The position numbers and the translations under genes are program-made. A model generated the notes under the pieces. That model was not told the DNA's origin, searched no databases, and saw only the letters and a list, made by a program, of their open reading frames with translations. DNA of 64,000 nucleotides from Isoetes taiwanensis (lineage: Eukaryota > Streptophyta > Lycopodiopsida > Isoetales > Isoetaceae), in contig JAJEKV010000080.1 of the NCBI GenBank assembly GCA_021234155.1, positions 2,244,623 through 2,308,622 on the forward strand. Direction: 5' to 3'. Shown here one piece after another: positions 1 through 64,000 of the stretch. The stretch's first letter is position 1. Every line of letters starts with the position of its first letter.

Positions 1-794
1 ATTTCTATGTGTTTAGTTCTTTCGTGTAAAACAGGATTTTTTGTCATTGCAATACAACTTTGATTGTCACAAAATAACTCTGTGCTCTCTTCCTGTTTTA
101 TTTCCAACTCATCTAAGAATCTTCTGGCCCAAATAATTTCCTTTGCTTCTAGAGTTGTGGATGCATACTCTGATATTGCTGTTGACAAGGCTATAGAGGA
201 TTAACTAGAGGTTGATTTACGTTCATCTAAATCTCCACACCAATCTGCATCACTGAAACTTCTTAATCTCAGATCCTTTGAATCATAAACTATCCCTGTG
301 TCTTCTGTACCTTTCAAAAACATCAAAACTTTCTTAGCTGCCAGCCAATGCTGATATCCTGGATTATTGTTATATCTGCTTAACACATTTACTATAAAGG
401 CTATATCAGGCCTTGTATTGTTTGCAATGAACAATAAGCTTCCAACTAATTGCCTATATCGCACTTTTCTCATTCTCTCCCTTTCTTCTTCAGTTTTGGG
501 ACAAAGATCCTTTGACAATTTGCTTCCAGCAATGAATGGAATTTTTACTGGATTGCATTCTTCCATATTGAATTTCTTCAAAATTGAGTCTATGTACTTA
601 CCTTGGTTTAAAGATATCTTCATATTTGCTATGTCCCTTTTGACTTGAATTTCCAAAAACTGAGATAACTCTCCCAGGTCTGTCATCTTGTATCTGCACT
701 TAAGCATTTTCTTGCACTCATTTAGAAAATTCATATTGTTAGATGCCAATATGCAGTCATCAACATACACAGCCATTATACAGAATTCTCCCTC
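1..794 (-). pseudogene. copia-1 pol: end of reverse transcriptase and RNase H (partial)
   Basis: Read on the minus strand, this piece opens just before the RT catalytic box YVDD (MAVYVDDCILASN). It continues through the RT thumb (NTRPDIAFIVNVLSRY) into RNase H, with DADWCGDLDERKSTSS near 230-200. A stop codon follows, and beyond it the frame resumes toward position 1 with ALSTAISEYAS, ARRFLDELEI and NPVLHERTKHIE, all typical of copia RNase H. It is the direct continuation of the RT half that ends at 12423. The 11.6-kb transposon sits between the two halves. The protein would have copied the element RNA and degraded it in the virus-like particle. The C-terminal end and 3' LTR are outside the window. 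Confidence 0.92.
791..794. repeat. Target-site duplication CCTC, left copy
   Basis: CCTC directly precedes the left TIR at 795 and is repeated directly after the right TIR at 12423-12426. Keeping one copy puts the copia RT frame back in register, which argues that these 4 bp are the true duplication. Confidence 0.8.
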
Positions 795-819
795 AAGTCG
801 TATTTAATTAAAGTGGGAC
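795..819 (+). repeat. Left terminal inverted repeat of the 11.6-kb transposon
   Basis: 25 bp beginning AAGTCGTATTTA and containing TTTAATTAAAG. It is an exact reverse complement of 12398-12422. Similarity stops sharply on both sides, as expected for a short-TIR transposon. Confidence 0.9.
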
Positions 820-1112
820 TCATTCCATTCCCATTTTTTTCGGAACCCTGTTAATTTACACGAAAAGGAGCACCCCGACCCGAAAACTATCCTTAATTCG
901 AATTTTTGTCTAGAACTCTGCATCGAAGCCCACCTCCAGGTTTCCCCTGGATAAAGAGTCGAGAACAAGAACAATGCAACTGAAACAAAGGAAATTCATT
1001 AAAGATTGAAACCAAAGCTCTAGTTGAAAAAGAATTTTTATTAATAAATTGAATAGGTACAATGTATTTTACATTGGACGCAGAGACCATGGCGGTCTCG
1101 CTGTCACTACAG

Positions 1113-1569
1113 TTACATCATCTTGGTAGGTGGTCCACCTAAGGGGATTAACTTGCGGCGCTTCTTCACGCCGACTGTAAGCCTTGGGGGCAATCTGAAG
1201 AGTGTGGAATGCCTCACGTGGAGGTGCCTCTGGAGCTCTACCGCCGACCTGTCACCCGACTTCTCCACTCGCCTCCCGCAGCCTTTCATCGAATATGCTC
1301 CTTCCCCAACCTCCGTGGATGTTATGCAATGCTTGCAAGATGCTTTGAGCTTCACGGACTTTCTCTTTGTTCTTTATTTCTTTATCCCCGGGGTGTAGCG
1401 AGCAACCTCTGAATTCGCGAACAACCTTATCCGGGCAAGAGTGTGGCGTGGTAGGGATCGTGCGAAACAGTATTTCTTTAAGCCTTAGCGGCGGGATGCA
1501 TGCCGCTGGGGCGGTCTGTGATGCCTGGCGGGATGCGTGCTTTCGTGTCGGATCACGTGTGCGAACCAC
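1113..1569 (-). pseudogene. Unidentified exon-like region inside the transposon
   Basis: GC-rich sequence with a minus-strand frame open from 1569 to 1252. It includes KVVREFRGCSLHPGD, then KNKEKVREAQSILQALHN, which look like real protein (charged, helical). After a frame change the coding-like character continues to about 1113. It lies downstream of the stop of the FCP1-like pseudogene on the same strand, so it may be a separate gene or a 3' exon. I do not recognise a family. The plus strand is open across part of the same interval, and strand choice rests only on amino-acid composition. Confidence 0.3.
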
Positions 1570-1699
1570 GGAGCAAGGAGAGTATGATTAACAATAACGG
1601 TGCCATTAGTCAAAACGAAGAAAAGAATGTTGAAATCAAATTACAATGGAGAACATTCATTCCATACAAGCTGCATCCAATGGCGTGGGAAGTAGTGTC

Positions 1700-1724
1700 T
1701 TTCTCGACTTCGCGAGTCGAGAAA
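1700..1724. repeat. TTCTCGACT/AGTCGAGAA palindrome
   Basis: Ten-base arms TTTCTCGACT and AGTCGAGAAA around TCGCG. It is a member of the palindrome family scattered over 1.7-8 kb of the transposon. A half copy (TTTCTCGAC) follows near 1830. Confidence 0.8.
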
Positions 1725-1933
1725 AGGCGAGGAAAAAATCCAAAGTACAACCATTCTCATTAGAATATGGTTGCATCCAATCACACACGGAAGCATACAA
1801 ATGGTTTCGTCAACGAGACAAGCAGTGCCTTTCTCGACAACTCAATATACAAGTATATTCATTACAAAATGTAAGTACATTTGTTCACGTTTGTTTACAA
1901 TATTCACACAATTTGACTATCTGAAAGCAGAGG

Positions 1934-2610
1934 TCAATCTTCTTGATCACCAAAATATTTGTCGTCCATAGCTTTCATGATCGCCTTGCTCTCGGATCGG
2001 GTTTCGTGGAGGCTCGGATAGTTCCTAATCACATCGGCGACAAGAATGGCAAATAGGGATTCCGCCAAGACAGGACAAAGTCCGAAAGACAACCACCTAT
2101 CCATCTCATACTCTTCAGGTCGATATGCCTTAGCAAGGATTGTATTTTGCGAGTTATGATAGCACTTGTAGGCGGAGTCGTCTATGATCGCTGTGTTGTG
2201 TTTGCCATAGTCGGGGAATTGCTCATAAACCACCATCCGGCCTTTTTCACCATAATAGGCTTCCCCTTTGTGATGGCTGGATCGAGGTTCCGACACATGC
2301 TTTCGACCCTTTTCGGATCCCAAACGAACTTGAACTTAAAAAGTGGAAGGCCGAGAACATTAAGAACATTGACAATATTTTTCTTTGCCATACAAGACCA
2401 TATGCCCACTTTGAATCCCGTTCCATGCACCATTCAACAATTTCCTTTGCTCTAGGTACCGGATACACTATTTTATGCTCCGTTTTTCGTCCGGGATCTG
2501 CGAGGTGTTAAGCTTCGGGGCGTCTTTATCGTGGTATCTGCGGCTAATACTCCATTGGCGTCAAATATTACAAGCTTGGCGGGACCAATTTGGATCCCGT
2601 TGGAGTTTGG
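1934..2610 (-). pseudogene. FCP1/NIF-like (HAD-superfamily) phosphatase domain, frameshifted
   Basis: Minus-strand translation gives a recognisable FCP1-homology domain spread over several frames. First comes AKLVIFDANGVLAADT near 2580-2535, which is motif I (D-x-N-G-V, the Asn variant common in plant homologues of DxDGT). Next is VYPVPRAKEIVEWCMER, then a frameshift into FKVGIWSCMAKKNI and FVWDPKRVESM. KGKPIMVKKAGWWF follows, another shift occurs, and then KHNTAIIDDSAYKCYHN (the DDSxYK motif) before a C-terminal tail ending KAMDDKYFGDQED at 1934. Enzymes of this family dephosphorylate phospho-Ser/Thr, classically on the RNA polymerase II CTD. At least three frame changes mean that no intact enzyme is encoded as read. 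Its position inside a DNA transposon suggests gene capture or an accessory transposon gene. Confidence 0.72.
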
Positions 2611-2815
2611 CTCGACCATATTTCCGGTTCATTGGGATCCATATCGCGGGATCATTATCTTTTCAGGTCCTTTACGGGCCGTGGCGGTGTCTTTTCTGGA
2701 TTGTCTTTGTGGAGTGCATTGTCCTCCTCGCGGCGTGAACCGCCGCTAGATATTGACAATGATCCGAGTCGTTGACATGGAACTCCACGAAATGATGACA
2801 TCTGTCGAAAGGAAC

Positions 2816-2895
2816 GCGAGTTTTTCGATTTCATGAAGTCGAGAATGGAAAAAAAAGTATTGAAAGGAAGCGAGTTTTTCGACTCGTGAGTCGAA
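2816..2895. repeat. Two CGAGTTTTTCGA-type palindromes
   Basis: Two related palindromes lie about 54 bp apart: TTCGATT/AAGTCGA at about 2823-2842 and TTTCGACT/AGTCGAAA at 2876-2895. Both are preceded by GCGAGTTTTTCGA. They lie just downstream of a minus-strand GTGAGT splice donor near 2921, that is, in an apparent intron. Confidence 0.7.
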
Positions 2896-4600
2896 ACACC
2901 GATAGAACAAAAGTAAACTCACCTCAATCTCGATTCTCAAGAATGTGTTCGGCAACATTCTGGTCTAAACCTTCGACATTTTCATCTCCGTCGGCTTTAT
3001 GCGCCTCGCTCGAGGTTTGTCTTCGTCCTCGTCGTCTTTCTTTGCTTCCATTTGTCTTCCTCCCTTTGAAATGCCCATGAAGCGGATCCGGGTATGACGA
3101 ATGGTTTCAACCATGTCCTTATTTCCAACCACGGATATAGGTTTCATTCCATAAAGCATAGCCCCTCGAGAGAACAGGCCATTCATGTACCACTCGCATA
3201 CAATTTGATCTTCCTCGACCAAGCTGGTTATGAAGTACTTGATAACTCTTGGCCGGATAGGAATTCTATGTATAGGACCTGTCGCACCATCTTTCTTTGA
3301 CTTTGTCCATCGATGGCACATCCTCCATAAATCTGCCGCCCTTCCAGGGTTCCATCTGCTCTTGAGAGATCATGAACCTGTCGAGATAATGATGTTCGCT
3401 AGACCACCACTTATCTAGGTCTATAGCCGATCTTGAAATCAAAACCAAAACTATATTGGCAAAGCTTGGTGCCTTGGCAAGCCAAGTCTACACTCATGTT
3501 CAAGTTCAGGTATATGGAGTACATGATCTTGTTGGTGAAGTTAATATCACCGCCCATTGGGAGACGGTTTGTCGATTGCCCGGCATGCAAAAGACAAGGA
3601 AACTGAAAGTATCAGTCGGTCATGTCCGGCACGTCTTGTACCACTTGCTCTATGTCACTTTGTCATAAAAAAGGGTGGGGTCTTCGATCATATTGATGGC
3701 AAATAGTGCCCCGCGGGTCCAGTGCAGTTCGGACCACCAAATCCCTTGTGCCCCAAAGTTACGAGAAATGGAGGGGAGCTATCATCGGCCTTAAATGGGA
3801 CCACCCCGAATCAAGCTTCCTCTTGAGAATTGCCATAGCACGTTCGAGGGAAGGGAAGGGTTTTGACGTTACGCTTTAGCTTGGTGTTGATGTAGGGTTG
3901 ACATAGGCGGTTCAATTCCTTCATGTCTTCCTCATCAAGGGCAGCCTTTTCCTTGTAATAATCAAAGTCATGGTATTCATTAGATGCAACGTTGCGAGAA
4001 CTTCGTGATGCCTTCTTCTAACGCTTATTTGTCTCTTTAGGTTGTGGCATAATCCTTTCGCGCCCCGCATTTTAGAACTCCTAGTCTTCCTTAGCGGGGA
4101 TTGTTCCATCAAGATTACGCCTTGTAGGTCAAGCGTTTCTTTGTCGTCGGGCCACAGTATCCTTTTCATGAGCGCTTGTCGAGCGGCTTGGGGTCCGGCA
4201 CGCTTGGAAATTCTCCATTGCTGTCCTTCAGCCTTGCCTCTTATCCATTGAGCCCATATCTCATCCATTTCTCCCCGGACCGCCTCGATTGCTAAGAATG
4301 AGGTCATATTGGTCCGAGAGAGACTCTACCCTTCCTTGGTGTTCTCTTCTTCTTCTCCTCTTCATCTTCTCCCTCATCATCTTCCTGGCCCTCCGTGAGA
4401 ACATATCTGCGAGTTTCTCAAAGGTCTTCCACTTATCAGGGAGCCCTGTTTCCTTTAGGGCCGAGGACAACCCAATGCTTTCCAGCTTGTTGCGGCGTGT
4501 ATGATCAGTCGGGATCACGGGCTGCATTCGGTCAATGTCCCAATGTCGAGCATGAAAGTATCTACAAACACCCAAGGTAAACACTAAATAGTAGCCCGAA

Positions 4601-4684
4601 GTAGAAGAAAATTAGACATTCAAGGGACTTTCGACTTCGCGAAATGAAAGTCCCTTTGAATGTCTAATTTTCTTTTACTTCTAC
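4601..4684. repeat. 84-bp near-perfect hairpin
   Basis: The left arm from 4601 (GTAGAAGAAAATTAGACATT, then CAAGGGACTTTC) is the reverse complement of the right arm ending CTTCTAC at 4684, with two small indels. The apex contains CGACTTCGCG, so it also carries a copy of the short palindrome family. It lies in an apparent intron of the minus-strand pseudogene. Confidence 0.85.
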
Positions 4685-4882
4685 GGGTTTTCGACTTCGC
4701 GAGTCGAGAAAGCTATGCATCCTTTGATTTCTGTGTTCCCTGGCTTTCGACTCGCGGTCCGAAACCCCGATGATAATCGGAAATGTTAGGATGGTAGGGC
4801 TTTTCGACTTCGCAGTCGAAAAACTGATGATAAAGGGAAATGTTAGGATGGTAGGGCATTCTCGACTCGCGAAGTCGAGAAT
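4631..4882. repeat. Array of five TCGACT palindromes at about 57-bp spacing
   Basis: Palindromes start at about 4631, 4688, 4744, 4801 and 4858, a spacing of 56-57 bp. The best ones are 4688-4711, 4801-4822 and 4858-4882 (ATTCTCGACT/AGTCGAGAAT, perfect). The last two spacers share a direct repeat (GAAATGTTAGGATGGTAGGG), so at least part of the array arose by tandem duplication. The whole array is intronic relative to the minus-strand exons at about 4.58 and 4.91 kb. Confidence 0.8.
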
Positions 4883-6443
4883 GGAAAGAATCGAGAGTTA
4901 TTTACCTTTACGTAGGCGGCACTTTGCTATTGTGTTCTGGCGGTGGCTAATCTTTGGCCGGTTAGGTTCTTGGCGTCTCCATTTGAAGAACTCTGCACTC
5001 TCGCTTGGCATATCTATCCTTGATCGCTGCGGCACCTCCTTCTAAAATGCGCAATACTTGCGCCCTCAGCGAATCTTGACCGTCCACTACCCGAACGGAC
5101 GTCTTTTCCCTTGAGGTCTTCCTCGGACTTCGGTGAACAACTGGCCGGTCGATCTGCTGAAAGGTATGACATCCATGGGCATTGGATCTCGGCAGCGGGG
5201 ATGTCGCACCATCGGGTTGAGAATCTCCGGCATGTGTGCTTTGGATTAAATTCAATGGTTGAACAAGGCGGCATCTCCGGTGCGGACCGGGGGTCGATGT
5301 CCAAGAGCGGCTTGTGTGCTATTCCCAACGGATAATACTTGAGCCAGCCGGCTCCATTTTACGTGCCCCTCTACGTGAAATCGATCTGGTCATCACGGAT
5401 CCATTAGTTGGGAGTCCACCATATCTTCGTCTGCTTCATCATCGATTCCTCCCGTGTGGTGTCATCTTCTCCATCTTTGGTCTTGTGGGACTTTTTACGT
5501 ATGAACCACAACTTCCCTCCCCTTTGCAGAGTGTTGTAGAGTCTTCCAGACGGTAGAAGTGAAGCTCCCCGTATTGAATAGTTTTTCCCTGACTCTGGAA
5601 ATCTCCATTCCAAGCTCCCTGGATGTTAGGGTTCCGGCCTCCTTCATCCCTTCCAAATCCTTCCATCCAAGGTTCTGACAATTTAAAGCGTAGGCCTTTT
5701 GTGCGTGCTTATAGCCCTTGCTCATGGAAGAGTGAGAATAATTTGAAACCGATAATTTTTAGGTGTGATAGAACTTACTTTTCCGGCGGTCTTGACATGT
5801 AGTGTTAGATGCTTCGAATCTGGCGCTGAGACGGAGAGCACAACACCGATTTTCTTGTACTTGTCTCCGGAGCTCTTCTTGTCCCTTTGGTGGAGAAATA
5901 GATCTTTCTCCTTCCCACTTCGCGATACCTCGACATACCACCAAGAATCTCTTTGGTGTGTCAAAGCTCTGTCTCCAGTCCCTCGATGGCGAAGAACGGA
6001 GTTGGCCCGGTGATCACTAGTGAGTCAGCGGTGAATCTTTGCAAGGCTAAAAGGATGGATCGATGAAGGTATTCCGACCAAAGAAAAACCTCGAGCTCAC
6101 CTAAGCCTTTGTCTTTTTTCTTCTTGCTACCGCTAGAACCGGCATCCCCTCAGGCACCTCGCTTCTTCGACGGATCGCCATGTTTGTATGCCCCTCATCT
6201 TCTTCCCCTTTCGAACCCATACGTAAATTAAGTTTCCTCCGTGGCGTTGTAAGTTTTAGGACTGCATGTAAAAAGATCGGGCGTGTTCTTTAATTTGAAT
6301 TTAAGGACATGCAATCATTTAAGAAAAATGCGGGCTAAAGTGGTACCGCGACGGTCGTCTTTAGCCCGCCCCAAACACTATTTGAAATTGAATCACATCA
6401 AGGGACTTAGTGAGCGGAGTGTAGTTTATCTTCACTCGACGGA

Positions 6444-6797
6444 TTGGCGACTTTGAGTTGGGAGGCGAGCATCGGCGCAGCGACCTCGGAATGGCGCCCT
6501 GACGCAGTAAGCTCCTCCACCGGCGCCTTTGCTCGTGTATTTTTTGACGACAGCGTCTTATTGCAAGCAGTTGATTTGATCGATGAGCACGGAGCTAAGG
6601 TAGGAAGCGAAGAGGAGCTTCCAGACACGGGAACTCTACACTGCTGCGCCATGGAACGGGGATACCACGAGAATCGCGATGATACAAGTATTAGATGAGA
6701 ATGCACTCTTGATGAGACCGACAGAAGAAGCAAAGACTCTCGGTGAGGCTGCGGGATCCGTGATACAGTGGCCCAAGGAATTTCTGCGTGAAGAGGT
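6444..6797 (+). pseudogene. DUF8039-like exon of a plant transposon protein
   Basis: Plus-strand coding-like sequence. One frame reads FDDSVLLQAVDLIDEHG. A second reads ELYTAAPWNGDTTRIAMIQV, then LLMRPTEEAKTLGEAAGSV and IQWPKEFLREE, ending at a GTGAGT splice donor (6798). The pattern of A/LLxRPTxEAxTLGxAxGSxxxWPK is what I remember for the domain (Pfam DUF8039) found in plant En/Spm-type and related transposon proteins, whose function is unknown. A frameshift separates the two parts. Its downstream exon could not be identified, and it may belong to the same plus-strand gene as the transposase at 9.3-12.2 kb. Confidence 0.45.
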
Positions 6798-6893
6798 GAG
6801 TTTCAGAGCTGCCTCTGTTATTTTGCGTGTAGAACATGCCGTCAGTGTTTAGATTATGGAACTGCTCGTGTTTAGACGGATTTACTGTTTCCT

Positions 6894-6957
6894 TGTCGAG
6901 CATTTTTCAGCTTCGAGAGATGATTTACTCTCGCGGCGGTTGAGAGATGCTCGACAC
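6894..6957. repeat. Imperfect inverted repeat TGTCGAGCAT/ATGCTCGACA
   Basis: Ten-base arms TGTCGAGCAT and ATGCTCGACA flank a 44-base centre that contains a second inverted pair (CGAGAG and CTCTCG). It is probably a relative of the shorter TCGACT palindromes. Confidence 0.6.
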
Positions 6958-7108
6958 GCGAAAAAACAATGGATCGAGGCTAAACTTGAGCGATTCCGTT
7001 TTAGGTATTTTTATTGGAATGTTTTCTTGGAATGTTGTATATAGAACAGGCTAGGTCTAAGGCCCAGGAGGTGCGGTTCAAATGCATCCTCCTGTGGTTA
7101 GTCAGAGA

Positions 7109-7702
7109 GGTCTCCACCCAGTCGGAACCACTCCTCTTCGCAATATTCGAGGAAGATGGTTCGAAGGAGAGTGGCTCAGACATGCTAGAGGCACCTGGGA
7201 CTACAAACAGGAGAATACAAAGTGCTTGGTTGTAGAGACCTATACTAAGACCCAAAGGCCTGCAGACAGTCAGGGCCACTTCCCTTCGCAATATTCGAGC
7301 AGTATAGTTTGAAGGAGAGTGGCTCAGACTGCCTCTAGGCACCAAGAATGCGGGGCCGAGGCATTGCTATGTGGGATCGGCGAAGATGGTTCAAGGAGGC
7401 GGTCTTTTTTTGGGTAGAGGCCATGTGGCGCCCACACATACGGGAGAATTGGGTTGCTAAGAGTTGGCACCGGCGAGACGGTCAAAACCACTTCCCTTCG
7501 CAATATCCGAGGAAGATAGTTTGAAGGAGAGTGGTTAAGACTGTCAGCGAGGCCAGCTCTAGAGTGCACTAGAGCCTGCGTTTTTCGACTCCGAAGTCGT
7601 GAAACCGCCGACACCCTCGTGGTTGGTCGCCGAGGCCTCCACCCGGTCGGAGCCGGTCCTCTTCGCAATATTCGATGAGCATGGTTGAAGGAGAGTGGCT
7701 CG
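7109..7702. repeat. Four-copy hairpin repeat (CCACTTCCCTTCGCAATATT family)
   Basis: Copies at about 7109-7181, 7270-7330, 7478-7542 and 7632-7702 share CTTCGCAATATTCGAGGAAG followed by GAAGGAGAGTGG. Each copy can fold: CCACTTCCCTTC pairs with GAAGGAGAGTGG around a loop of about 23 bases. Spacing is irregular (148-212 bp), so this is a dispersed repeat rather than a tandem array. Frames crossing it are artefacts of the repetition (RILRRE repeated). Confidence 0.8.
7581..7604. repeat. TTTCGACT/AGTCGTGAAA palindrome
   Basis: Member of the TCGACT palindrome family with arms TTTTTCGACT and AGTCGTGAAA around CCGA. Confidence 0.7.
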
Positions 7703-7759
7703 GTTGGGTGGAGGCACTGCTTGCGACCGCACAAAGGGCTATTATTGAGGGGTATGACA

Positions 7760-7782
7760 TTCTCGACTCACGAAGTCGAGAA
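7760..7782. repeat. TTCTCGACT/AGTCGAGAA palindrome
   Basis: Perfect nine-base arms around CACGA. Same family as the palindromes at 1700 and 4858. Confidence 0.8.
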
Positions 7783-7890
7783 GGCTGCAGCAGCTTAAAA
7801 AGAATGTGAAGATGTTGGGTAGTTTGTGTGCAATCCGAATCAATGAGTCGAGAATCCCTCAACCACCCAGCGGTCCAGTGTACACTCCCA

Positions 7891-7938
7891 CTTCTCGCCT
7901 CGGAAGTCGAGAAGTTCTCGACTTCTTGAGTCGAGAAG
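7891..7938. repeat. Two adjacent TTCTCGACT palindromes
   Basis: CTTCTCGCCT/AGTCGAGAAG at 7891-7914 is directly followed by TTCTCGACT/AGTCGAGAA at 7915-7938. Half copies flank the pair (near 7845 and 7975). Confidence 0.8.
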
Positions 7939-8055
7939 AAGGCTGTACTTTGGACTGTTGGCAAGCTGAGGTATTCTCAACTTCGCCCTCCCTTCTGCAT
8001 GTCTCTGCGGTGGAGGATATCTTTGTGAGTTAGAAATGCGGATTCTTTGAAGCAA

Positions 8056-9035
8056 TTCCTATTCTTAGTTCTTAGTGGGAGAAAAACATTCCTAGTTATG
8101 TTACGTTATGAAACATTCTTAGGCAGGTTTAGCTATATCTTTTGTGAATCTCTTCTAGTAATGTTACGTTAATGCTCTGCAATATCTTACTTCCTAACAC
8201 TGTCTCGATGATTTCTATCTGGGTTCCTTGCTACTACTCTTACCACTATTCTCACTTGTGCCTGTACAATGTATTCAATTCAACCACAAGCAAAAAAAGA
8301 TAACAAAAGCAGAAAACAATACAAAAGGAAAAGCGGATCGCTTGAGAGATTAGTGAGATTAATGAGAAAAGCAGAAGCGGTGGAGACAAATGAGATTAAT
8401 GAGAAAACAGAGAACAGTAGAGAGAAATGAGATTAAAAAGGGTATGATATTACAAAACATACACGGAAGATTTCTTTGGATGAGGAGGAAGCTCCGTGTT
8501 CGATTCCATGTGGGTGCAGGTCCTTATACCAAAGCGTGAATAAGGATTTGTCGGTACTGTAAATTGTATCGGGGATTAATAAGAGCCTCTAACAACAGAA
8601 TATAAGTAAAAATGCGAGTAAAGGACTTCTGAGAAAACTAAAAAGCGCAGTAAAAAGGCCTCACTTTCTTCTCGAGGAAATGCCTTGGCTCGAACACTCA
8701 ATCTGCTTGAAAAACTTATTTGGAAGGCGTCCGATCCGTCGACCAAAATTTCTTTGTCATAAGATGGCCTTGGAATGGCTCGGTTCGATCGATCGCCTGA
8801 TCGGAAAACCGGGCGCTTAAGGAAGAATAGGAGGAAAATAGGAGGAAGAATGGTCGGGGGGAGAGGAAGAGGGTGCAGTTAATTATGCCTGCACCCTCGA
8901 ACCTCGTAAAAGTGCAATAATAAACTTACATCGCGTGTGGGCCATGCCCTCCATGGCGTGGCGATGGAGTTCTTGACATGGCCATGCTTTCAGCCTCTGA
9001 GGAGGCGCCACGTGGCCATGACAAGATATTAAAGG
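8056..9035. other. Non-coding interior of the transposon with one short hairpin
   Basis: I see no coding sequence here. A perfect hairpin GAGGGTGCAG/CTGCACCCTC lies at 8869-8898 with a 10-base loop. Purine-rich tracts (GAGGAAAATAGGAGGAAGAA) occur just before it. Confidence 0.6.
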
Positions 9036-9290
9036 TTATATGTTTATATATGTTATCTTATGTTATATATTTAATATGGTTTCAATGGTTGAATAGTATT
9101 AAAGGTTATATATGGTTACAATGTTTACATATGGTTTACAATGAATATGGTTGTATGGTTTAATATGATTATATGATTTTAGTTAATATGGTTGTATGAT
9201 TTAATATGGTTTAATATGGTTATATTTAATATGTTTGTATGGTTTTATATGGTTCATATGGTCATATTTGTGGTGTTTGGGGCTATATGG
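9036..9290. repeat. Low-complexity TATGGTT/TTAATATGG tract
   Basis: Degenerate short repeats of TATATGGTT and TTTAATATGG units over about 250 bp, immediately upstream of the transposase gene. It could hold its promoter, but no specific element can be assigned. Confidence 0.75.
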
Positions 9291-9329
9291 TTTTAATGTT
9301 AGCTTTTTCATTCAGGGGAGCATGTGAGA

Positions 9330-12238
9330 TGAGTAAAATGGAGCCAAGGAAGTCAGTGAGAGACCATTGCCCCTAGGCTCCAATGGAGGAAGATGGGTTG
9401 CCTTTTGTTGCACCCTTGCAAACTGGGCGGTATTCTTGAGAGGGGATAATAGCTGCAGTTGATCCATTTGATAGTGTGAATGATGAAAGGTGGGAGATGA
9501 TCATCTTGGAGTTGGCATTGTGAAGCTTCTTATCCAAGTTGATACAATCATGTCCCGGAGAAGCTCTAGTGATTGCATTTGTGCTTACGGGTTGTTGGAG
9601 TCCCAAACTCGGTTTGAGATGGCCAATCGGATATATTACACACAAGAATGGTGATAGTGGAATGCCCTATTGAACTACATACCCCAAGGCCCACCCAAGG
9701 CCATGTGGAAGATTTGGTGGTCCATGAGCATCCTTTGATCACAAGGAAGAGACGCTATGTTTTTCATAAGAGGCAGACCAAGGGTGCCCAAGAGGCCTAG
9801 AAGTGACAAATTTTTAGAGAGGATGGAAAGTATGGCCCCAACCAAAGAAAACCTAGAGGCAATTAGGGGACAAGAGTGTTGCAACCTAGATTTGCCTGGG
9901 TCGATACAATGTGGATGACCTCGATGCGGATAAGGTCCCAATACATTGGACAACTTCAAAAAGATAGGATTAATTTCATTTACTCCTTGTGTAGGAATTC
10001 CGGCTATGATGAAAACACGGGAAGGCTACTATATCAATTGAGGGGCATGAAGGTATGTATGAGAGCATTGAGATGGATTCTTGGGGTGAGCAAGTCTTCA
10101 TTTTACGGATCTTGGGAGCGAGGTTAGAAAAGGGCACCGGTTTGTTCCAACATGGTAATGCACTCACTTTGAAACCTAGAGCAAATACTCTCAAGGCCAT
10201 TGCGGTCTTGAGAGCTTTGTGAGATACATGTCTCAATCTATGCCCCACAAGTCGAAGGTGAGCGAGCATTGTGTGCGAAAGTGGTCCAAAGGGTATTGCC
10301 ACAACAACATTACATCGGAAAAGAGTGCCTTAAAGAGGTCAACTCCATCCTAGAAACTCTTGGAGGTAGGCCTCTTTCTCAATCACATTTCAGCAAGTTA
10401 TGGAGCACTCACTTCTCGGGGCGTGAGTGTCCCGCAACACATGCCATTTTCAAAGTGCAACACTTGCATTCAACTCAAGGATACACTTGCATCAAGCTGC
10501 AATAGAGAAAGAAAGAATGGCAATTAGGGAGCAATTTGCGGATCACCAAAGGGACCAAATATCATGTAGGCGGTTGTATTGGCGGTGAAGAACATTTTCC
10601 GAGATTGGCGGACAAATTTTTTTGTGTATAATTCATGATAAGATGGACCAACACAAGACTTTCTTGCCAAAGCTAGATCCTTTACCCAAGCGTTGTCAAA
10701 ACGCTTTTCAGATGAAAGTAAGTCTGGCGGGTGTCTTAACACATGGTCATGGAACTGGAACATATGGTCATTTTGTGCTTGATCTATGGAGGGATGATCC
10801 AAACTTCCATGTGAGCTCTATTTTCAAGTGTTTGAGAACACTAGAGAAAGGATCAATAGAAGGGAGGAGGTATTCCCCTTCAGCACCCATTTTTGAGGCT
10901 TTGATGGATGATCAACCGCTTTGTTACCAAAGGCAGATAAAAAGGCTCACATCCAAGGTGTCTAGTGAATCAAGGAGGACTTGGGATGATTTCCCCTTAC
11001 TTGAGAAACCACTGCCTGAGGAGCTATGTGTTCAATTGGACAACTGTTGGAAAGAAAACAAGAATAGATGGATGTTTGGGGCAATGTCATACTTGACAGC
11101 AGTGGGAGTATTCAAAGTTGTGAAAGTGGGATTCATGATGGTTGGGCATACGCATGATGATATAGATGGGTTCTTTGGAACCTTCTCCACCAAGCTCAAG
11201 AGAGAAAACGTGACTAGTCTACCTGAACTAATGGATGTGTTTGAGAGCTGCATTGACCCCAACCCAATGGCATTCTTGATGGATGAGGTTGCAGATTGGA
11301 AATCATTTGTAGAGGGATACTTGCTAGATGGTAAGGACCAGTTGACAGGACACACAAAGCCACTTCAGTTCAAGTTTTGGGTTAGGGATGGAATACCAAT
11401 CATGCAATATAAGTGGAGACCAGGTGACAAGTTGTGGATGCCACGTACAAGGAATCGAGTTGTGGCGAGGGGTGTCTTTGCTTTGGTGAAGTTCTCATCC
11501 CTAAAGGGCAGCCAAAACCACTACCTCCCTTCAAGACTGTCAAAGACTCTAGCCAACTAGTGAAGGGCATCAAGGATTACATAACGCCCTTGTTGAAATG
11601 GAAAGCACACCTCCACTCTTAAGAAAAATCAAATGGACTCCCTAATCAAGTACTGGGAGAAAGTTGTGACATGCTTAGAAACTGAACAACCATGTGGGAG
11701 GAAGCTAAGAGACGGGTTCTTGCCAGAGTCAAGATGGGAGGGTTCTCAAGGAGCAAGCACGTCTAAGAATGTTCACTTGGGTCCTAACAAGGGTTCCAAG
11801 TGGTTTTGGGAAATAAGGCCTCAAAGCCAAAGTGGTTTGATCTTCCCGAGTGGGATCCCTTTGAGGACATCAAGGAAGGATACTTTGTGCTAGTAAGGCG
11901 ATGATGAGGGGCTGTCCAATATGGTTAGGGGTGGCACTCTCGATGTAACCACCACTATGCACGATGGAGAGGAGTTACGTCACGGATTCCAAATTCAATA
12001 TTGGGAGCCCATTGGGAGACACAAGAAAGGCAACTTGAAGGAGCAATACACAATTCTTGGGGAGAAGAAGTGGAGGGCAAATTATGCTGATCCTCAAAGG
12101 AGGGAATTGGTGGAGTGTGTGGTATGGTCATATCCAAGTTCTCACACTGCAAAGGAGAACACACACAAGATCCCAAAAAGGGAGATGGACAAAGCCATGA
12201 GCAACCTCCATGCTATATCATTGTATGAAGGTAGATAA
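9330..12238 (+). pseudogene. DDD/E-type transposase (DUF7869-like), frameshifted
   Basis: Plus-strand gene in pieces. A possible start is MSKMEPRKSV at 9330. Then come RWEMIILELA (9.5 kb), RGRPRVPKRPRSDKFLERM (9.8 kb), and a conserved block YIGQLQKDRINFIYSL and VCMRALRWILGVSKSSFYGS (9.94-10.11 kb). LSQSHFSKLWSTHF and a CxxC knuckle KCNTC follow (10.38-10.47 kb). A clean 312-codon frame (10622-11560) then carries the likely catalytic acids: HDKMDQHKT (about 10637), VQLDNCWKENKN (about 11038) and VGHTHDDIDGFF (about 11155). The C-terminal part (11921-12238) includes FQIQYWEPIGRH. LDN..ENKN and GHTHxDID are hallmarks of the family I remember as DUF7869, and an RNase H-like DDD/E fold is inferred. 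It would cut and join the TIRs in the nucleus. Several frame changes (some may be introns) make it non-functional as read. Confidence 0.8.
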
Positions 12239-12397
12239 TATTGAGAAGCCTGAGAACTTTCTCAACTAGTGGTTTGTAAAATTTACGAGGAAAACAAGTA
12301 ACCCAATTCTTTGTGTGTGATGTGTAATTCTATTCAAGCAATGAATTCAGAAATTTTTTTGTCTCATTTTCAGTCCGAGTCCCAAAATTCAAGATTT

Positions 12398-12422
12398 GTC
12401 CCACTTTAATTAAATACGACTT
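12398..12422 (-). repeat. Right terminal inverted repeat of the 11.6-kb transposon
   Basis: Exact reverse complement of 795-819 (25 of 25). It is followed by CCTC (12423-12426), the right copy of the target duplication, and then by the copia RT frame (codons for VYLLKKE read on the minus strand). Confidence 0.9.
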
Positions 12423-14809
12423 CCTCTTTCTTCAGCAGATAAACATTACCATCATTTTCTAACTTTGTGAAGCTTTGTTCCTTTAAAAAATTGTCAAAAC
12501 AAAAATACCATTGCCTTGGAGATTGCTTCAGACCATAGACAGCTTTCTTTAGCCTCCACATCTTTTCTTTTCCAACTTCAAAGCCTTGGGCTTGTCTCAT
12601 GTACACTTCTTCCTCCAAATCTGCATTAAGAAAAGCTGTGCAAACATCCATATGATGTAAGTTTAAATTCAAAGCATTTGATATGGCAATTATCATTCTA
12701 ATGCTTGCTAATTTAACAACTGGTGAATAGGTCTCATCAAAATCCACCCCTTTTCTTTGTGAATAACCTTGAGCAACCAGTCTAGCTTTGTGCTTTGGAC
12801 TACCATCAGCATTTACCTTCAATTTGTGTACCCATTTATTTCCTATTGCATTTTTCCCTTTTGGCAGGTCTACTAATTCATATGTAGACGTCCTTTCAAA
12901 TGATTTCAACTTCTCTACCATTGCTTCTTTCCATTTTTCACAATCAAATGAATTAATAGCCTCCTCAAATGTTTCTGGTGTTCCAGATTCCAACACCATG
13001 TGTATTTCTTCTGTGTTTTCTTTTAAAATATTTTGTAACCTACTACTTCTCCCATTTTCTTTCCTGCCAAAGTTATGTATGTCGATATTAATTTCTTGTT
13101 GCAACCTTTCTCCATCATTTTTCCTTTTCTTAGTCTGATCCTTTGCTTCTTTGTTTTCAGCTGGTCCAGGTTCCTGTCTTACCCCTGCAATATTTTCTTC
13201 ATTGTTATTTCCTGCTAGTTCATTTTCTTGTCTTTCCCCTGCAACATACTCATCTTCTAAACTTTCAGTGTCTGAATCTACATCATTTGCATTATTCTGA
13301 GGCCCTTCTTCTTCTATTGTGGTATTTGGATTTACCTTGCTATCAGCATTTGAGTTTTCATCCCCTTTTACGGTCTCCTCCTTTATTGAAGGTCTATATA
13401 ATGTATTTTCTTCAAATATTACATCCCTGCTCACCAGAATTCTCCTTCTACGAGGATCATACATTTTATATCCTTTAGAATGCATATCATAGCCTACCAA
13501 GTAGGTTATTATTGACCTATCATGTAATTTTTGTCTTAACTCTTGTGGAATATGTGTGTACCCAAGACAGCCAAATACTCTGAAATTATCATAATTTGGT
13601 GTTTTGCCTGACCAAATATATTCTGGAATTTTTCCTTCCAGACTTTTTGTTGGCAAAGCATTTTGTACAATCACAGCAGTTTTAACCACTTCCTCCCAAA
13701 GAAAATTGGGTAGACCTGCATGTTTCAACATGGATCTTGTAGCATTCAAAATAGTTTTATTCTTTCTCTCAGCCACACCATTCTGTTGTGGTGTGTGGCT
13801 GCATGTAAATTGCCTTTTAATGCCCTTGTCAATACAAAACTTGGCAAATTTTCTTGACATATATTCTCCTCCTCGATCAGACCTCACACATTTGATCCTT
13901 TTTCCAGTTTCACATTCTACCTCTGCTAAAAAAGTTTTGAATGCTTCAAAGGCTTGATCTTTTGTTCTAAGACAATATAATCTGATTTTCCTGCTGTAAT
14001 CATCCACAAAGGTTATAAAATACCTCTTTCCTGTTATTCCTGTCACATTCAATGGCCCACAGAGGTCTGTATGAATTAACTCTAAAATATCATTTGCCTT
14101 TCCTTTTGCTTTGGAAAAGGGTAGTCTGGAGTGCTTTCCTAACATACAACCTTTGCAAGTGTAGTTTTCTGTTTCTTTGTCTGATGATGCTAACAGGCCC
14201 TACTTTATCATGAATTCAATATTCTTCACATTGGTATGTCCAAGTCTTTCATGCCACATCGATATATTTGGTACTAAAGTCAAGTTAACATTTCCAACTG
14301 ACCGAGAATTTAAACCAAATAGATTGCCAACTCTTCTTCCAATAAATTTTAATTCATTTCCATCAAAGATTTTACAATGTTCAAATACAATTCTCAAACC
14401 CATATCAACTAATTGAGATATTGAAATCAAGTTTCTAACTAAACTTGGAACACACAAAACATTTTGCAGATTCACTACTCTTCCATTCAGATCAAAAAGC
14501 TCAAGAATTCCCACATCTTCAACTCTTTGTAAGTCACCATTTCCTACTTGTATATGTCCACCTTGGCTTCCCGTTTTTTCTTTTAGGATCTTTGAGTTGC
14601 ATGCAATGGACTTTTCTGCTCCACTGTCTAAAATCATAAAGTCATTGTCAAGAAGTTTATTGTTAGGAATAATAAAAGCTCTATGCATTCTTACCCTATC
14701 TTCTTCTGTTTCAGTAACTTCCTCAAGCATGATTTCTTCTGCAATATTTGCTTCAGCATTTGAGCTACTTCTGAATCTTCCTCTTCCTCTTCCCCTGCCT
14801 GTTGAATAT
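12423..14809 (-). pseudogene. copia-1 gag end, protease, integrase and N-terminal reverse transcriptase
   Basis: Minus strand. From 14809 the Arg/Gly-rich end of gag leads to the aspartic protease (FMILDSGAEKSI, about 14.63 kb) and the pre-integrase zinc region (MWHERLGHTN, then CKGCMLGKH). A stop near 14200 breaks the frame between the HxxxH and CxxC halves. From 14145 the frame is open for 579 codons. Integrase catalytic residues lie in HTDLCGPLN, RSDRGGEY and NGVAERKNK, followed by the copia-type C-terminal region (RRRILVSRDVIFEE), an acidic linker, and RT (KHKARLVAQGYSQRKGVDFD, MDVCTAFLNADLEEEVYM, YGLKQSPRQWY). It ends at VYLLKKE where the TIR transposon begins. The last four codons of the open frame are transposon sequence. 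Confidence 0.93.
14805..14809. repeat. Target-site duplication AATAT, left copy
   Basis: AATAT precedes the TG of the LTR at 14810 and recurs at 26914-26918 directly after the CA of the other LTR. One copy restores the copia gag frame. Confidence 0.92.
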
Positions 14810-17267
14810 TGTTAGCCTAAAACCTGGAATTTTAGCCTAACCTCAAAGGAAGTGTAAACAAACTGGTCAGGACCTCCAGATCACTTAGGGTGATCAATCC
14901 TTAATCATATAAAGCAAAAGAACTCAATTTCAAATCTTTGGTTTTGTCAAAATCACTACAGTCCCTCGGGCGAAAAAACTGTCGAGAACAAAAATCAATC
15001 TTGCGGTCACACCCTTTAAGATTTTTGAGTTTTGGTTTTGGTATGAGTTATAGACAAGTAGAGGGAACTACCATGATGAAAGTCATCTCGATTTGGATAG
15101 GGAAGACCAAGAAAATCAATGTCAAAGTTGGTCAAAAAAATTGGTCAATGCCAAAACAGAGAGCCAAAATTTGCAAATGGAGTTTGGTGATGAATTTTGA
15201 GTTGGAATTTGTGCAAATGACCTCGGAATGAACTCTAAATCACGTGCATAGGGTTTTCTTGACAAGCAAACACTATGATATTTTGAGACGGACCAAAGTC
15301 TTGAATTACATCCGCGAGTTTAGCCGGATATGAAAAAAAACTATTTTTTCTTTGTTTTCTTTGCATATAAACAATACTCAATCCTATTTAAATTTTGGGA
15401 CACAACTATTTAGCTGGGATTCAACTTAAAATATCTGATTTCTATTGGTCTAGACAGGCATTAATGATTTATAACTTGAGAAGATGGCAACACTATTTTT
15501 CCAGGCAAAGAATATGCATTAAGATCATAAAATATCACGGGGAGTTCGAGAAATCTCGGGGAGAAAATATCCAAAATAATGCTTGAGAGTAACTCCCAAA
15601 GCATAGTAAACCGATAATCTAGAAATTGTGCGGAAGAGAAAGTAATAAGGAATTTTGAATTGCGGTAGAAGTTTTGGTGTCGGGTAGGTCACAACACATT
15701 CGGTCTTGATCAAAATCTGGTCAATCTTCAATCTCGAGAGCGGGGATTAGCTGAATTTGGAGTAGAACAGATCAATAAAATATCAAAGATATAGAAAGCG
15801 CCCGGATCAGAGGTATATCTCAGGGGTGAAGAAAATGATGTCCATTCTTGGATAAAAGCTGTCCCTCCCAAAAAACCATTTCGGTTGAGTGATTTTAGGC
15901 TTAATTTGAGCAAATTCCTTGAATCAAGTGCCACGGGGGTTCCAGGAGGTCTCGGAAAAGGTTAGGAGATGATTTCGGGGAGCAAAAGGGGGGATTCAAT
16001 CGATTTGGGCACGCAATTTGCAGTTGCTTGTGCTCGGAAGTTTAGGGTTTTTTCAAAGCTCGATATATCCCACGAGCCCTGAATGATTACGGAAGATAAG
16101 GATATAAATTGAATAATCCGAAGTCGGCATGTTGAATTTGCGTGCCACCTTGAAGGGTTGTGCCACTCGTGTTCGGAGGCCCCGCCTGGCGCCGTGGACC
16201 AATGGGGGGCTGAGGTGGAATTTAGGGTGAGGTGGAAAATAGAAAAATAGGGTAGATAGGCTAGAATAGGTTTTTTTTTGCTATTTTTTTTTTATTTTTG
16301 GCACGCATCCCAAGAAATAATATTTGAGGAATTTTCAAGGTCTTTTTTGAATTTTGGAAAGGCCAACATAGCTATTTTTGCCAAGCTCCAAATCTAGAGT
16401 GTTTTCAAGTCAAATTGAGATACTTGAAATTTTGCCCATTTTGACCATGGTCAATGAGTTTTCAACCTTGGGAATGGTGAAAAAATCATAGGAAGAGGGT
16501 GAAAAGATAGGAAAAAAAAAGGCTATGGCGGGATTTAGGGAAATAAGATGAAAGTAAAATTCAAGCCTCCTTGCTCTTGAAGTTTTCATGATCTCTTGAG
16601 AGCAATTCACAAGTGGAGGTGAGGCCAATAAAAAATATAGGTAGTGAAGTAATGAAAGAAGGCATGACAAGGTGGAAATGGGGTATAAAAAGATGAAAGG
16701 AAAGTGGATATGGAATGGATGAAATGGATAAAGGATGGAAACCCTCGTAGCACATGATCTTATCTCCAAAGCTCAAATCATACCTCATAACTTTGCTCAA
16801 GGCCCTAGGGTCTTCCAAACTTCTAAAAAGGTCTTCCAATCTTCAAGGCCTAAACAAGAGCAAAATTCACCTTTAAAGTGACATCTTCATAGGTGTGACT
16901 TCCAAACCATTGGTGCAACTCCATTTAGCTCCATATGAGTGAATATGAGCAACATGCTTATAACTCCTTGTATAGCTTGCTATATCCTTTGCTGGTCTTC
17001 AAGAAATAAGAATGTAACTAGAAAATTTCCTCAAAGGAAAGAATTAGGCTATACAACCAAGATCCCAAGGGTCTTCCAAACTTGAGCCAATTTCTTCCAA
17101 ACTCTAGCGGGATCAAAATAACACTAACTCTTACCATATGAGTAATAGGAAAGTAACTTAAGATGAAACCTCAAAAGAAACCACAAGTCTTCCAAACTCG
17201 ACAAGTATCTTCCAATCTTGAAACTCTAGGTATCATGATGGTCCATGTTGCCCAAAAAGGGGCAACA
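14810..17267 (-). repeat. 3' LTR of the gypsy element
   Basis: In plus-strand reading it begins TGTTAGCCTAAAACC and ends GGGGCAACA, with TG..CA termini. It is 2458 bp against 2468 bp for its partner and is colinear over its whole length. The last 22 bp (17246-17267) form a perfect hairpin: TGTTGCCC, six bases, GGGCAACA. Open frames inside are spurious and recur in both LTRs. Confidence 0.93.
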
Positions 17268-18644
17268 TCTCCAAAAAAGGAAAGAATGAGGCTGGTCCCC
17301 TCGGCCTCAAAGGAAAGAAATGCTAACTGAAGGTCTTCAAAATATCAACAAGTGGTGGAGGGAATAGAATTACTCTGCGGTGGTGGGAAATATGAGGCAG
17401 AGTATAAGGTAATGGAGAGAGTGATAAGAAAATAAGATCAAATGGAGGGTAGGACAACTCAAGGCAGGTGAATATGGAGAAGAAGTGGATGAACCTGCAT
17501 ATGACAATGATAATCAAATTAGCATGAGTGCCAAATAAAGGGATGAGTAACAATGTAGGATTAGCACTCTTAAAATTTCATATGGAAGCAAGGGCTAGAT
17601 GGAAAAGAGGCCAACTTAAGACAAATAAGAGTAATGAGCAAATGGACTGAAATGACAACACTCAAAATTGTTAAAGCATAGCAAATCTCTACCCTATTTA
17701 ACTAAACTTCTACTATTCAAGAAATTTGGCTCATACAACCATTGAATGTATTTCAAACTAAAAATTCAAACCTTCAAACCAAAAATTCAAACCATCGAGC
17801 TCGAACCTAATTTGCTCCTCCTCCTGCTCGTGCTCGGAAAACTTCGACCTCCCTTTAGATCATGGCTCCTTTTTTCTTACCATACACCTATACGGGACAA
17901 TGTAACAGCTGATCAGGAGCAATTTAGGAGTGCTTCACGAGCTTGATCCATTCTGAGGAGTACCTATTCCTTATGGTGTAATCGGACACTGTGCAAGAAT
18001 TGCATCTGAGATATGAGAATGGGACAATGTTTTAATTAATGAAGAACCTCTTCCTCGTGGAAATTTACTTTCGGTGCACATGCATTTTGAGGCGGTGTAT
18101 ATGGGAAGGCACAAATGTTGACCAAAACTACCACGACTCGAAAAGGAACTCTACAAAAAGACATGAACCATGATCACCTTGCCATGGAGTGTTTCCTTGG
18201 GCAAAAGACTTATCAAGAGAAACTAGCGACCTTGCTGCGGGTATCGAGAACACAAAGGCTCTGTGGGCAGAATTTTTACAAGGGAATGCATTCGGATGCT
18301 ACATATGCACTACTTTTTTGTGTAAGCATCATCATGAGTGACGGATGCTCAATTTGGAGGTATATAGGCGGTTATACTACTCCCACAGGGATGCTAGCTT
18401 GAGATAGCTATGGTTCCTTGATGCTTCTCATGATAAAAGAGATGCATTTCAAACTCCCTGAAAAGAGAATCTGCGGAGTGAAGATCAAGTATGTTTTTGG
18501 TACCATGAACAATTTTTTTACGGATATAATGGTCTCTTGGATGCTGCAGATGGCTCTCCTTGAGACAAGATTCCTACTATCCCGAGGGGAATCTTTGATA
18601 GCATTGGCTTCCTATGAGAGGATCGATCATCGTAAATTTGTGTA

Positions 18645-18686
<42 letters not shown>

Positions 18687-18980
18687 AATAGAAATTCTCT
18701 TGCTCTTTTTGAAATTGTCCGGTCTTGAAAAAATATTTACGCTTCAAACGGAACACACAATTAGCTCACCTCAAAGGAAAAATGGTCTTGATGGTACAAG
18801 TATTAAGAACCTTGAATACAACTAACCAAAAACAACTTAGCAAATCCAATCAACAAGAATCTACGACTTAAGCCTAAAGGGAAATGAGCAGAACCAATCA
18901 AAAGAGTTTTAAATCTTCAATTTTCAACAACAATTAACCTACTCTAAGTTAAAATAAGTATTCATATAGGAGCAAAAAGG
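17268..18980. other. Unexplained segment between gypsy integrase and 3' LTR, with poly(T)
   Basis: This stretch is not typical gypsy coding sequence. It holds two consecutive plus-strand open frames (18115-18402 and 18418-18687; for example CVSIIMSDGCSIWRYIGGY) that I cannot assign. These are antisense to the element. A run of 38 T (18648-18685) follows, which is a poly(A) run in the element's own sense. It could be an inserted retroposed sequence, a captured host fragment, or an extra region as found in some plant gypsy elements. No target duplication was found by eye. Confidence 0.5.
18648..18685. repeat. Poly(T) run, 38 bases
   Basis: Uninterrupted T run, the longest homopolymer in the window. 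On the minus strand it reads as poly(A), as at the 3' end of a retroposed sequence lying to its right. Confidence 0.95.
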
Positions 18981-20092
18981 CCTAAACATGCATGTTGAGG
19001 CCAATATCTTTTCAAATCTTTGGATATTTGTAGGATTTGGTAATTCAAACTGTTTTGAGATCCTTAAGCCAATAGGATGAGCAGCCCGACTTCTTTACAC
19101 AAACGGTAAGGGCCTTCCCAAGGATTTTCAAATTTAGATAGCTTACCTTCATTTGCAACATCCCATTTGAGCACGAGTTCCAATGGAGCCAATCTATCCA
19201 CGGAGCTTGTGAGCTGCTTTAAAATTTCATTTGCACTCCTAGCCTTCTTAAGTAGATTGAAGTTTTTGCATCAAATCTATCCTCATCCAATTTTAGCAAA
19301 ACTTCATACTGTGTTGTAATGCTTGATAAACTCAGGATCCAACTTGAGTGCCATTCTCAAAGAGGGAATCTCCAACTCAACAGGAATAAGCTGCTTCAAC
19401 ACCATAAACCAAATCAAGGGAGAAGCATTAGTGGCAGCTTTAGCAGTGATTCTATGAGCCCAAAGGGCATCATATAATTTCAAATGCCAATCTTTTTGGT
19501 TTTGGCAAACCGTTTTCTGCAAAATTCCCTTAAGCACTTTGTTAGTAGACTCAGCTTGACCATTTCCTTGAGGATAATAATTTGAGCTTTTTCACATGTC
19601 GATTTTGAGACTTGAGACAAGAATTTGAATAACCTCATTAATAAAAGTAGAGCCTCTATCAGTCAAAATTTTGAAAGGGATTCCAAACCTAGAACAAATA
19701 TTTTCATGCAAAAACCTAGCAGTAGTATATGCATTTGCTTTTCTCAAGGGTGCTGCTTCTGACCATTTGGTAAATAAATCTGTGGCCACAACAATGTATT
19801 CATGCTGAGCAGAAGATGGGGGATTTATAGGGCCAACATAATCTAGCCCCCAAACTTGAAATGGGCCTGGGGACACAATCCCAGTAAGAGGGGCAGGATG
19901 CAAAATTTTCTTACCAAAGATCTGGCATTGATGGCAAGTTTTAATGACATCATAGCAATCTCTAAATAAATGAGGCCGAGAAATAACAGACCTTAATATT
20001 TTTTGGCAGTTGTATCTCTTGCCAAAAATGACCACCACAAACACCTTTATGATTCTCGGCCAAGCACTAAGGCACCTCCTCTTCATCAACAC
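18980..20092 (-). pseudogene. gypsy integrase, frameshifted
   Basis: Minus strand. The zinc region ends in TCHQCQIFGK. The core begins WGLDYVGPINPP (first Asp) and continues YIVVATDLFTKWSEAAPLR and ILTDRGSTFINEV (second Asp). GNGQAESTNKVLKG (Glu) lies across a stop/frame change near 19.57 kb. The C-terminal part reads ILQKTVCQNQKDWHLKLYDA, then after another frame change KLSKFENPWEGPYRLCKEV (a GPY/F-type module) and LKRYWPQHA near 18.98 kb. It would insert the DNA copy into the genome. It is disrupted in at least two places. Confidence 0.9.
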
Positions 20093-20159
20093 ACCTTAAA
20101 AGAACACCATCCCTGTTTACCTTGCACAAAATATCTCCAATCAAAGTGTAAGTTAAACA

Positions 20160-20800
20160 TTTCAGCCCTAAACTTTAAGCTTGACTTTTAGAAAATTCGG
20201 GAGGTATCTCTTGATATTTGAGGAATTTTCTAATAGATTGTTTGCCAACCTTGAGCCTGTTTATCCGAAAGATCTTGTTCATTTGCCACAAGATTAGCCA
20301 TCTCTCCTTCTTCTGCACAACTTCTTCATGCTCAAAATAGGCAGTAAATACAAACTCGGATTATTCACCACATGGATGACCTTAACCTTTAGATCATAAA
20401 AGACTGGAGCCTACAAGCCCACCTATGAAGCTTGGGTTTTTCCAATTTCTTACCATACAAAAGGCATGGGATTCTTTGCATATAAAAGTAGCTTGGGATT
20501 TTTGTAGAAGATGTCCTTGCCTTTCTATTAAAAAATAAAAAGAAAGACTCCTCTCTATCTTAGGATACCTCTCCTCGGTTTGAGACCATTGTTTACTTGC
20601 AAAAAGCAATGGGGTGCTTTTCCTGCAAAATAGCAATCCCAACAGCTCTTTTAGTAACTTGAATGTAAATTGTGAATGAGTGAGAGATCTGGGGTTTTCA
20701 ATCGAGTGGCATGGCAAATAGCTTCTATAATCTGCAAAAAGCCTTCTCACATTCATCAGTCCAAACAATAGCTTTGTATTTACTTTCTTTTTTTACTAAC
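20160..20800 (-). pseudogene. gypsy RNase H and RT-RH connection, frameshifted
   Basis: Minus-strand traces in more than one frame. FASKQWSQTEERYPKIERS (about 20.6-20.55 kb) matches the xxS..xTxxExRYPxIE signature of gypsy RNase H. Upstream, TPKTLRDVKEFMGM (about 20.9 kb) is the usual connection region. Downstream, IHVVNNPSLYLLP follows. Stops and shifts are numerous. Confidence 0.75.
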
Positions 20801-21079
20801 ATGGCCCACTGGTTAATTTGGAAATAGGACTAACATGGTGAGAGAAATTAGGCACATAAATTCTCAAAAAGAAGTCATCCCCATAAATTCTTTAACATCT
20901 CTAAGTGTCTTGGGGGTCTGAAGCTTCTTTAAGGCAATGATTTTTCCCTCCTACTTGAAGACCCTCAGGCGAGAAACTTCATGGCCTAATGAGTTGGCCT
21001 CTAGATGATAAAAGATGCACTTCTTTGGATTTAGATTAACTCCAGCTTGTCTCGCACAATATAAATATTCTTGTTAGCT

Positions 21080-21908
21080 CGAAACATGGTCATTTCCTTC
21101 AAGTACCTAGGCATAAATCATCCAGAAGACTCTAAACTGCTCTCGAGTCATGCTTGCAAAAGACAGTGTCCATGGCCCTTTGAAATGTAGCAGGGCATTC
21201 ATTAAACCAAAAGGCATCCTTTTCATTGCAAAAAGTTCCCCATGGGGTGATAAAAGATGTCTTGGGCTGATCTTCTTGTTTAATGCTTATCTGATTGAAC
21301 CCAGAGAAACCATCCAAAAATGAGTACATGGATTTACCAGCTACTGCATAAAGGATTTCTTCTAAAAAAGGCAAGGGATAACAATCTTTAATGGTAGCCT
21401 TATTAAGATCTCTATAATCTACACAAATCCTCAAAGAACCATTTTTTTTTAAAAAGCGGGACAATGCATGAAACCTGTGAAGGATTCACAATAGGCATTA
21501 TCGGACGACTCCTGCATTTTAGACAACTCTTGTTTGATAAGATCCAAGAGTGAAGAATTAATTCTCCTCAATTTCTCGCATAACGGGTTTAGCATCTTCT
21601 CGAACTTTTATTTCAAACTCACAAATATTTTTATCAATCCCCTTTAGTTCTGAATATTCCCAAGCAAAAACATCCACCCAATCCTCAAACAACTCAACCA
21701 TTTTACCTCTGTCATCCTCTTCATATAGGTCTCCCATTTGCAAAGTCCTAGGCACACCTTCTTTATTCACTTTAAGCTCCTTGTATGATTCTTCTTGGGC
21801 TAAGTTTATAGTTAAGATAGGATGAAGTTGAGAAAGCTCGTCTTCATCTAAGAAGTCTTCTTGGATAGCTCCTTGAGGATAAGTGCTCCAATAATGTTTC
21901 CCGCACAA
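21080..21908 (-). pseudogene. gypsy reverse transcriptase and upstream linker, frameshifted
   Basis: The minus-strand linker (21908-21558) includes DWVDVFAWEYSELKGID, a standard region before plant gypsy RT. The RT core (21464-21132) reads LKKNGSLRICVDYRDLNKAT, then CYPLPFLEEILYAV, FLDGFSGFNQISIKQEDQ and KTSFITPWGTF. Then a damaged MPFGL region precedes ATFQRAMDTVF. The catalytic YxDD box near 21.10 kb is damaged (read as LLDDL across a frame change). A stop separates linker and core. The enzyme cannot be active as read. Confidence 0.88.
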
Positions 21909-22355
21909 TAAATCAGCCTCAAAGTTTTTAGATCTTGGAATATGATGAATCTCCCAATGATCAAAAAAGTTAACAAATCTCGAGCTTGAGTGTTCAAATC
22001 CTCCATCTCATGATGCTTTGTTTGGTATTCTCCCAAAATGCATCACCAAACCAAATGTGAGTCTCCATAAATAATAATATAGGAAATATTCATGAATTTT
22101 GCTTTCTGTAGGCCTGCAATGAGGGCTCTCTATATTCTGCATTAGAGGAAATATTAGGATGAATTCTCCCTATTTTGGTCATTAGTTTTAAATTTGTATC
22201 CTTTAGAATAGCAGCGGAAGAAGCAATTCCTAATTTTTGGACATACCTCCATCAAACCAAAGGTAGGCCTTATTTCCTTCAGATCGGAAGATTCAAAGAT
22301 GAGCAAAGTTGACCACTTCTTCTTTTATACCAACATCCGGACCTAAACTATAAAT

Positions 22356-22800
22356 TCACGGCTCCTCTTCCCGCAAAATATCCACACCTATGAACCTAAT
22401 ATTAGCAGAGGGATCAGTCTTGTTTACCAATTTAATGGAGGTTGCTCCATTTGAAATAGTGCGAGATGCCTTGGACCATATCGGCCTAGCATCTACTGTT
22501 TTCATCCATCTTCTTCCCAATAATAAATCATAAATGTTAGAATGATGAACATTCTCAAAATCAACAACCACAAATGTAGCTAGCACAATAATACCTCCTG
22601 TGATTATGAGGACACATTCCTCACAATTCCCTTTGGCACTACCTTAGCATTGGAAAAAGATTTTAGAATAATAGAAGTATTGTCTTCTACCTTGAGATCC
22701 AATGCTTTCATGACATGGTAAGGCATGACATTTAGAGAGGAACCTCCATCTAGCAAAACCTTATCCGGATGGAAAGTACCTATGGTGGCATTACAAGTAA
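22356..22800 (-). pseudogene. gypsy aspartic protease
   Basis: Minus strand. KVLLDGGSSLNVMPYHVM near 22.77 kb gives the active-site Asp in DGGSS. After a frame change, VVVDFENVHHSNIYDLLLGR (22.57-22.51 kb) matches the family's YDxLLGRxW block. It would process the polyprotein. It is interrupted by a frameshift at about 22.6 kb. Confidence 0.75.
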
Positions 22801-23121
22801 AAGCACACGGATCTTGGTTTGCTTTCGGGTAGGGCTTCGAAATATTGTGACAAGTCTCGCAGCGGTTTCTTCAACATTTTGAGTGCTCTTGATAAGCTTT
22901 TCCCTATAAGATGGTGCAATTCTCAGTGAGTTAATAAGTCTCTGAGAACTTTGGAGTTTTTCATGAGCAATTCAAATTCATCAAGTTCGAGAATCATACT
23001 GTTTTATACCTTTGGACGAGGAGGAGGGGCTATACTCTGGGGATCTGGTTGAAATGTTACCTTATGGGGTGTAGTTGGTGGAATAGAACCTGCAGGGTTA
23101 CTGAATAAGGCACTGCACGTG

Positions 23122-24402
23122 TCACGCACAACCATAACATCTTGCTCCTCTTGTCCCCTGCACAAGTCTCAATAAAACTAACATTTGACACTGTTTATCC
23201 TTTTCTTGTCTTGCAAAGTAATTCTTGACAACTGCAGAACTGTCATCATGACCTACCTCTTTACAAAAGGAACAGACAGGACATTCTCTACCAAAATGGC
23301 CTTTCTGTTGCATTTAGGACAAGGCCTAGCATAACAATTCTCAGCCCTATGAAAAGGCTTACCACAGTTTGTACAATCGGGAGGCAGAGCTAGAAGAAGA
23401 AGTACCATTTCCATTTTTCAACTCCATGAGTTGTTTAGTCACCTCTAAAAGAGCTTCAGATATTTTACTTATCTCAGATTTCATCTCTCGAAACCCGAGG
23501 GTTTAATTCCTCAACTTTTGGCTTTTTTCTTTTCTTTACGAAGGCGCATATACTTGTGAACAAAGATTAGTATAGTGTAGCTCATGCTCGAGAATCATGA
23601 TGAGAAGGATAGAATGGGTCTCGGATTTCTTCATCGGGCAAATAGCTTAGCAATTCTACTAAATCCACAGCCTTTACAAATGCTTTATGAATAGAATCTA
23701 GTTCACCAAATCTCGAAGTTTTAGCAATTTCCTATAAATCCTGGGGTGCGGGCATCAAACCTTTGATAAAAGAAGCAACCAAATGCAAAGTTGGGTGAGA
23801 GACTTGGTTTCTGTTACAAACTAGCAAATAAGAGTTAAATCTTTCCACATCTTTGCTTCACACTTTCACCAGGTCTAATAGAGAAAGAATTGAGTTCAAA
23901 ACAAGATCCCGAGGCTAAGTAGTCTTACCAAACCTTGATAGAAACTTTTGTTCCAATTCATCCCACTTAGTACCAATGGAGAGCTCAAAATCCAACCAAG
24001 ACCTGGCCTCATCACCCTTCATGCACTTGGTGAACTCGTAAAATCTGAGCCTTTTTTTCTCCCATGCTCCTCATAGTATTCTTCAAAATTCTTCAAAAAT
24101 GGTTGGCATTCATGGAAGAATCATAATAAGGAGGAGAAACAGTCTGTTAGCTCAAAATGATAAATTTGGTGGAGGAGTTGGCTCAAAAAAGATTTTGAAC
24201 TTGTGAAGACGAGGGCAAGGTAGAAATATTTGTAACATTGGTAGACCTGATAGAGAGGAGCTTGTGGAGGAATAGGCACATTGGGAGTGTTTGTGGCATT
24301 GGTTATAGATCTGGTAGCCACTCTCATGCTTACTCCTACTAATTTGGTTGATTTGTCTCCTCCGGGTGGTTCAGCGTGCTCAAGATGCTTCTTTGGCCCC
24401 AT
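23122..24402 (-). pseudogene. gypsy gag with zinc knuckles
   Basis: Minus strand. A start is plausible at 24402 (MGPKKHLEHAEPPGG), 44 bp inside the 5' LTR. Central capsid traces (FELELSIGTKW, WLDFEL around 23.97 kb) are broken. Two CCHC knuckles lie near 23.37-23.29 kb: CTNCGKPFHRAENC and, beginning in the same frame, CPKCNRK. The second is split by a frame change in a homopolymer that moves GHFGREC into the next frame. The protein would package the element RNA. Many frameshifts are present. Confidence 0.75.
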
Positions 24403-24445
24403 TTGAGTTCAATTTCGGGTAAAGATCTCGGTAGGACCTCCAAAA

Positions 24446-26913
24446 TGTTAGCCTAAAACCTGGAATTTTAGCCTAACCTCAAAGGAAGTGTAAACAAACT
24501 GGTAGGGACCTCCGGATCACTTAGGGTGATCAATCCTTAATCATATAAAGCAAAAGAACTCAATTTCAAATCTTTGGTTTTGTCAAAATCACTACAAAGT
24601 CCCTGAAGCGAAAAACTCGCATCCGGAACAAAAATCAATCTTGCAGTCACACCCTTTAAGATTTTTTGAGTTTTGGTTTTGGTATGAGTTATAGACAAGT
24701 AGAGGGAACTCTTTGATGAAAGTCTGTCTCGATTTGGATAGGGAAGACCAAGAAAATCAATGTCAAAAGTTCGGTCAAAAATTGGTCAATGCCAAAAGAG
24801 AGCCAAAATTTGCAAATGGAGTTTGGTGATGAATTTTGAGTTGGAATTTGTGCAAATGACCTCAGAATGAACTCTAAATCACGTGCATAGGGTTTTCTTG
24901 ACAAGCAAACACTATGATATTTTTTGAGACAGACCAAAGTCTTGAATTACATCCACAGTTTGTAGATGTATATGAAAAAACTATTTTTTCTTTGTTTTCT
25001 TTGCATATAAACAATACTCAATCCTATTTAAGGGTGGGACACAACTATTTATTTGGGATTCAACTTAAAATATCTGATTTCTATTGGTCTAGACAGGCAT
25101 TAACAGATTTATAACTTGAGAAGATGGCAACACTATTTTTCCGTGCAAAAGAATATGCATTAAGATCATAAAATATCACAGGAGTTCAGAAATCTCGGGA
25201 GAAAATATCCAAAATAATGCTTGAGAGTAACTCCCAAAGCATAGTAAGCTTCCGATAATCTAGAAATTGTCCGAAGAGAAAGTAATAAGGAATTTTGAAT
25301 TGCAAGAGAAGTTTTGGTGTCGGGTAGGTCACAACACGATCGGTCTTGATCAAAATACGGTCAATCTTCAATCTCGAGCAGGATTAGCTGAATTTGGAGT
25401 AGAACGGATCAATAAAATATCAAAGATATAGAAAGCGCCCGGATCACAGAGGTATATCTCCAGGGGGTGAAGAAAATGATGTCCATTCTTGGATAAAATC
25501 GTCCCTCCCAAAAACCAGCTCGGTTGAGTGATTTTAGGCTTAATTTGAGCAAATTCCCTTGAATCAAGTGCCTGTGGGGTTCTGGAGGTCTCGGAAAAGG
25601 TTCAGGAGATGATTTCGGGGAGCAAAAGGGCGGGATTCAATCAGATTTGGGCCGAATTTGCGATTTAAAGGTGCTCGAAGTTTAGGGTTTTTTTTTCAAA
25701 GCTCGATATATCCCACAGGGCTGAATGATTCCGGAAGATAAGGATATAAATTGAATAATCCGAGTCAAGATGTTGAATTTGCGTGCCACGTGAAAGGGTT
25801 AATGCCACTCCGTGTTGGAGGCCCCGCCCTCACGCCACGTGGACCAATGGGGGGCTGAGGTGGAATTTAAATGAGGTGGAAAATAGAAAAATAGGGTAGA
25901 TAGGCTAGAATAGGTTTTTTTTTGCTATTTTTTTTTTTTTTTGGCACGCATCCCAAGAAATAATATTTGAGGAATTTTCCAAGGTCTTTTTTGAATTTTG
26001 GAAAGGCCAACATAGCTATTTTTTGCCAAGCTCCAAATCTAGAGTGTTTTCAAGTCAAATTGAGATACTTGAAATTTTGCCCATTTTGACCATGGTCAAT
26101 GAGTTTTCAACCTTGGGAATGGTGAAAAAATCATAGGAAGAGGGTGAAAAGATAGGAAAAAAAGGCTATGGCGAGGATTTAGGGAAATAAGATGAAAGTA
26201 AAATTCAAGCCTCCTTGCTCTTGAAGTTTTTCATGATCTCTTGAGAGCAATTCACAAGTGGAGGTGAGGCCAATAAAAATATAGGTAGTGAAGTAATGAA
26301 AGAAGGCATGACAAGGTGGAAATGGGGTATAAAAAGATGAAAGGAAAGTGGATATGGAATGGATGAAATGGATAAAGGATGGAAACCCACATAGCACATG
26401 ATCTTATCTCCAAAGCTCAAATCATACCTCATAACTTTGCTCAAGGCCCTAGGGTCTTCCAAACTTCTAAAAAGGTCTTCCAATCTTCAAGGCCTAAACA
26501 AGAGCAAAATTCACCTTTAAAGTGACATCTTCATAGGTGTGACTTCCAAACCATTGGTGCAACTCCATTTAGCTCCATATGAGTGAATATGAGCAACATG
26601 CTTATAACTCCTTGTATAGCTTGCTATATCCTTTGCCTGGTCTTCAAGAAATAAGAATGTAACTAGAAAATTTCCTCAAAGGAAAGAATTAGGCTATACA
26701 ACCAAGATCCCAAGGGTCTTCCAAACTTGAGCCAATTTCTTCCAAACTCTAGCAGGATCAAAATAACACTAACTCTTACCATATGAGTAATAGGAAAGTA
26801 ACTTAAGATGAAACCTCAAAAGAAACCACAAGTCTTCCAAACTCTGACAAGTATCTTCCAATCTTGAAACTCTAGGTATCATGATGGTCCATGTTGCCCA
26901 AAAAGGGGCAACA
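24446..26913 (-). repeat. 5' LTR of the gypsy element
   Basis: 2468 bp, TG..CA, colinear with 14810-17267. Like its partner it ends (plus-strand reading) in the TGTTGCCC/GGGCAACA hairpin (26892-26913). It would carry the minus-strand promoter. Differences from the other LTR occur in clusters of mixed substitutions and indels, for example near 24.60, 24.96, 25.04 and 25.80 kb. Confidence 0.93.
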
Positions 26914-26918
26914 AATAT
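26914..26918. repeat. Target-site duplication AATAT, right copy
   Basis: Identical to 14805-14809. Copia-1 gag resumes immediately after it. Confidence 0.92.
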
Positions 26919-27794
26919 CCCCTTGCTCCCCTTTCTTTTCCTTTGGTAAACACCTTAGGAGATGAACAATTTGAAGCATAGTGCCCCCTCCCTCCACAAT
27001 TATAACAATTTATTTCTTTTGTCATAGAGGGGCAATCTATTTTCAGATGACCATATTGATTGCAATCAAAACATGGACCCAGCTTTCCCTTCCTTTTGTC
27101 TTCTCTGCCTTTTCCTTTAGCAAATAAAACTTGTGTGGCTTCTTCATCCTCCATCACTTTATTTTGCTCTATTTCTATTTTTAGCATCCTCTCTGCCTCG
27201 ATTCTTGTCTTTGCCAAAGTTCTAATAAACATGGCTATGTTCGCAAGACTAGTTACTGCTCTTGAAATAGCCAGACTCTGCTGTTATTGAGTATATAAAA
27301 CTCCTGCACCCTCCAAATCAGCAATGATATTATCAAATGTTTGAAAGAAATCATGACATTGTCATGTCATGGAATTTTAATCTCCTCAATTCATTTTCCA
27401 ACACATCTATTCGTGAGGATGTCTTCTCCTCATAATTTATGAGCATATAGCTCCACATTTCACTAGGATGCATTCCTCTGATTTTTAAAACAATACTCGA
27501 GTTTATCTTACTCATGATTATACCCTGAGCTTCTCTTATCTTTGCAATATCCACTCCCCTTATTCTTTCCACAGAGGTTGCTTCAGCATCTGCTCCATTC
27601 ACAGAGCTCGAACTCCCTTCAGCAGCAACTTCTGAAGTTCTGCTTCTAACTTTCTTATCCCCTGGTTCAACAATTTCCCAAAGGCCTTCTACTTGCAACA
27701 CATGTTTGATCTTCTCCTTCCAAACTTGGAACCCTGATTCTCCCTTAAACACATCAATTGCACTTAATAAACCTGCACCAAATCTGCTTGCCAT
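26919..27794 (-). pseudogene. copia-1 gag
   Basis: Minus strand, start MASRFGAGLLSAIDVFKG at 27794, 10 bp after the PBS. The capsid-like region includes FQVWKEKIKHVLQVEGLWEI and MHPSEMWSYMLINYEEKTSS (the UBN2/Retrotran_gag type). After DMTM a small repeated CATGACA-like tract shifts the frame, and a stop follows (LYTQ then stop). Gag then continues as LANIAMFIRTLAKTRIEAER and two CCHC knuckles, CFDCNQYGHLKIDC and CYNCGGRGHYASNC. It ends at the gypsy insertion, beyond which the Arg/Gly-rich tail and protease continue at 14809. It is the structural protein of the virus-like particle. Confidence 0.92.
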
Positions 27795-27804
27795 CTTATC
27801 TTAA

Positions 27805-27820
27805 CTTGGCTCTGATACCA
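27805..27820 (-). other. Primer-binding site (initiator tRNA-Met type) of copia-1
   Basis: Minus-strand TGGTATCAGAGCCAAG lies one base from the end of the 5' LTR (CCTAACA). TGGTATCAGAGC is the classic plant copia PBS complementary to the 3' end of initiator tRNA-Met. It fixes the element's orientation and one LTR boundary at 27822. Confidence 0.93.
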
Positions 27821-27821
27821 A

Positions 27822-28629
27822 TGTTAGGAAATTATCAGAGAATAACCAATATTTGTTAACAAACTTCAATCACCAAGCATTAGAAATAAACAATCAATGA
27901 ACATGATGATCTAATTACATAAGATCTTTCATGCAACCTCAATCATTTATATAAGTCACAAACAAACTTCATCCTTATATTATCCAAACAAATATGCTTC
28001 ACCATTGAATTAAATCATAGTAACACTGTTCATAAGGTATTAAAATAATCACTGTAGCATCGGGCATTATACCATTTCGATCATCAAATGCTTACCTTGT
28101 CTTCTGCCCTTGCACTGTGATATGCACACTGCAAAATCATATTCACATTGCTACTTAATTTATCCCAGCAGTCCGGCGGTCAAGCCAGACCGCTTGCTTG
28201 ATATCCTTCGGATTCTCATGCCATTCCGGCATTGGACCGAGCTTATTTGAACCGAAACTGGCTCCAAGTATCTCGATAGCATCCTTTAGATATTCTTCAA
28301 TTTCTGCTTAATGGTTTAACCATAAACAATGTTCACCAAATAGGTCATGTATTTGACCTAATGTTCTAACCATTAAACCTTTTCTTCAACCTTAGGATTT
28401 AACTTCTATAAGTTTCCCTAATTGCTTTTCCAATCTCGTTCTTGTGCATAAGCATTCTCTGTGATCAACCTTCAAGCACATAACTCATCACATAATTTAA
28501 GCTTAGCATTTTTGCAACTGTCTCAGCTCCATCAACTGTCTTTAGTTTTCTCTATGCAATAACTTCTTCAAATATTATGGCATGTACTGAATTCCAACAT
28601 CATGAAATATTATGACATGAACTCCAACA
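27822..28629 (-). repeat. 5' LTR of copia-1
   Basis: In plus-strand reading it begins TGTTAGGAAATTATC at 27822, next to the PBS. The outer end is probably CCAACA at 28629 (minus-strand start TGTTGGAGTTCATG). A second CCAACA at 28599 is an alternative. The partner LTR is outside the window, so the outer end cannot be fixed by comparison. Length is about 0.78-0.81 kb. Confidence 0.75.
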
Positions 28630-28697
28630 GGATACTATCTGATATATTGTATTGTGACCATCTCATAGGCCAGTTGGCCTCCGTGGATGTTAAAATA

Positions 28698-28968
28698 TCC
28701 TTCCTTCCTTCCTTCCTTCCTTCCTTCCTTCCCTTCCCCTCCTTCCTTCCTTCCTTCCCTTCCTTCCTTCCTTCCTTCCTTCCTTCCTTCCCCTTCCTTC
28801 CTTCCTTCCTTCCTTCCTTCCCTTCCTTCCCTTCCTTCCTTCCCTTCCTTCCTTCCTTCCTTCCCTTCCTTCCTTCCTTCCTTCCTTCCTTCCTTCCTTC
28901 CTTCCTTCCTTCCTTCCTTCCTTCCTTCCTTCCTTCCCTTCCTTCCTTCCTTCCTTCCTTCCTTCCCC
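28698..28968. repeat. (TTCC)n microsatellite
   Basis: About 270 bp of almost pure pyrimidine, TTCC units with occasional TTCCC variants. Long open frames on both strands (FLPS and KEGR repeats) are artefacts. It lies about 70 bp outside the copia-1 LTR. Confidence 0.97.
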
Positions 28969-28969
28969 A

Positions 28970-29985
28970 TGGATGTAAACTCGAAGTGTTCTATTCTGGA
29001 GAGGAGGAGGGGGGGAGGGGTGTTAGTCCAGTGCTCAAAAACACGAGAATGTACCTGTGATATAAGGGCAAGTGCCATGGGAAGAACCCTAAAAAGAACA
29101 TGCTAAAGAAGAGACAAAGGAATCCTATGGCGCGAGGTCATTATGGGCTTGGAGCATGATTACTCCATGACAGAAACCACGACGACCATGAGCTAACAGC
29201 CATCAGTTAAGGAGATTCTTTAGGTATCAGCAGAGATCTCTGGAGTACCTCCAAACAGCAGTTTTATGATTATGGGCCCAAGGTCATTGTACTATATATA
29301 TATCAAAAGCAAAGACTAGATGTTAGACAAGATTTAGCCTTTTCTTGTTAGAGCCTCTGCATTTCAGACGAGAATCCTTGTATCTCATTATCATCACATC
29401 AAGATATCTTCATTTTGTTGTTGATGTTTCTCTTGTTTTCTTGTTGCTCATTCAGTTCGTTTATTCTTAATTCTTTGGAAAATCCCACGTTCTTTGCTCA
29501 AGATCTGTCTTGAAGGTGATTTTGGGCCTAACCAAGACCCCAAACAAGCCTCTGTTGCAGTCAAACTACACATCTCTCTAGCTGCAAAGAGTAGTCTTCT
29601 GCTTTAAACTTGGATCTTCAAGGCTCGTTACAAGTACAGAGGTGAGCCTCCAAAAGGGAACTACTCCTACCCTTGTGTACAAACCATGTAGTATCCTTCA
29701 CGTCAAACACTTGCCCTCAAACTAGCAGTGTTCGAGGTGAAGGACACTAGATACAACTCATTTTGACCCTTGCCCCTAAATACAACTTTTGAGCTGCAAA
29801 ACGCATAAATAGAGTGCAAACTTAAACAAACTAAACTTTTTTGCTACATAAGATTTCTAATTTACAAGCTGAGTACATAATCGAGCATGTTGTTTAACAC
29901 TTATATTGCACTTTTCTTAATAAAAAATACAAAAATTTATCCAACTCGTGTTCATATTGTATAATTTTATCCTATCAATGAACTC
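28970..29985. other. Non-coding flank after the microsatellite
   Basis: I see no gene. A G-rich run (GGAGGAGGGGGGGAGGGG, about 29.00 kb) and a TATATATATA stretch near 29294 stand out. The TATA-like run followed by about 400 bp of T-rich transcribed-looking sequence resembles a solo LTR leader, but no LTR boundaries or duplications were found. Confidence 0.4.
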
Positions 29986-29989
29986 AACC

Positions 29990-30570
29990 GTTCGAGTCCT
30001 CATGGTATAAATTCAATCTGTAAATGATCCCAAGCTGTATAAATTTATACCCAGTGTTCTCACAATCTAAGTTTATATTGTTTGAGAACTCGGACAATAT
30101 AAATTTATAGCGTGTGAAAACTCTGACGGTGTGATCGATACTACTTGATTCCATTCATGGTTTCGTAGCATAAATTTATACCGTGGAGAAGTCTTGAGGA
30201 CATTTAATGTGCTCACAGTACAAGCTCTTGTAATATAAATTTATACCGTTTGGCAAATAACTCCAAAAACTAAAGCTTACATAGAAAAAAAATTACTCGG
30301 TTCAAAAAAAGCCAGGTTGGATGCCTACGTGGCCGTCAGTGTATACAGAAGTCTATAGCTATTCAGACGAGCAAATAAGAGCAGATATAGAGAGTGAAAG
30401 CCTTCGACTTCAATGTACATATGACGAAATAGTCGTGGAAGCATTCGGCCTTAAGTATTTTTTTGTGCTTTCATATAGCTGGTATAGTTTCTTCCTTTGT
30501 TTTGTTTGGCTTCCGTATAGATTTGTATCAGTTTGGTATAATTTTATATAACTCTGTATAAATTTATACC
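29990..30570. repeat. Cluster of TATAAATTTATACCG palindromic motifs
   Basis: The near-palindrome TATAAATTTATA, often continued as CCG, occurs at about 30039, 30108, 30169, 30233 and 30556, with weaker forms at about 30008 and 30070. Spacing is irregular at 60-70 bp for most of them. Confidence 0.7.
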
Positions 30571-30785
30571 GCCATATCTTTTTTCATCTTTACAATGACC
30601 CAAGAAACGTAGAGGACTTTGCCATCTTTGGCTCTTTGTGTGCTTCCTCCACCTGTGATTTTTACTCTATCTCCATCCGACATCAACTTCTCTATTTCTG
30701 CACGATGCTTGCCACCTCCAATGATATTCGTGTCAGACGCTACTGCTGATTCAAGTTTGGACTTGTAAAGTATTAGATCACCAGT

Positions 30786-31055
30786 GCATGCGCATAGGTT
30801 TCCTCCACCAGTGTAGTTCGCTTCCCCACCTCGAGCCCTGTATGCTGACTTCCTCCACCTATTCAATTTACTCCACCCCCTTCTACACAAAGAAAAAAAG
30901 CATACTTCCACATTCTGTGCAATTTACTTCATCCCGTCCTGTATATGAACACACACTTTCTTCTCTTGTTCAATTTATTCCATTCCCTCCCACACATGAA
31001 TGCATACTTCTTTCATATGTCGAATTTACTCCATCTCCACTCATCCAATAGACTT
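30786..31055. repeat. Degenerate minisatellite of about 51 bp
   Basis: Units such as ACTTCCTCCACCTATTCAAT, then TTACTCCACCCC, recur with about 51-bp period and diverge strongly. Because the period is a multiple of three, a plus-strand frame is open across it and shows a repeating 17-residue pattern (VQFTSSRPVYEHT, VQFIPFPPTHECI, VEFTPSPLIQ). Real translation is doubtful. Confidence 0.65.
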
Positions 31056-32149
31056 CCTCTTCCATCTTCCCCTAGCCGAACTTAGACTTCCTCCTGTAGT
31101 GTAATTCACTTCTTCACCTTCCAACTCGATACTTAAAACCACTTTTAGTGGCAGTAGGCAAAGGCTTGCAACTCCCACAATCTATGACACTTCAGGAGCT
31201 ACCCAACTACGGTGTCAACCTAGACTGCTTTTTCCTAGAGAAAGGCAATCTTTTTCCATGTAAGACCTTCCAACATCGAACTTCACAGCATCAGCCTCTA
31301 CACTCTCTATTCCTCTTACATCAGACTGCATGTAGTTCTTTCGAATGAAGATATAGCAGAACCACAAGATACTCTGTTTGAGTTTAAAGCTCTTGCTAGT
31401 TATCGAGACTTACAGAAGAAGGCTTGTACATCACACAAAAGAAAGGAACTAACGGACGAGGGGCACTTGAGAGCAACTCATACAAAGCATTGTTATCTAC
31501 AACACTGTTTACTAAAGATTGGCCTGAGAGAATTAAGGCTACTTCACTGCTACAGTTCAATGACATTACTAGAATAAAGGGGCTCCTTAGCTTTCAACAT
31601 TAGACCTGACAAGAGAGATGAGTTTTCTTACACAGCCACAATGTCTGTCAAACAACCTTTAAAATGATTCATGCTTTAGATGCCAAAAGCTTCATATCTT
31701 AAAGAAATGGCCAAGAACTCTGGCTTAAACAACTAATGCCACTCAGGAAGCATCTCACGAATTATGCACTTCATTGCGTTCCTTCGATGGAGGGATTCTT
31801 TAAAAAGTCTTGCGAGAAGCTGTCTAACAACCCAATGTATCACTTAAGTGATAAATTCTCTAAAGGTACAAAGTACAATACCAATCTCAATACAAAGATT
31901 TATGTATTGAGATTGACGACTGGCATGTGTGCTACATTGTGCTTTGAAAGAAAAAAATTCATGTGTAACAATTACTGAAAAGCACCATATGTCTGTTTGT
32001 ACGGGCTCTGAATTAAAAGATCAAAGAAAGAATCCATACAACATGCTAAAAGTAAGCATCCTAAACTTGTTGCCCCAAATAATCTTAGGTCTTCTAACTT
32101 TTTTCTCTGCATGCACAATGAGAGAAATTCAACAAACAATGTGAGAACA

Positions 32150-33560
32150 AACAACTTCTGAAAAAGAAAAGTTGACTAAACACAGGAAGAAGACACAAAT
32201 TATCCACTCGGTTATGTGCCAATTGTCATTGGTGGAATGGAGCAGACAGAAACAACTCTAATCACACTTTATCAATGCGCTCAAGGATGCTTCAGAAGCA
32301 AGTTTTCTACACTTGCACATTGTTGGTGCCGTAGTTTTCAATGGGAATGTTTCTTATAGGACATTTCTGAATTATCCAAATATTCGTGCTTGATCCTATT
32401 CTCACTTCTCACTATCACAATCTGGCATAAGATTCTTTCTAGTTTGGAGCATATACCATCAGTGTTGTACCTCCATCTAGACAATACAACGAGAGAGAAT
32501 AAAAATCAAGCATTGTTTATCTAATGTCCTATACCCTTTGAGAAATGAATCTTCAAGATGGTGAAGATTGGTTCCTTCTTATTGGGCATACACATGATCA
32601 AATTGATCAAATGTTTAGTAGCTTCTCTAAACATATTGCTCGAAACAAATCTCTCAGCCTATTAGCAATGATTGAGGTAATCCAAGATTCCTACAATCCA
32701 CGTCCAGAAATGGAGTTGATGGATAAGGCTTATAACTTCAAGGAAGTGATTTTTCAAAAACACTAGATGGGTCACTGTGCTATTGAGCCTTTAAGAAATA
32801 CCATGTTTCAGCATCAAATCAAATTCTCACTTAATATAAAGGTGGCAAGGCCGCATTGCGAGGCAAGAAATATGCCACATCCTTATAGTGACAACTAGCA
32901 GGTGGTACTCAATTCACTCGTAGTTCTATGTTTTGGTAGAGGAAATGCCTTTCAGAAGTTTGAAAGAAATCACAAAGAATAAAAAGAAAGGAAGAGCATT
33001 TGACTCAAACACGTAATTGGATTGCATTGAAACAAGCATTCAATCATGCTCTAATTATTTTGAGGAAGCAGATACTTTATGTTGGCCTCAGTTTTTTTGC
33101 TATGCAATGTGAGTTGTTACATGCCACATCATAAGGTCAAAGACCTATTGTCTTTGACTGGCCAACTAGCAAAAGGTACAAGTCGAGATTCAAGCGAAAT
33201 GAATGCCATTGGTGCCTATCTTAGATGAGGATGATAGAATGATGTACGCTGGTCCTAGATGCACGTCGCAACAAGTTGCCGGGGTCTCCAAATCCATCTC
33301 TAAGATTCGGAAAGGATTAATGCTTGTTGCTATCCCTTTTGATGATGACGAGACTTGGAATGGTTGACTAAAGTACTAGATGTAACACAAGTCCTACGCA
33401 ACTAAAAGTGTGCTAGATTAGAACAAGTGGGGCCAATGCATTCAGTGGGAGTTATAATATGGAGATGGTAAAACCTGGAGTGGAAAAGAAAGCAAAGGCT
33501 AAATTCTAATTGTTGCTAACAAATTGCATATTGTGACTCAAAGTTGCTAAGGTTAGTACG
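32150..33560 (+). pseudogene. Relic 2 of the DUF7869-like transposase
   Basis: Plus strand, heavily frameshifted. HIPSVLYLHLDNTTRENKNQ (about 32.48 kb) holds the second catalytic Asp. FLLIGHTHDQIDQMFSSF (32.57-32.63 kb) holds the third, followed by SLLAMIEVIQDSYNPRPEME. Toward the C-terminus, MPLVPILDEDDRMMYAG and GLMLVAIPFDDDETWNG (33.2-33.37 kb) are open, then a trace similar in position to the C-terminal domain of the 9.3-12.2 kb gene. The sequence has diverged clearly from that copy (IGHTHDQIDQMF against VGHTHDDIDGFF), so it is a separate lineage rather than a duplicate. No TIRs were found around it. Confidence 0.72.
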
Positions 33561-33690
33561 TAGATTGAGTAACGCACCCAAAAAAATTGCCAAAGATGAT
33601 GAAGAAGATTCATTGGTGCATTGATGAAGAAGATCGTTTGAATACATGTAGTTTTGAGAGTGAGACGGAGGATACATATAGCTCTAATAG

Positions 33691-33713
33691 AATAGAATAG
33701 AATAGAATAGTTT
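33691..33713. repeat. (AATAG)n microsatellite
   Basis: Short run of AATAG units within the tail of the transposase relic. Confidence 0.85.
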
Positions 33714-34369
33714 TTTTAATGGTCATGGTCTGAACGAGTCAGAGGATGATATGCATCTTGATTTAACTTCAAAATGTAAGTTTGCCCAATAAGGCATATA
33801 TTTAAACAAAAAAAGCTTCAAGGGCTGAGGCATTGTCAAAGCATGTTACATTTTTGACAATTTTGTTCATAATTTTATAGAGATCTCAAAAACTTCGCAT
33901 GCAATACCTTTTTGTCACGCTAGTGCATTTTGTATTTTTTTTTGATGTTCCCCCCAAAAAAACCCCTTTTTTGAGTCTATAGGATTCTTAATATTTTCCA
34001 TACCAAAGTAGGGGGCTGAAAGCGTATCAAACATTTTTGCGCGGGAGCTAATCTCAAGAATCCTTCAAAAATAGTACCTAAAATGTCCATATTGCCATAG
34101 ACCTCCAAAACGATTTCAAAGTGCATTTGGAGAAAATTAGTGCATTTCAATTTTAACTTTATTCTTTCTTGCATAGTTAGAAGGATAATCATTCAGAGAT
34201 TGCCATAACCAAACGTATAACTTTATTTGTATAATACATGTATAATACTCAAAGAGGAATTGACTAAAACATGGGATCCATTGAAAAGAATAGAGTTACA
34301 ATAGAAAAGGAAGGCTCATATGACTACATAATGCTTTGTTTATCTTGGCGAGCACTGTTGCATCGTGCA

Positions 34370-34600
34370 TTGGATTAAGCTCTTACAATCATTCATGATA
34401 AAATGGACCAGAATAAAACTATGGTGCTTAAGTTTGAGAAGTTAGCCAAGTCAGTATGGAGAGAGGAGATCTATAGGTAGCTTTGATGCATAGTCATGGG
34501 TTAGGAGCAATAGGCCAGTTTTGGGTTGGGCTTTGGTAGGATGACTCTAACTTCCACACTGGGGGCAGGTTTGTTAAGTTTCATACTTTTCGTATTTTGT
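34370..34600 (+). pseudogene. Relic 3 of the DUF7869-like transposase (first catalytic block)
   Basis: LTIIHDKMDQNKTMVLKFEK (from about 34381) aligns with IIHDKMDQHKTFLPKLD of the main copy. After a stop and frame change, the traces GAIGQFWVGLW and DDSNFH match the block that follows in the main copy. It lies downstream of relic 2 although it encodes an earlier part of the protein, so it is a third copy or a rearranged piece. Confidence 0.7.
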
Positions 34601-37600
34601 TTTCTGAATTTGATTTCTATGCATCATTTAAAGAGGAATGGAAGGCACTATGAACGGAAATGACTATTGGAATGGATGAAGATATCGCCGTCAACACTGA
34701 AAAAGAAAAAAATAAAGACATAAGGATTGTGTCTGATTGGCATGTGCTAGTTAAGATAGTTTTTTTTTTGACAATTTATTGTTCCCTTGTTTCTTTATTT
34801 ATTCATTTATTTATTTATTGTCACTGCACTTCGTGTCCATCAAAGAAAATAAAACAATGATTTATCAACAAAGGTTTCACTTCTACAGCAAGTTTTCGTA
34901 GCCATCCCATATAAAAACTAATAGCTCATTTCTAGATTTTAGATATTCATAAAGATGTTCTGATCCCATGGAGTCCAATAGATTTGACAGAGAGCACATT
35001 ATATGGCGATCTCAGACATACCAAAGGTCGGTTAATTCAATCAAAGCATGGTCTTCATCCTCCACTTGTGTTTCAAAACAACATGGGCGTAAATGCAGCT
35101 TCCCTTTGGGATCCTTTGCTCGTCTTTCACACACATGCTAAGAATGAGAACTAAGTTTGAATTTCTCGCAGAATTGGATTGCCGCTTTTTTCCGGGCGGC
35201 TCCATCTTTAGGTAGGTTTACTTTCATATACTACTATAACATTAACTTTGTCTAGAAATTTCTTATCCCAATATCGCTGACAATAAGCACTTGGTAATGC
35301 CCGCTACCACATATGCACGCAAATCTAAGACCAGATCTAGGGAGATCATCAAGATCCATACCCCAAAAGCTGCCCAATCCACAAGCAGTGAGTATACCAC
35401 CGCATGATGCCGTGTTTGGGATTCTCATCGTGTCCTCGCTAAGTATCCCATTATCACCATGCTCCGCACTCGCAGTAGGGAAGAGTTTGAAACAACGTGC
35501 CACCTCCGCCGATACTTGATGCCGAAAGTAACCGGACCACACGGCTTTAATTTAAATTCAGCAAATGTTCCTAAGATGAATAAAGTGATCTTCGAGGAAA
35601 TACCTGGACATTGCTCAGACAATCAACTATCCGGGTGGAGCAAAATATACCATTGCAACATAGACTACAAACTGGCCCTAATTTCCAGCCACATATACCG
35701 CTTAAAACTACATGTTTTTACCACTTTTATCTGCTGGAGCATACAGCATGCACATAGCAAGCAATGCCACCAAAACCTCCTTCCCATACCTTTATATCCT
35801 ATAATCGATTCAATTAATGTAACCCGCACTTTCCTCTAATCTACTCGTTTCATGTTCCAAGTTTCCAAGCACAACAACCTATAGCTTCCAAAAGGATGCA
35901 ATTAGACTTGTTTCTCACTAAAACTGGCATCCACCATACACTTGAGGGGTCCCTGGAATTCTATTCGACAATCTTAGCTTGATCTCCATTTTCTCTTTAC
36001 CCATAACTTGCCTCCTTGATGCTTTCTTTGTTTTTATATGCTTTGCATCTTCTGCACTTATCCTACCTTCTCGTTGTCGGCTTTTCAAGATGAGATCATC
36101 AAGCTAAACCGTGACAGTCGGCCTTTTAAGCTACCGTTAAACATGACTCATTCCCGCGTTGCACACTTTTGAAACTTAATGATAATTGGTCTTGGTTTAC
36201 TCTTGTTTCTTTTCCCACAATTAAAACAACCAACAAAATCAGATCATGTAAATGTATTTCATATTTCTTCAAAGAAATCACCATTGCTTTTGTCACATTA
36301 GAAAGACTCCTCAAAACTTAATATTTGATCGCTTGTCGGTATGGGCTTGTTCTCTCTCATAACATTACTAACACGTACCTTTCCATATTCGCCAGCGACC
36401 TTTTTCTATCGCCCGTTCGTCCCTTTACATCTCGCTTTCATGTTCAATTTTCTATCCGCTTCTACATGGTTGTCTAATCGTTCTTTTCTTATAATTCTGA
36501 TTCACCGGCATCGTAAACAAGTCATTTTACATTTTCGGTTTTCAATCGCTCCTGTGCCTTTTCTTTCACAAATTTTAATTTAGTACATTAATAACTAAGT
36601 TTTTTGTTTTGGCATTGAAGCTTTTCATGTCTTGAGCTTAACCGCGACATCCTCGCGATCCCATCGTGGATTAACTGGCAGTTAGCAGATTGATTTTCTT
36701 CAACCGTTTTCTCTGCTCTATCACGACCGGGCCAGCTAAAGCGTAAATCAAGCATTTAATTGTCGCTCTTGTTATTTGTAAGGAAATTCTTTAATGTTTA
36801 GATATTTCAAATTGTCCTGCATGAAACCATAAAACATTTGCAAATAAATAAAAGCTTGAACTGCATATAATAAAAAAGAGAAGGATGTGGGATTGCTACC
36901 AATCAGAAGTTCGAGAAGGCCAATAAACCACAATAATGAAGAGGATAAAAGGGATAAAAAAAAGAAAAACAGGAAGGATAGAAGGCATGGTTCTTCTTTA
37001 TTCTTTTGTTAGTCCGCCTTATAGTTGATGTGCAATTAACAAATAAACAAATAAACATTTTCTAGGTGTGTGTGATATAAACTGTGGGCTTATGGGTTAT
37101 CTCGCATGTTTGTTCACCCTCGCTTCAACATATATACACACTTATTGCATTTGTAACTCAGCTATGATCCCTATGCTCCTATTCTGGCATCTGAAATTAA
37201 CCACATTCTTTAGAATTAAAGAGTTTTTTTTTTTTTGAAAACTATCGGTTAGTATCTGGAGAGGGGGGGGCAAACAAATGGGAATAGACAAGGACCTTGA
37301 AAACAGGAGAAAAAATGACAGTGGCGAGAAGATGGAGAGAACGGCCTGATGATGCAGAGAGCAAGAGCACAAATAATACTAGACGAGTTAAATGTTCTCC
37401 AAAAAGAGGTTCTCAGAAAATTCAAGAAGAAATGCAGATCGGAGTTCGTAGATTATGTGAGGAGATTAACGGAAGTAGGAGCCCTATGGATAGAATAGAG
37501 AAAGAAGAGGATGCCATGGGGAAAGATGAGCTGTTAGACTATTTATATAAGCTCAAAAAGGACTTCACAAATTAATCGTAAGATTTGGGCATGTTACTTA

Positions 37601-39960
37601 GATGTTTGGCAAGAGACATCCCGATTTCACACCTAAGACGGCTTGATGTGGCATGATGTTCCCTGATAAGGATTCTTCAATTTGGGTACTTATGATAACT
37701 TTTTAGCTGCCGCCGCCTCTATGTTCCATATTTTGAATCTCGTCCTCTACTTAAAACTTTTTAAAAAACTTGGTCTTGACCATAGTTATTATATTAGTAT
37801 AATAAGTTTTACATTTTCGACATATGCTTTGCTTCTATAAGCAAAGCTAACTCGGTGCATTTCATAAATGAAATATAAAACCAACCCGCCCCAAAAAAAA
37901 AAAATGATGCGGTTATTAGAGTATTTCTAAAGAAGACCCCATGAGTGGTGGAAATGATCGTAAATCTCAATTTTACCACTAACTATCCACCGTTTTTCCG
38001 CCAGCCAGAGATGTTACTACGTGGTAAATTTTTTAATCGATAAAGTCAAAAACTAGATGTGTTGGTACGTTTGGGAACAAATTAGATTACACGCTGACAC
38101 TGGAAGTGATGGTCGAGGAGAACGAAAGAAGAAATCTGAGGGAAAGGTGAAGTTTAATTTAGTTTACTTCAGAAAATGACCAACAAAAGTTCTATCAGTT
38201 TGAAAATTTATGAATGATAAGTTTTTGGTAAAACCACAAGCATTTGTCTGACGAATCGAGGTGTAGTAACTATCAAACATAAGACAATATATATTGTTTG
38301 AATTTTTTAGATCATGCAGCCTTGAGAAATGTTAGGTATAATTATAGTGCATGGCCCGCCTGGTTTCACCCGGTGAAAGTTAAAATGCAAACCCAATGAA
38401 CCAATCTGACTAACAATTATACAAACTGTTATGGTAGCCGGCCGCTGCTCTGCCCAAGTAACAATTTGAGAAGTGGTTGCTCTGTTACCAAAGATCTTGT
38501 ATACGAAACCTGCACTTGGAGGACTGGTGGTGAGCAACCATTGACAATGCACTTGCATTCCCTCACCAATACGTACTGCCATACAACAATTTGGGCATCC
38601 CTACCGCAACCATTGGCATTGCAAGGCCTAGGGAAGAATCTCTATGCTGAGGATTAAAGACTGACAGTCCAGCAACATCAAGAAGGCATGTCACATGTAC
38701 GATGTACAATGTTGTGTACTTTTTTATATGTAGAGTATAGACCAATTTCTTTGACCAATCGAGTATGTATCAAGGTGTGAAGTAAACTCTGAGTACTGAA
38801 ATTCCCCACCATATGCTTTGAGTTCAGATATTCAATGATGCTATAAAAAATATTTGAAGGCTAGAAGCACATGGGGAATGTAGATTTTCCATCACCAAAC
38901 CTACATGCACCTAATAGGTTTATTAAAACTTAGTTCAATAAGGATACTTAATTCAATTTTGAATCATGAACACAAAGCAATGGCATGAGATGTGAGACCA
39001 ACTCAACGGCACAAAACCTTGTGGTAAATCACTACATTAAAACCACGCAAGTTCATTAGCCCATTTGCCCTTAACAAATTTCAAATTGCCTTTGTGGTTT
39101 GAGGAAATAAATAAGAGTACATCATAGGTATTGTATTTGAAGTTGTTGTAATGAATGCTTTAGCGAAGTCAAATAATCTTACATTGACATTTATAAAAAA
39201 GACCTTATTAAAAAATATATCCGAACTATAAGTTATAGACACAATCGATTTTGCTACCGAAACCAGTATGTAAATTTTTGAAGATTCAATCTAGAAGTTT
39301 ATCACCCTTTATGCCACAACATTGACCCTCAAAAATGTGTACGAAATTCCTTTGAAAGACATTATTTTGAAAGTGCTGACACAAATTCAAGAACATGAAA
39401 AATTCATAAAAAGGCGACAAAAGACATGGAAAAGCTTGTGCCACAGAAGTTAGCCTACTTCACTTTTGTAAATTCAAATGTAAGGACATTAATGATTGGC
39501 AATAAATTGTTGTCTAAACTTGCGTAGTTCCTCGCTGTGATTAAAAGATAAAAAGGATACTGCTTAATGGTTTCCGGCTCATGACATCACGCTTTTGAGA
39601 CAATGTAATAATGAGTTCATCCTTTAAAAATATCTTGCACAAAAAACTCGTGGCTTTTGTGTCTTGACCTGCACTTCTATGCAAGAAATAGTGTGTGAAT
39701 GTTCAAACGTATCGCCTTTCTTCTAGAAGGGTAGTTCTAGATTTATTGTCTTTGAATTCAATTCAATCCAATAGCACTTCAAGAATAAGTTCACAATGCA
39801 AGTATACACTATCATTAACATAGCACTTGTAACATGGAATCATGCATCTTTGGATGGCTTCTGCAATGGTCTTTGCATGCAACTTTCACATCAAATGAGA
39901 ATCAAGACATGTAAAAATGCACGAGCAAGTCGACACTTTATCCATTTCCATAATCATAGC
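34600..39960. other. Non-coding stretch
   Basis: I recognise no gene. There is a TTTA microsatellite at about 34.79-34.82 kb. A small basic open frame of 92 codons lies at 37297-37572 (charged, KRGSQKIQEEMQIGVRRLCE) after a T run and a G9 run near 37.26 kb; it is unidentified and may be chance. At about 36.99-37.02 kb, CTTATAGTTGATGTG is shared with the 3' flank of the LINE at 53.68 kb. Confidence 0.5.
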
Positions 39961-39968
39961 AAAATTGA

Positions 39969-40430
39969 ATACTTTGTCTTAAGAAAACTGGTGCCAGCAT
40001 CGCTATAATTTTGCCTTGGATCGCTTGGAGCCACAATGCCTTATGTTTGAGGACCTTCAAGTGACACGTTGAACACCACATTATCTCAAATACCATTATC
40101 ATACATGTTCTCGGGATTTCACGCACAACCTAAGCAGAAGCATGCTAATCAAACAAACACATACTTGGATACTTTGTCTTAAGAAAAATCGGTGGCCGCA
40201 TCAAGCAGGACTTCGCCTTGATCAGGGTTGAGCTAATAATGCCATATGTGTTTGAGGACCTTCGTGGACACCTTGAACAACATTATCTTCAAATACCAAA
40301 TACTGTCAATTGAAATTTCTCTCAGAACATTATGCATGTATTATTCATCAAAGAGAGAGAACTACAACTTAACAAACACAGATTTTAAGCACAACCTAAG
40401 AAGTATGTCAGCCAAATAAACTTTCATTAC
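39969..40430. repeat. Diverged tandem duplication, about 200-bp unit
   Basis: Unit 1 starts at 39969 and unit 2 at 40169, both with ATACTTTGTCTTAAGAAAA. They share GTTTGAGGACCTTC, the GACAC-TTGAACA-CATTATC block and CACAACCTAAG. Unit 2 carries an extra insertion of about 60 bp (GAACATTATGCATG region). Confidence 0.75.
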
Positions 40431-43400
40431 ATTGAAAACAACTTTACACCACGTTATCAAATTTTTGGTCAACGACTGCGATGTCTCAGACAATTCTCAA
40501 GATACACCTAGTGTTCCAATCATGACTATTGCTTTGTACTGCCAATGAGGCAAAATTGCCAGTGGGATGGAAGACAATGAGATGAAACAGCAAATATAAA
40601 TAATAATCGAAAACAATGTATTGAAGCCTTCACGGTTTTACCTCCGTGATTCTAAAGCAACACCATATCATGAGGCATGTCTAAAGTAAGGACTTCATCC
40701 CGCCATTCAAGTTGACACATTTAGAATAACAGACGTACCAGCACCGTGAGCTTAACATAGACCATTTTGACATCTAAATTGTTCTAGATAATACAAACCC
40801 TATCCCATTCCAACTAACTTGTACGAGAAAGAGAATCCTAAGGATAATCTACATTCTCCTCGGATAGCCTATTTTGGGTATTGACTCGATAGACATATTC
40901 TTTCAATTTTGCAAAAGTACAATGATAAGAGCACGATTTTAAGTAATGATTCAATGGCTGCTAAATAAATTTGAACCAAAGTGTTGCAAAAATCGCTATC
41001 AAGGTGTAAAGGCGTATTCCCACCAAATTAGTTTTGGATTGAGTAATTCATGGTCTAAGGCTCCTTGCGTAATTGAGCCATTGCAAATATCGCTTTGGAT
41101 CTTGCAACATGCAGTGACTTTATAGAGCATGCCGAAGGATCATCTAAGAGCTTTCAAAGATCTCGGTATGCGATATTGGAAGGGACTATGACTTGAACAA
41201 AAAGAGTAACTCTGCATAAACTTTCTAGAATCGAGAACCTATTGCTATACGTGATGAGGCGATGGATGCTTCGGAACAATGAACATCTATAACAAAATAA
41301 CTGGACACACCCTTTGTGCTTCCAAAACACAACCAATCATTTAAAAATATAATTTACCAAGTAGAGCATACAGAAATGAAAACGCATGTGCCTAGTACGC
41401 ACATCATTTAAAAATATCATCTACCAAGTAGAGTATACGTAAATGAAAACGCATGTACTAGGGTTTAGAACTCCACAAGATCTTTGAGCCCCTTCTCCTG
41501 AAGGCGTAGTCAACTCTCATTCGAGCCCCACCATCTATCATGAAGAATTCCTAAATCCAAGCAATTTCTAGGGCAAAGAATGTCTTAAGGCAAAGCATTA
41601 GTCTAGGGTTTCATCCTCACTCTAGAATCCTAGTATCAAAGAGGACATTTTCTTAAGGAATAACATTAAAGCTTTGCCATTTTAGTGGATCTATAAGCAA
41701 AAATTCAGCACATGATGTCCCCTAATAGGCACTTCCTCCTCGAAAATAATGGTGAAAAAATGTTGCTACTTGGATATATGACCTAGGTATTTAGCAAACG
41801 CCTATACGTACTATCATTTCCAATGATAAAACCAGATGCTTCAATCGTGACCGTGAAATGGCAAACTATCACTAAAAGGTCCGTAAGAACTAATTATCCT
41901 CAAAGACCGGTACATACCTTTTGGTCGCATTAATGCTCTTTTCAAGATGAGAGTAATGAATCCCCTATGCTTGGACTAAGATGAGACGTAATGCTTCAAA
42001 GCATGTGAAATCTAGGAAATCTATAGGTTCATGGTGGCGCTACATAAAAAGCAACGCAATGATAAACCATCCGCATCCGCTGGCAAACCCCAAACACAAC
42101 AAATAGGTACCACTTAGAACGCAATGCATCTAAAGAAATTACAACAAAGCCGTAGTATGCTGATAACCATAAGTCGCCAACAATTACAAATCAAAGAAAT
42201 TACCTGATTTAGATAACTTTGTCACTCGGGCTTACGCAAAGATCCTATATCTACAAAGTGTTTCTATGAAACCTATAAATGCCAAAGATGAAAAACCGGC
42301 TCAATAAAGAATATAGGTAACATGTATGCCACAACAATCCTTGATCCTTGTTAAGAAACCAAGACTAAAGATAGGCTTACTCGGGCTTAATAACTAAAAA
42401 AGAGGAAGGTACCCACTTTATTCTTATTTAACAAAGATATCTATGATATAAATTACAAAAACAATCATTCTAAAGTAGAGCTAGACGGTAATGCTTGAAA
42501 ATATAAACGCCAATGATGAATTTTGAGAAAACACTGATTGGGACCACTTCTTGTATCTAGATGATTATCAATGATATGAAATGGACACAGTACTCATATC
42601 AAATATATGTGATAGAAATTTACATGGTCAAAGATCCATGTGCAATCAAATAGGTGTCCAACATGTAGGTCTTTCATTTGAAGTGCTTACTTCCATTCTC
42701 AAGATGTAATCCATCTTGCATACGTAAGATCCCACGTGCATGAAATTTTCAAACATTTCAACTCTAAAACCATGACCAAGGACCCATTTTGCTTCTGTAC
42801 TTAAAGCACAATGCTCAAATACTTGGAGAATGACTAATGATGCCTATGGTGCAAACCCCAATTGGAGAAGCCACCTAAAGCAATCAAAGTGAATGCCACA
42901 ATCAAATCATCAAACCCAAAGGAAAAGAACCAAAGGATAGGATGAAGGGAAATTTTACTGTGATTACTCAAACACATCAACATTTATGATCTAAAGATTG
43001 CAATCGCCATTATATAAAGATGGAAGTACTTGTAGCAAAGATCGATATGCCCGCTAGAAACATAGCTGTAATTCGATGGTCTAAGCAATAACAAATGGAC
43101 TAAACATACTTTGCATATAACTCCATTGAAGCAAATCCTCATCTACTCATGTATGCCATATATTCTATAACTAAACTTTGTCTAAGATCCTGGCGACACT
43201 TTTCCCTTCACTTATTCGTGGTGCATAGTCACCTAATCAGAAGTTAAAAGGCAAAGTAAAGCCGTATGGAGTAATTTATATAACTAAACTAAAGGAAGAA
43301 ACTGTCAAATTGAATGAACAAAATATGGCAATCATGGTAGAATATGGCCGGGCCGTGAGCATGCTATTACACTAAGCATTCACTTGAATAGTGAACTTGA

Positions 43401-46287
43401 AGAATTTTATGGCTAGTTGGAAAATGGTGGCCAACGCATCGGGTAATGATTTTGTCCTTCAATAGACTGAGCCAAGAAAGCATTTGTCTTTTGAGCATGC
43501 TCCTCTGAACAAAGACGCGATACGTAATCAACATCGAAAGTGGAAAAGGTCGAAAAGAAGTACCCCATGTAATAAAAGAATAGCATAACTGGTCTCTTTA
43601 AAACTGGCCCATTGAGCTCTCAGACTCTGTAAAATGCAGGTACAGGGACGATTATAAGCTTAAAAAATCAGCAATAGATCTTTAGGAGCCCACCGTTCAT
43701 GGTCTATTCTAAAAGAGCTAGAGGGTCCTCCAAACACATTGAAGCAAGAAAAAAACGATTAGGGCATTCCCCCGCAAAAACCCGGTTTTGGATGCTAGAA
43801 AACCCATGCATCTCCTTTCACACCTCGCTAATAAGATAGCGTTCTTGCAATCCCATTCCAAAGGGACCCACATGCAGACAGGCTCCCAATCATACCTAAG
43901 GTCACTTTGTGGCTTCACAGAGGTGCCCAATCATTTGTAATGATGGGGATGAATTACATCGCCTTTTCCCATCACTTCAAATTCATTATGGGTTAACCCC
44001 ATCTCTTGAATATCTCTGACCCACGCATAATAAAACCACTTCACCTTTGTAAACCATACCATAGCCTCCCCGGACTAAGTATTTGTTCATGTTCAATTTC
44101 CAAATATTATGGATCCAGATTACCCCCTTTCATTTCCTCAAATTATAAGTGCTCGTAGACAGAATGTGAGTTGTCACAAAAATCTAAACATCTTTGGCTT
44201 GGGAACACTTGCATGAACCGTATATCCAAGCTCTTTCCTTAGAACCTTGGGCATCTGTACCTATCTTCAAAGGTCACATTTGGAATGTCTTCTTCAAGAA
44301 TATTCTGAAAAGCACTTCACATGCTTGTCCCATCACTCTAAATTTGAAATCCTCCCATAACTTTCATTGATGGCAAAAGCATCCGCTCAGCATCCCGCAC
44401 ATGAATTGATGTTATCAAATAAGGTTGGCAAATTCCCCGCTGCTTTTATCTATGAATGCGCCTCTAAGTTTCAGATTCGCTAGGAGACACATACCTTCAC
44501 GTGAGTACATTTCGGTCCACGATCCTTATACTTGTAAAAAGAAGGTGGTTTAAAGCAATGGTTTAGGAAATGTGAGGACAAAAGATGCCGATCGCGGAAT
44601 AGACACCCGCTTCGGACTGGGCAGAGTAGAGCAAATTGTGAGAAGTTTGGGCGCTTCATTGAGATTTTCTCCGCATTCTCGGATTATATTATGAAGACTT
44701 TGACATCAAGATGGCAAATCAGGTCTTTTGCCTAATTCTCACCGTACTGTGAATCGGAACGTTGATAATTTTAAATCAAGTCCAAATTGCAACCTCCGCC
44801 AATATCTATGCACATAAAATCCTGAAATGAGTACATCCATCTCCTTTGTATACTTAACTTCTTCATAAAACATTTCGTGCCATATAAGGTGTTCCCCTTA
44901 CTTCCATCCACTAACCCTCGTTAACCTTGACCACAACATAATTAGTATGCCCTATGAGGCCCCTTTGATATGTTTGATAATCCTTTAGATCACCATGCAT
45001 TTCAACTTCAGCCAAGAGCATTGGCTTTGGCAACTGTACATTATATTTCCATGGCTTTGATTTGTGGAATTGGATTTTTGTTGATCTTTTTTTGGCAACA
45101 TGCATGTTCTATAGTCCCATAAAACCATGCTAATGGAAAATAACAAAGATAAGAAACCGAGTCCAATACCCAAAGTCCGTTTCACATCACCCCTCTCTGC
45201 TTTTCTTCTCAAAATGTCGATGGAGCCTTTAATAACGTAAGACATCAACATTGTTTGCTACTTTATGCTCCAGCCTAAAATGAACGCATCTTTTTTGTGA
45301 CTCCGCACTCTCCACACGCTCTGGACATGCATGCCGAGATGAAAAATTCGCATCTTCAAAAAAGCACAAGCAAAAATGCATTCAAGAATGGTTTTAGACT
45401 TTAGCATATGATAATGACATGGAACGCCTCAGGCCTTATGTTCATGGCCATGCATGAGCGGCTCTCGGTGGCATGCCCTCGAAAGAAACTAAGAATAAAA
45501 CTTGAAAACTTAACATTTTTGGGAATCTTGGGAATCGATAACTTTCCCGCCAACACAACCCGTAAAAACTGGCATGAACCTGCCAAAAAAATCTAAAAAA
45601 GTTTTTGGTCAAACCTGAAAATCCGAAATTAACAAGATTGATATAGCCAAATTGAGGTCATTAATATGCAATGAATGGATCGGGGAACACTAGGCCCGAG
45701 TTTCAAATTATAGAGCCGTTGGAGAGACACGTGGAGGATAATGTGTAAAATGTATAAAGTGCATTGTCTGAGTTGAATGGATGATACGGAGCCTGGAAAA
45801 CAGAACATTCATACAATATAAAGAAATATTGACACAGTATTTGTGGAATAAAAATGCCATGGGGGTGGATCCCACTCGATATCAGGGAGTCAAATCGAGG
45901 GATAATCAAGCATCTAGCACCATATAAAACCTAGTGATAGGATAGAGTTTGGCTTAAAGGGAATGTATTAACTAATGGAGGGCATGAGATTATGACTCTA
46001 CACAGGACAGGACACGTGGAATGCTAGCGAAGGGACAAAGTACAAAAATTAATAGAGGCGATAGCTATCCGAACACAATAACACCATATGCATTCAATGT
46101 AATGTGAGGAGAGAATTTTGGGGGAAGCCTTCTAGTGACAAGAGGGGAGCCCAATATAAATTTAATTCTTCGTAAATTAGAAAAGATAGGAGATGGAATA
46201 GAAATGCCTCGGTGTATATTGTGGATATGCATCCGACTCTGGTGAATCACGATTGTAGCAATAGAGCTCAGCTTGTTGAACTATAGA
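40430..46287. other. Non-coding stretch
   Basis: Apart from a 67-bp duplication (41336-41465) I see no gene, RNA or element that I can support. The longest frames are short and do not resemble proteins. Composition is uniformly AT-rich with scattered CpG. It is probably old, decayed repeat DNA. Confidence 0.5.
41336..41465. repeat. 67-bp tandem duplication
   Basis: ATCATTTAAAAATAT-ATTTACC and ATGAAAACGCATGT recur at 41336 and 41403, with few differences between the two units. Confidence 0.85.
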
Positions 46288-46290
46288 TAA

Positions 46291-46486
46291 GGGTGCTTTC
46301 CCATGGGCCTCTGATCTCAAGGTTTTCTTGAGGTCGAGATCAAGGCATGCAGGTTCCGTGGGCGCCGTGACCTCAAAGGCTCAGGTTTTTGACCTGAATC
46401 AAAAGTAATCGCCAAGCATTTCTTGACGCTCAGGTTTTTGTCCTGGATCCAGATCTTCAGGTCATCGATCTCATGGGAAAGCACCC
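46291..46486. mobile_element. Tourist/PIF-Harbinger-like MITE
   Basis: 196-bp element with inverted termini GGGTGCTTTCCCATG (46291-46305) and CATGGGAAAGCACCC (46472-46486), flanked by TAA on both sides (46288-46290 and 46487-46489). GGGTG-type ends with a TAA/TTA duplication are characteristic of PIF/Harbinger elements and Tourist MITEs. The interior holds two copies of CTCAGGTTTTTG. It has no coding capacity, and a transposase would have to be supplied elsewhere. Confidence 0.85.
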
Positions 46487-46572
46487 TAAGGGAAAGCGAA
46501 TCCTGGAGGTAGCGGCACAAAGCGATGAGTGGGAGTCGACCAAGAAACCCTTTCATATAACAAAGAACTTGA

Positions 46573-46779
46573 GGGTGCATATGTAATGGAGAGCATCTCT
46601 GTCTGGAGGGAGGGTTAAGTTCTTGCGTAGCATGTGGTAGGGTACACTGTCTGCACTGTGATCAGTTACACAATGCACAAAATATGAAGGACACTAGATA
46701 CAATTTGCGGTTGCTCGAGATTATGGGGGTGCTACATGAGAAAAACGATGATGTAAGGCAAGCTGATAAGGAAAGAGCA
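46573..46779 (+). other. Possible small exon with a C4 zinc motif
   Basis: A plus-strand frame open from 46573 contains SSCVACGRVHCLHCDQLH, that is C-x2-C-x4-C-x2-C, followed by MKDTRYNLRLLEIMGVLHEK and an acidic helix. It ends at a consensus splice donor (CAG|GTAAGT at 46779/46780). Length is 69 codons before the donor. No partner exon was identified and no family recognised. Chance is a real alternative in AT-rich DNA, but the cysteine spacing and donor together are noteworthy. Confidence 0.3.
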
Positions 46780-47049
46780 GGTAAGTGCTTTAGTCTTCTT
46801 CAGATCATAGAAAAAAAAATAGAAAGCCGACAGGTACCAACCAGCATATGCTTCTTGTAGGCAATTATACCAAGGTTTGTGTATTGATGTGAAAAGAATC
46901 CAAATTGATTACGTCTACAGGGTTTTGATTCAAGAGGAACAGATTAAATCAAGGAGGGGGAACCCTTCAACTGAGGGAGTATACAGGTGGCTAAATCTAA
47001 ATAGGATTCCCCCGGCCTATTGCATCTAAATTGGATTGATCTACCCTAA

Positions 47050-47185
47050 ATGGTCTGCCCCAACTGTGCCATGCACTGGTCAACTCTAACTGTCTGCTTC
47101 GCTTCGGTCTGCCCCAACTACTTAACAGCTCCAACTGTTCTGCCCCACTTCAGTCTGCTACCAACTATGTGATGTGCCCAATTAT
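47050..47185. repeat. Degenerate minisatellite (GTCTGCCCCAACT units)
   Basis: GGTCTGCCCCAACTGTG, GGTCTGCCCCAACTACT and GTTCTGCCCCACTT with intermediate degraded copies (CTAACTGTCTGCTTC) recur over about 135 bp. Confidence 0.7.
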
Positions 47186-47227
47186 CTACCCTGATATTTT
47201 TTTCCATTAATATAATAGGATGATTGA

Positions 47228-47245
47228 GTAAGGGTGCTTTGGCAC
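47228..47245. repeat. Solitary Tourist-like terminus
   Basis: TAAGGGTGCTTTGGCACAG resembles the TAA-GGGTGCTTT end of the MITE at 46291. No matching opposite end was found downstream, so this would be a truncated element. Confidence 0.4.
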
Positions 47246-48587
47246 AGCCAGACACCTAAATTTTGTAAAAAATAGCAGTAAATTTTCTGATATATATTCT
47301 AGATATTGTTGCACAATATGATGCAAAGTGTTATGTGTACAAGTATGATTTAGGCACATAGTTGTAATTATTTAGTCTTTTCTTAGGACGATTAGCCAAT
47401 TAGCCAGTAATTGTGGGTAATCAACAGTAAGCCAAGTACGCAGAACCATACAGAACGTAACAGTTAAATAATTACATAAAGGTCAATCGAGATAATTTAT
47501 CTTGTAAAAGCAAATGAACAAATGGTATTGGTGTGCTCACACCTGGAACAAACTAGTCCAATGCCCACCTAAGGGATAAGGGGACTCCTAAACATCTTCT
47601 TTACTTCTGCAAATATGCTCTACAGGGTAACAGAAAACAAGCTGCTGAGAAAGACAAGGCCTATTCATCCGGAGTCACAACACAAAGAGCAACCTATGAG
47701 GTAATTTAGGAATTCCATGATGGAATTTAATGATCGTGGAAACTCCACCAAGGTTAATATCGCATTTATACACCACCGACAGATCAAGACCGCAGGATTT
47801 ATATCGCCACCGATCGATTGTCGTTTAAGAGTGGCTTCTGGCCCCATCATCACACCCGCCAAGCAAGAACAAAGTGATTTCCACCAAATGCCATCAAACT
47901 AACATCGCTAACAATATAAGCAGGACTGTGTGGTACTCCCATCGCTGCTATGGCATATGTGTACACCACTAACAAGTCAGGACTAAGTGACGGCATCACC
48001 GCTGATGACAAATAAAACCAGGGACAGATTATATCTGTTTGTGGGTACATGTTGCATACCAGTTGTGATTGTGTGGTACCCCAATCGCTATCAACATATA
48101 TATACAAAAAGGGGGGGCTGAGGGGGGGAAGAGGGGAGAAACAAAGCATGAATTGAAGGAGAAGAAGGAAGGAAAGCAGTTTGTTACAATTGGATGGAAA
48201 TAATAGGGGATGAAATGATTTAAAGAAGATGGTTGGAAAATAGAAAAATGGATACGTAGCAGAGGATATGGTATATCAATTCACAATAAAAAGAGAAGGA
48301 AAATGGGAAATCTGGTATTGATAATTAAATGCTTGATAAGTTTGGTACCTTTGAAATTTGAAGAATAGAATGGTAGAACGAAGAAGGAATTCAAAAGCAA
48401 AGGCCTTTAAATCGAAAAGCCTCATCAAGTAAAACCAGCCGCATAAACAGCCTACAACATCGATTTTAAGAAGCCCCGCCTACCTTTATCAATGGAGAGA
48501 AGCGCGTAGGCGACGTGAAGCCATCCCCGAAATCCTTGCAACCGCCAACTCCACTCATGAGCAAGATGGATATAGCAACTCTTACTC

Positions 48588-49370
48588 ATGAGCAAGATGG
48601 ATAGCATGATCGAAATGAAGGAGATGGTGGCGGTTCAAGGGGAGAAGATAGCAAACATTGAGTCTCAGATAGAGATCGTAAAGGAGGCGGAAAGAGAAGC
48701 AAAGGCGGATCGGATAGACATGCAGGAGAGACTTGAGGCTTTGGAAAAAGAGGGAGAACACCACATCGCATTGACCGTAAACCTAAAGGAGATGATAGCC
48801 AGGGTTCAAAAAATACCTGGATAAACCCTTTGTTTGTCTGGTCCACTTTAGAAATTGCTGGTCGAAATTTTTGGATACTGGAAAAAATCCCATAGAAAAA
48901 AACGTAGTTTAATGTAAAATCCGGTATATTTGTATCTTGTTATAAATATAATCCGGTACGCATTGTATATAGGCGGAAAATTGTCTGGTGAAGGCTGCAG
49001 AGTTTTTTGAACCCTGATGATAGCAAGGCAAGTAAAGAAAATCAGGATCAGTTTTTGGTGAAGATAGATGTAAAAGGAATAGGGATCAATAAATTTCCTA
49101 AATAAGATGTGTATGAAATGGTTGCAGAGTTTTTTCAGAGAGAATTGGGGGAACCAAGAGGAGTCATAGTAAAAGCAGAACGAGCTGGAGTGTTTCGGGG
49201 AGAGGGGGGGGGCATATCAACATCACAATCAGGGACGCAACTGCGAAAAGGAAGATATTGAAAAAGGCAAAGTGGTCCAGGTCCGGGGGGTGAAGGTTAT
49301 AGAATCAAAAGACAAAGGCCCAGGAGCATTACGCGTAAGCATAGAGCGACTAAGGAGAACTGAGAAATGA
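48588..49370 (+). pseudogene. LINE ORF1 (coiled coil plus nucleic-acid-binding domain), broken
   Basis: MSKMDSMIEMKEMVAVQGEK is followed by a heptad-like acidic/basic helix (IESQIEIVKEAEREAKADRI, EALEKEGEHH), a predicted coiled coil of about 60 residues (48588-48824). After frame changes, FLVKIDVKGIGINKFPK (49.06 kb), EMVAEFFQRELGEP (49.12 kb) and ATAKRKILKKAKWSRSGG with LRVSIERLRRTEK (49.2-49.37 kb) resemble the RRM-like C-terminal part of plant LINE ORF1 proteins, which bind LINE RNA. Not intact. Confidence 0.6.
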
Positions 49371-49584
49371 AGGAGTGAAGGTGTAGCTACATGATGGGAG
49401 AGTGCAAACTCAGGAATCCCAATATCAAGAAACGTGCTCTGGCCAGGCGTGGTGGTGGGGAGATGTGCCAGCCAGCAATAGCGACAATAGAGAAATCGAT
49501 TAGTGGAATGGGGAAGAGCCTGGAAGCGAGAATCCATGGATACTGGGGACAGGGGCTGAAAGGAAGAGAAACAGGGGATGGAAT

Positions 49585-49745
49585 GAAGGAAGAGTGGAAT
49601 GGATAATGGTGGACAAAGGAACTGGAAGGAAGTGGGGTAAATGGAATGGAATGGGGAAGCCGGAACTATAGTGGAATGGAGGGGAGTTCAATAAGTGGAT
49701 GGAATGGACCATGGTGGATATGGAATGGAGAAGGGCATGAGATAG
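49585..49745. repeat. GGAATGG-rich purine tract
   Basis: Short G/A repeats (GGAATGG, GTGGAATGGA, ATGGAATGGGG) over about 160 bp inside the decayed LINE. It interrupts the expected endonuclease region. Confidence 0.8.
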
Positions 49746-50637
49746 AAGGATATGAAGGAAGAAATGGAAGAAAGGAATGAGGGAAAGGCATAGTAGGGTG
49801 GTTTTGTGTATTGAATAGTAGCAACCCAGGATAGCCGCAGATAGTAGAGCGTGATCTAAGACCAACACATTGTAGCGGAAATTAAACACAAGTAATAAAG
49901 AAGTCTCATTTATAACGTGGCATATGCACAACCCAGCTCAGCAATTCATCCAAATTGGGGAGCAAAGGTTCCTTAAGGTCAAATTTGTCTAAGCATAACC
50001 TAGCTATCTAGCCAATAATGAGTTGGGTAAGGTTAGTTATGTTATTTAATGTTTTCTAGACATGAATGTTTTTTATAGAAATCTAGACGAATCATGGCTA
50101 ATATTACTTGCCAAAATTTAAGTATCTTTATTTTCCAAGTGCAATTAGAAATTCTTTATTCTCCCAAGATCCATATTTAATCAAGGATAACAAAACACAT
50201 TATAACTATAGTTGTACGATGCAATGCCACACAACTTAACCTCAGAAATGAGAACTGGCTTATCCTTGCAGATAAACTAAATTTATTAAAGTGGAGGTCT
50301 TTAAGAAATGCTCTGCATCCCAGAAGTATTTGAAATAATAATAGCTAAGCAACAACTCTTAAAGTTATTATATGTACCGGATGGATATGGAGAATAGATT
50401 AGGTTACAAGAAAGCCTAGAATATTAGGCAATTTCTTAAGAAATCGAAGGAGGTAGAGGATAAGGCGGATCCATAGCTATGATGCTTAGTGGATGCGCGT
50501 AATTTTCAAAATGGAGTACTTGTTTGTAGAAAAGTTGGCTAATTTTATTTTTTATCTATAATGTATTCTACCAAACCATAGCATCAAAATTTCTCGACAA
50601 TTTTAAAATAGCCTTTTGGCTTAACTTTCGTCTTTTT

Positions 50638-51000
50638 ATGGCTACCTCGTTGGGGAGACGCAATGCGTTTAAAAAGAAAGAGATGCTTTATATGGGTGGT
50701 TTCAACGCAAGAACAGGTGGGGAACAAGCTAAGATAATAACACCAACAGAACTGAGTGAGGGGAAGGTGGAGGAATATATAGGATTTGAACATATATCAG
50801 AGGATCATATAAAAATAGGCAGACATGGGAGAATGCTAGTGAATGTATGTACGCGGCGGAAATGATAATAGCGAATGGAGTTAGAAAATGGAGAGGTTTA
50901 GGAGGGTATACATGTCAAATGTATACATGGAAGAATATATGGACTATGTCATATTAGACCCCTAGTGTATGGAAAGGATCAGAGACATTAAGCTACTGGA
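50638..51000 (+). pseudogene. LINE endonuclease, C-terminal half
   Basis: YMGGFNARTGGEQAKI gives the conserved (D)FNARTG motif, here with Gly for the catalytic Asp. HGRMLVNVCT shifts to AAEMIIANGVRKWRGLGGYT, then to YMEEYMDYVILDP and IRDIKLLEWPVG. These match the end of an APE-like endonuclease (D-FNART-G, LNG..W....G.TC, DYxI). Two frame changes and a stop are present. Confidence 0.75.
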
Positions 51001-51670
51001 GTGGCCAGTAGGGGCGACGAAGACACACATACAGTATAGAAGTAGGGTCGAATTGCACCAATGACTTAATATAGATGAGGATAGGTAATGGGTATAAATT
51101 AAACTTAAGATAGATGAATTTAGAGGCACCATGAAGACCATGGTAACAGAAGCAGAATGGGAAGGGAAGGGATCCTTGGACATGGGAAAGATGTTAGATG
51201 AAATTCTGACGAATGCATGCACCATAATATATGGTCAAAAACTTAAGAGACAAAATTGAGAAACAATGGCGGTGATGTGGTAACGTAATTGTGAATGTAA
51301 GGCACCAAAGGGGAAAGTGTATGGAAAGGAACGGAAAGATACAAGGAATTTGAAGAGGTATATATGAAGATAGTACAAAGAAAGAAAGAGGGGATTTATA
51401 AGAATATATCAGGAAAAAATATGTATCAGATAAAGAGGCATCCAAGAGGCTTCTGGAAAGTGTTCAAGAAGCATAAATAACTGACCAAAGAGTATGAAAA
51501 GAGCATTTAAACAAGTTGTGCCAGGCGAAGGCACTCCAATAACCGCCTAAATACACAGGAAAACATTCACAACAGAAAATAGAAGTGGCACTATACCGGG
51601 CTGAGCAACACACCCAGATTCCTTGTAGGGTTTACGAATCGATATACCTAAAGGTGTACAAGGTCAAAGC

Positions 51671-52522
51671 ATGGCGGTAATAGTAGGGAGAATATTGAAT
51701 GCGGTGCTCATGGAAGGACTCCCAACAAGTTGGCAGTGCAATAAGATAATCCCTCGACTGAAGGGAGGTGACCCACTTAATCCAAGCAATTACAGAACTA
51801 TTATGGTAAGTAGTGGAATGGCAAAATGGTATAGCAAAGTGATAGAAATACGGACCACAGAATGGGCTGAGTCAAATAAAAAACAGGCAGGGGAACAAGC
51901 GAGTTTTAGGCCAAATCACTCAACAGTTGACCATCTGGTGACTTTGAGGGTATTGGTAGAGAAAAGGAAAGCACAAGGCAAAACCTTATATTGTTGTTTT
52001 GTGGATTTTAGGAAAGCCTTTGACATGATGCCAAGGGATAAGCTATTGGAAGGCTCCAAAAGCTGGAATTGCCTCAAGGTCTACTGATAGCAATTGCCCG
52101 ACTATGAGAAAGTGGAGGCCAAAATGAGGATAGAGGATGAGGCCATTGAAAGCGACATAGGGGTCAAACAGGGCTGCCCATTATCACCCAAGATATTTGG
52201 ATTGTATATAGATGCATTGGGAGCATTTACAAGGAACCAGGGAGGGGACGAACATGCACCAAGGGTGGGAGGAAGCATAGTACCAATTATATTATATGCA
52301 GATGACCTAATAATGATGACAACGGACAAAAAAGGGTTAGGAAGAATGATGGAAATACTAGAAGGCTTCTGCAGTCGTACATGGCTAATAGTCAACCTTG
52401 AAAAGACAAAAATATCAGGGCTTTGTCGTATAACTCATGAGGGTGGAGAGGAAGTCGTACATGGGCCAATCAGCTGGAACAACATCCCAATACAAATAAT
52501 TGGATACAAAATAGAGCCGTAA
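51671..52522 (+). pseudogene. LINE reverse transcriptase, frameshifted
   Basis: NAVLMEGLPTSWQCNKIIPR and DPLNPSNYRTIMVSSGMAK (RT block 0-1) are followed by EQASFRPNHSTVDHLVTLRV and CFVDFRKAFDMMPRDKL (block A, catalytic Asp in FVDFRKAFD). A stop/frame change at about 52087 precedes GVKQGCPLSPKIFGLYIDAL (block B) and IILYADDLIMMT (block C, catalytic YADD). Then WLIVNLEKTKI (block D). All catalytic residues remain but the frame is broken once in the middle. Confidence 0.9.
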
Positions 52523-52639
52523 GAACGGAAACAGGGAAAGAAGAGATGGCAAACAAACGACAAAAAAGTTATGGGTGCAATCAAGGCAATGCGAAATGTG
52601 ATCAGCGTGACCGGGGGTCAAAACACAAACAAACCGGTA

Positions 52640-53180
52640 TGGCGGTAAACTTCAGCGACATGCCATATGGAGGGGAGGTATGGGGATGTGGTGCATCACT
52701 AGACAAATGGTCAAAGGCGAGGTTAATTTGGCACCACCGTTTGTAAGGAGCTAGGAGGAAAAAGGCCACCCCAAATAATAATATTGTTAATAAAAATAGT
52801 AATAACCTCTTGAGGTATTGGCATTGGAGAGAACAATCCCTTTCCTAAGCACGAACAATATGTATGTCTTCAGAATACAATTAGTCAGGCAAGTGATCGA
52901 AGAATCGAAGGTAATGGCAGCAAGCAATGACGGGTTGGCAGCGAAAATGCAAAGAATGGGGGCACAAAGGATGGGTGTAGACCTAGTAGAGGGGAAGTGA
53001 GAACAAAAAGCCATGTGAAGGGCGACAGCCCCCGGATAATGCACAACAAAAGGCAACCGGACACAAAACTTGGCATGTTCTTGGAGAGCATGAACCCCGA
53101 AGGTAGCATCATCCAGCACATATACACAAATAGTAGCATAACGAAATCCGCAAGGATAGTAACTGGAAGATTCAGAGGGT
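52640..53180 (+). pseudogene. LINE ORF2 C-terminal region
   Basis: MPYGGEVWGCGASLDKWSKA (52.66-52.72 kb), then after frame changes LALERTIPFLSTNNMYVFRI and QLVRQVIEESKVMAASN (52.82-52.93 kb) and KSARIVTGRFRG (53.15 kb). The YGxEVWG block is typical of the region after the RT thumb in LINEs. Confidence 0.65.
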
Positions 53181-53229
53181 AATTACAATGGATCAAATGT
53201 AGATGGAAGGAATTATAGAAATGGGACAC

Positions 53230-55955
53230 AGACCGTGAATTAAAATCTTGGGAAGGAAGGACAAAGGGGTGGAGGAGAATAGATGCCCAACATATGAATG
53301 ACAGGAAAGAAGTCTCTTGAGGTAGAGTGGGAACAGAGGGATATGCTGCACAAGGATAGTTCCGAGCAAAATGGATGGCTTAATAAAATGCATCAAACTA
53401 ATTTAGAAGAGCATGAGAGTAGATACAAGGAGTTGGAAAGGATAAATTACAAAATGGCATAGATAATTCATGTGTGCCATAAAGCTGCCAAAGGGTTACC
53501 GTGTAGGGAGGAGAATAAGCTTTTCCCTTACTGGGTTTTTCAATATTCTCCTGCACTTTGAGACTGGAAACTACCAATTGTCAAAATGGTATAAACGATG
53601 TTAAATCCGTGTTCAAGTCGTGTTCACTCCACTGCCTTCTCATTATATTTTGTACACCCTTCTTTATTCCTTTATTAGCCTTATAGTTGATGTGAAACTA
53701 TATATCTTGTATATGTACATAGTATAAAAATAGAGTTATTAGTCAATTTATGATAATCATAGGATTTGATGGATAAAATTTGTAACTACCGCCAATGAAT
53801 TATAATTTGGGCTTGTCTTATGTTTAGTCTGCGCTGTATATAAACAATTTCATCTCCTTCACTTATTAAGAAGTGGGGCCAGAGCAGAATTGATTCCTAG
53901 ACCTACTTTAGACATCACCCATTTTTCGTAATGAGTGTATGTGCAGATATGTTTATATAATATAAGCGGAGCTAGTAACTATCTTGTGTTTCTTTTAGGC
54001 ATTTATCTTATTTATTACTGTTTTATAGATTACTATTTTTCAACATCATAAAATTACTATTGAAGTGCCATTTTTGAAATCTCTATCATCGTAGCTATTA
54101 AATAATAAACTTGTCATTATGTTTCATAAAAATTCAGATTTCTAGGCCATCATAAAAATTATTGTTGATTTAACATTTATAACTTCTTATTTATATCAAA
54201 TATGCATGATAAGGGTATTGTTTATAAACTTTATTATTTCTTGTATAAAGCATTTGTTGATTTTTAAAGTTTAAGAAAGAGATAGGTTGTTTTTGTTGGG
54301 AGCCTACAGTAAGTAACTTAATTTGAGGAAGTTGGTTCTTTGAGAGCGATGGCATGCTACTTCCGCAGTTCTTAAGGTTAGGCGAGGAAGTCGGGCCCAA
54401 GTAGTGCGGCGAGGAAGCTTTAGTGCGAGAAGGGCAAAACAACAGAGCTTCCAAACAGGTATCTACTCGAGGTTATAAACATAATTTTTTTTCTCAAATT
54501 CGTACAAAAGGGCTTCAAATTTACTATTTAATCCAAAAAGCGGGCATTCCAATACAGACTAAGAAGCTTACCAAAGAAGCATGGGAAGAAATTTGGATTT
54601 TGTGTAATACTCTGATTCTGAGGCCTTATTTACAGAATCGTTTTTTCATCCCTTTTCTAAACCAGCATCCCTCCAAGTCTTGATTCAAAATCAACCTGTT
54701 CGGGTGTAGCTTTAAGACTTCCTCTTCCTGAAGAAAGCTCTGCATAGCCAAATTTCTTCCTTTTTGCTTCAATACCTAATACAAATTCCGATATCCAAAA
54801 GCCAATGCAAAACATCCTCCAAATCTTCTGCCCTAAAATCCCCCTTAAACCCCCTTTGGTTTGGGTGCATATTCTGCGAGGTGACTCAGAGACAGCGAGT
54901 ATTGGATAGGCATATTCACCCCATATTCTTAATCTACAAATGCGTAAAGTTCCTCGTTTGTGGGGTATGCAGAGTACAAAATTTGCTATACTTGTATAAC
55001 AAGATTTGCAAAATACTATAGATTTCAAGCGAGGAATACTATATGGTGTTGATTTACGTCGTGCAAAATACAATTATATAGAGGCTTTCATGCCCCTCGT
55101 CACCCGTGTGAATATACCCAAACAAAGGGGTTTTAGGGGATTTTAATTTAAATGTGTTGGACCCAATGGTTGTGTTGAGAATTAATAATGATAGGTAGTT
55201 ATGTGTTGGATTTGTTAATGTCAATGGTTGTTGTTATGTGTTGGTTGTTATGTGTTGGGGGATTTAATTTTTATATTGGATGTTAATAGTTTGTGTTGCA
55301 AAAAAAATTGTATAGGGGAGCCTTAGGGACGTCCACCTCCCCAGGTGTGACAAAATTTTAGAATTCAAACGGAGAAAAAACTACAGAATTCATTTGAGGC
55401 TTTATTGGCACGAATTTCATCCTAATAAAACAAATAGAACATAAGTAAAAAGTTACACCACCATAAAGATAGGCGATTGATCTAGGTATTACGAGAAGTC
55501 GTAAGTTTACAACGCCCCGTATACAAAACATTTTCAACTGGAATTTAAAGCGACCTTTGTCCTCCAAGGATTCTTGTGGTGAAAACTAAAGTGGAAAACT
55601 TTTAAGCATTGTACAAGGATCTAGAAACCTTGGAATTTGCTTAATAAGCGCCTCAAAATCTAAAATGCATGATAATGTTTTGCAAGCTTCATTAGAGATG
55701 AGCCATAAAACAATATCCAATAAGCAATCTGTATTAATGTTGGTAGGATGTGAAAGCCTGCAAACCCGGCAAAAGAAAAATTTTGTTTTAGCATACGCCA
55801 AGCAACCAAACACCATCCATATCATACACTATCAAAAAGATCTGGAGAGTGCTGCTTACATAATAAAAATCGTCTCAAAGCGAGCTCTGGATCAAAAAGT
55901 TATGATAAGAAATGTGTTGTCGTGAGAGCGCACACATGCGCCTTCCAAGCCCTTC
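53230..55955. other. Non-coding stretch after the LINE
   Basis: No recognisable gene. The segment 53.63-53.70 kb resembles 36.97-37.03 kb (CTTCTTTATTC and CTTATAGTTGATGTG shared), which may mark the 3' end of the LINE family. Confidence 0.45.
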
Positions 55956-55959
55956 ATGT

Positions 55960-56205
55960 GCCCATTATACACCACACACACAAAAGAGGCTTTGTTGTGA
56001 GCCATTGGTTGTTGACGGTGACGCTACTACGCACAAAAAGGGAGAAAACTTGTTGTGAGCCATTGGTTTTCAAGCCCTTCATGTACTTGGCTATGCACCA
56101 CACACTCAAAAAAGAGAACTTTTATTTGTGAACCGTGGTTTGATGACCATTATGCACCACGCACAAAAAGGGCTTTTGTTGTGAGCCATTGGTTGTTGAC
56201 CATTG
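55960..56205. repeat. Four degenerate tandem units of about 55-70 bp
   Basis: TTGTTGTGAGCCATTGGTT followed by CACCACACAC/ACGCACAAAAAGGG recurs at about 55994, 56051, 56125 and 56177. The third unit has diverged most (TTGTGAACCGTGGTT). Confidence 0.75.
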
Positions 56206-56209
56206 AAAA

Positions 56210-58200
56210 AAGGCTAAAATCAATGGCACCGAGAAGTAGTACTCTAGATGTACACATTAGTATATGGTGGAATACATCAAGTATGGAAAACCTTAGTGAA
56301 AAGCGTACAAAACACAAAAGAAACCCTACTGTTATTATACCACATATTCAACCCGATTTACAAATCATTACAAAAGAAATCCCGTGGATTTTTCACTATA
56401 CTTTCGATACAATTCATTTAGGTCAAAACCCTTGAATCCCTTTGTGAATTGTGATAGGAATACTGCAGAAAGACAGGCTGATTTCAGGAAAAGAAATCAC
56501 GGGGAGACATATAGTTTTTCATTTTATCCTTACCAATGTCAATATAATCTATGTTCTCCCCGGTGATTTTTGGTCTTGTCCTTTGTTTCTTCTTTTACCT
56601 TTCCATTTGTCCACACCACATTTCTTTGCGAGAATCGACAACATGCTTCATTATTACCCTCCTCACCTTCAAGCTTTGGGCAAATATGCTTCTCACATAT
56701 CAATGTTAGGCCTTGAACATATCTTTAGCGCATTGCGCCCTGCAGCTTGCCTTGGCCAGTGTGCCTCCATCACTCCGCAGAGATGCAATCACAAGTGTGC
56801 ACCATAGTCTTTTCTCATGTTCTTAGCCTCTTCCCTCGGCATTGGCTATTGAATTCATATAGCTTTACGAAATAAGGCTTTAATTTCGAAGGCTCTGCTT
56901 AATTTGAACATTTGAATTATATATTTGAAACTAGTGAAGGAATTACATACTTGAATAAGAATGAAAACTACTTAGTAAATGATAATGCTAATGCCACTAG
57001 TGAAACAAATGCTAATGAATAGCAACTTAAGGCTATTACTAAATTAGCATTACAACATAACTATAGCAAACCAAACCATAACTTGATTGCTAGGATATTT
57101 GGAAATTTGAAAACATTGCTAATCTGTAGTAGTAGATGGGCTTTTACTAACTCTGATTTAGTTTGAATACTAACATTCACAAAATTACGAACGGTACAGC
57201 ACCAAGCGTTAGCAGAAATTATTAACATTAGCATTGTCATTAACGCAAAATCACTAACTGCTTGCTTTAACATCAATACAATTACTAAAAGTGGCACCAG
57301 CATTATAAAGGGTAGAAACCTTAGCACTATAACGAAAGGTATACATTATCATCATCAATATGCTAAAACTTTTACTAGCCACGATAAACGTCCGGACTAA
57401 TCACGATTAGCGAGACACAACTCATATTAGATTCAATAGCTTTAAAACTTATAAAAAAATACGATGAGTAGTAAACGTAAGAAAACCCTTGGTAAAAAAA
57501 CTTTTCTACCGATAGTATATCGGCTCACATCAAAGAGTAATGTATTGGATGCTTAGGATGTTTCCTCTACCGGGATGTCCTTGAAAAGTTTAGAGCCAAA
57601 ACTCTACGGGGTATGGTTGTCCAATAATCACAACTTTTTCAATCACTTCTTGGCTCGGGGAATCCTTTCTCTTCTTCATTTTCCCAAGATCCCATAATGC
57701 ATTTTATTACTAATTGCAACACGATGCTTCTTAGCTCTGGAACAATTCCTTGGATGAAATTCCTAAAGCCTTGGCAGCGCTATTTTACTGACCATACGGC
57801 TTCTTCCCAAGTGCCATGACTAATGCAAAACTTTGGCACTAATTAGTCATTGGACTCTACTCCTTTCACGTGTTGTATGGTTTCATGGATGCTACCGACA
57901 ATTTAGATTTGTGAACAATCCTTTTCTTCTCCGGACACTACAAGCTTTTGTTGTTCTCCATTAAGATCACCACTCTTACTTGCTTTCTTGGTGCAATGAG
58001 CGGTCGAACACATCAAATCAAAAATATTTATTTTGTGATTCACGAACGCATGTTGCAATTTCTTTTTTGGTCTCAATACTCAATCTAAATTTTCATTTGA
58101 CAATTGTTGCCTTATCTTGCGTGCTCTTTGTGGTTATACCGCGAGCTTACCATTTTAAGCCTCTTGTCTTAGTCATTAGTCATTGCACATCGGGGGCTTG
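56210..58200. other. Non-coding stretch
   Basis: I see no gene or element. Short frames only, none resembling a known protein. Confidence 0.45.
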
Positions 58201-58730
58201 ATTGCATGCATTATGAAATTATTTTTGAGGGCGATATAAAGTACAAAAAATCGATATTTTGGGAAAAATACGTATTTTCAGCATATTTAATACTCATGCG
58301 TGGGAAAAAAATTTGGCGTGAAAGCGAGCAACGATTTAAACACGCGGGAAACTTACCAGCCGATAGCGAACGAAAAAGTTTTAAGCGTAAGCGAAAGCTG
58401 AAGGTTTAAACTGCGGCGAGAAAAAATAAAAGAATAAGCGAATAATATTAATTTTGGTAAAGCGTAGGTTAAACTACGTGGCGTTCGGCGATAATGAGGA
58501 AGGTTTCACTTACGCGAAAATACGAAATAAAATATATATAATATTTTTTTTTCAGCGTCATGGCCGAAGGTTTCAACATGAAGTTTCGTAAGCGGAAGCT
58601 GGAGGATTCGCTTATGCGAAATTTTTCGGCAATAGGAAATTTTTTGGGCATTATTTTTGACGTATTAAACGTCAAATTTATTAAAATCAAACGAAAAATA
58701 CGTGTGCATTATAAGCATTATCTGATGTGA
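58200..58730. other. AT-rich but CpG-dense block with inverted repeats
   Basis: GCGAA and TTCGC/AAGCG motifs are dense here (AAGCGTAAGCGAAAGC, CTTACGCGAAAATACG). TTTCGTAAGCG at 58584-58594 can pair with CGCTTATGCGAAA (58609-58621), and AAAATACGTATTTT (58265-58278) is a perfect palindrome. CpG density is visibly above that of its flanks, while overall GC stays low. No coding sequence is recognisable. Confidence 0.5.
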
Positions 58731-60465
58731 GCATCACGATTGCATCATATGAGAAGCCGAACAAAAATGGATGGAAAGAAAAGCGAGCCCTGAGAAAGGA
58801 GAATCAACCACCCCAGATATTTCCATTAAATTTGAATTTGGGTGGACAAAAGGACACACTAAAAAATGAGAACCGCGTGAATCACGAGGGCCGAAAGCAG
58901 TCTTCCGACTGATCAATACATAGGCAAGGAAGAATATGGAGAGAGGGGCAACACACGGCGTGCTCAATACTCTTACTTGACTACGGTTGTCACATTGATG
59001 TGAGATGTCTAAGCATGCCTCGTACTTTGTATATTGCATTGTGCAAGTCAATGGGGTCCACAGCGCAATACATCCCACTTAACTTGTCAGAACCTTTGTG
59101 TCAAAGATTTTCGCGAAATCACGAAACAACTATATAGGTTTTCTTTGGTGATTCACTGCTATCCTCCAATCAGCATGCACAAAGTGAAGGTATGGTCAAT
59201 GGTAGAATACGGGCCGAAAAGTCATCTATATGTCGAAACACGCACATCTGCCTCTTCTACACATGCGTCGGCCACATTGCTCAAGGATGCCGACTAACAG
59301 AGTTTTGCAAAGAAAGAGAGCACGACCATAATATTGTGATAGTTAGTACGGGCATTGAGGTCACACCGCTATATATATGGTTACAACTCTACTAGTGGTC
59401 CAACTGCGGAGGAAGCCTTCTTAAAATGCTTTATTGAATAGCGGCGTGAAGCGAGCACCATTGGAGGTCCGACCCACTTGAAGTTACGCACATGCCCTCT
59501 AAATGTTGCCTTCCCATTGGCTAAGCGTTGCAGGCCCATGATGACACCCCCTCTGTGATGACCAATGCGAGGGCCCATCTATGGAGAGGCTGTTGCGGCC
59601 CGGGCGGATCGTATTAACTGTACAGAAATCTTTGTACCATTGTTTCAAGGTGATGTTCCACTGTGGGTTGTATATGCTGCTCAATATCTTTCTCGAGAAT
59701 ATCGCAGGATAGATTGAGAAGGCAGAACTATTGTAATACTAGAAAATTGCTGCCACCGTTGGTGGAGCTTTATATGATTATACGAGAGGCGAGTTCAAGC
59801 ATGAAAAACATTCGTGGTTGTTTGAGCAAGTTCTTGTGTTTGGAAATTGATATAGCAACTTTAATTTTGTATGTAAGTTGTCATTAAAGGAATCGTGTCT
59901 GGTGAAACTGATGAGATAGGAAACACTTGTTAGCGGTGACTTTGTATGTGATTATAGTAAAGGCGGTTCAAGCATGAAACATTAGTGATTGGGCGACTTC
60001 CTATGTTGAAAGCTGCCGTACGCCGAATTGAAATTTAATTAAAATGCGAAGTTTTCTCATTGTATTTTTAGTGTATGGTAAGACATGATTGTGTAGTGTT
60101 TGTGGTTGATGTTAGGATTTATATTTTGTTTAGTAGATTATTTGATTCGTTGGCATATTGTATGGGATGAGCGTCTTGGATTGTAATTTTTGTGGGTCTT
60201 GATTCATGTAGTTGTCATGTTATGCAGAACCGTCCGGAATATATGTGGAATCCATTTTGCTTTTACTAACTAAAATATGTTGGTATAATTTGCCTTACGT
60301 TATCCTAAAATAGATATTGAATTAGATTGTTATTGTTAAATAGGTTTGTTTTGTTTGGTAGATTATTTGGGATTAAGTTGGCATAGGGGCAAGGACATTG
60401 GAGCGATCTAGAGCGTCGATCGGTCGAGCAGTAAGCGCCCGCGGTTTTATAATATAGGATCATGC
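58730..60465. other. Non-coding stretch before copia-2
   Basis: No supported gene. A frame near 59.22-59.31 kb contains CLFYTCVGHIAQGC, which recalls a gag CCHC knuckle but has the wrong spacing (C-x4-C). Confidence 0.4.
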
Positions 60466-60469
60466 AAAT

Positions 60470-60655
60470 TCTCTAGTGAAACAGTATAAGCAACTTGCTA
60501 CATTGGTAAGAAATGTTGCTAAGAGTCAAAAAGTGCCAGAAAAAGTGATAAAAATAGAATTAGAGCAGAATTGGTGCTAAATGATGACGAAGAAGAAGAA
60601 GAACAAAGTGAAGTACTGTTTACTTCAAGTGCAAAAGACCGCAGCAAAATTGGTT
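60470..60655 (+). pseudogene. copia-2 gag remnant
   Basis: QLATLVRNVAKSQKVPEKVI then IKIELEQN, a frame change, and LNDDEEEEEQSEVLFTSSAK align with SLANIAMFIRTLAKT..MLKIEIEQNKVMEDEEATQVLFAKG of copia-1 gag. The similarity stops at about 60655, where sequence from a LINE begins. Confidence 0.7.
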
Positions 60656-60724
60656 TGTATGTGATGCTTATGGACAACTAATCCTAATCTCTGACTTTTC
60701 TGAAAATGGAAAGGAAAGCTGAAC

Positions 60725-61125
60725 CCATACCTTCTCATATAGCCTTAGCACAGCATCTTTATATTATATAGGCACCTTAATCTTGTCCAAGCTGTCCCAC
60801 AGTTTATTTCTTCCCACTATGTCAAATGCCTTCGTAAAGTCAATGAAGGCTGCAAAAAAGGGCTTCTTTTTCCTTTTACCGAGTCCTGCATTACTCTAAA
60901 TGGGCTCTAAATGTGACCAGATGATCTATGGTAGAATGCTTAGACGGAATCCTGCTTGTTCTTTGGCTTTTACATTATTTTTCTCCGCCCACAATATAAT
61001 TTTAAATTCTATAATAGATGCCAAGAGCTTTGCAAATAAATTACTTACCATGATCATATGGTAGTTATTGGGATCTTTGTCATCGCCTGCCTTATGAATA
61101 TGTGTTCATCTGCCATGTCTGAGGT
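60725..61125 (-). pseudogene. LINE reverse-transcriptase fragment inside copia-2 gag
   Basis: Minus strand. KDPNNYHMIMVSNLFAKLLA (about 61.06 kb), WAEKNNVKAKEQAGFR (60.96 kb), a stop, then KKPFFAAFIDFTKAFDIVGR (60.86 kb; catalytic Asp in FIDFTKAFD) and YKDAVLRLYEKV (60.74 kb). These correspond to blocks 1 to A of the LINE RT at 51.7-52.1 kb but differ in sequence. Both ends are truncated within the RT domain. Confidence 0.8.
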
Positions 61126-61144
61126 AGGAAACTGAATAAAAGTA

Positions 61145-61385
61145 ACAAGTGCTTTGATTGTCAAGGATTTGGACATCTAGCCAATGAATGTCCTAGCCCA
61201 AGGGATAAATCAAAGAAAGGTTACAGCAGAACTAATATGGACATGGAAAGATCTAATAGCCACTAGGGAGAGGAACTTTCGAGGGAAGTTATGGCGGTAG
61301 AGGAAGTTTGCGATGGTGAATATGGCGTGAGAAAAAGGCTGAGATAAGGGCTTCGAGGATGAAAGATGCTAAGATAAGTTGCCCT
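61145..61385 (+). pseudogene. copia-2 gag zinc knuckle region
   Basis: CFDCQGFGHLANECPS is a CX2CX4HX4C knuckle (61.15-61.19 kb), directly after the LINE fragment, followed by a basic tail with stops. It continues the gag interrupted at 60655. Confidence 0.8.
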
Positions 61386-61389
61386 AAAG

Positions 61390-62523
61390 CATGACTAGTT
61401 AATTTTGATTGCAAACTGAAAAATGATGACCTCTATGTTCTAGATAGTGGAGGTGAAAGAAGCATGATCAAATCAGCTTCTAAGCTCAAGAAAAAGGTCT
61501 GCAAGAGTTCAAGCTTCGTACAAATGGGGGATGGAAACTTGCAGAAAGTGGAGCATGCTGGATTACTTGAATTATTTGATTTGAATGGGAAGCCAGTCAT
61601 TCTTGCAAATGTTCTTTGTATTCCAAATCTAGTAAAGACTTTATTTCAGTTACACAACTAGTTGATCTTGGATTTCAAGTGCATTTTGAAAAGCACTATT
61701 GTAAAGTGTTGAAGGATAATGAAATAAAGTTTTTTGCTAAAAGAGTTGGGAAGCTTTTTGCTTTTACAAATGATGACTTAAATATTATAAATGCTATCAC
61801 AGTACCAACACTGAGTTTATGGCATGAAAGATTATATCATACACATTTAAACAATGATGAAAACAGATCGAATTCATGCATCAGACATGGAAGAAGAGTA
61901 CCTTACTTGTGTCGGATGCCTCAAAGGCCATTCCCTAAGCTCCCTAAGAAAGGAAAAAGAGCACGAGAAGTAAATGAATTGGTCCATAGTGACCTATGTG
62001 GCCCTTTAAATGTGAGAAGTATTCATGGCAAGAAGTATTTCATTATTTTTACTGATGATTTTTCCAGGAAAACTAAGTGTTACACTCTGAAGCATAAGGA
62101 TCATGTTTTTGAAGCTTTCAAAGCCTATCAGGCAGAGGTTGAGAGGCAAACTGGTAAGAAGGTCAAATGCCTTAGAACTGACAGAGGTGGTGAGTTTGTA
62201 TCTTGCAGGTTCAATAATTATTGCTTTACAAATGGAATAAGGAGGCAACTTACATGCTCATATACACCTCAGTAGAATGGAGTTGTAGAAAGGAAGAACA
62301 CATCCATACTAATTTCTGTCATGTCAATGTTGAAGCACACTGGTCTGCCTAATGTGTTATGGGAGGAAGAAGTCCAAACTACTGTGGAAATCCAAAATAA
62401 ATTGCCTTCAAGGAGTACAAATGGGAAGGCTCCAGATGAACTATGGTATGGCTTGAAACCCAATCTTGATAAATATAAAGCATATGGATGTTTTAGTTTT
62501 ATTCATGTGCCAGAAGAAAACTA
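61390..62523 (+). pseudogene. copia-2 protease and integrase, broken
   Basis: VLDSGGERSMIKSAS (61.44 kb) is the protease active site with DSGG for the usual DSGA/DSGC. VQMGDGNLQKVEHAGLLELF and VLCIPNLVK follow, then a frame change, ISVTQLVDLGFQVHFE and LSLWHERLYHTHLNN. The CxxC part is damaged (LCRMPQ). Integrase: VHSDLCGPLNV (first Asp), CLRTDRGGEFVS (second Asp), then a TAG stop at 62274 immediately before NGVVERKNTS (Glu). MLKHTGLPNVLWEE and FIHVPEEN follow, with another stop at 62523. Not functional. Confidence 0.88.
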
Positions 62524-63378
62524 GATGACAGATCAATAGAATGCTACCTGATAGGATATGCCAGTCAATCCAAGGGTTATAAACTATATGATCATGTGAA
62601 AAAGAAAATTGTCATTAGTGGAGATGTACATTTTGATGAATACAAACTTTATAAAGATCGAGAATGTAAATCTAGTAAGCAAGAAATGCAGAACAAACAC
62701 TCAGAAAGAGAGCAGACTCCCATGACTGATTTAGATGATGATGATCATATGCATATAAGATCTGAAACAGTGGATTCAAGCAAAGAAGACATAACAACTT
62801 ATGGGAATGAAAAAGATATGTCATCAGGAGATCTAAATAATCATGATGTTGTTATTGCTCCTAAGAGAGGAGTGAGAAAAACAGAAGCAGAAAGATTAAT
62901 GAATGATCATAAAGTAGATCTTGCGAAGTATGGTAGACAAAAGAAAGGGAAAAGCTTGAGCCTGTAGCAAGAACATGATGAAGAAATAGAAATAAATGAT
63001 ATAATGGCCATGCTAGAATCTGAGGTTCCTGCAAATTTTGAAGAGGCTATGAGTTCAAAGGATGCACAGAACTGGAAACAAGCAATGGATGAGGAAATTC
63101 GGTCATTCAAAAGAACTGAAACTTTTGAGCTTGTAGAAAAACCAATTGGAAAGAATAAAGTAGATAACAAATGGATCTTTAAGCTTAAACCTGGGTCTAA
63201 TGGAAATTCTCAGATTTACAAAGCTAGGTTGGTTGTCAGAGGTTACTCACAAAAGAAAGGACTAGATTATGACGAGACATTCACACCTATTGTCAAACTA
63301 GCAAGTATCAGAATGCTTTTGGCTTATGCAGATGCCAAATACCTTGAAATTCTTCACATGGATGTTAGTACTGCATTT
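62524..63378 (+). pseudogene. copia-2 integrase C-terminus, linker and N-terminal reverse transcriptase
   Basis: KKKIVISGDVHFDEYKLY corresponds to the RRRILVSRDVIFEENTLY block of copia-1. An acidic linker (DLDDDDHMHIRSE) and then RT follow: ANFEEAMSSKDAQNWKQAMD, NKWIFKLKPGSNG, YKARLVVRGYSQKKGLDYDE, FTPIVKLASIRMLLAYADAK and LHMDVSTAF. The protein stops resembling copia after TAF (63378), well before the YVDD box. A stop at 62968 also interrupts it. Confidence 0.88.
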
Positions 63379-64000
63379 TATGGAATAAATTACTACTCCT
63401 ATATTTTAGTATAGCCAAAATAAGTTTAGCTAAACTACTGCAGCTAAAATTATGGGGCTAGAAGTTTTACGACACTTGGCTAACTAAATGGTTTTCACCT
63501 CCATCTTGATTTCTTGCTTTTGGCTAAACTTTCTAAAATAAGAGCAAATATTAGCCATTGACAAAGATATTGAATTTATTGTAATTACATAAATCAAAGA
63601 AAGCGAACATACACTGGTATGTTGAGTACAAAAAAAAAGAGGTACATTGTTCCTTTTCCTCTGGTGCTTCAGCATGCCTTTAGACAAGAAAAGAAAGTGG
63701 AAGAAAAAGAAAAATATAAACCCCTATTTGAAATTATTTAAAGGATTAGGTACATATATTGGTGTTTGATTAAGGCTAATCTATCCATTTTCCAAACCCA
63801 CTATATCTTAGGTTAGGTGATCGATGTCACAGTGAATATGTTGGTGAAAGGTTTGGCCTTTGGCCCAACCTAAAAAGCTCACTTGGGCAACAAAAATTGG
63901 GCTAATTTTCTTTTTAAGGGTCATTTTCCATTTACTTTGTGAAACGCCTTGGCAAAGCACTACAAATAGCCATTTGGTTAACCATAGCCGTTATTTTATT
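63379..64000. other. Unassigned sequence abutting copia-2
   Basis: The sequence begins TATGGAATAAATTACTACTC directly at the RT break and contains repeated GCTAA/TTAGC words (TTTAGCTAAACT, GGCTAACTAAATGG). It may be the left end of a further insertion whose other end lies outside the window. No coding sequence seen. Confidence 0.45.

Follow-up and report, generated by a model that had tools for sequence, protein, structure and literature searches.

The locus under study raises the question of what kind of mobile element interrupts a copia RT gene of Isoetes taiwanensis, and what the genes that it carries may do. In the 64-kb window (the whole stretch of DNA analysed), a preliminary description had recognized a complete 11.6-kb transposon of unassigned superfamily with perfect terminal inverted repeats (TIRs) of 25 bp and precise bounds inside the RT gene. 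The boundary features are as follows.

791..794, no strand: target site duplication, left copy CCTC (a single CCTC in 10/10 paralogous sites read)
795..819, plus strand: left TIR, 25 bp (exact copies genome-wide)
12398..12422, minus strand: right TIR, 25 bp (exact copies genome-wide)
12423..12426, no strand: target site duplication, right copy CCTC (flank reading and paralogous sites)

The two TIRs are complementary at 25 of 25 bases, their sequence has just these two matches within 3 mismatches in the whole window (0 expected by chance, 100 shuffles), and the element termini read 5'-AA..TT-3'. Both CCTC copies lie within the copia RT frame: when flanks of 60 nt on each side are joined with one CCTC, a single frame is open throughout, inclusive of the YVDD motif, and when they are joined with both copies, stops appear in every frame. 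Among 40 scored copia hits, 10 were read over 90 bp in each, and all 10 carry one CCTC and lack the insert, which makes them empty sites; L088 is identical at 61/64 bases on the left and 30/30 on the right, and L084 at just 41/64 in the left flank by ungapped count. The precise bounds and perfect TIRs described earlier were thus confirmed, and completeness holds for the ends and not for the genes, which bear frameshifts and stops in the window copy.

A search of the genome with the TIR, a check of duplications at other copies and the reading of empty sites had been proposed as checks, and all of them bore out the element. Exact TIR copies number 1102 forward and 1115 reverse in the 1.66-Gb genome, against 0 for the control, and a direct repeat of at least 4 bp was observed at 18 of 20 further TIR pairs vs 2 of 380 mismatched pairs; the pairs listed fall into two size classes. 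The inverted termini, the target duplication of constant length and the empty sites are those of a class II TIR DNA transposon, and the element is one copy of an abundant transposon family in Isoetes taiwanensis. An assembly inversion or a chance inverted repeat would be the alternative source of such paired ends; no observation favoured it, and it is ruled out, with a probability that is negligible, because of the genome-wide TIRs, the duplications and the empty sites.

The rightmost gene of the element encodes the GHTHDDID protein noted earlier.

9329..12238, plus strand: transposase gene, probable ATG to stop, frameshift-broken here (reading of the window and copies)
10589..11560, plus strand: transposase core, open, 323 aa, DUF7869, DDE/D integrase-transposase fold (Pfam, alignment, model)
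10637-10639, 11039-11041 and 11165-11167, plus strand: probable catalytic Asp codons (conserved triad)

The open reading frame 10589-11560 is a clear member of Pfam PF25273, DUF7869 (E 1.9e-44; 152 bits vs a curated cut-off of 26), and a Pfam scan at E up to 0.5 matched this family and no other. A D-D-41-D triad is conserved in the DUF7869 alignment of 69 sequences, and the confident predicted structure shows a DDE integrase/transposase fold in 50/50 listed VIA-align rows; like DDE/D enzymes, the model has an RNase H fold of integrase type and three acidic residues. The catalytic domains of retroviral integrase, IstA, Mos1 and TnsB are 4-15% identical to the transposase over aligned residues, and in comparison to them the third residue here is Asp, with a spacing of 41. 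The transposase profile found no match in a PDB sequence search at E up to 1, and NCBIfam gave none at E up to 0.1. Although the name DUF7869 carries no function, the family occurs here together with TIRs and target duplications and has a predicted transposase fold, and it likely functions as a transposase.

While the presence of this transposase was upheld, its description as uncommon was not: the genome holds 9903 first-look DUF7869 candidates (150 scored, 150 above cut-off), and 116 database relatives were found, including proteins of the moss Physcomitrium patens and the bivalve Mercenaria, with 28-46% identity between the core and 33 relatives. In 14 control genomes both DUF7869 and NIF counts were 0; the NIF domain is, as far as known, general in eukaryotes, and these genomes are probably prokaryotes and thus uninformative on eukaryotes.

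The label of unassigned superfamily is likewise not established, since a DDD triad (from the alignment, catalysis being the likely role) and a 4-bp target duplication are both published Sola traits. Excerpts of PMC10741241 and PMC9033089 describe Sola elements as having a DDD transposase, a 4-bp duplication and TIRs of 11-1124 bp, being 2-9 kb long with some over 15 kb, and occurring in Physcomitrella patens; excerpts of a bivalve paper (PMC10294476) name Sola profiles. By description only, the present element has in common with Sola (e.g. Sola1 of Physcomitrella) the transposase type, duplication, size and TIR range and the presence in seed-free plants; the moss Physcomitrium patens also has DUF7869 proteins. 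That it belongs to Sola, for instance to the Sola1 group, with just the family and the second gene being new, has slightly less than an even chance of being right. Against this stand the nature of the comparison, which covered described traits, and the absence of Sola from the Pfam name and from the source names seen among DUF7869 relatives; the excerpts of the two Sola papers also make no mention of a NIF/FCP1-like gene, which is present here.

Other superfamilies were compared trait by trait. The CxxC signature of CMCT between the second and third Asp is found in 0/69 sequences, and its usual 5'-CA..TG-3' termini are absent. According to excerpts of PMC10045372, which gives 23 described superfamilies in Repbase, hAT, MuDR, P, Kolobok and Dada have C/DxxH between the second D and the last acidic residue (0/69 here), piggyBac ends in 5'-CC..GG-3', and Zator and Merlin make duplications of 3 and 8 bp; neither those termini nor those lengths match. 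The general integrase fold of the model may also be that of Ginger, with its Gypsy-like integrase, and Academ, Novosib, KDZ and IS481EU were compared by the Pfam scan alone; for all of these DUF7869 was the sole match at E up to 0.5. The sole Pfam match, the lack of CxxC and C/DxxH, the AA..TT termini and the lack of any mention of DUF7869 or PF25273 in the open-access literature searched would all suit a DUF7869 superfamily apart from the described ones. This reading is tentative, with a probability appreciably under one half: absence from the open-access literature is weak evidence, and the comparison covered Sola by its described traits and Academ and Novosib by the Pfam scan.

The left part of the element carries further frames on the opposite strand.

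1072..1431, minus strand: left-end reading frame a, weak, coding status doubtful (ORF of 174 aa in sibling L019)
1937..2923, minus strand: part b of the second gene, with a NIF/FCP1-like HAD domain, disrupted in this copy (PF03031 in L021)
3154..4561, minus strand: second gene part c, conserved protein, constrained (ORF of 476 aa in L021)
5143..6091, minus strand: second gene part d, conserved protein, constrained (L013 has a 236-aa ORF, L023 one of 173 aa)

Part b had been described as a phosphatase-like pseudogene. It is indeed broken in the window, where the NIF match is weak and below cut-off (E 0.022), and the same frame is open in the sibling copy L021 (PF03031, E 1.3e-9, 38.4 bits vs a cut-off of 21.8). 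Because of this open frame and of the constraint on the adjoining parts c and d, to the same degree as on the transposase, the reading as a host phosphatase pseudogene was revised. Parts b, c and d are probably one divergent, spliced second gene. Frame a has an N/S ratio of 0.65 of neutral. For part c, an IS1182 match in NCBIfam (E 0.019, far under cut-off) was taken as chance. The HAD protein found no match in the PDB sequence search at E up to 0.1 and none among 824 candidates of a word-based protein search at E 0.001, and no transposon literature naming NLI interacting factor was found among the matches listed.

An active NIF/FCP1-like phosphatase is defined by DxD in motif I. In all 8 copies printed, the first motif of part b has N at its third place and lacks the second Asp (DVN in 5, GVN in 2 and DAN in the window copy), which suggests binding by the HAD domain rather than ordinary phosphatase chemistry. 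It is rather unlikely that part b is passive cargo, a Pack-MULE-like host gene fragment with no role in transposition: its weak constraint (0.72 in the constraint test), the absent third-position excess and the abundance of NIF domains in the genome (3261 first-look candidates) would fit such an origin, and against it stand the motif in 8 of 11 copies examined, window counted, and the constrained neighbours c and d. A second gene with a putative helper or anti-silencing role is the most likely reading. Its extent over the family is a separate matter: between the best 150 of 3261 NIF and the best 150 of 9903 DUF7869 candidates, lists of low power, 1 pair lay at a distance of up to 20 kb, where 0.54 would be expected, and 3 pairs at up to 100 kb against an expectation of 2.7, without enrichment, and one NIF neighbourhood (L089, 3.5 kb read) is without DUF7869; therefore no general association of the NIF gene with DUF7869 elements is claimed.

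Repeats accompany these genes.

1704..1720, no strand: palindrome TCGACT..AGTCGA, first of 7
2879..2894, no strand: second palindrome, within a probable intron whose donor was identified by eye
4691..4878, no strand: palindromes 3-5 (at 4691, 4804 and 4862), in a probable second intron
7091..7720, no strand: second family of repeats, four direct copies of 105 nt
7763..7934, no strand: palindromes 6-7 (at 7763 and 7918), between the divergent genes

Two hairpin families had been reported. The first stands, as the palindrome has 7 copies in the window with 7/7 inside the element; the second, a candidate hairpin family, is present as the four direct repeats. No Rfam family matched the window at its gathering score. 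The palindromes, confined to the element within this window, are candidate binding sites.

The TIRs, the 4-bp duplications, the DUF7869 fold and triad and the open sibling NIF frame together lead us to regard the element, with high confidence, as a cut-and-paste class II TIR transposon with a DDD transposase and a divergent second gene, of putative mechanism and helper role. The DUF7869 transposase would bind the TIRs, cut both ends and insert them at target positions staggered by 4 bp; repair of the gaps would then produce the 4-bp duplication. Elements of 3.5-5.8 kb, having the TIRs and short end stretches in common, would be moved in trans. The second gene, with its conserved segments and a NIF/FCP1-like HAD domain at its end, may act as helper or anti-silencing factor, and the palindromes are candidate binding sites. 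Since its ends are intact and its genes broken, the window copy would be mobile solely with the help of another copy. A bolder and improbable version holds that DUF7869 is a DDD superfamily of its own, hugely amplified in this lycophyte, whose larger members, this family among them, carry a second gene with a catalytically altered FCP1-like domain at its end that shields the element through host transcription or silencing, with the palindromes as docking sites.

Transposons that pair a transposase with an unrelated accessory protein, as here, are described in excerpts of PMC12730594, on TET/JBP genes captured in fungal transposons, and of PMC9587614, on the homing endonuclease of KolobokP; the accessory domain here is HAD/NIF-like, unlike either. 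Overall, the analysis proposes a likely role for an uncharacterized domain that 116 database proteins contain, from moss to bivalve, and the 9903 first-look candidates (150 scored) indicate that this lycophyte genome is heavily loaded with transposons. The phosphatase-like gene joins the enzymes known from DNA transposons, and the element offers a testable case of a transposon that may act on host gene expression.

The boundaries of the element hold to the base, as the preliminary description had claimed, and can be read from the following features of the window.

791-794 and 12423-12426: CCTC, the duplication flanking the element on both sides
795-12422: TIR DNA transposon inserted in a copia RT gene
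795-819 and 12398-12422: 25-bp TIR arms, perfectly complementary

Across the window at up to 3 mismatches, TIR matches were restricted to the two arms, and 100 shuffles yielded none. When 60-nt segments of the left and right copia flanks were linked through a single CCTC, the result was, as previously described, a frame open throughout, YVDD included, whereas the same junction with two CCTC copies brought stops in every frame. A better argument is provided by the empty sites, which were sought in 10 of 40 scored copia matches (1479 first-look candidates): all 10 paralogous copies from the same genome, read over 90 bp each, carry a single CCTC and lack the insert. Against the window copia flanks, paralogous site L088 is identical at 61/64 left and 30/30 right bases, and L084 at only 41/64 left bases by ungapped count.

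The genome searched was an assembly of 1,658,258,908 bases in 1110 contigs (the Isoetes taiwanensis paper, PMC8566536, gives 1658.30 Mb in 204 scaffolds and 909 contigs), and the counts obtained from it are lower bounds. Other copies with the same TIRs were indeed abundant, with at least 1102 forward and 1115 reverse exact matches compared with 0 and 0 for the reversed control. Among 100 TIRs listed, 34 neighbouring inward pairs were observed, 26 of them spaced 3-16 kb and falling into two size classes (3.5-5.8 kb, 12 pairs; 11-14.8 kb, 14 pairs). Within 16 kb, a single outward pair was seen and same-strand neighbours were absent. The expected 4-bp duplication stood for most pairs but not for all. 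Comparison of both ends of 20 of the 34 inward pairs revealed a direct repeat at 18 (4 bp in 16 pairs, 5 bp in one and up to 6 bp, within poly-A, in another) and none at two; mismatched TIR pairs, used as control, matched in 2/380. A pair 77 kb apart on contig C24, with mismatching flanks, was excluded from this count. The TIR pair at G000:C16:327873-339935 (ends L044 and L045) bears a 5-bp duplication, TGTAC, in place of 4 bp.

Stretches of 16.5 kb were fetched for 10 copies, picked by best left-end match. Counting the window with these, seven copies had both ends within reach; the 4-bp duplication is exact in five of the seven and agrees at 3/4 bases in L017, whereas the flanks of L021 mismatch. 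Over the left 406 bp, the 39 further copies scored from among 2140 candidates showed 94-97% identity to the window. Three small elements, compared with the large element over about 1.5 kb from each end, share with it a left end of 136-213 bp and a right end of 62-105 bp; further matches (E 1e-5) span 24-87 bp and lie on palindromes where places were compared. By sequence, the small elements look non-autonomous.

The palindrome TCGACT..AGTCGA occurs seven times in the window, always inside the element, and 10-16 times in 8 of the 10 fetched stretches, with 3 in each of L011 and L015. Its exact 23-mer was found 117+143 times genome-wide (control 0). By-eye comparison of the 100 listed places, confined to contigs with listed TIRs (C1-C162), placed 6/7 within or just inside an element, the exception being on C47. 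It may be guessed that the palindromes are candidate binding sites for an element protein. At 4598-4681 lies a loopless 84-nt fold-back, 81% complementary, surrounding a single core that resembles the palindrome; it could be taken for a palindrome lengthened through template switching.

On the strand opposite to the transposase, the large copies hold reading frames d, c and b, which, judging by eye from splice-like borders, may be exons of one gene with the palindromes in introns. The phosphatase-like character previously proposed is retained for frame b, since its 320-aa version in L021 matched PF03031 (NIF/FCP1-like phosphatases; E 1.3e-9, above cut-off), as well as HAD_IIID1 far under that profile's cut-off. 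FCP1-type enzymes carry DxD. Motif I was readable in 8/11 copies, with N as third residue in 8/8 and the first Asp also missing in 2/8, and the N at a place where DxD is usual renders ordinary phosphatase catalysis by frame b doubtful. Constraint was estimated as nonsynonymous/synonymous ratio relative to neutral, from single-difference codons between each reference frame and other copies. Transposase parts gave ratios of 0.20 and 0.28; the value was 0.25 in c, 0.29 in d, 0.72 in b and 0.65 in a weak left-end frame, a. Mismatches per codon position were in third-position excess in c (71, 88, 221) and likewise in the transposase, to a smaller degree in d (64, 48, 91) and a (42, 40, 57), and without such excess in b (89, 84, 88). 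Accordingly, c and d look like genuine genes of the element. For frame b the overall case appears weak and its domain part better, the last 200 codons giving 41 synonymous and 52 nonsynonymous differences (about 0.45, summed by us).

Elsewhere in the window, 32453-34761 (+) holds a second, decayed DUF7869 transposase remnant with 29-40% identity to the family's protein and no convincing TIRs among 25 inverted repeats listed, and a long CTTC-rich simple-repeat tract at 28563-29106 generates spurious open frames. DUF7869 is hugely amplified in the genome (9903 first-look candidates, 150 scored), with several long open frames of up to 987 aa. Domains of the NIF/FCP1-like type are abundant too, with 3261 first-look candidates; of the 150 listed, about 100 lie dispersed at similar scores (61-85 bits) and give the impression of another mobile or expanded family. 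No NIF-DUF7869 linkage was seen outside the element's family, in a test of little power.

Candidate superfamilies were compared by description, using signatures as quoted in published papers. CMCT (C(2)C in 0/69 sequences; termini AA..TT), the C/DxxH group (motif in 0/69 sequences), piggyBac, Zator and Merlin were excluded. The element was previously left unassigned, which stands against these groups but less so against Sola, for which the available text of PMC10741241 describes DDD, a 4-bp duplication, TIRs of 11-1124 bp, lengths of 2-9 kb with some >15 kb, and presence in Physcomitrella. All these described traits fit, and by description Sola remains a candidate. The names DUF7869 and PF25273 were not mentioned in the literature searched, which shows only absence of discussion under that name.

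The mechanism we propose draws on what was observed of the ends, the duplication and the empty sites, on the two size classes, and on the conservation of the triad and the constraint, together with a predicted transposase fold. The transposase would bind the TIRs, excise the element by double-strand cleavage and integrate it with a 4-bp stagger, whose repair would leave the 4-bp duplication. The missing duplications and the weak constraint on b count against this view. The small size class could be mobilised in trans, and the second gene may play a helper or anti-silencing role; enzyme capture by transposons has a precedent in TET/JBP genes, according to the available text of PMC12730594.
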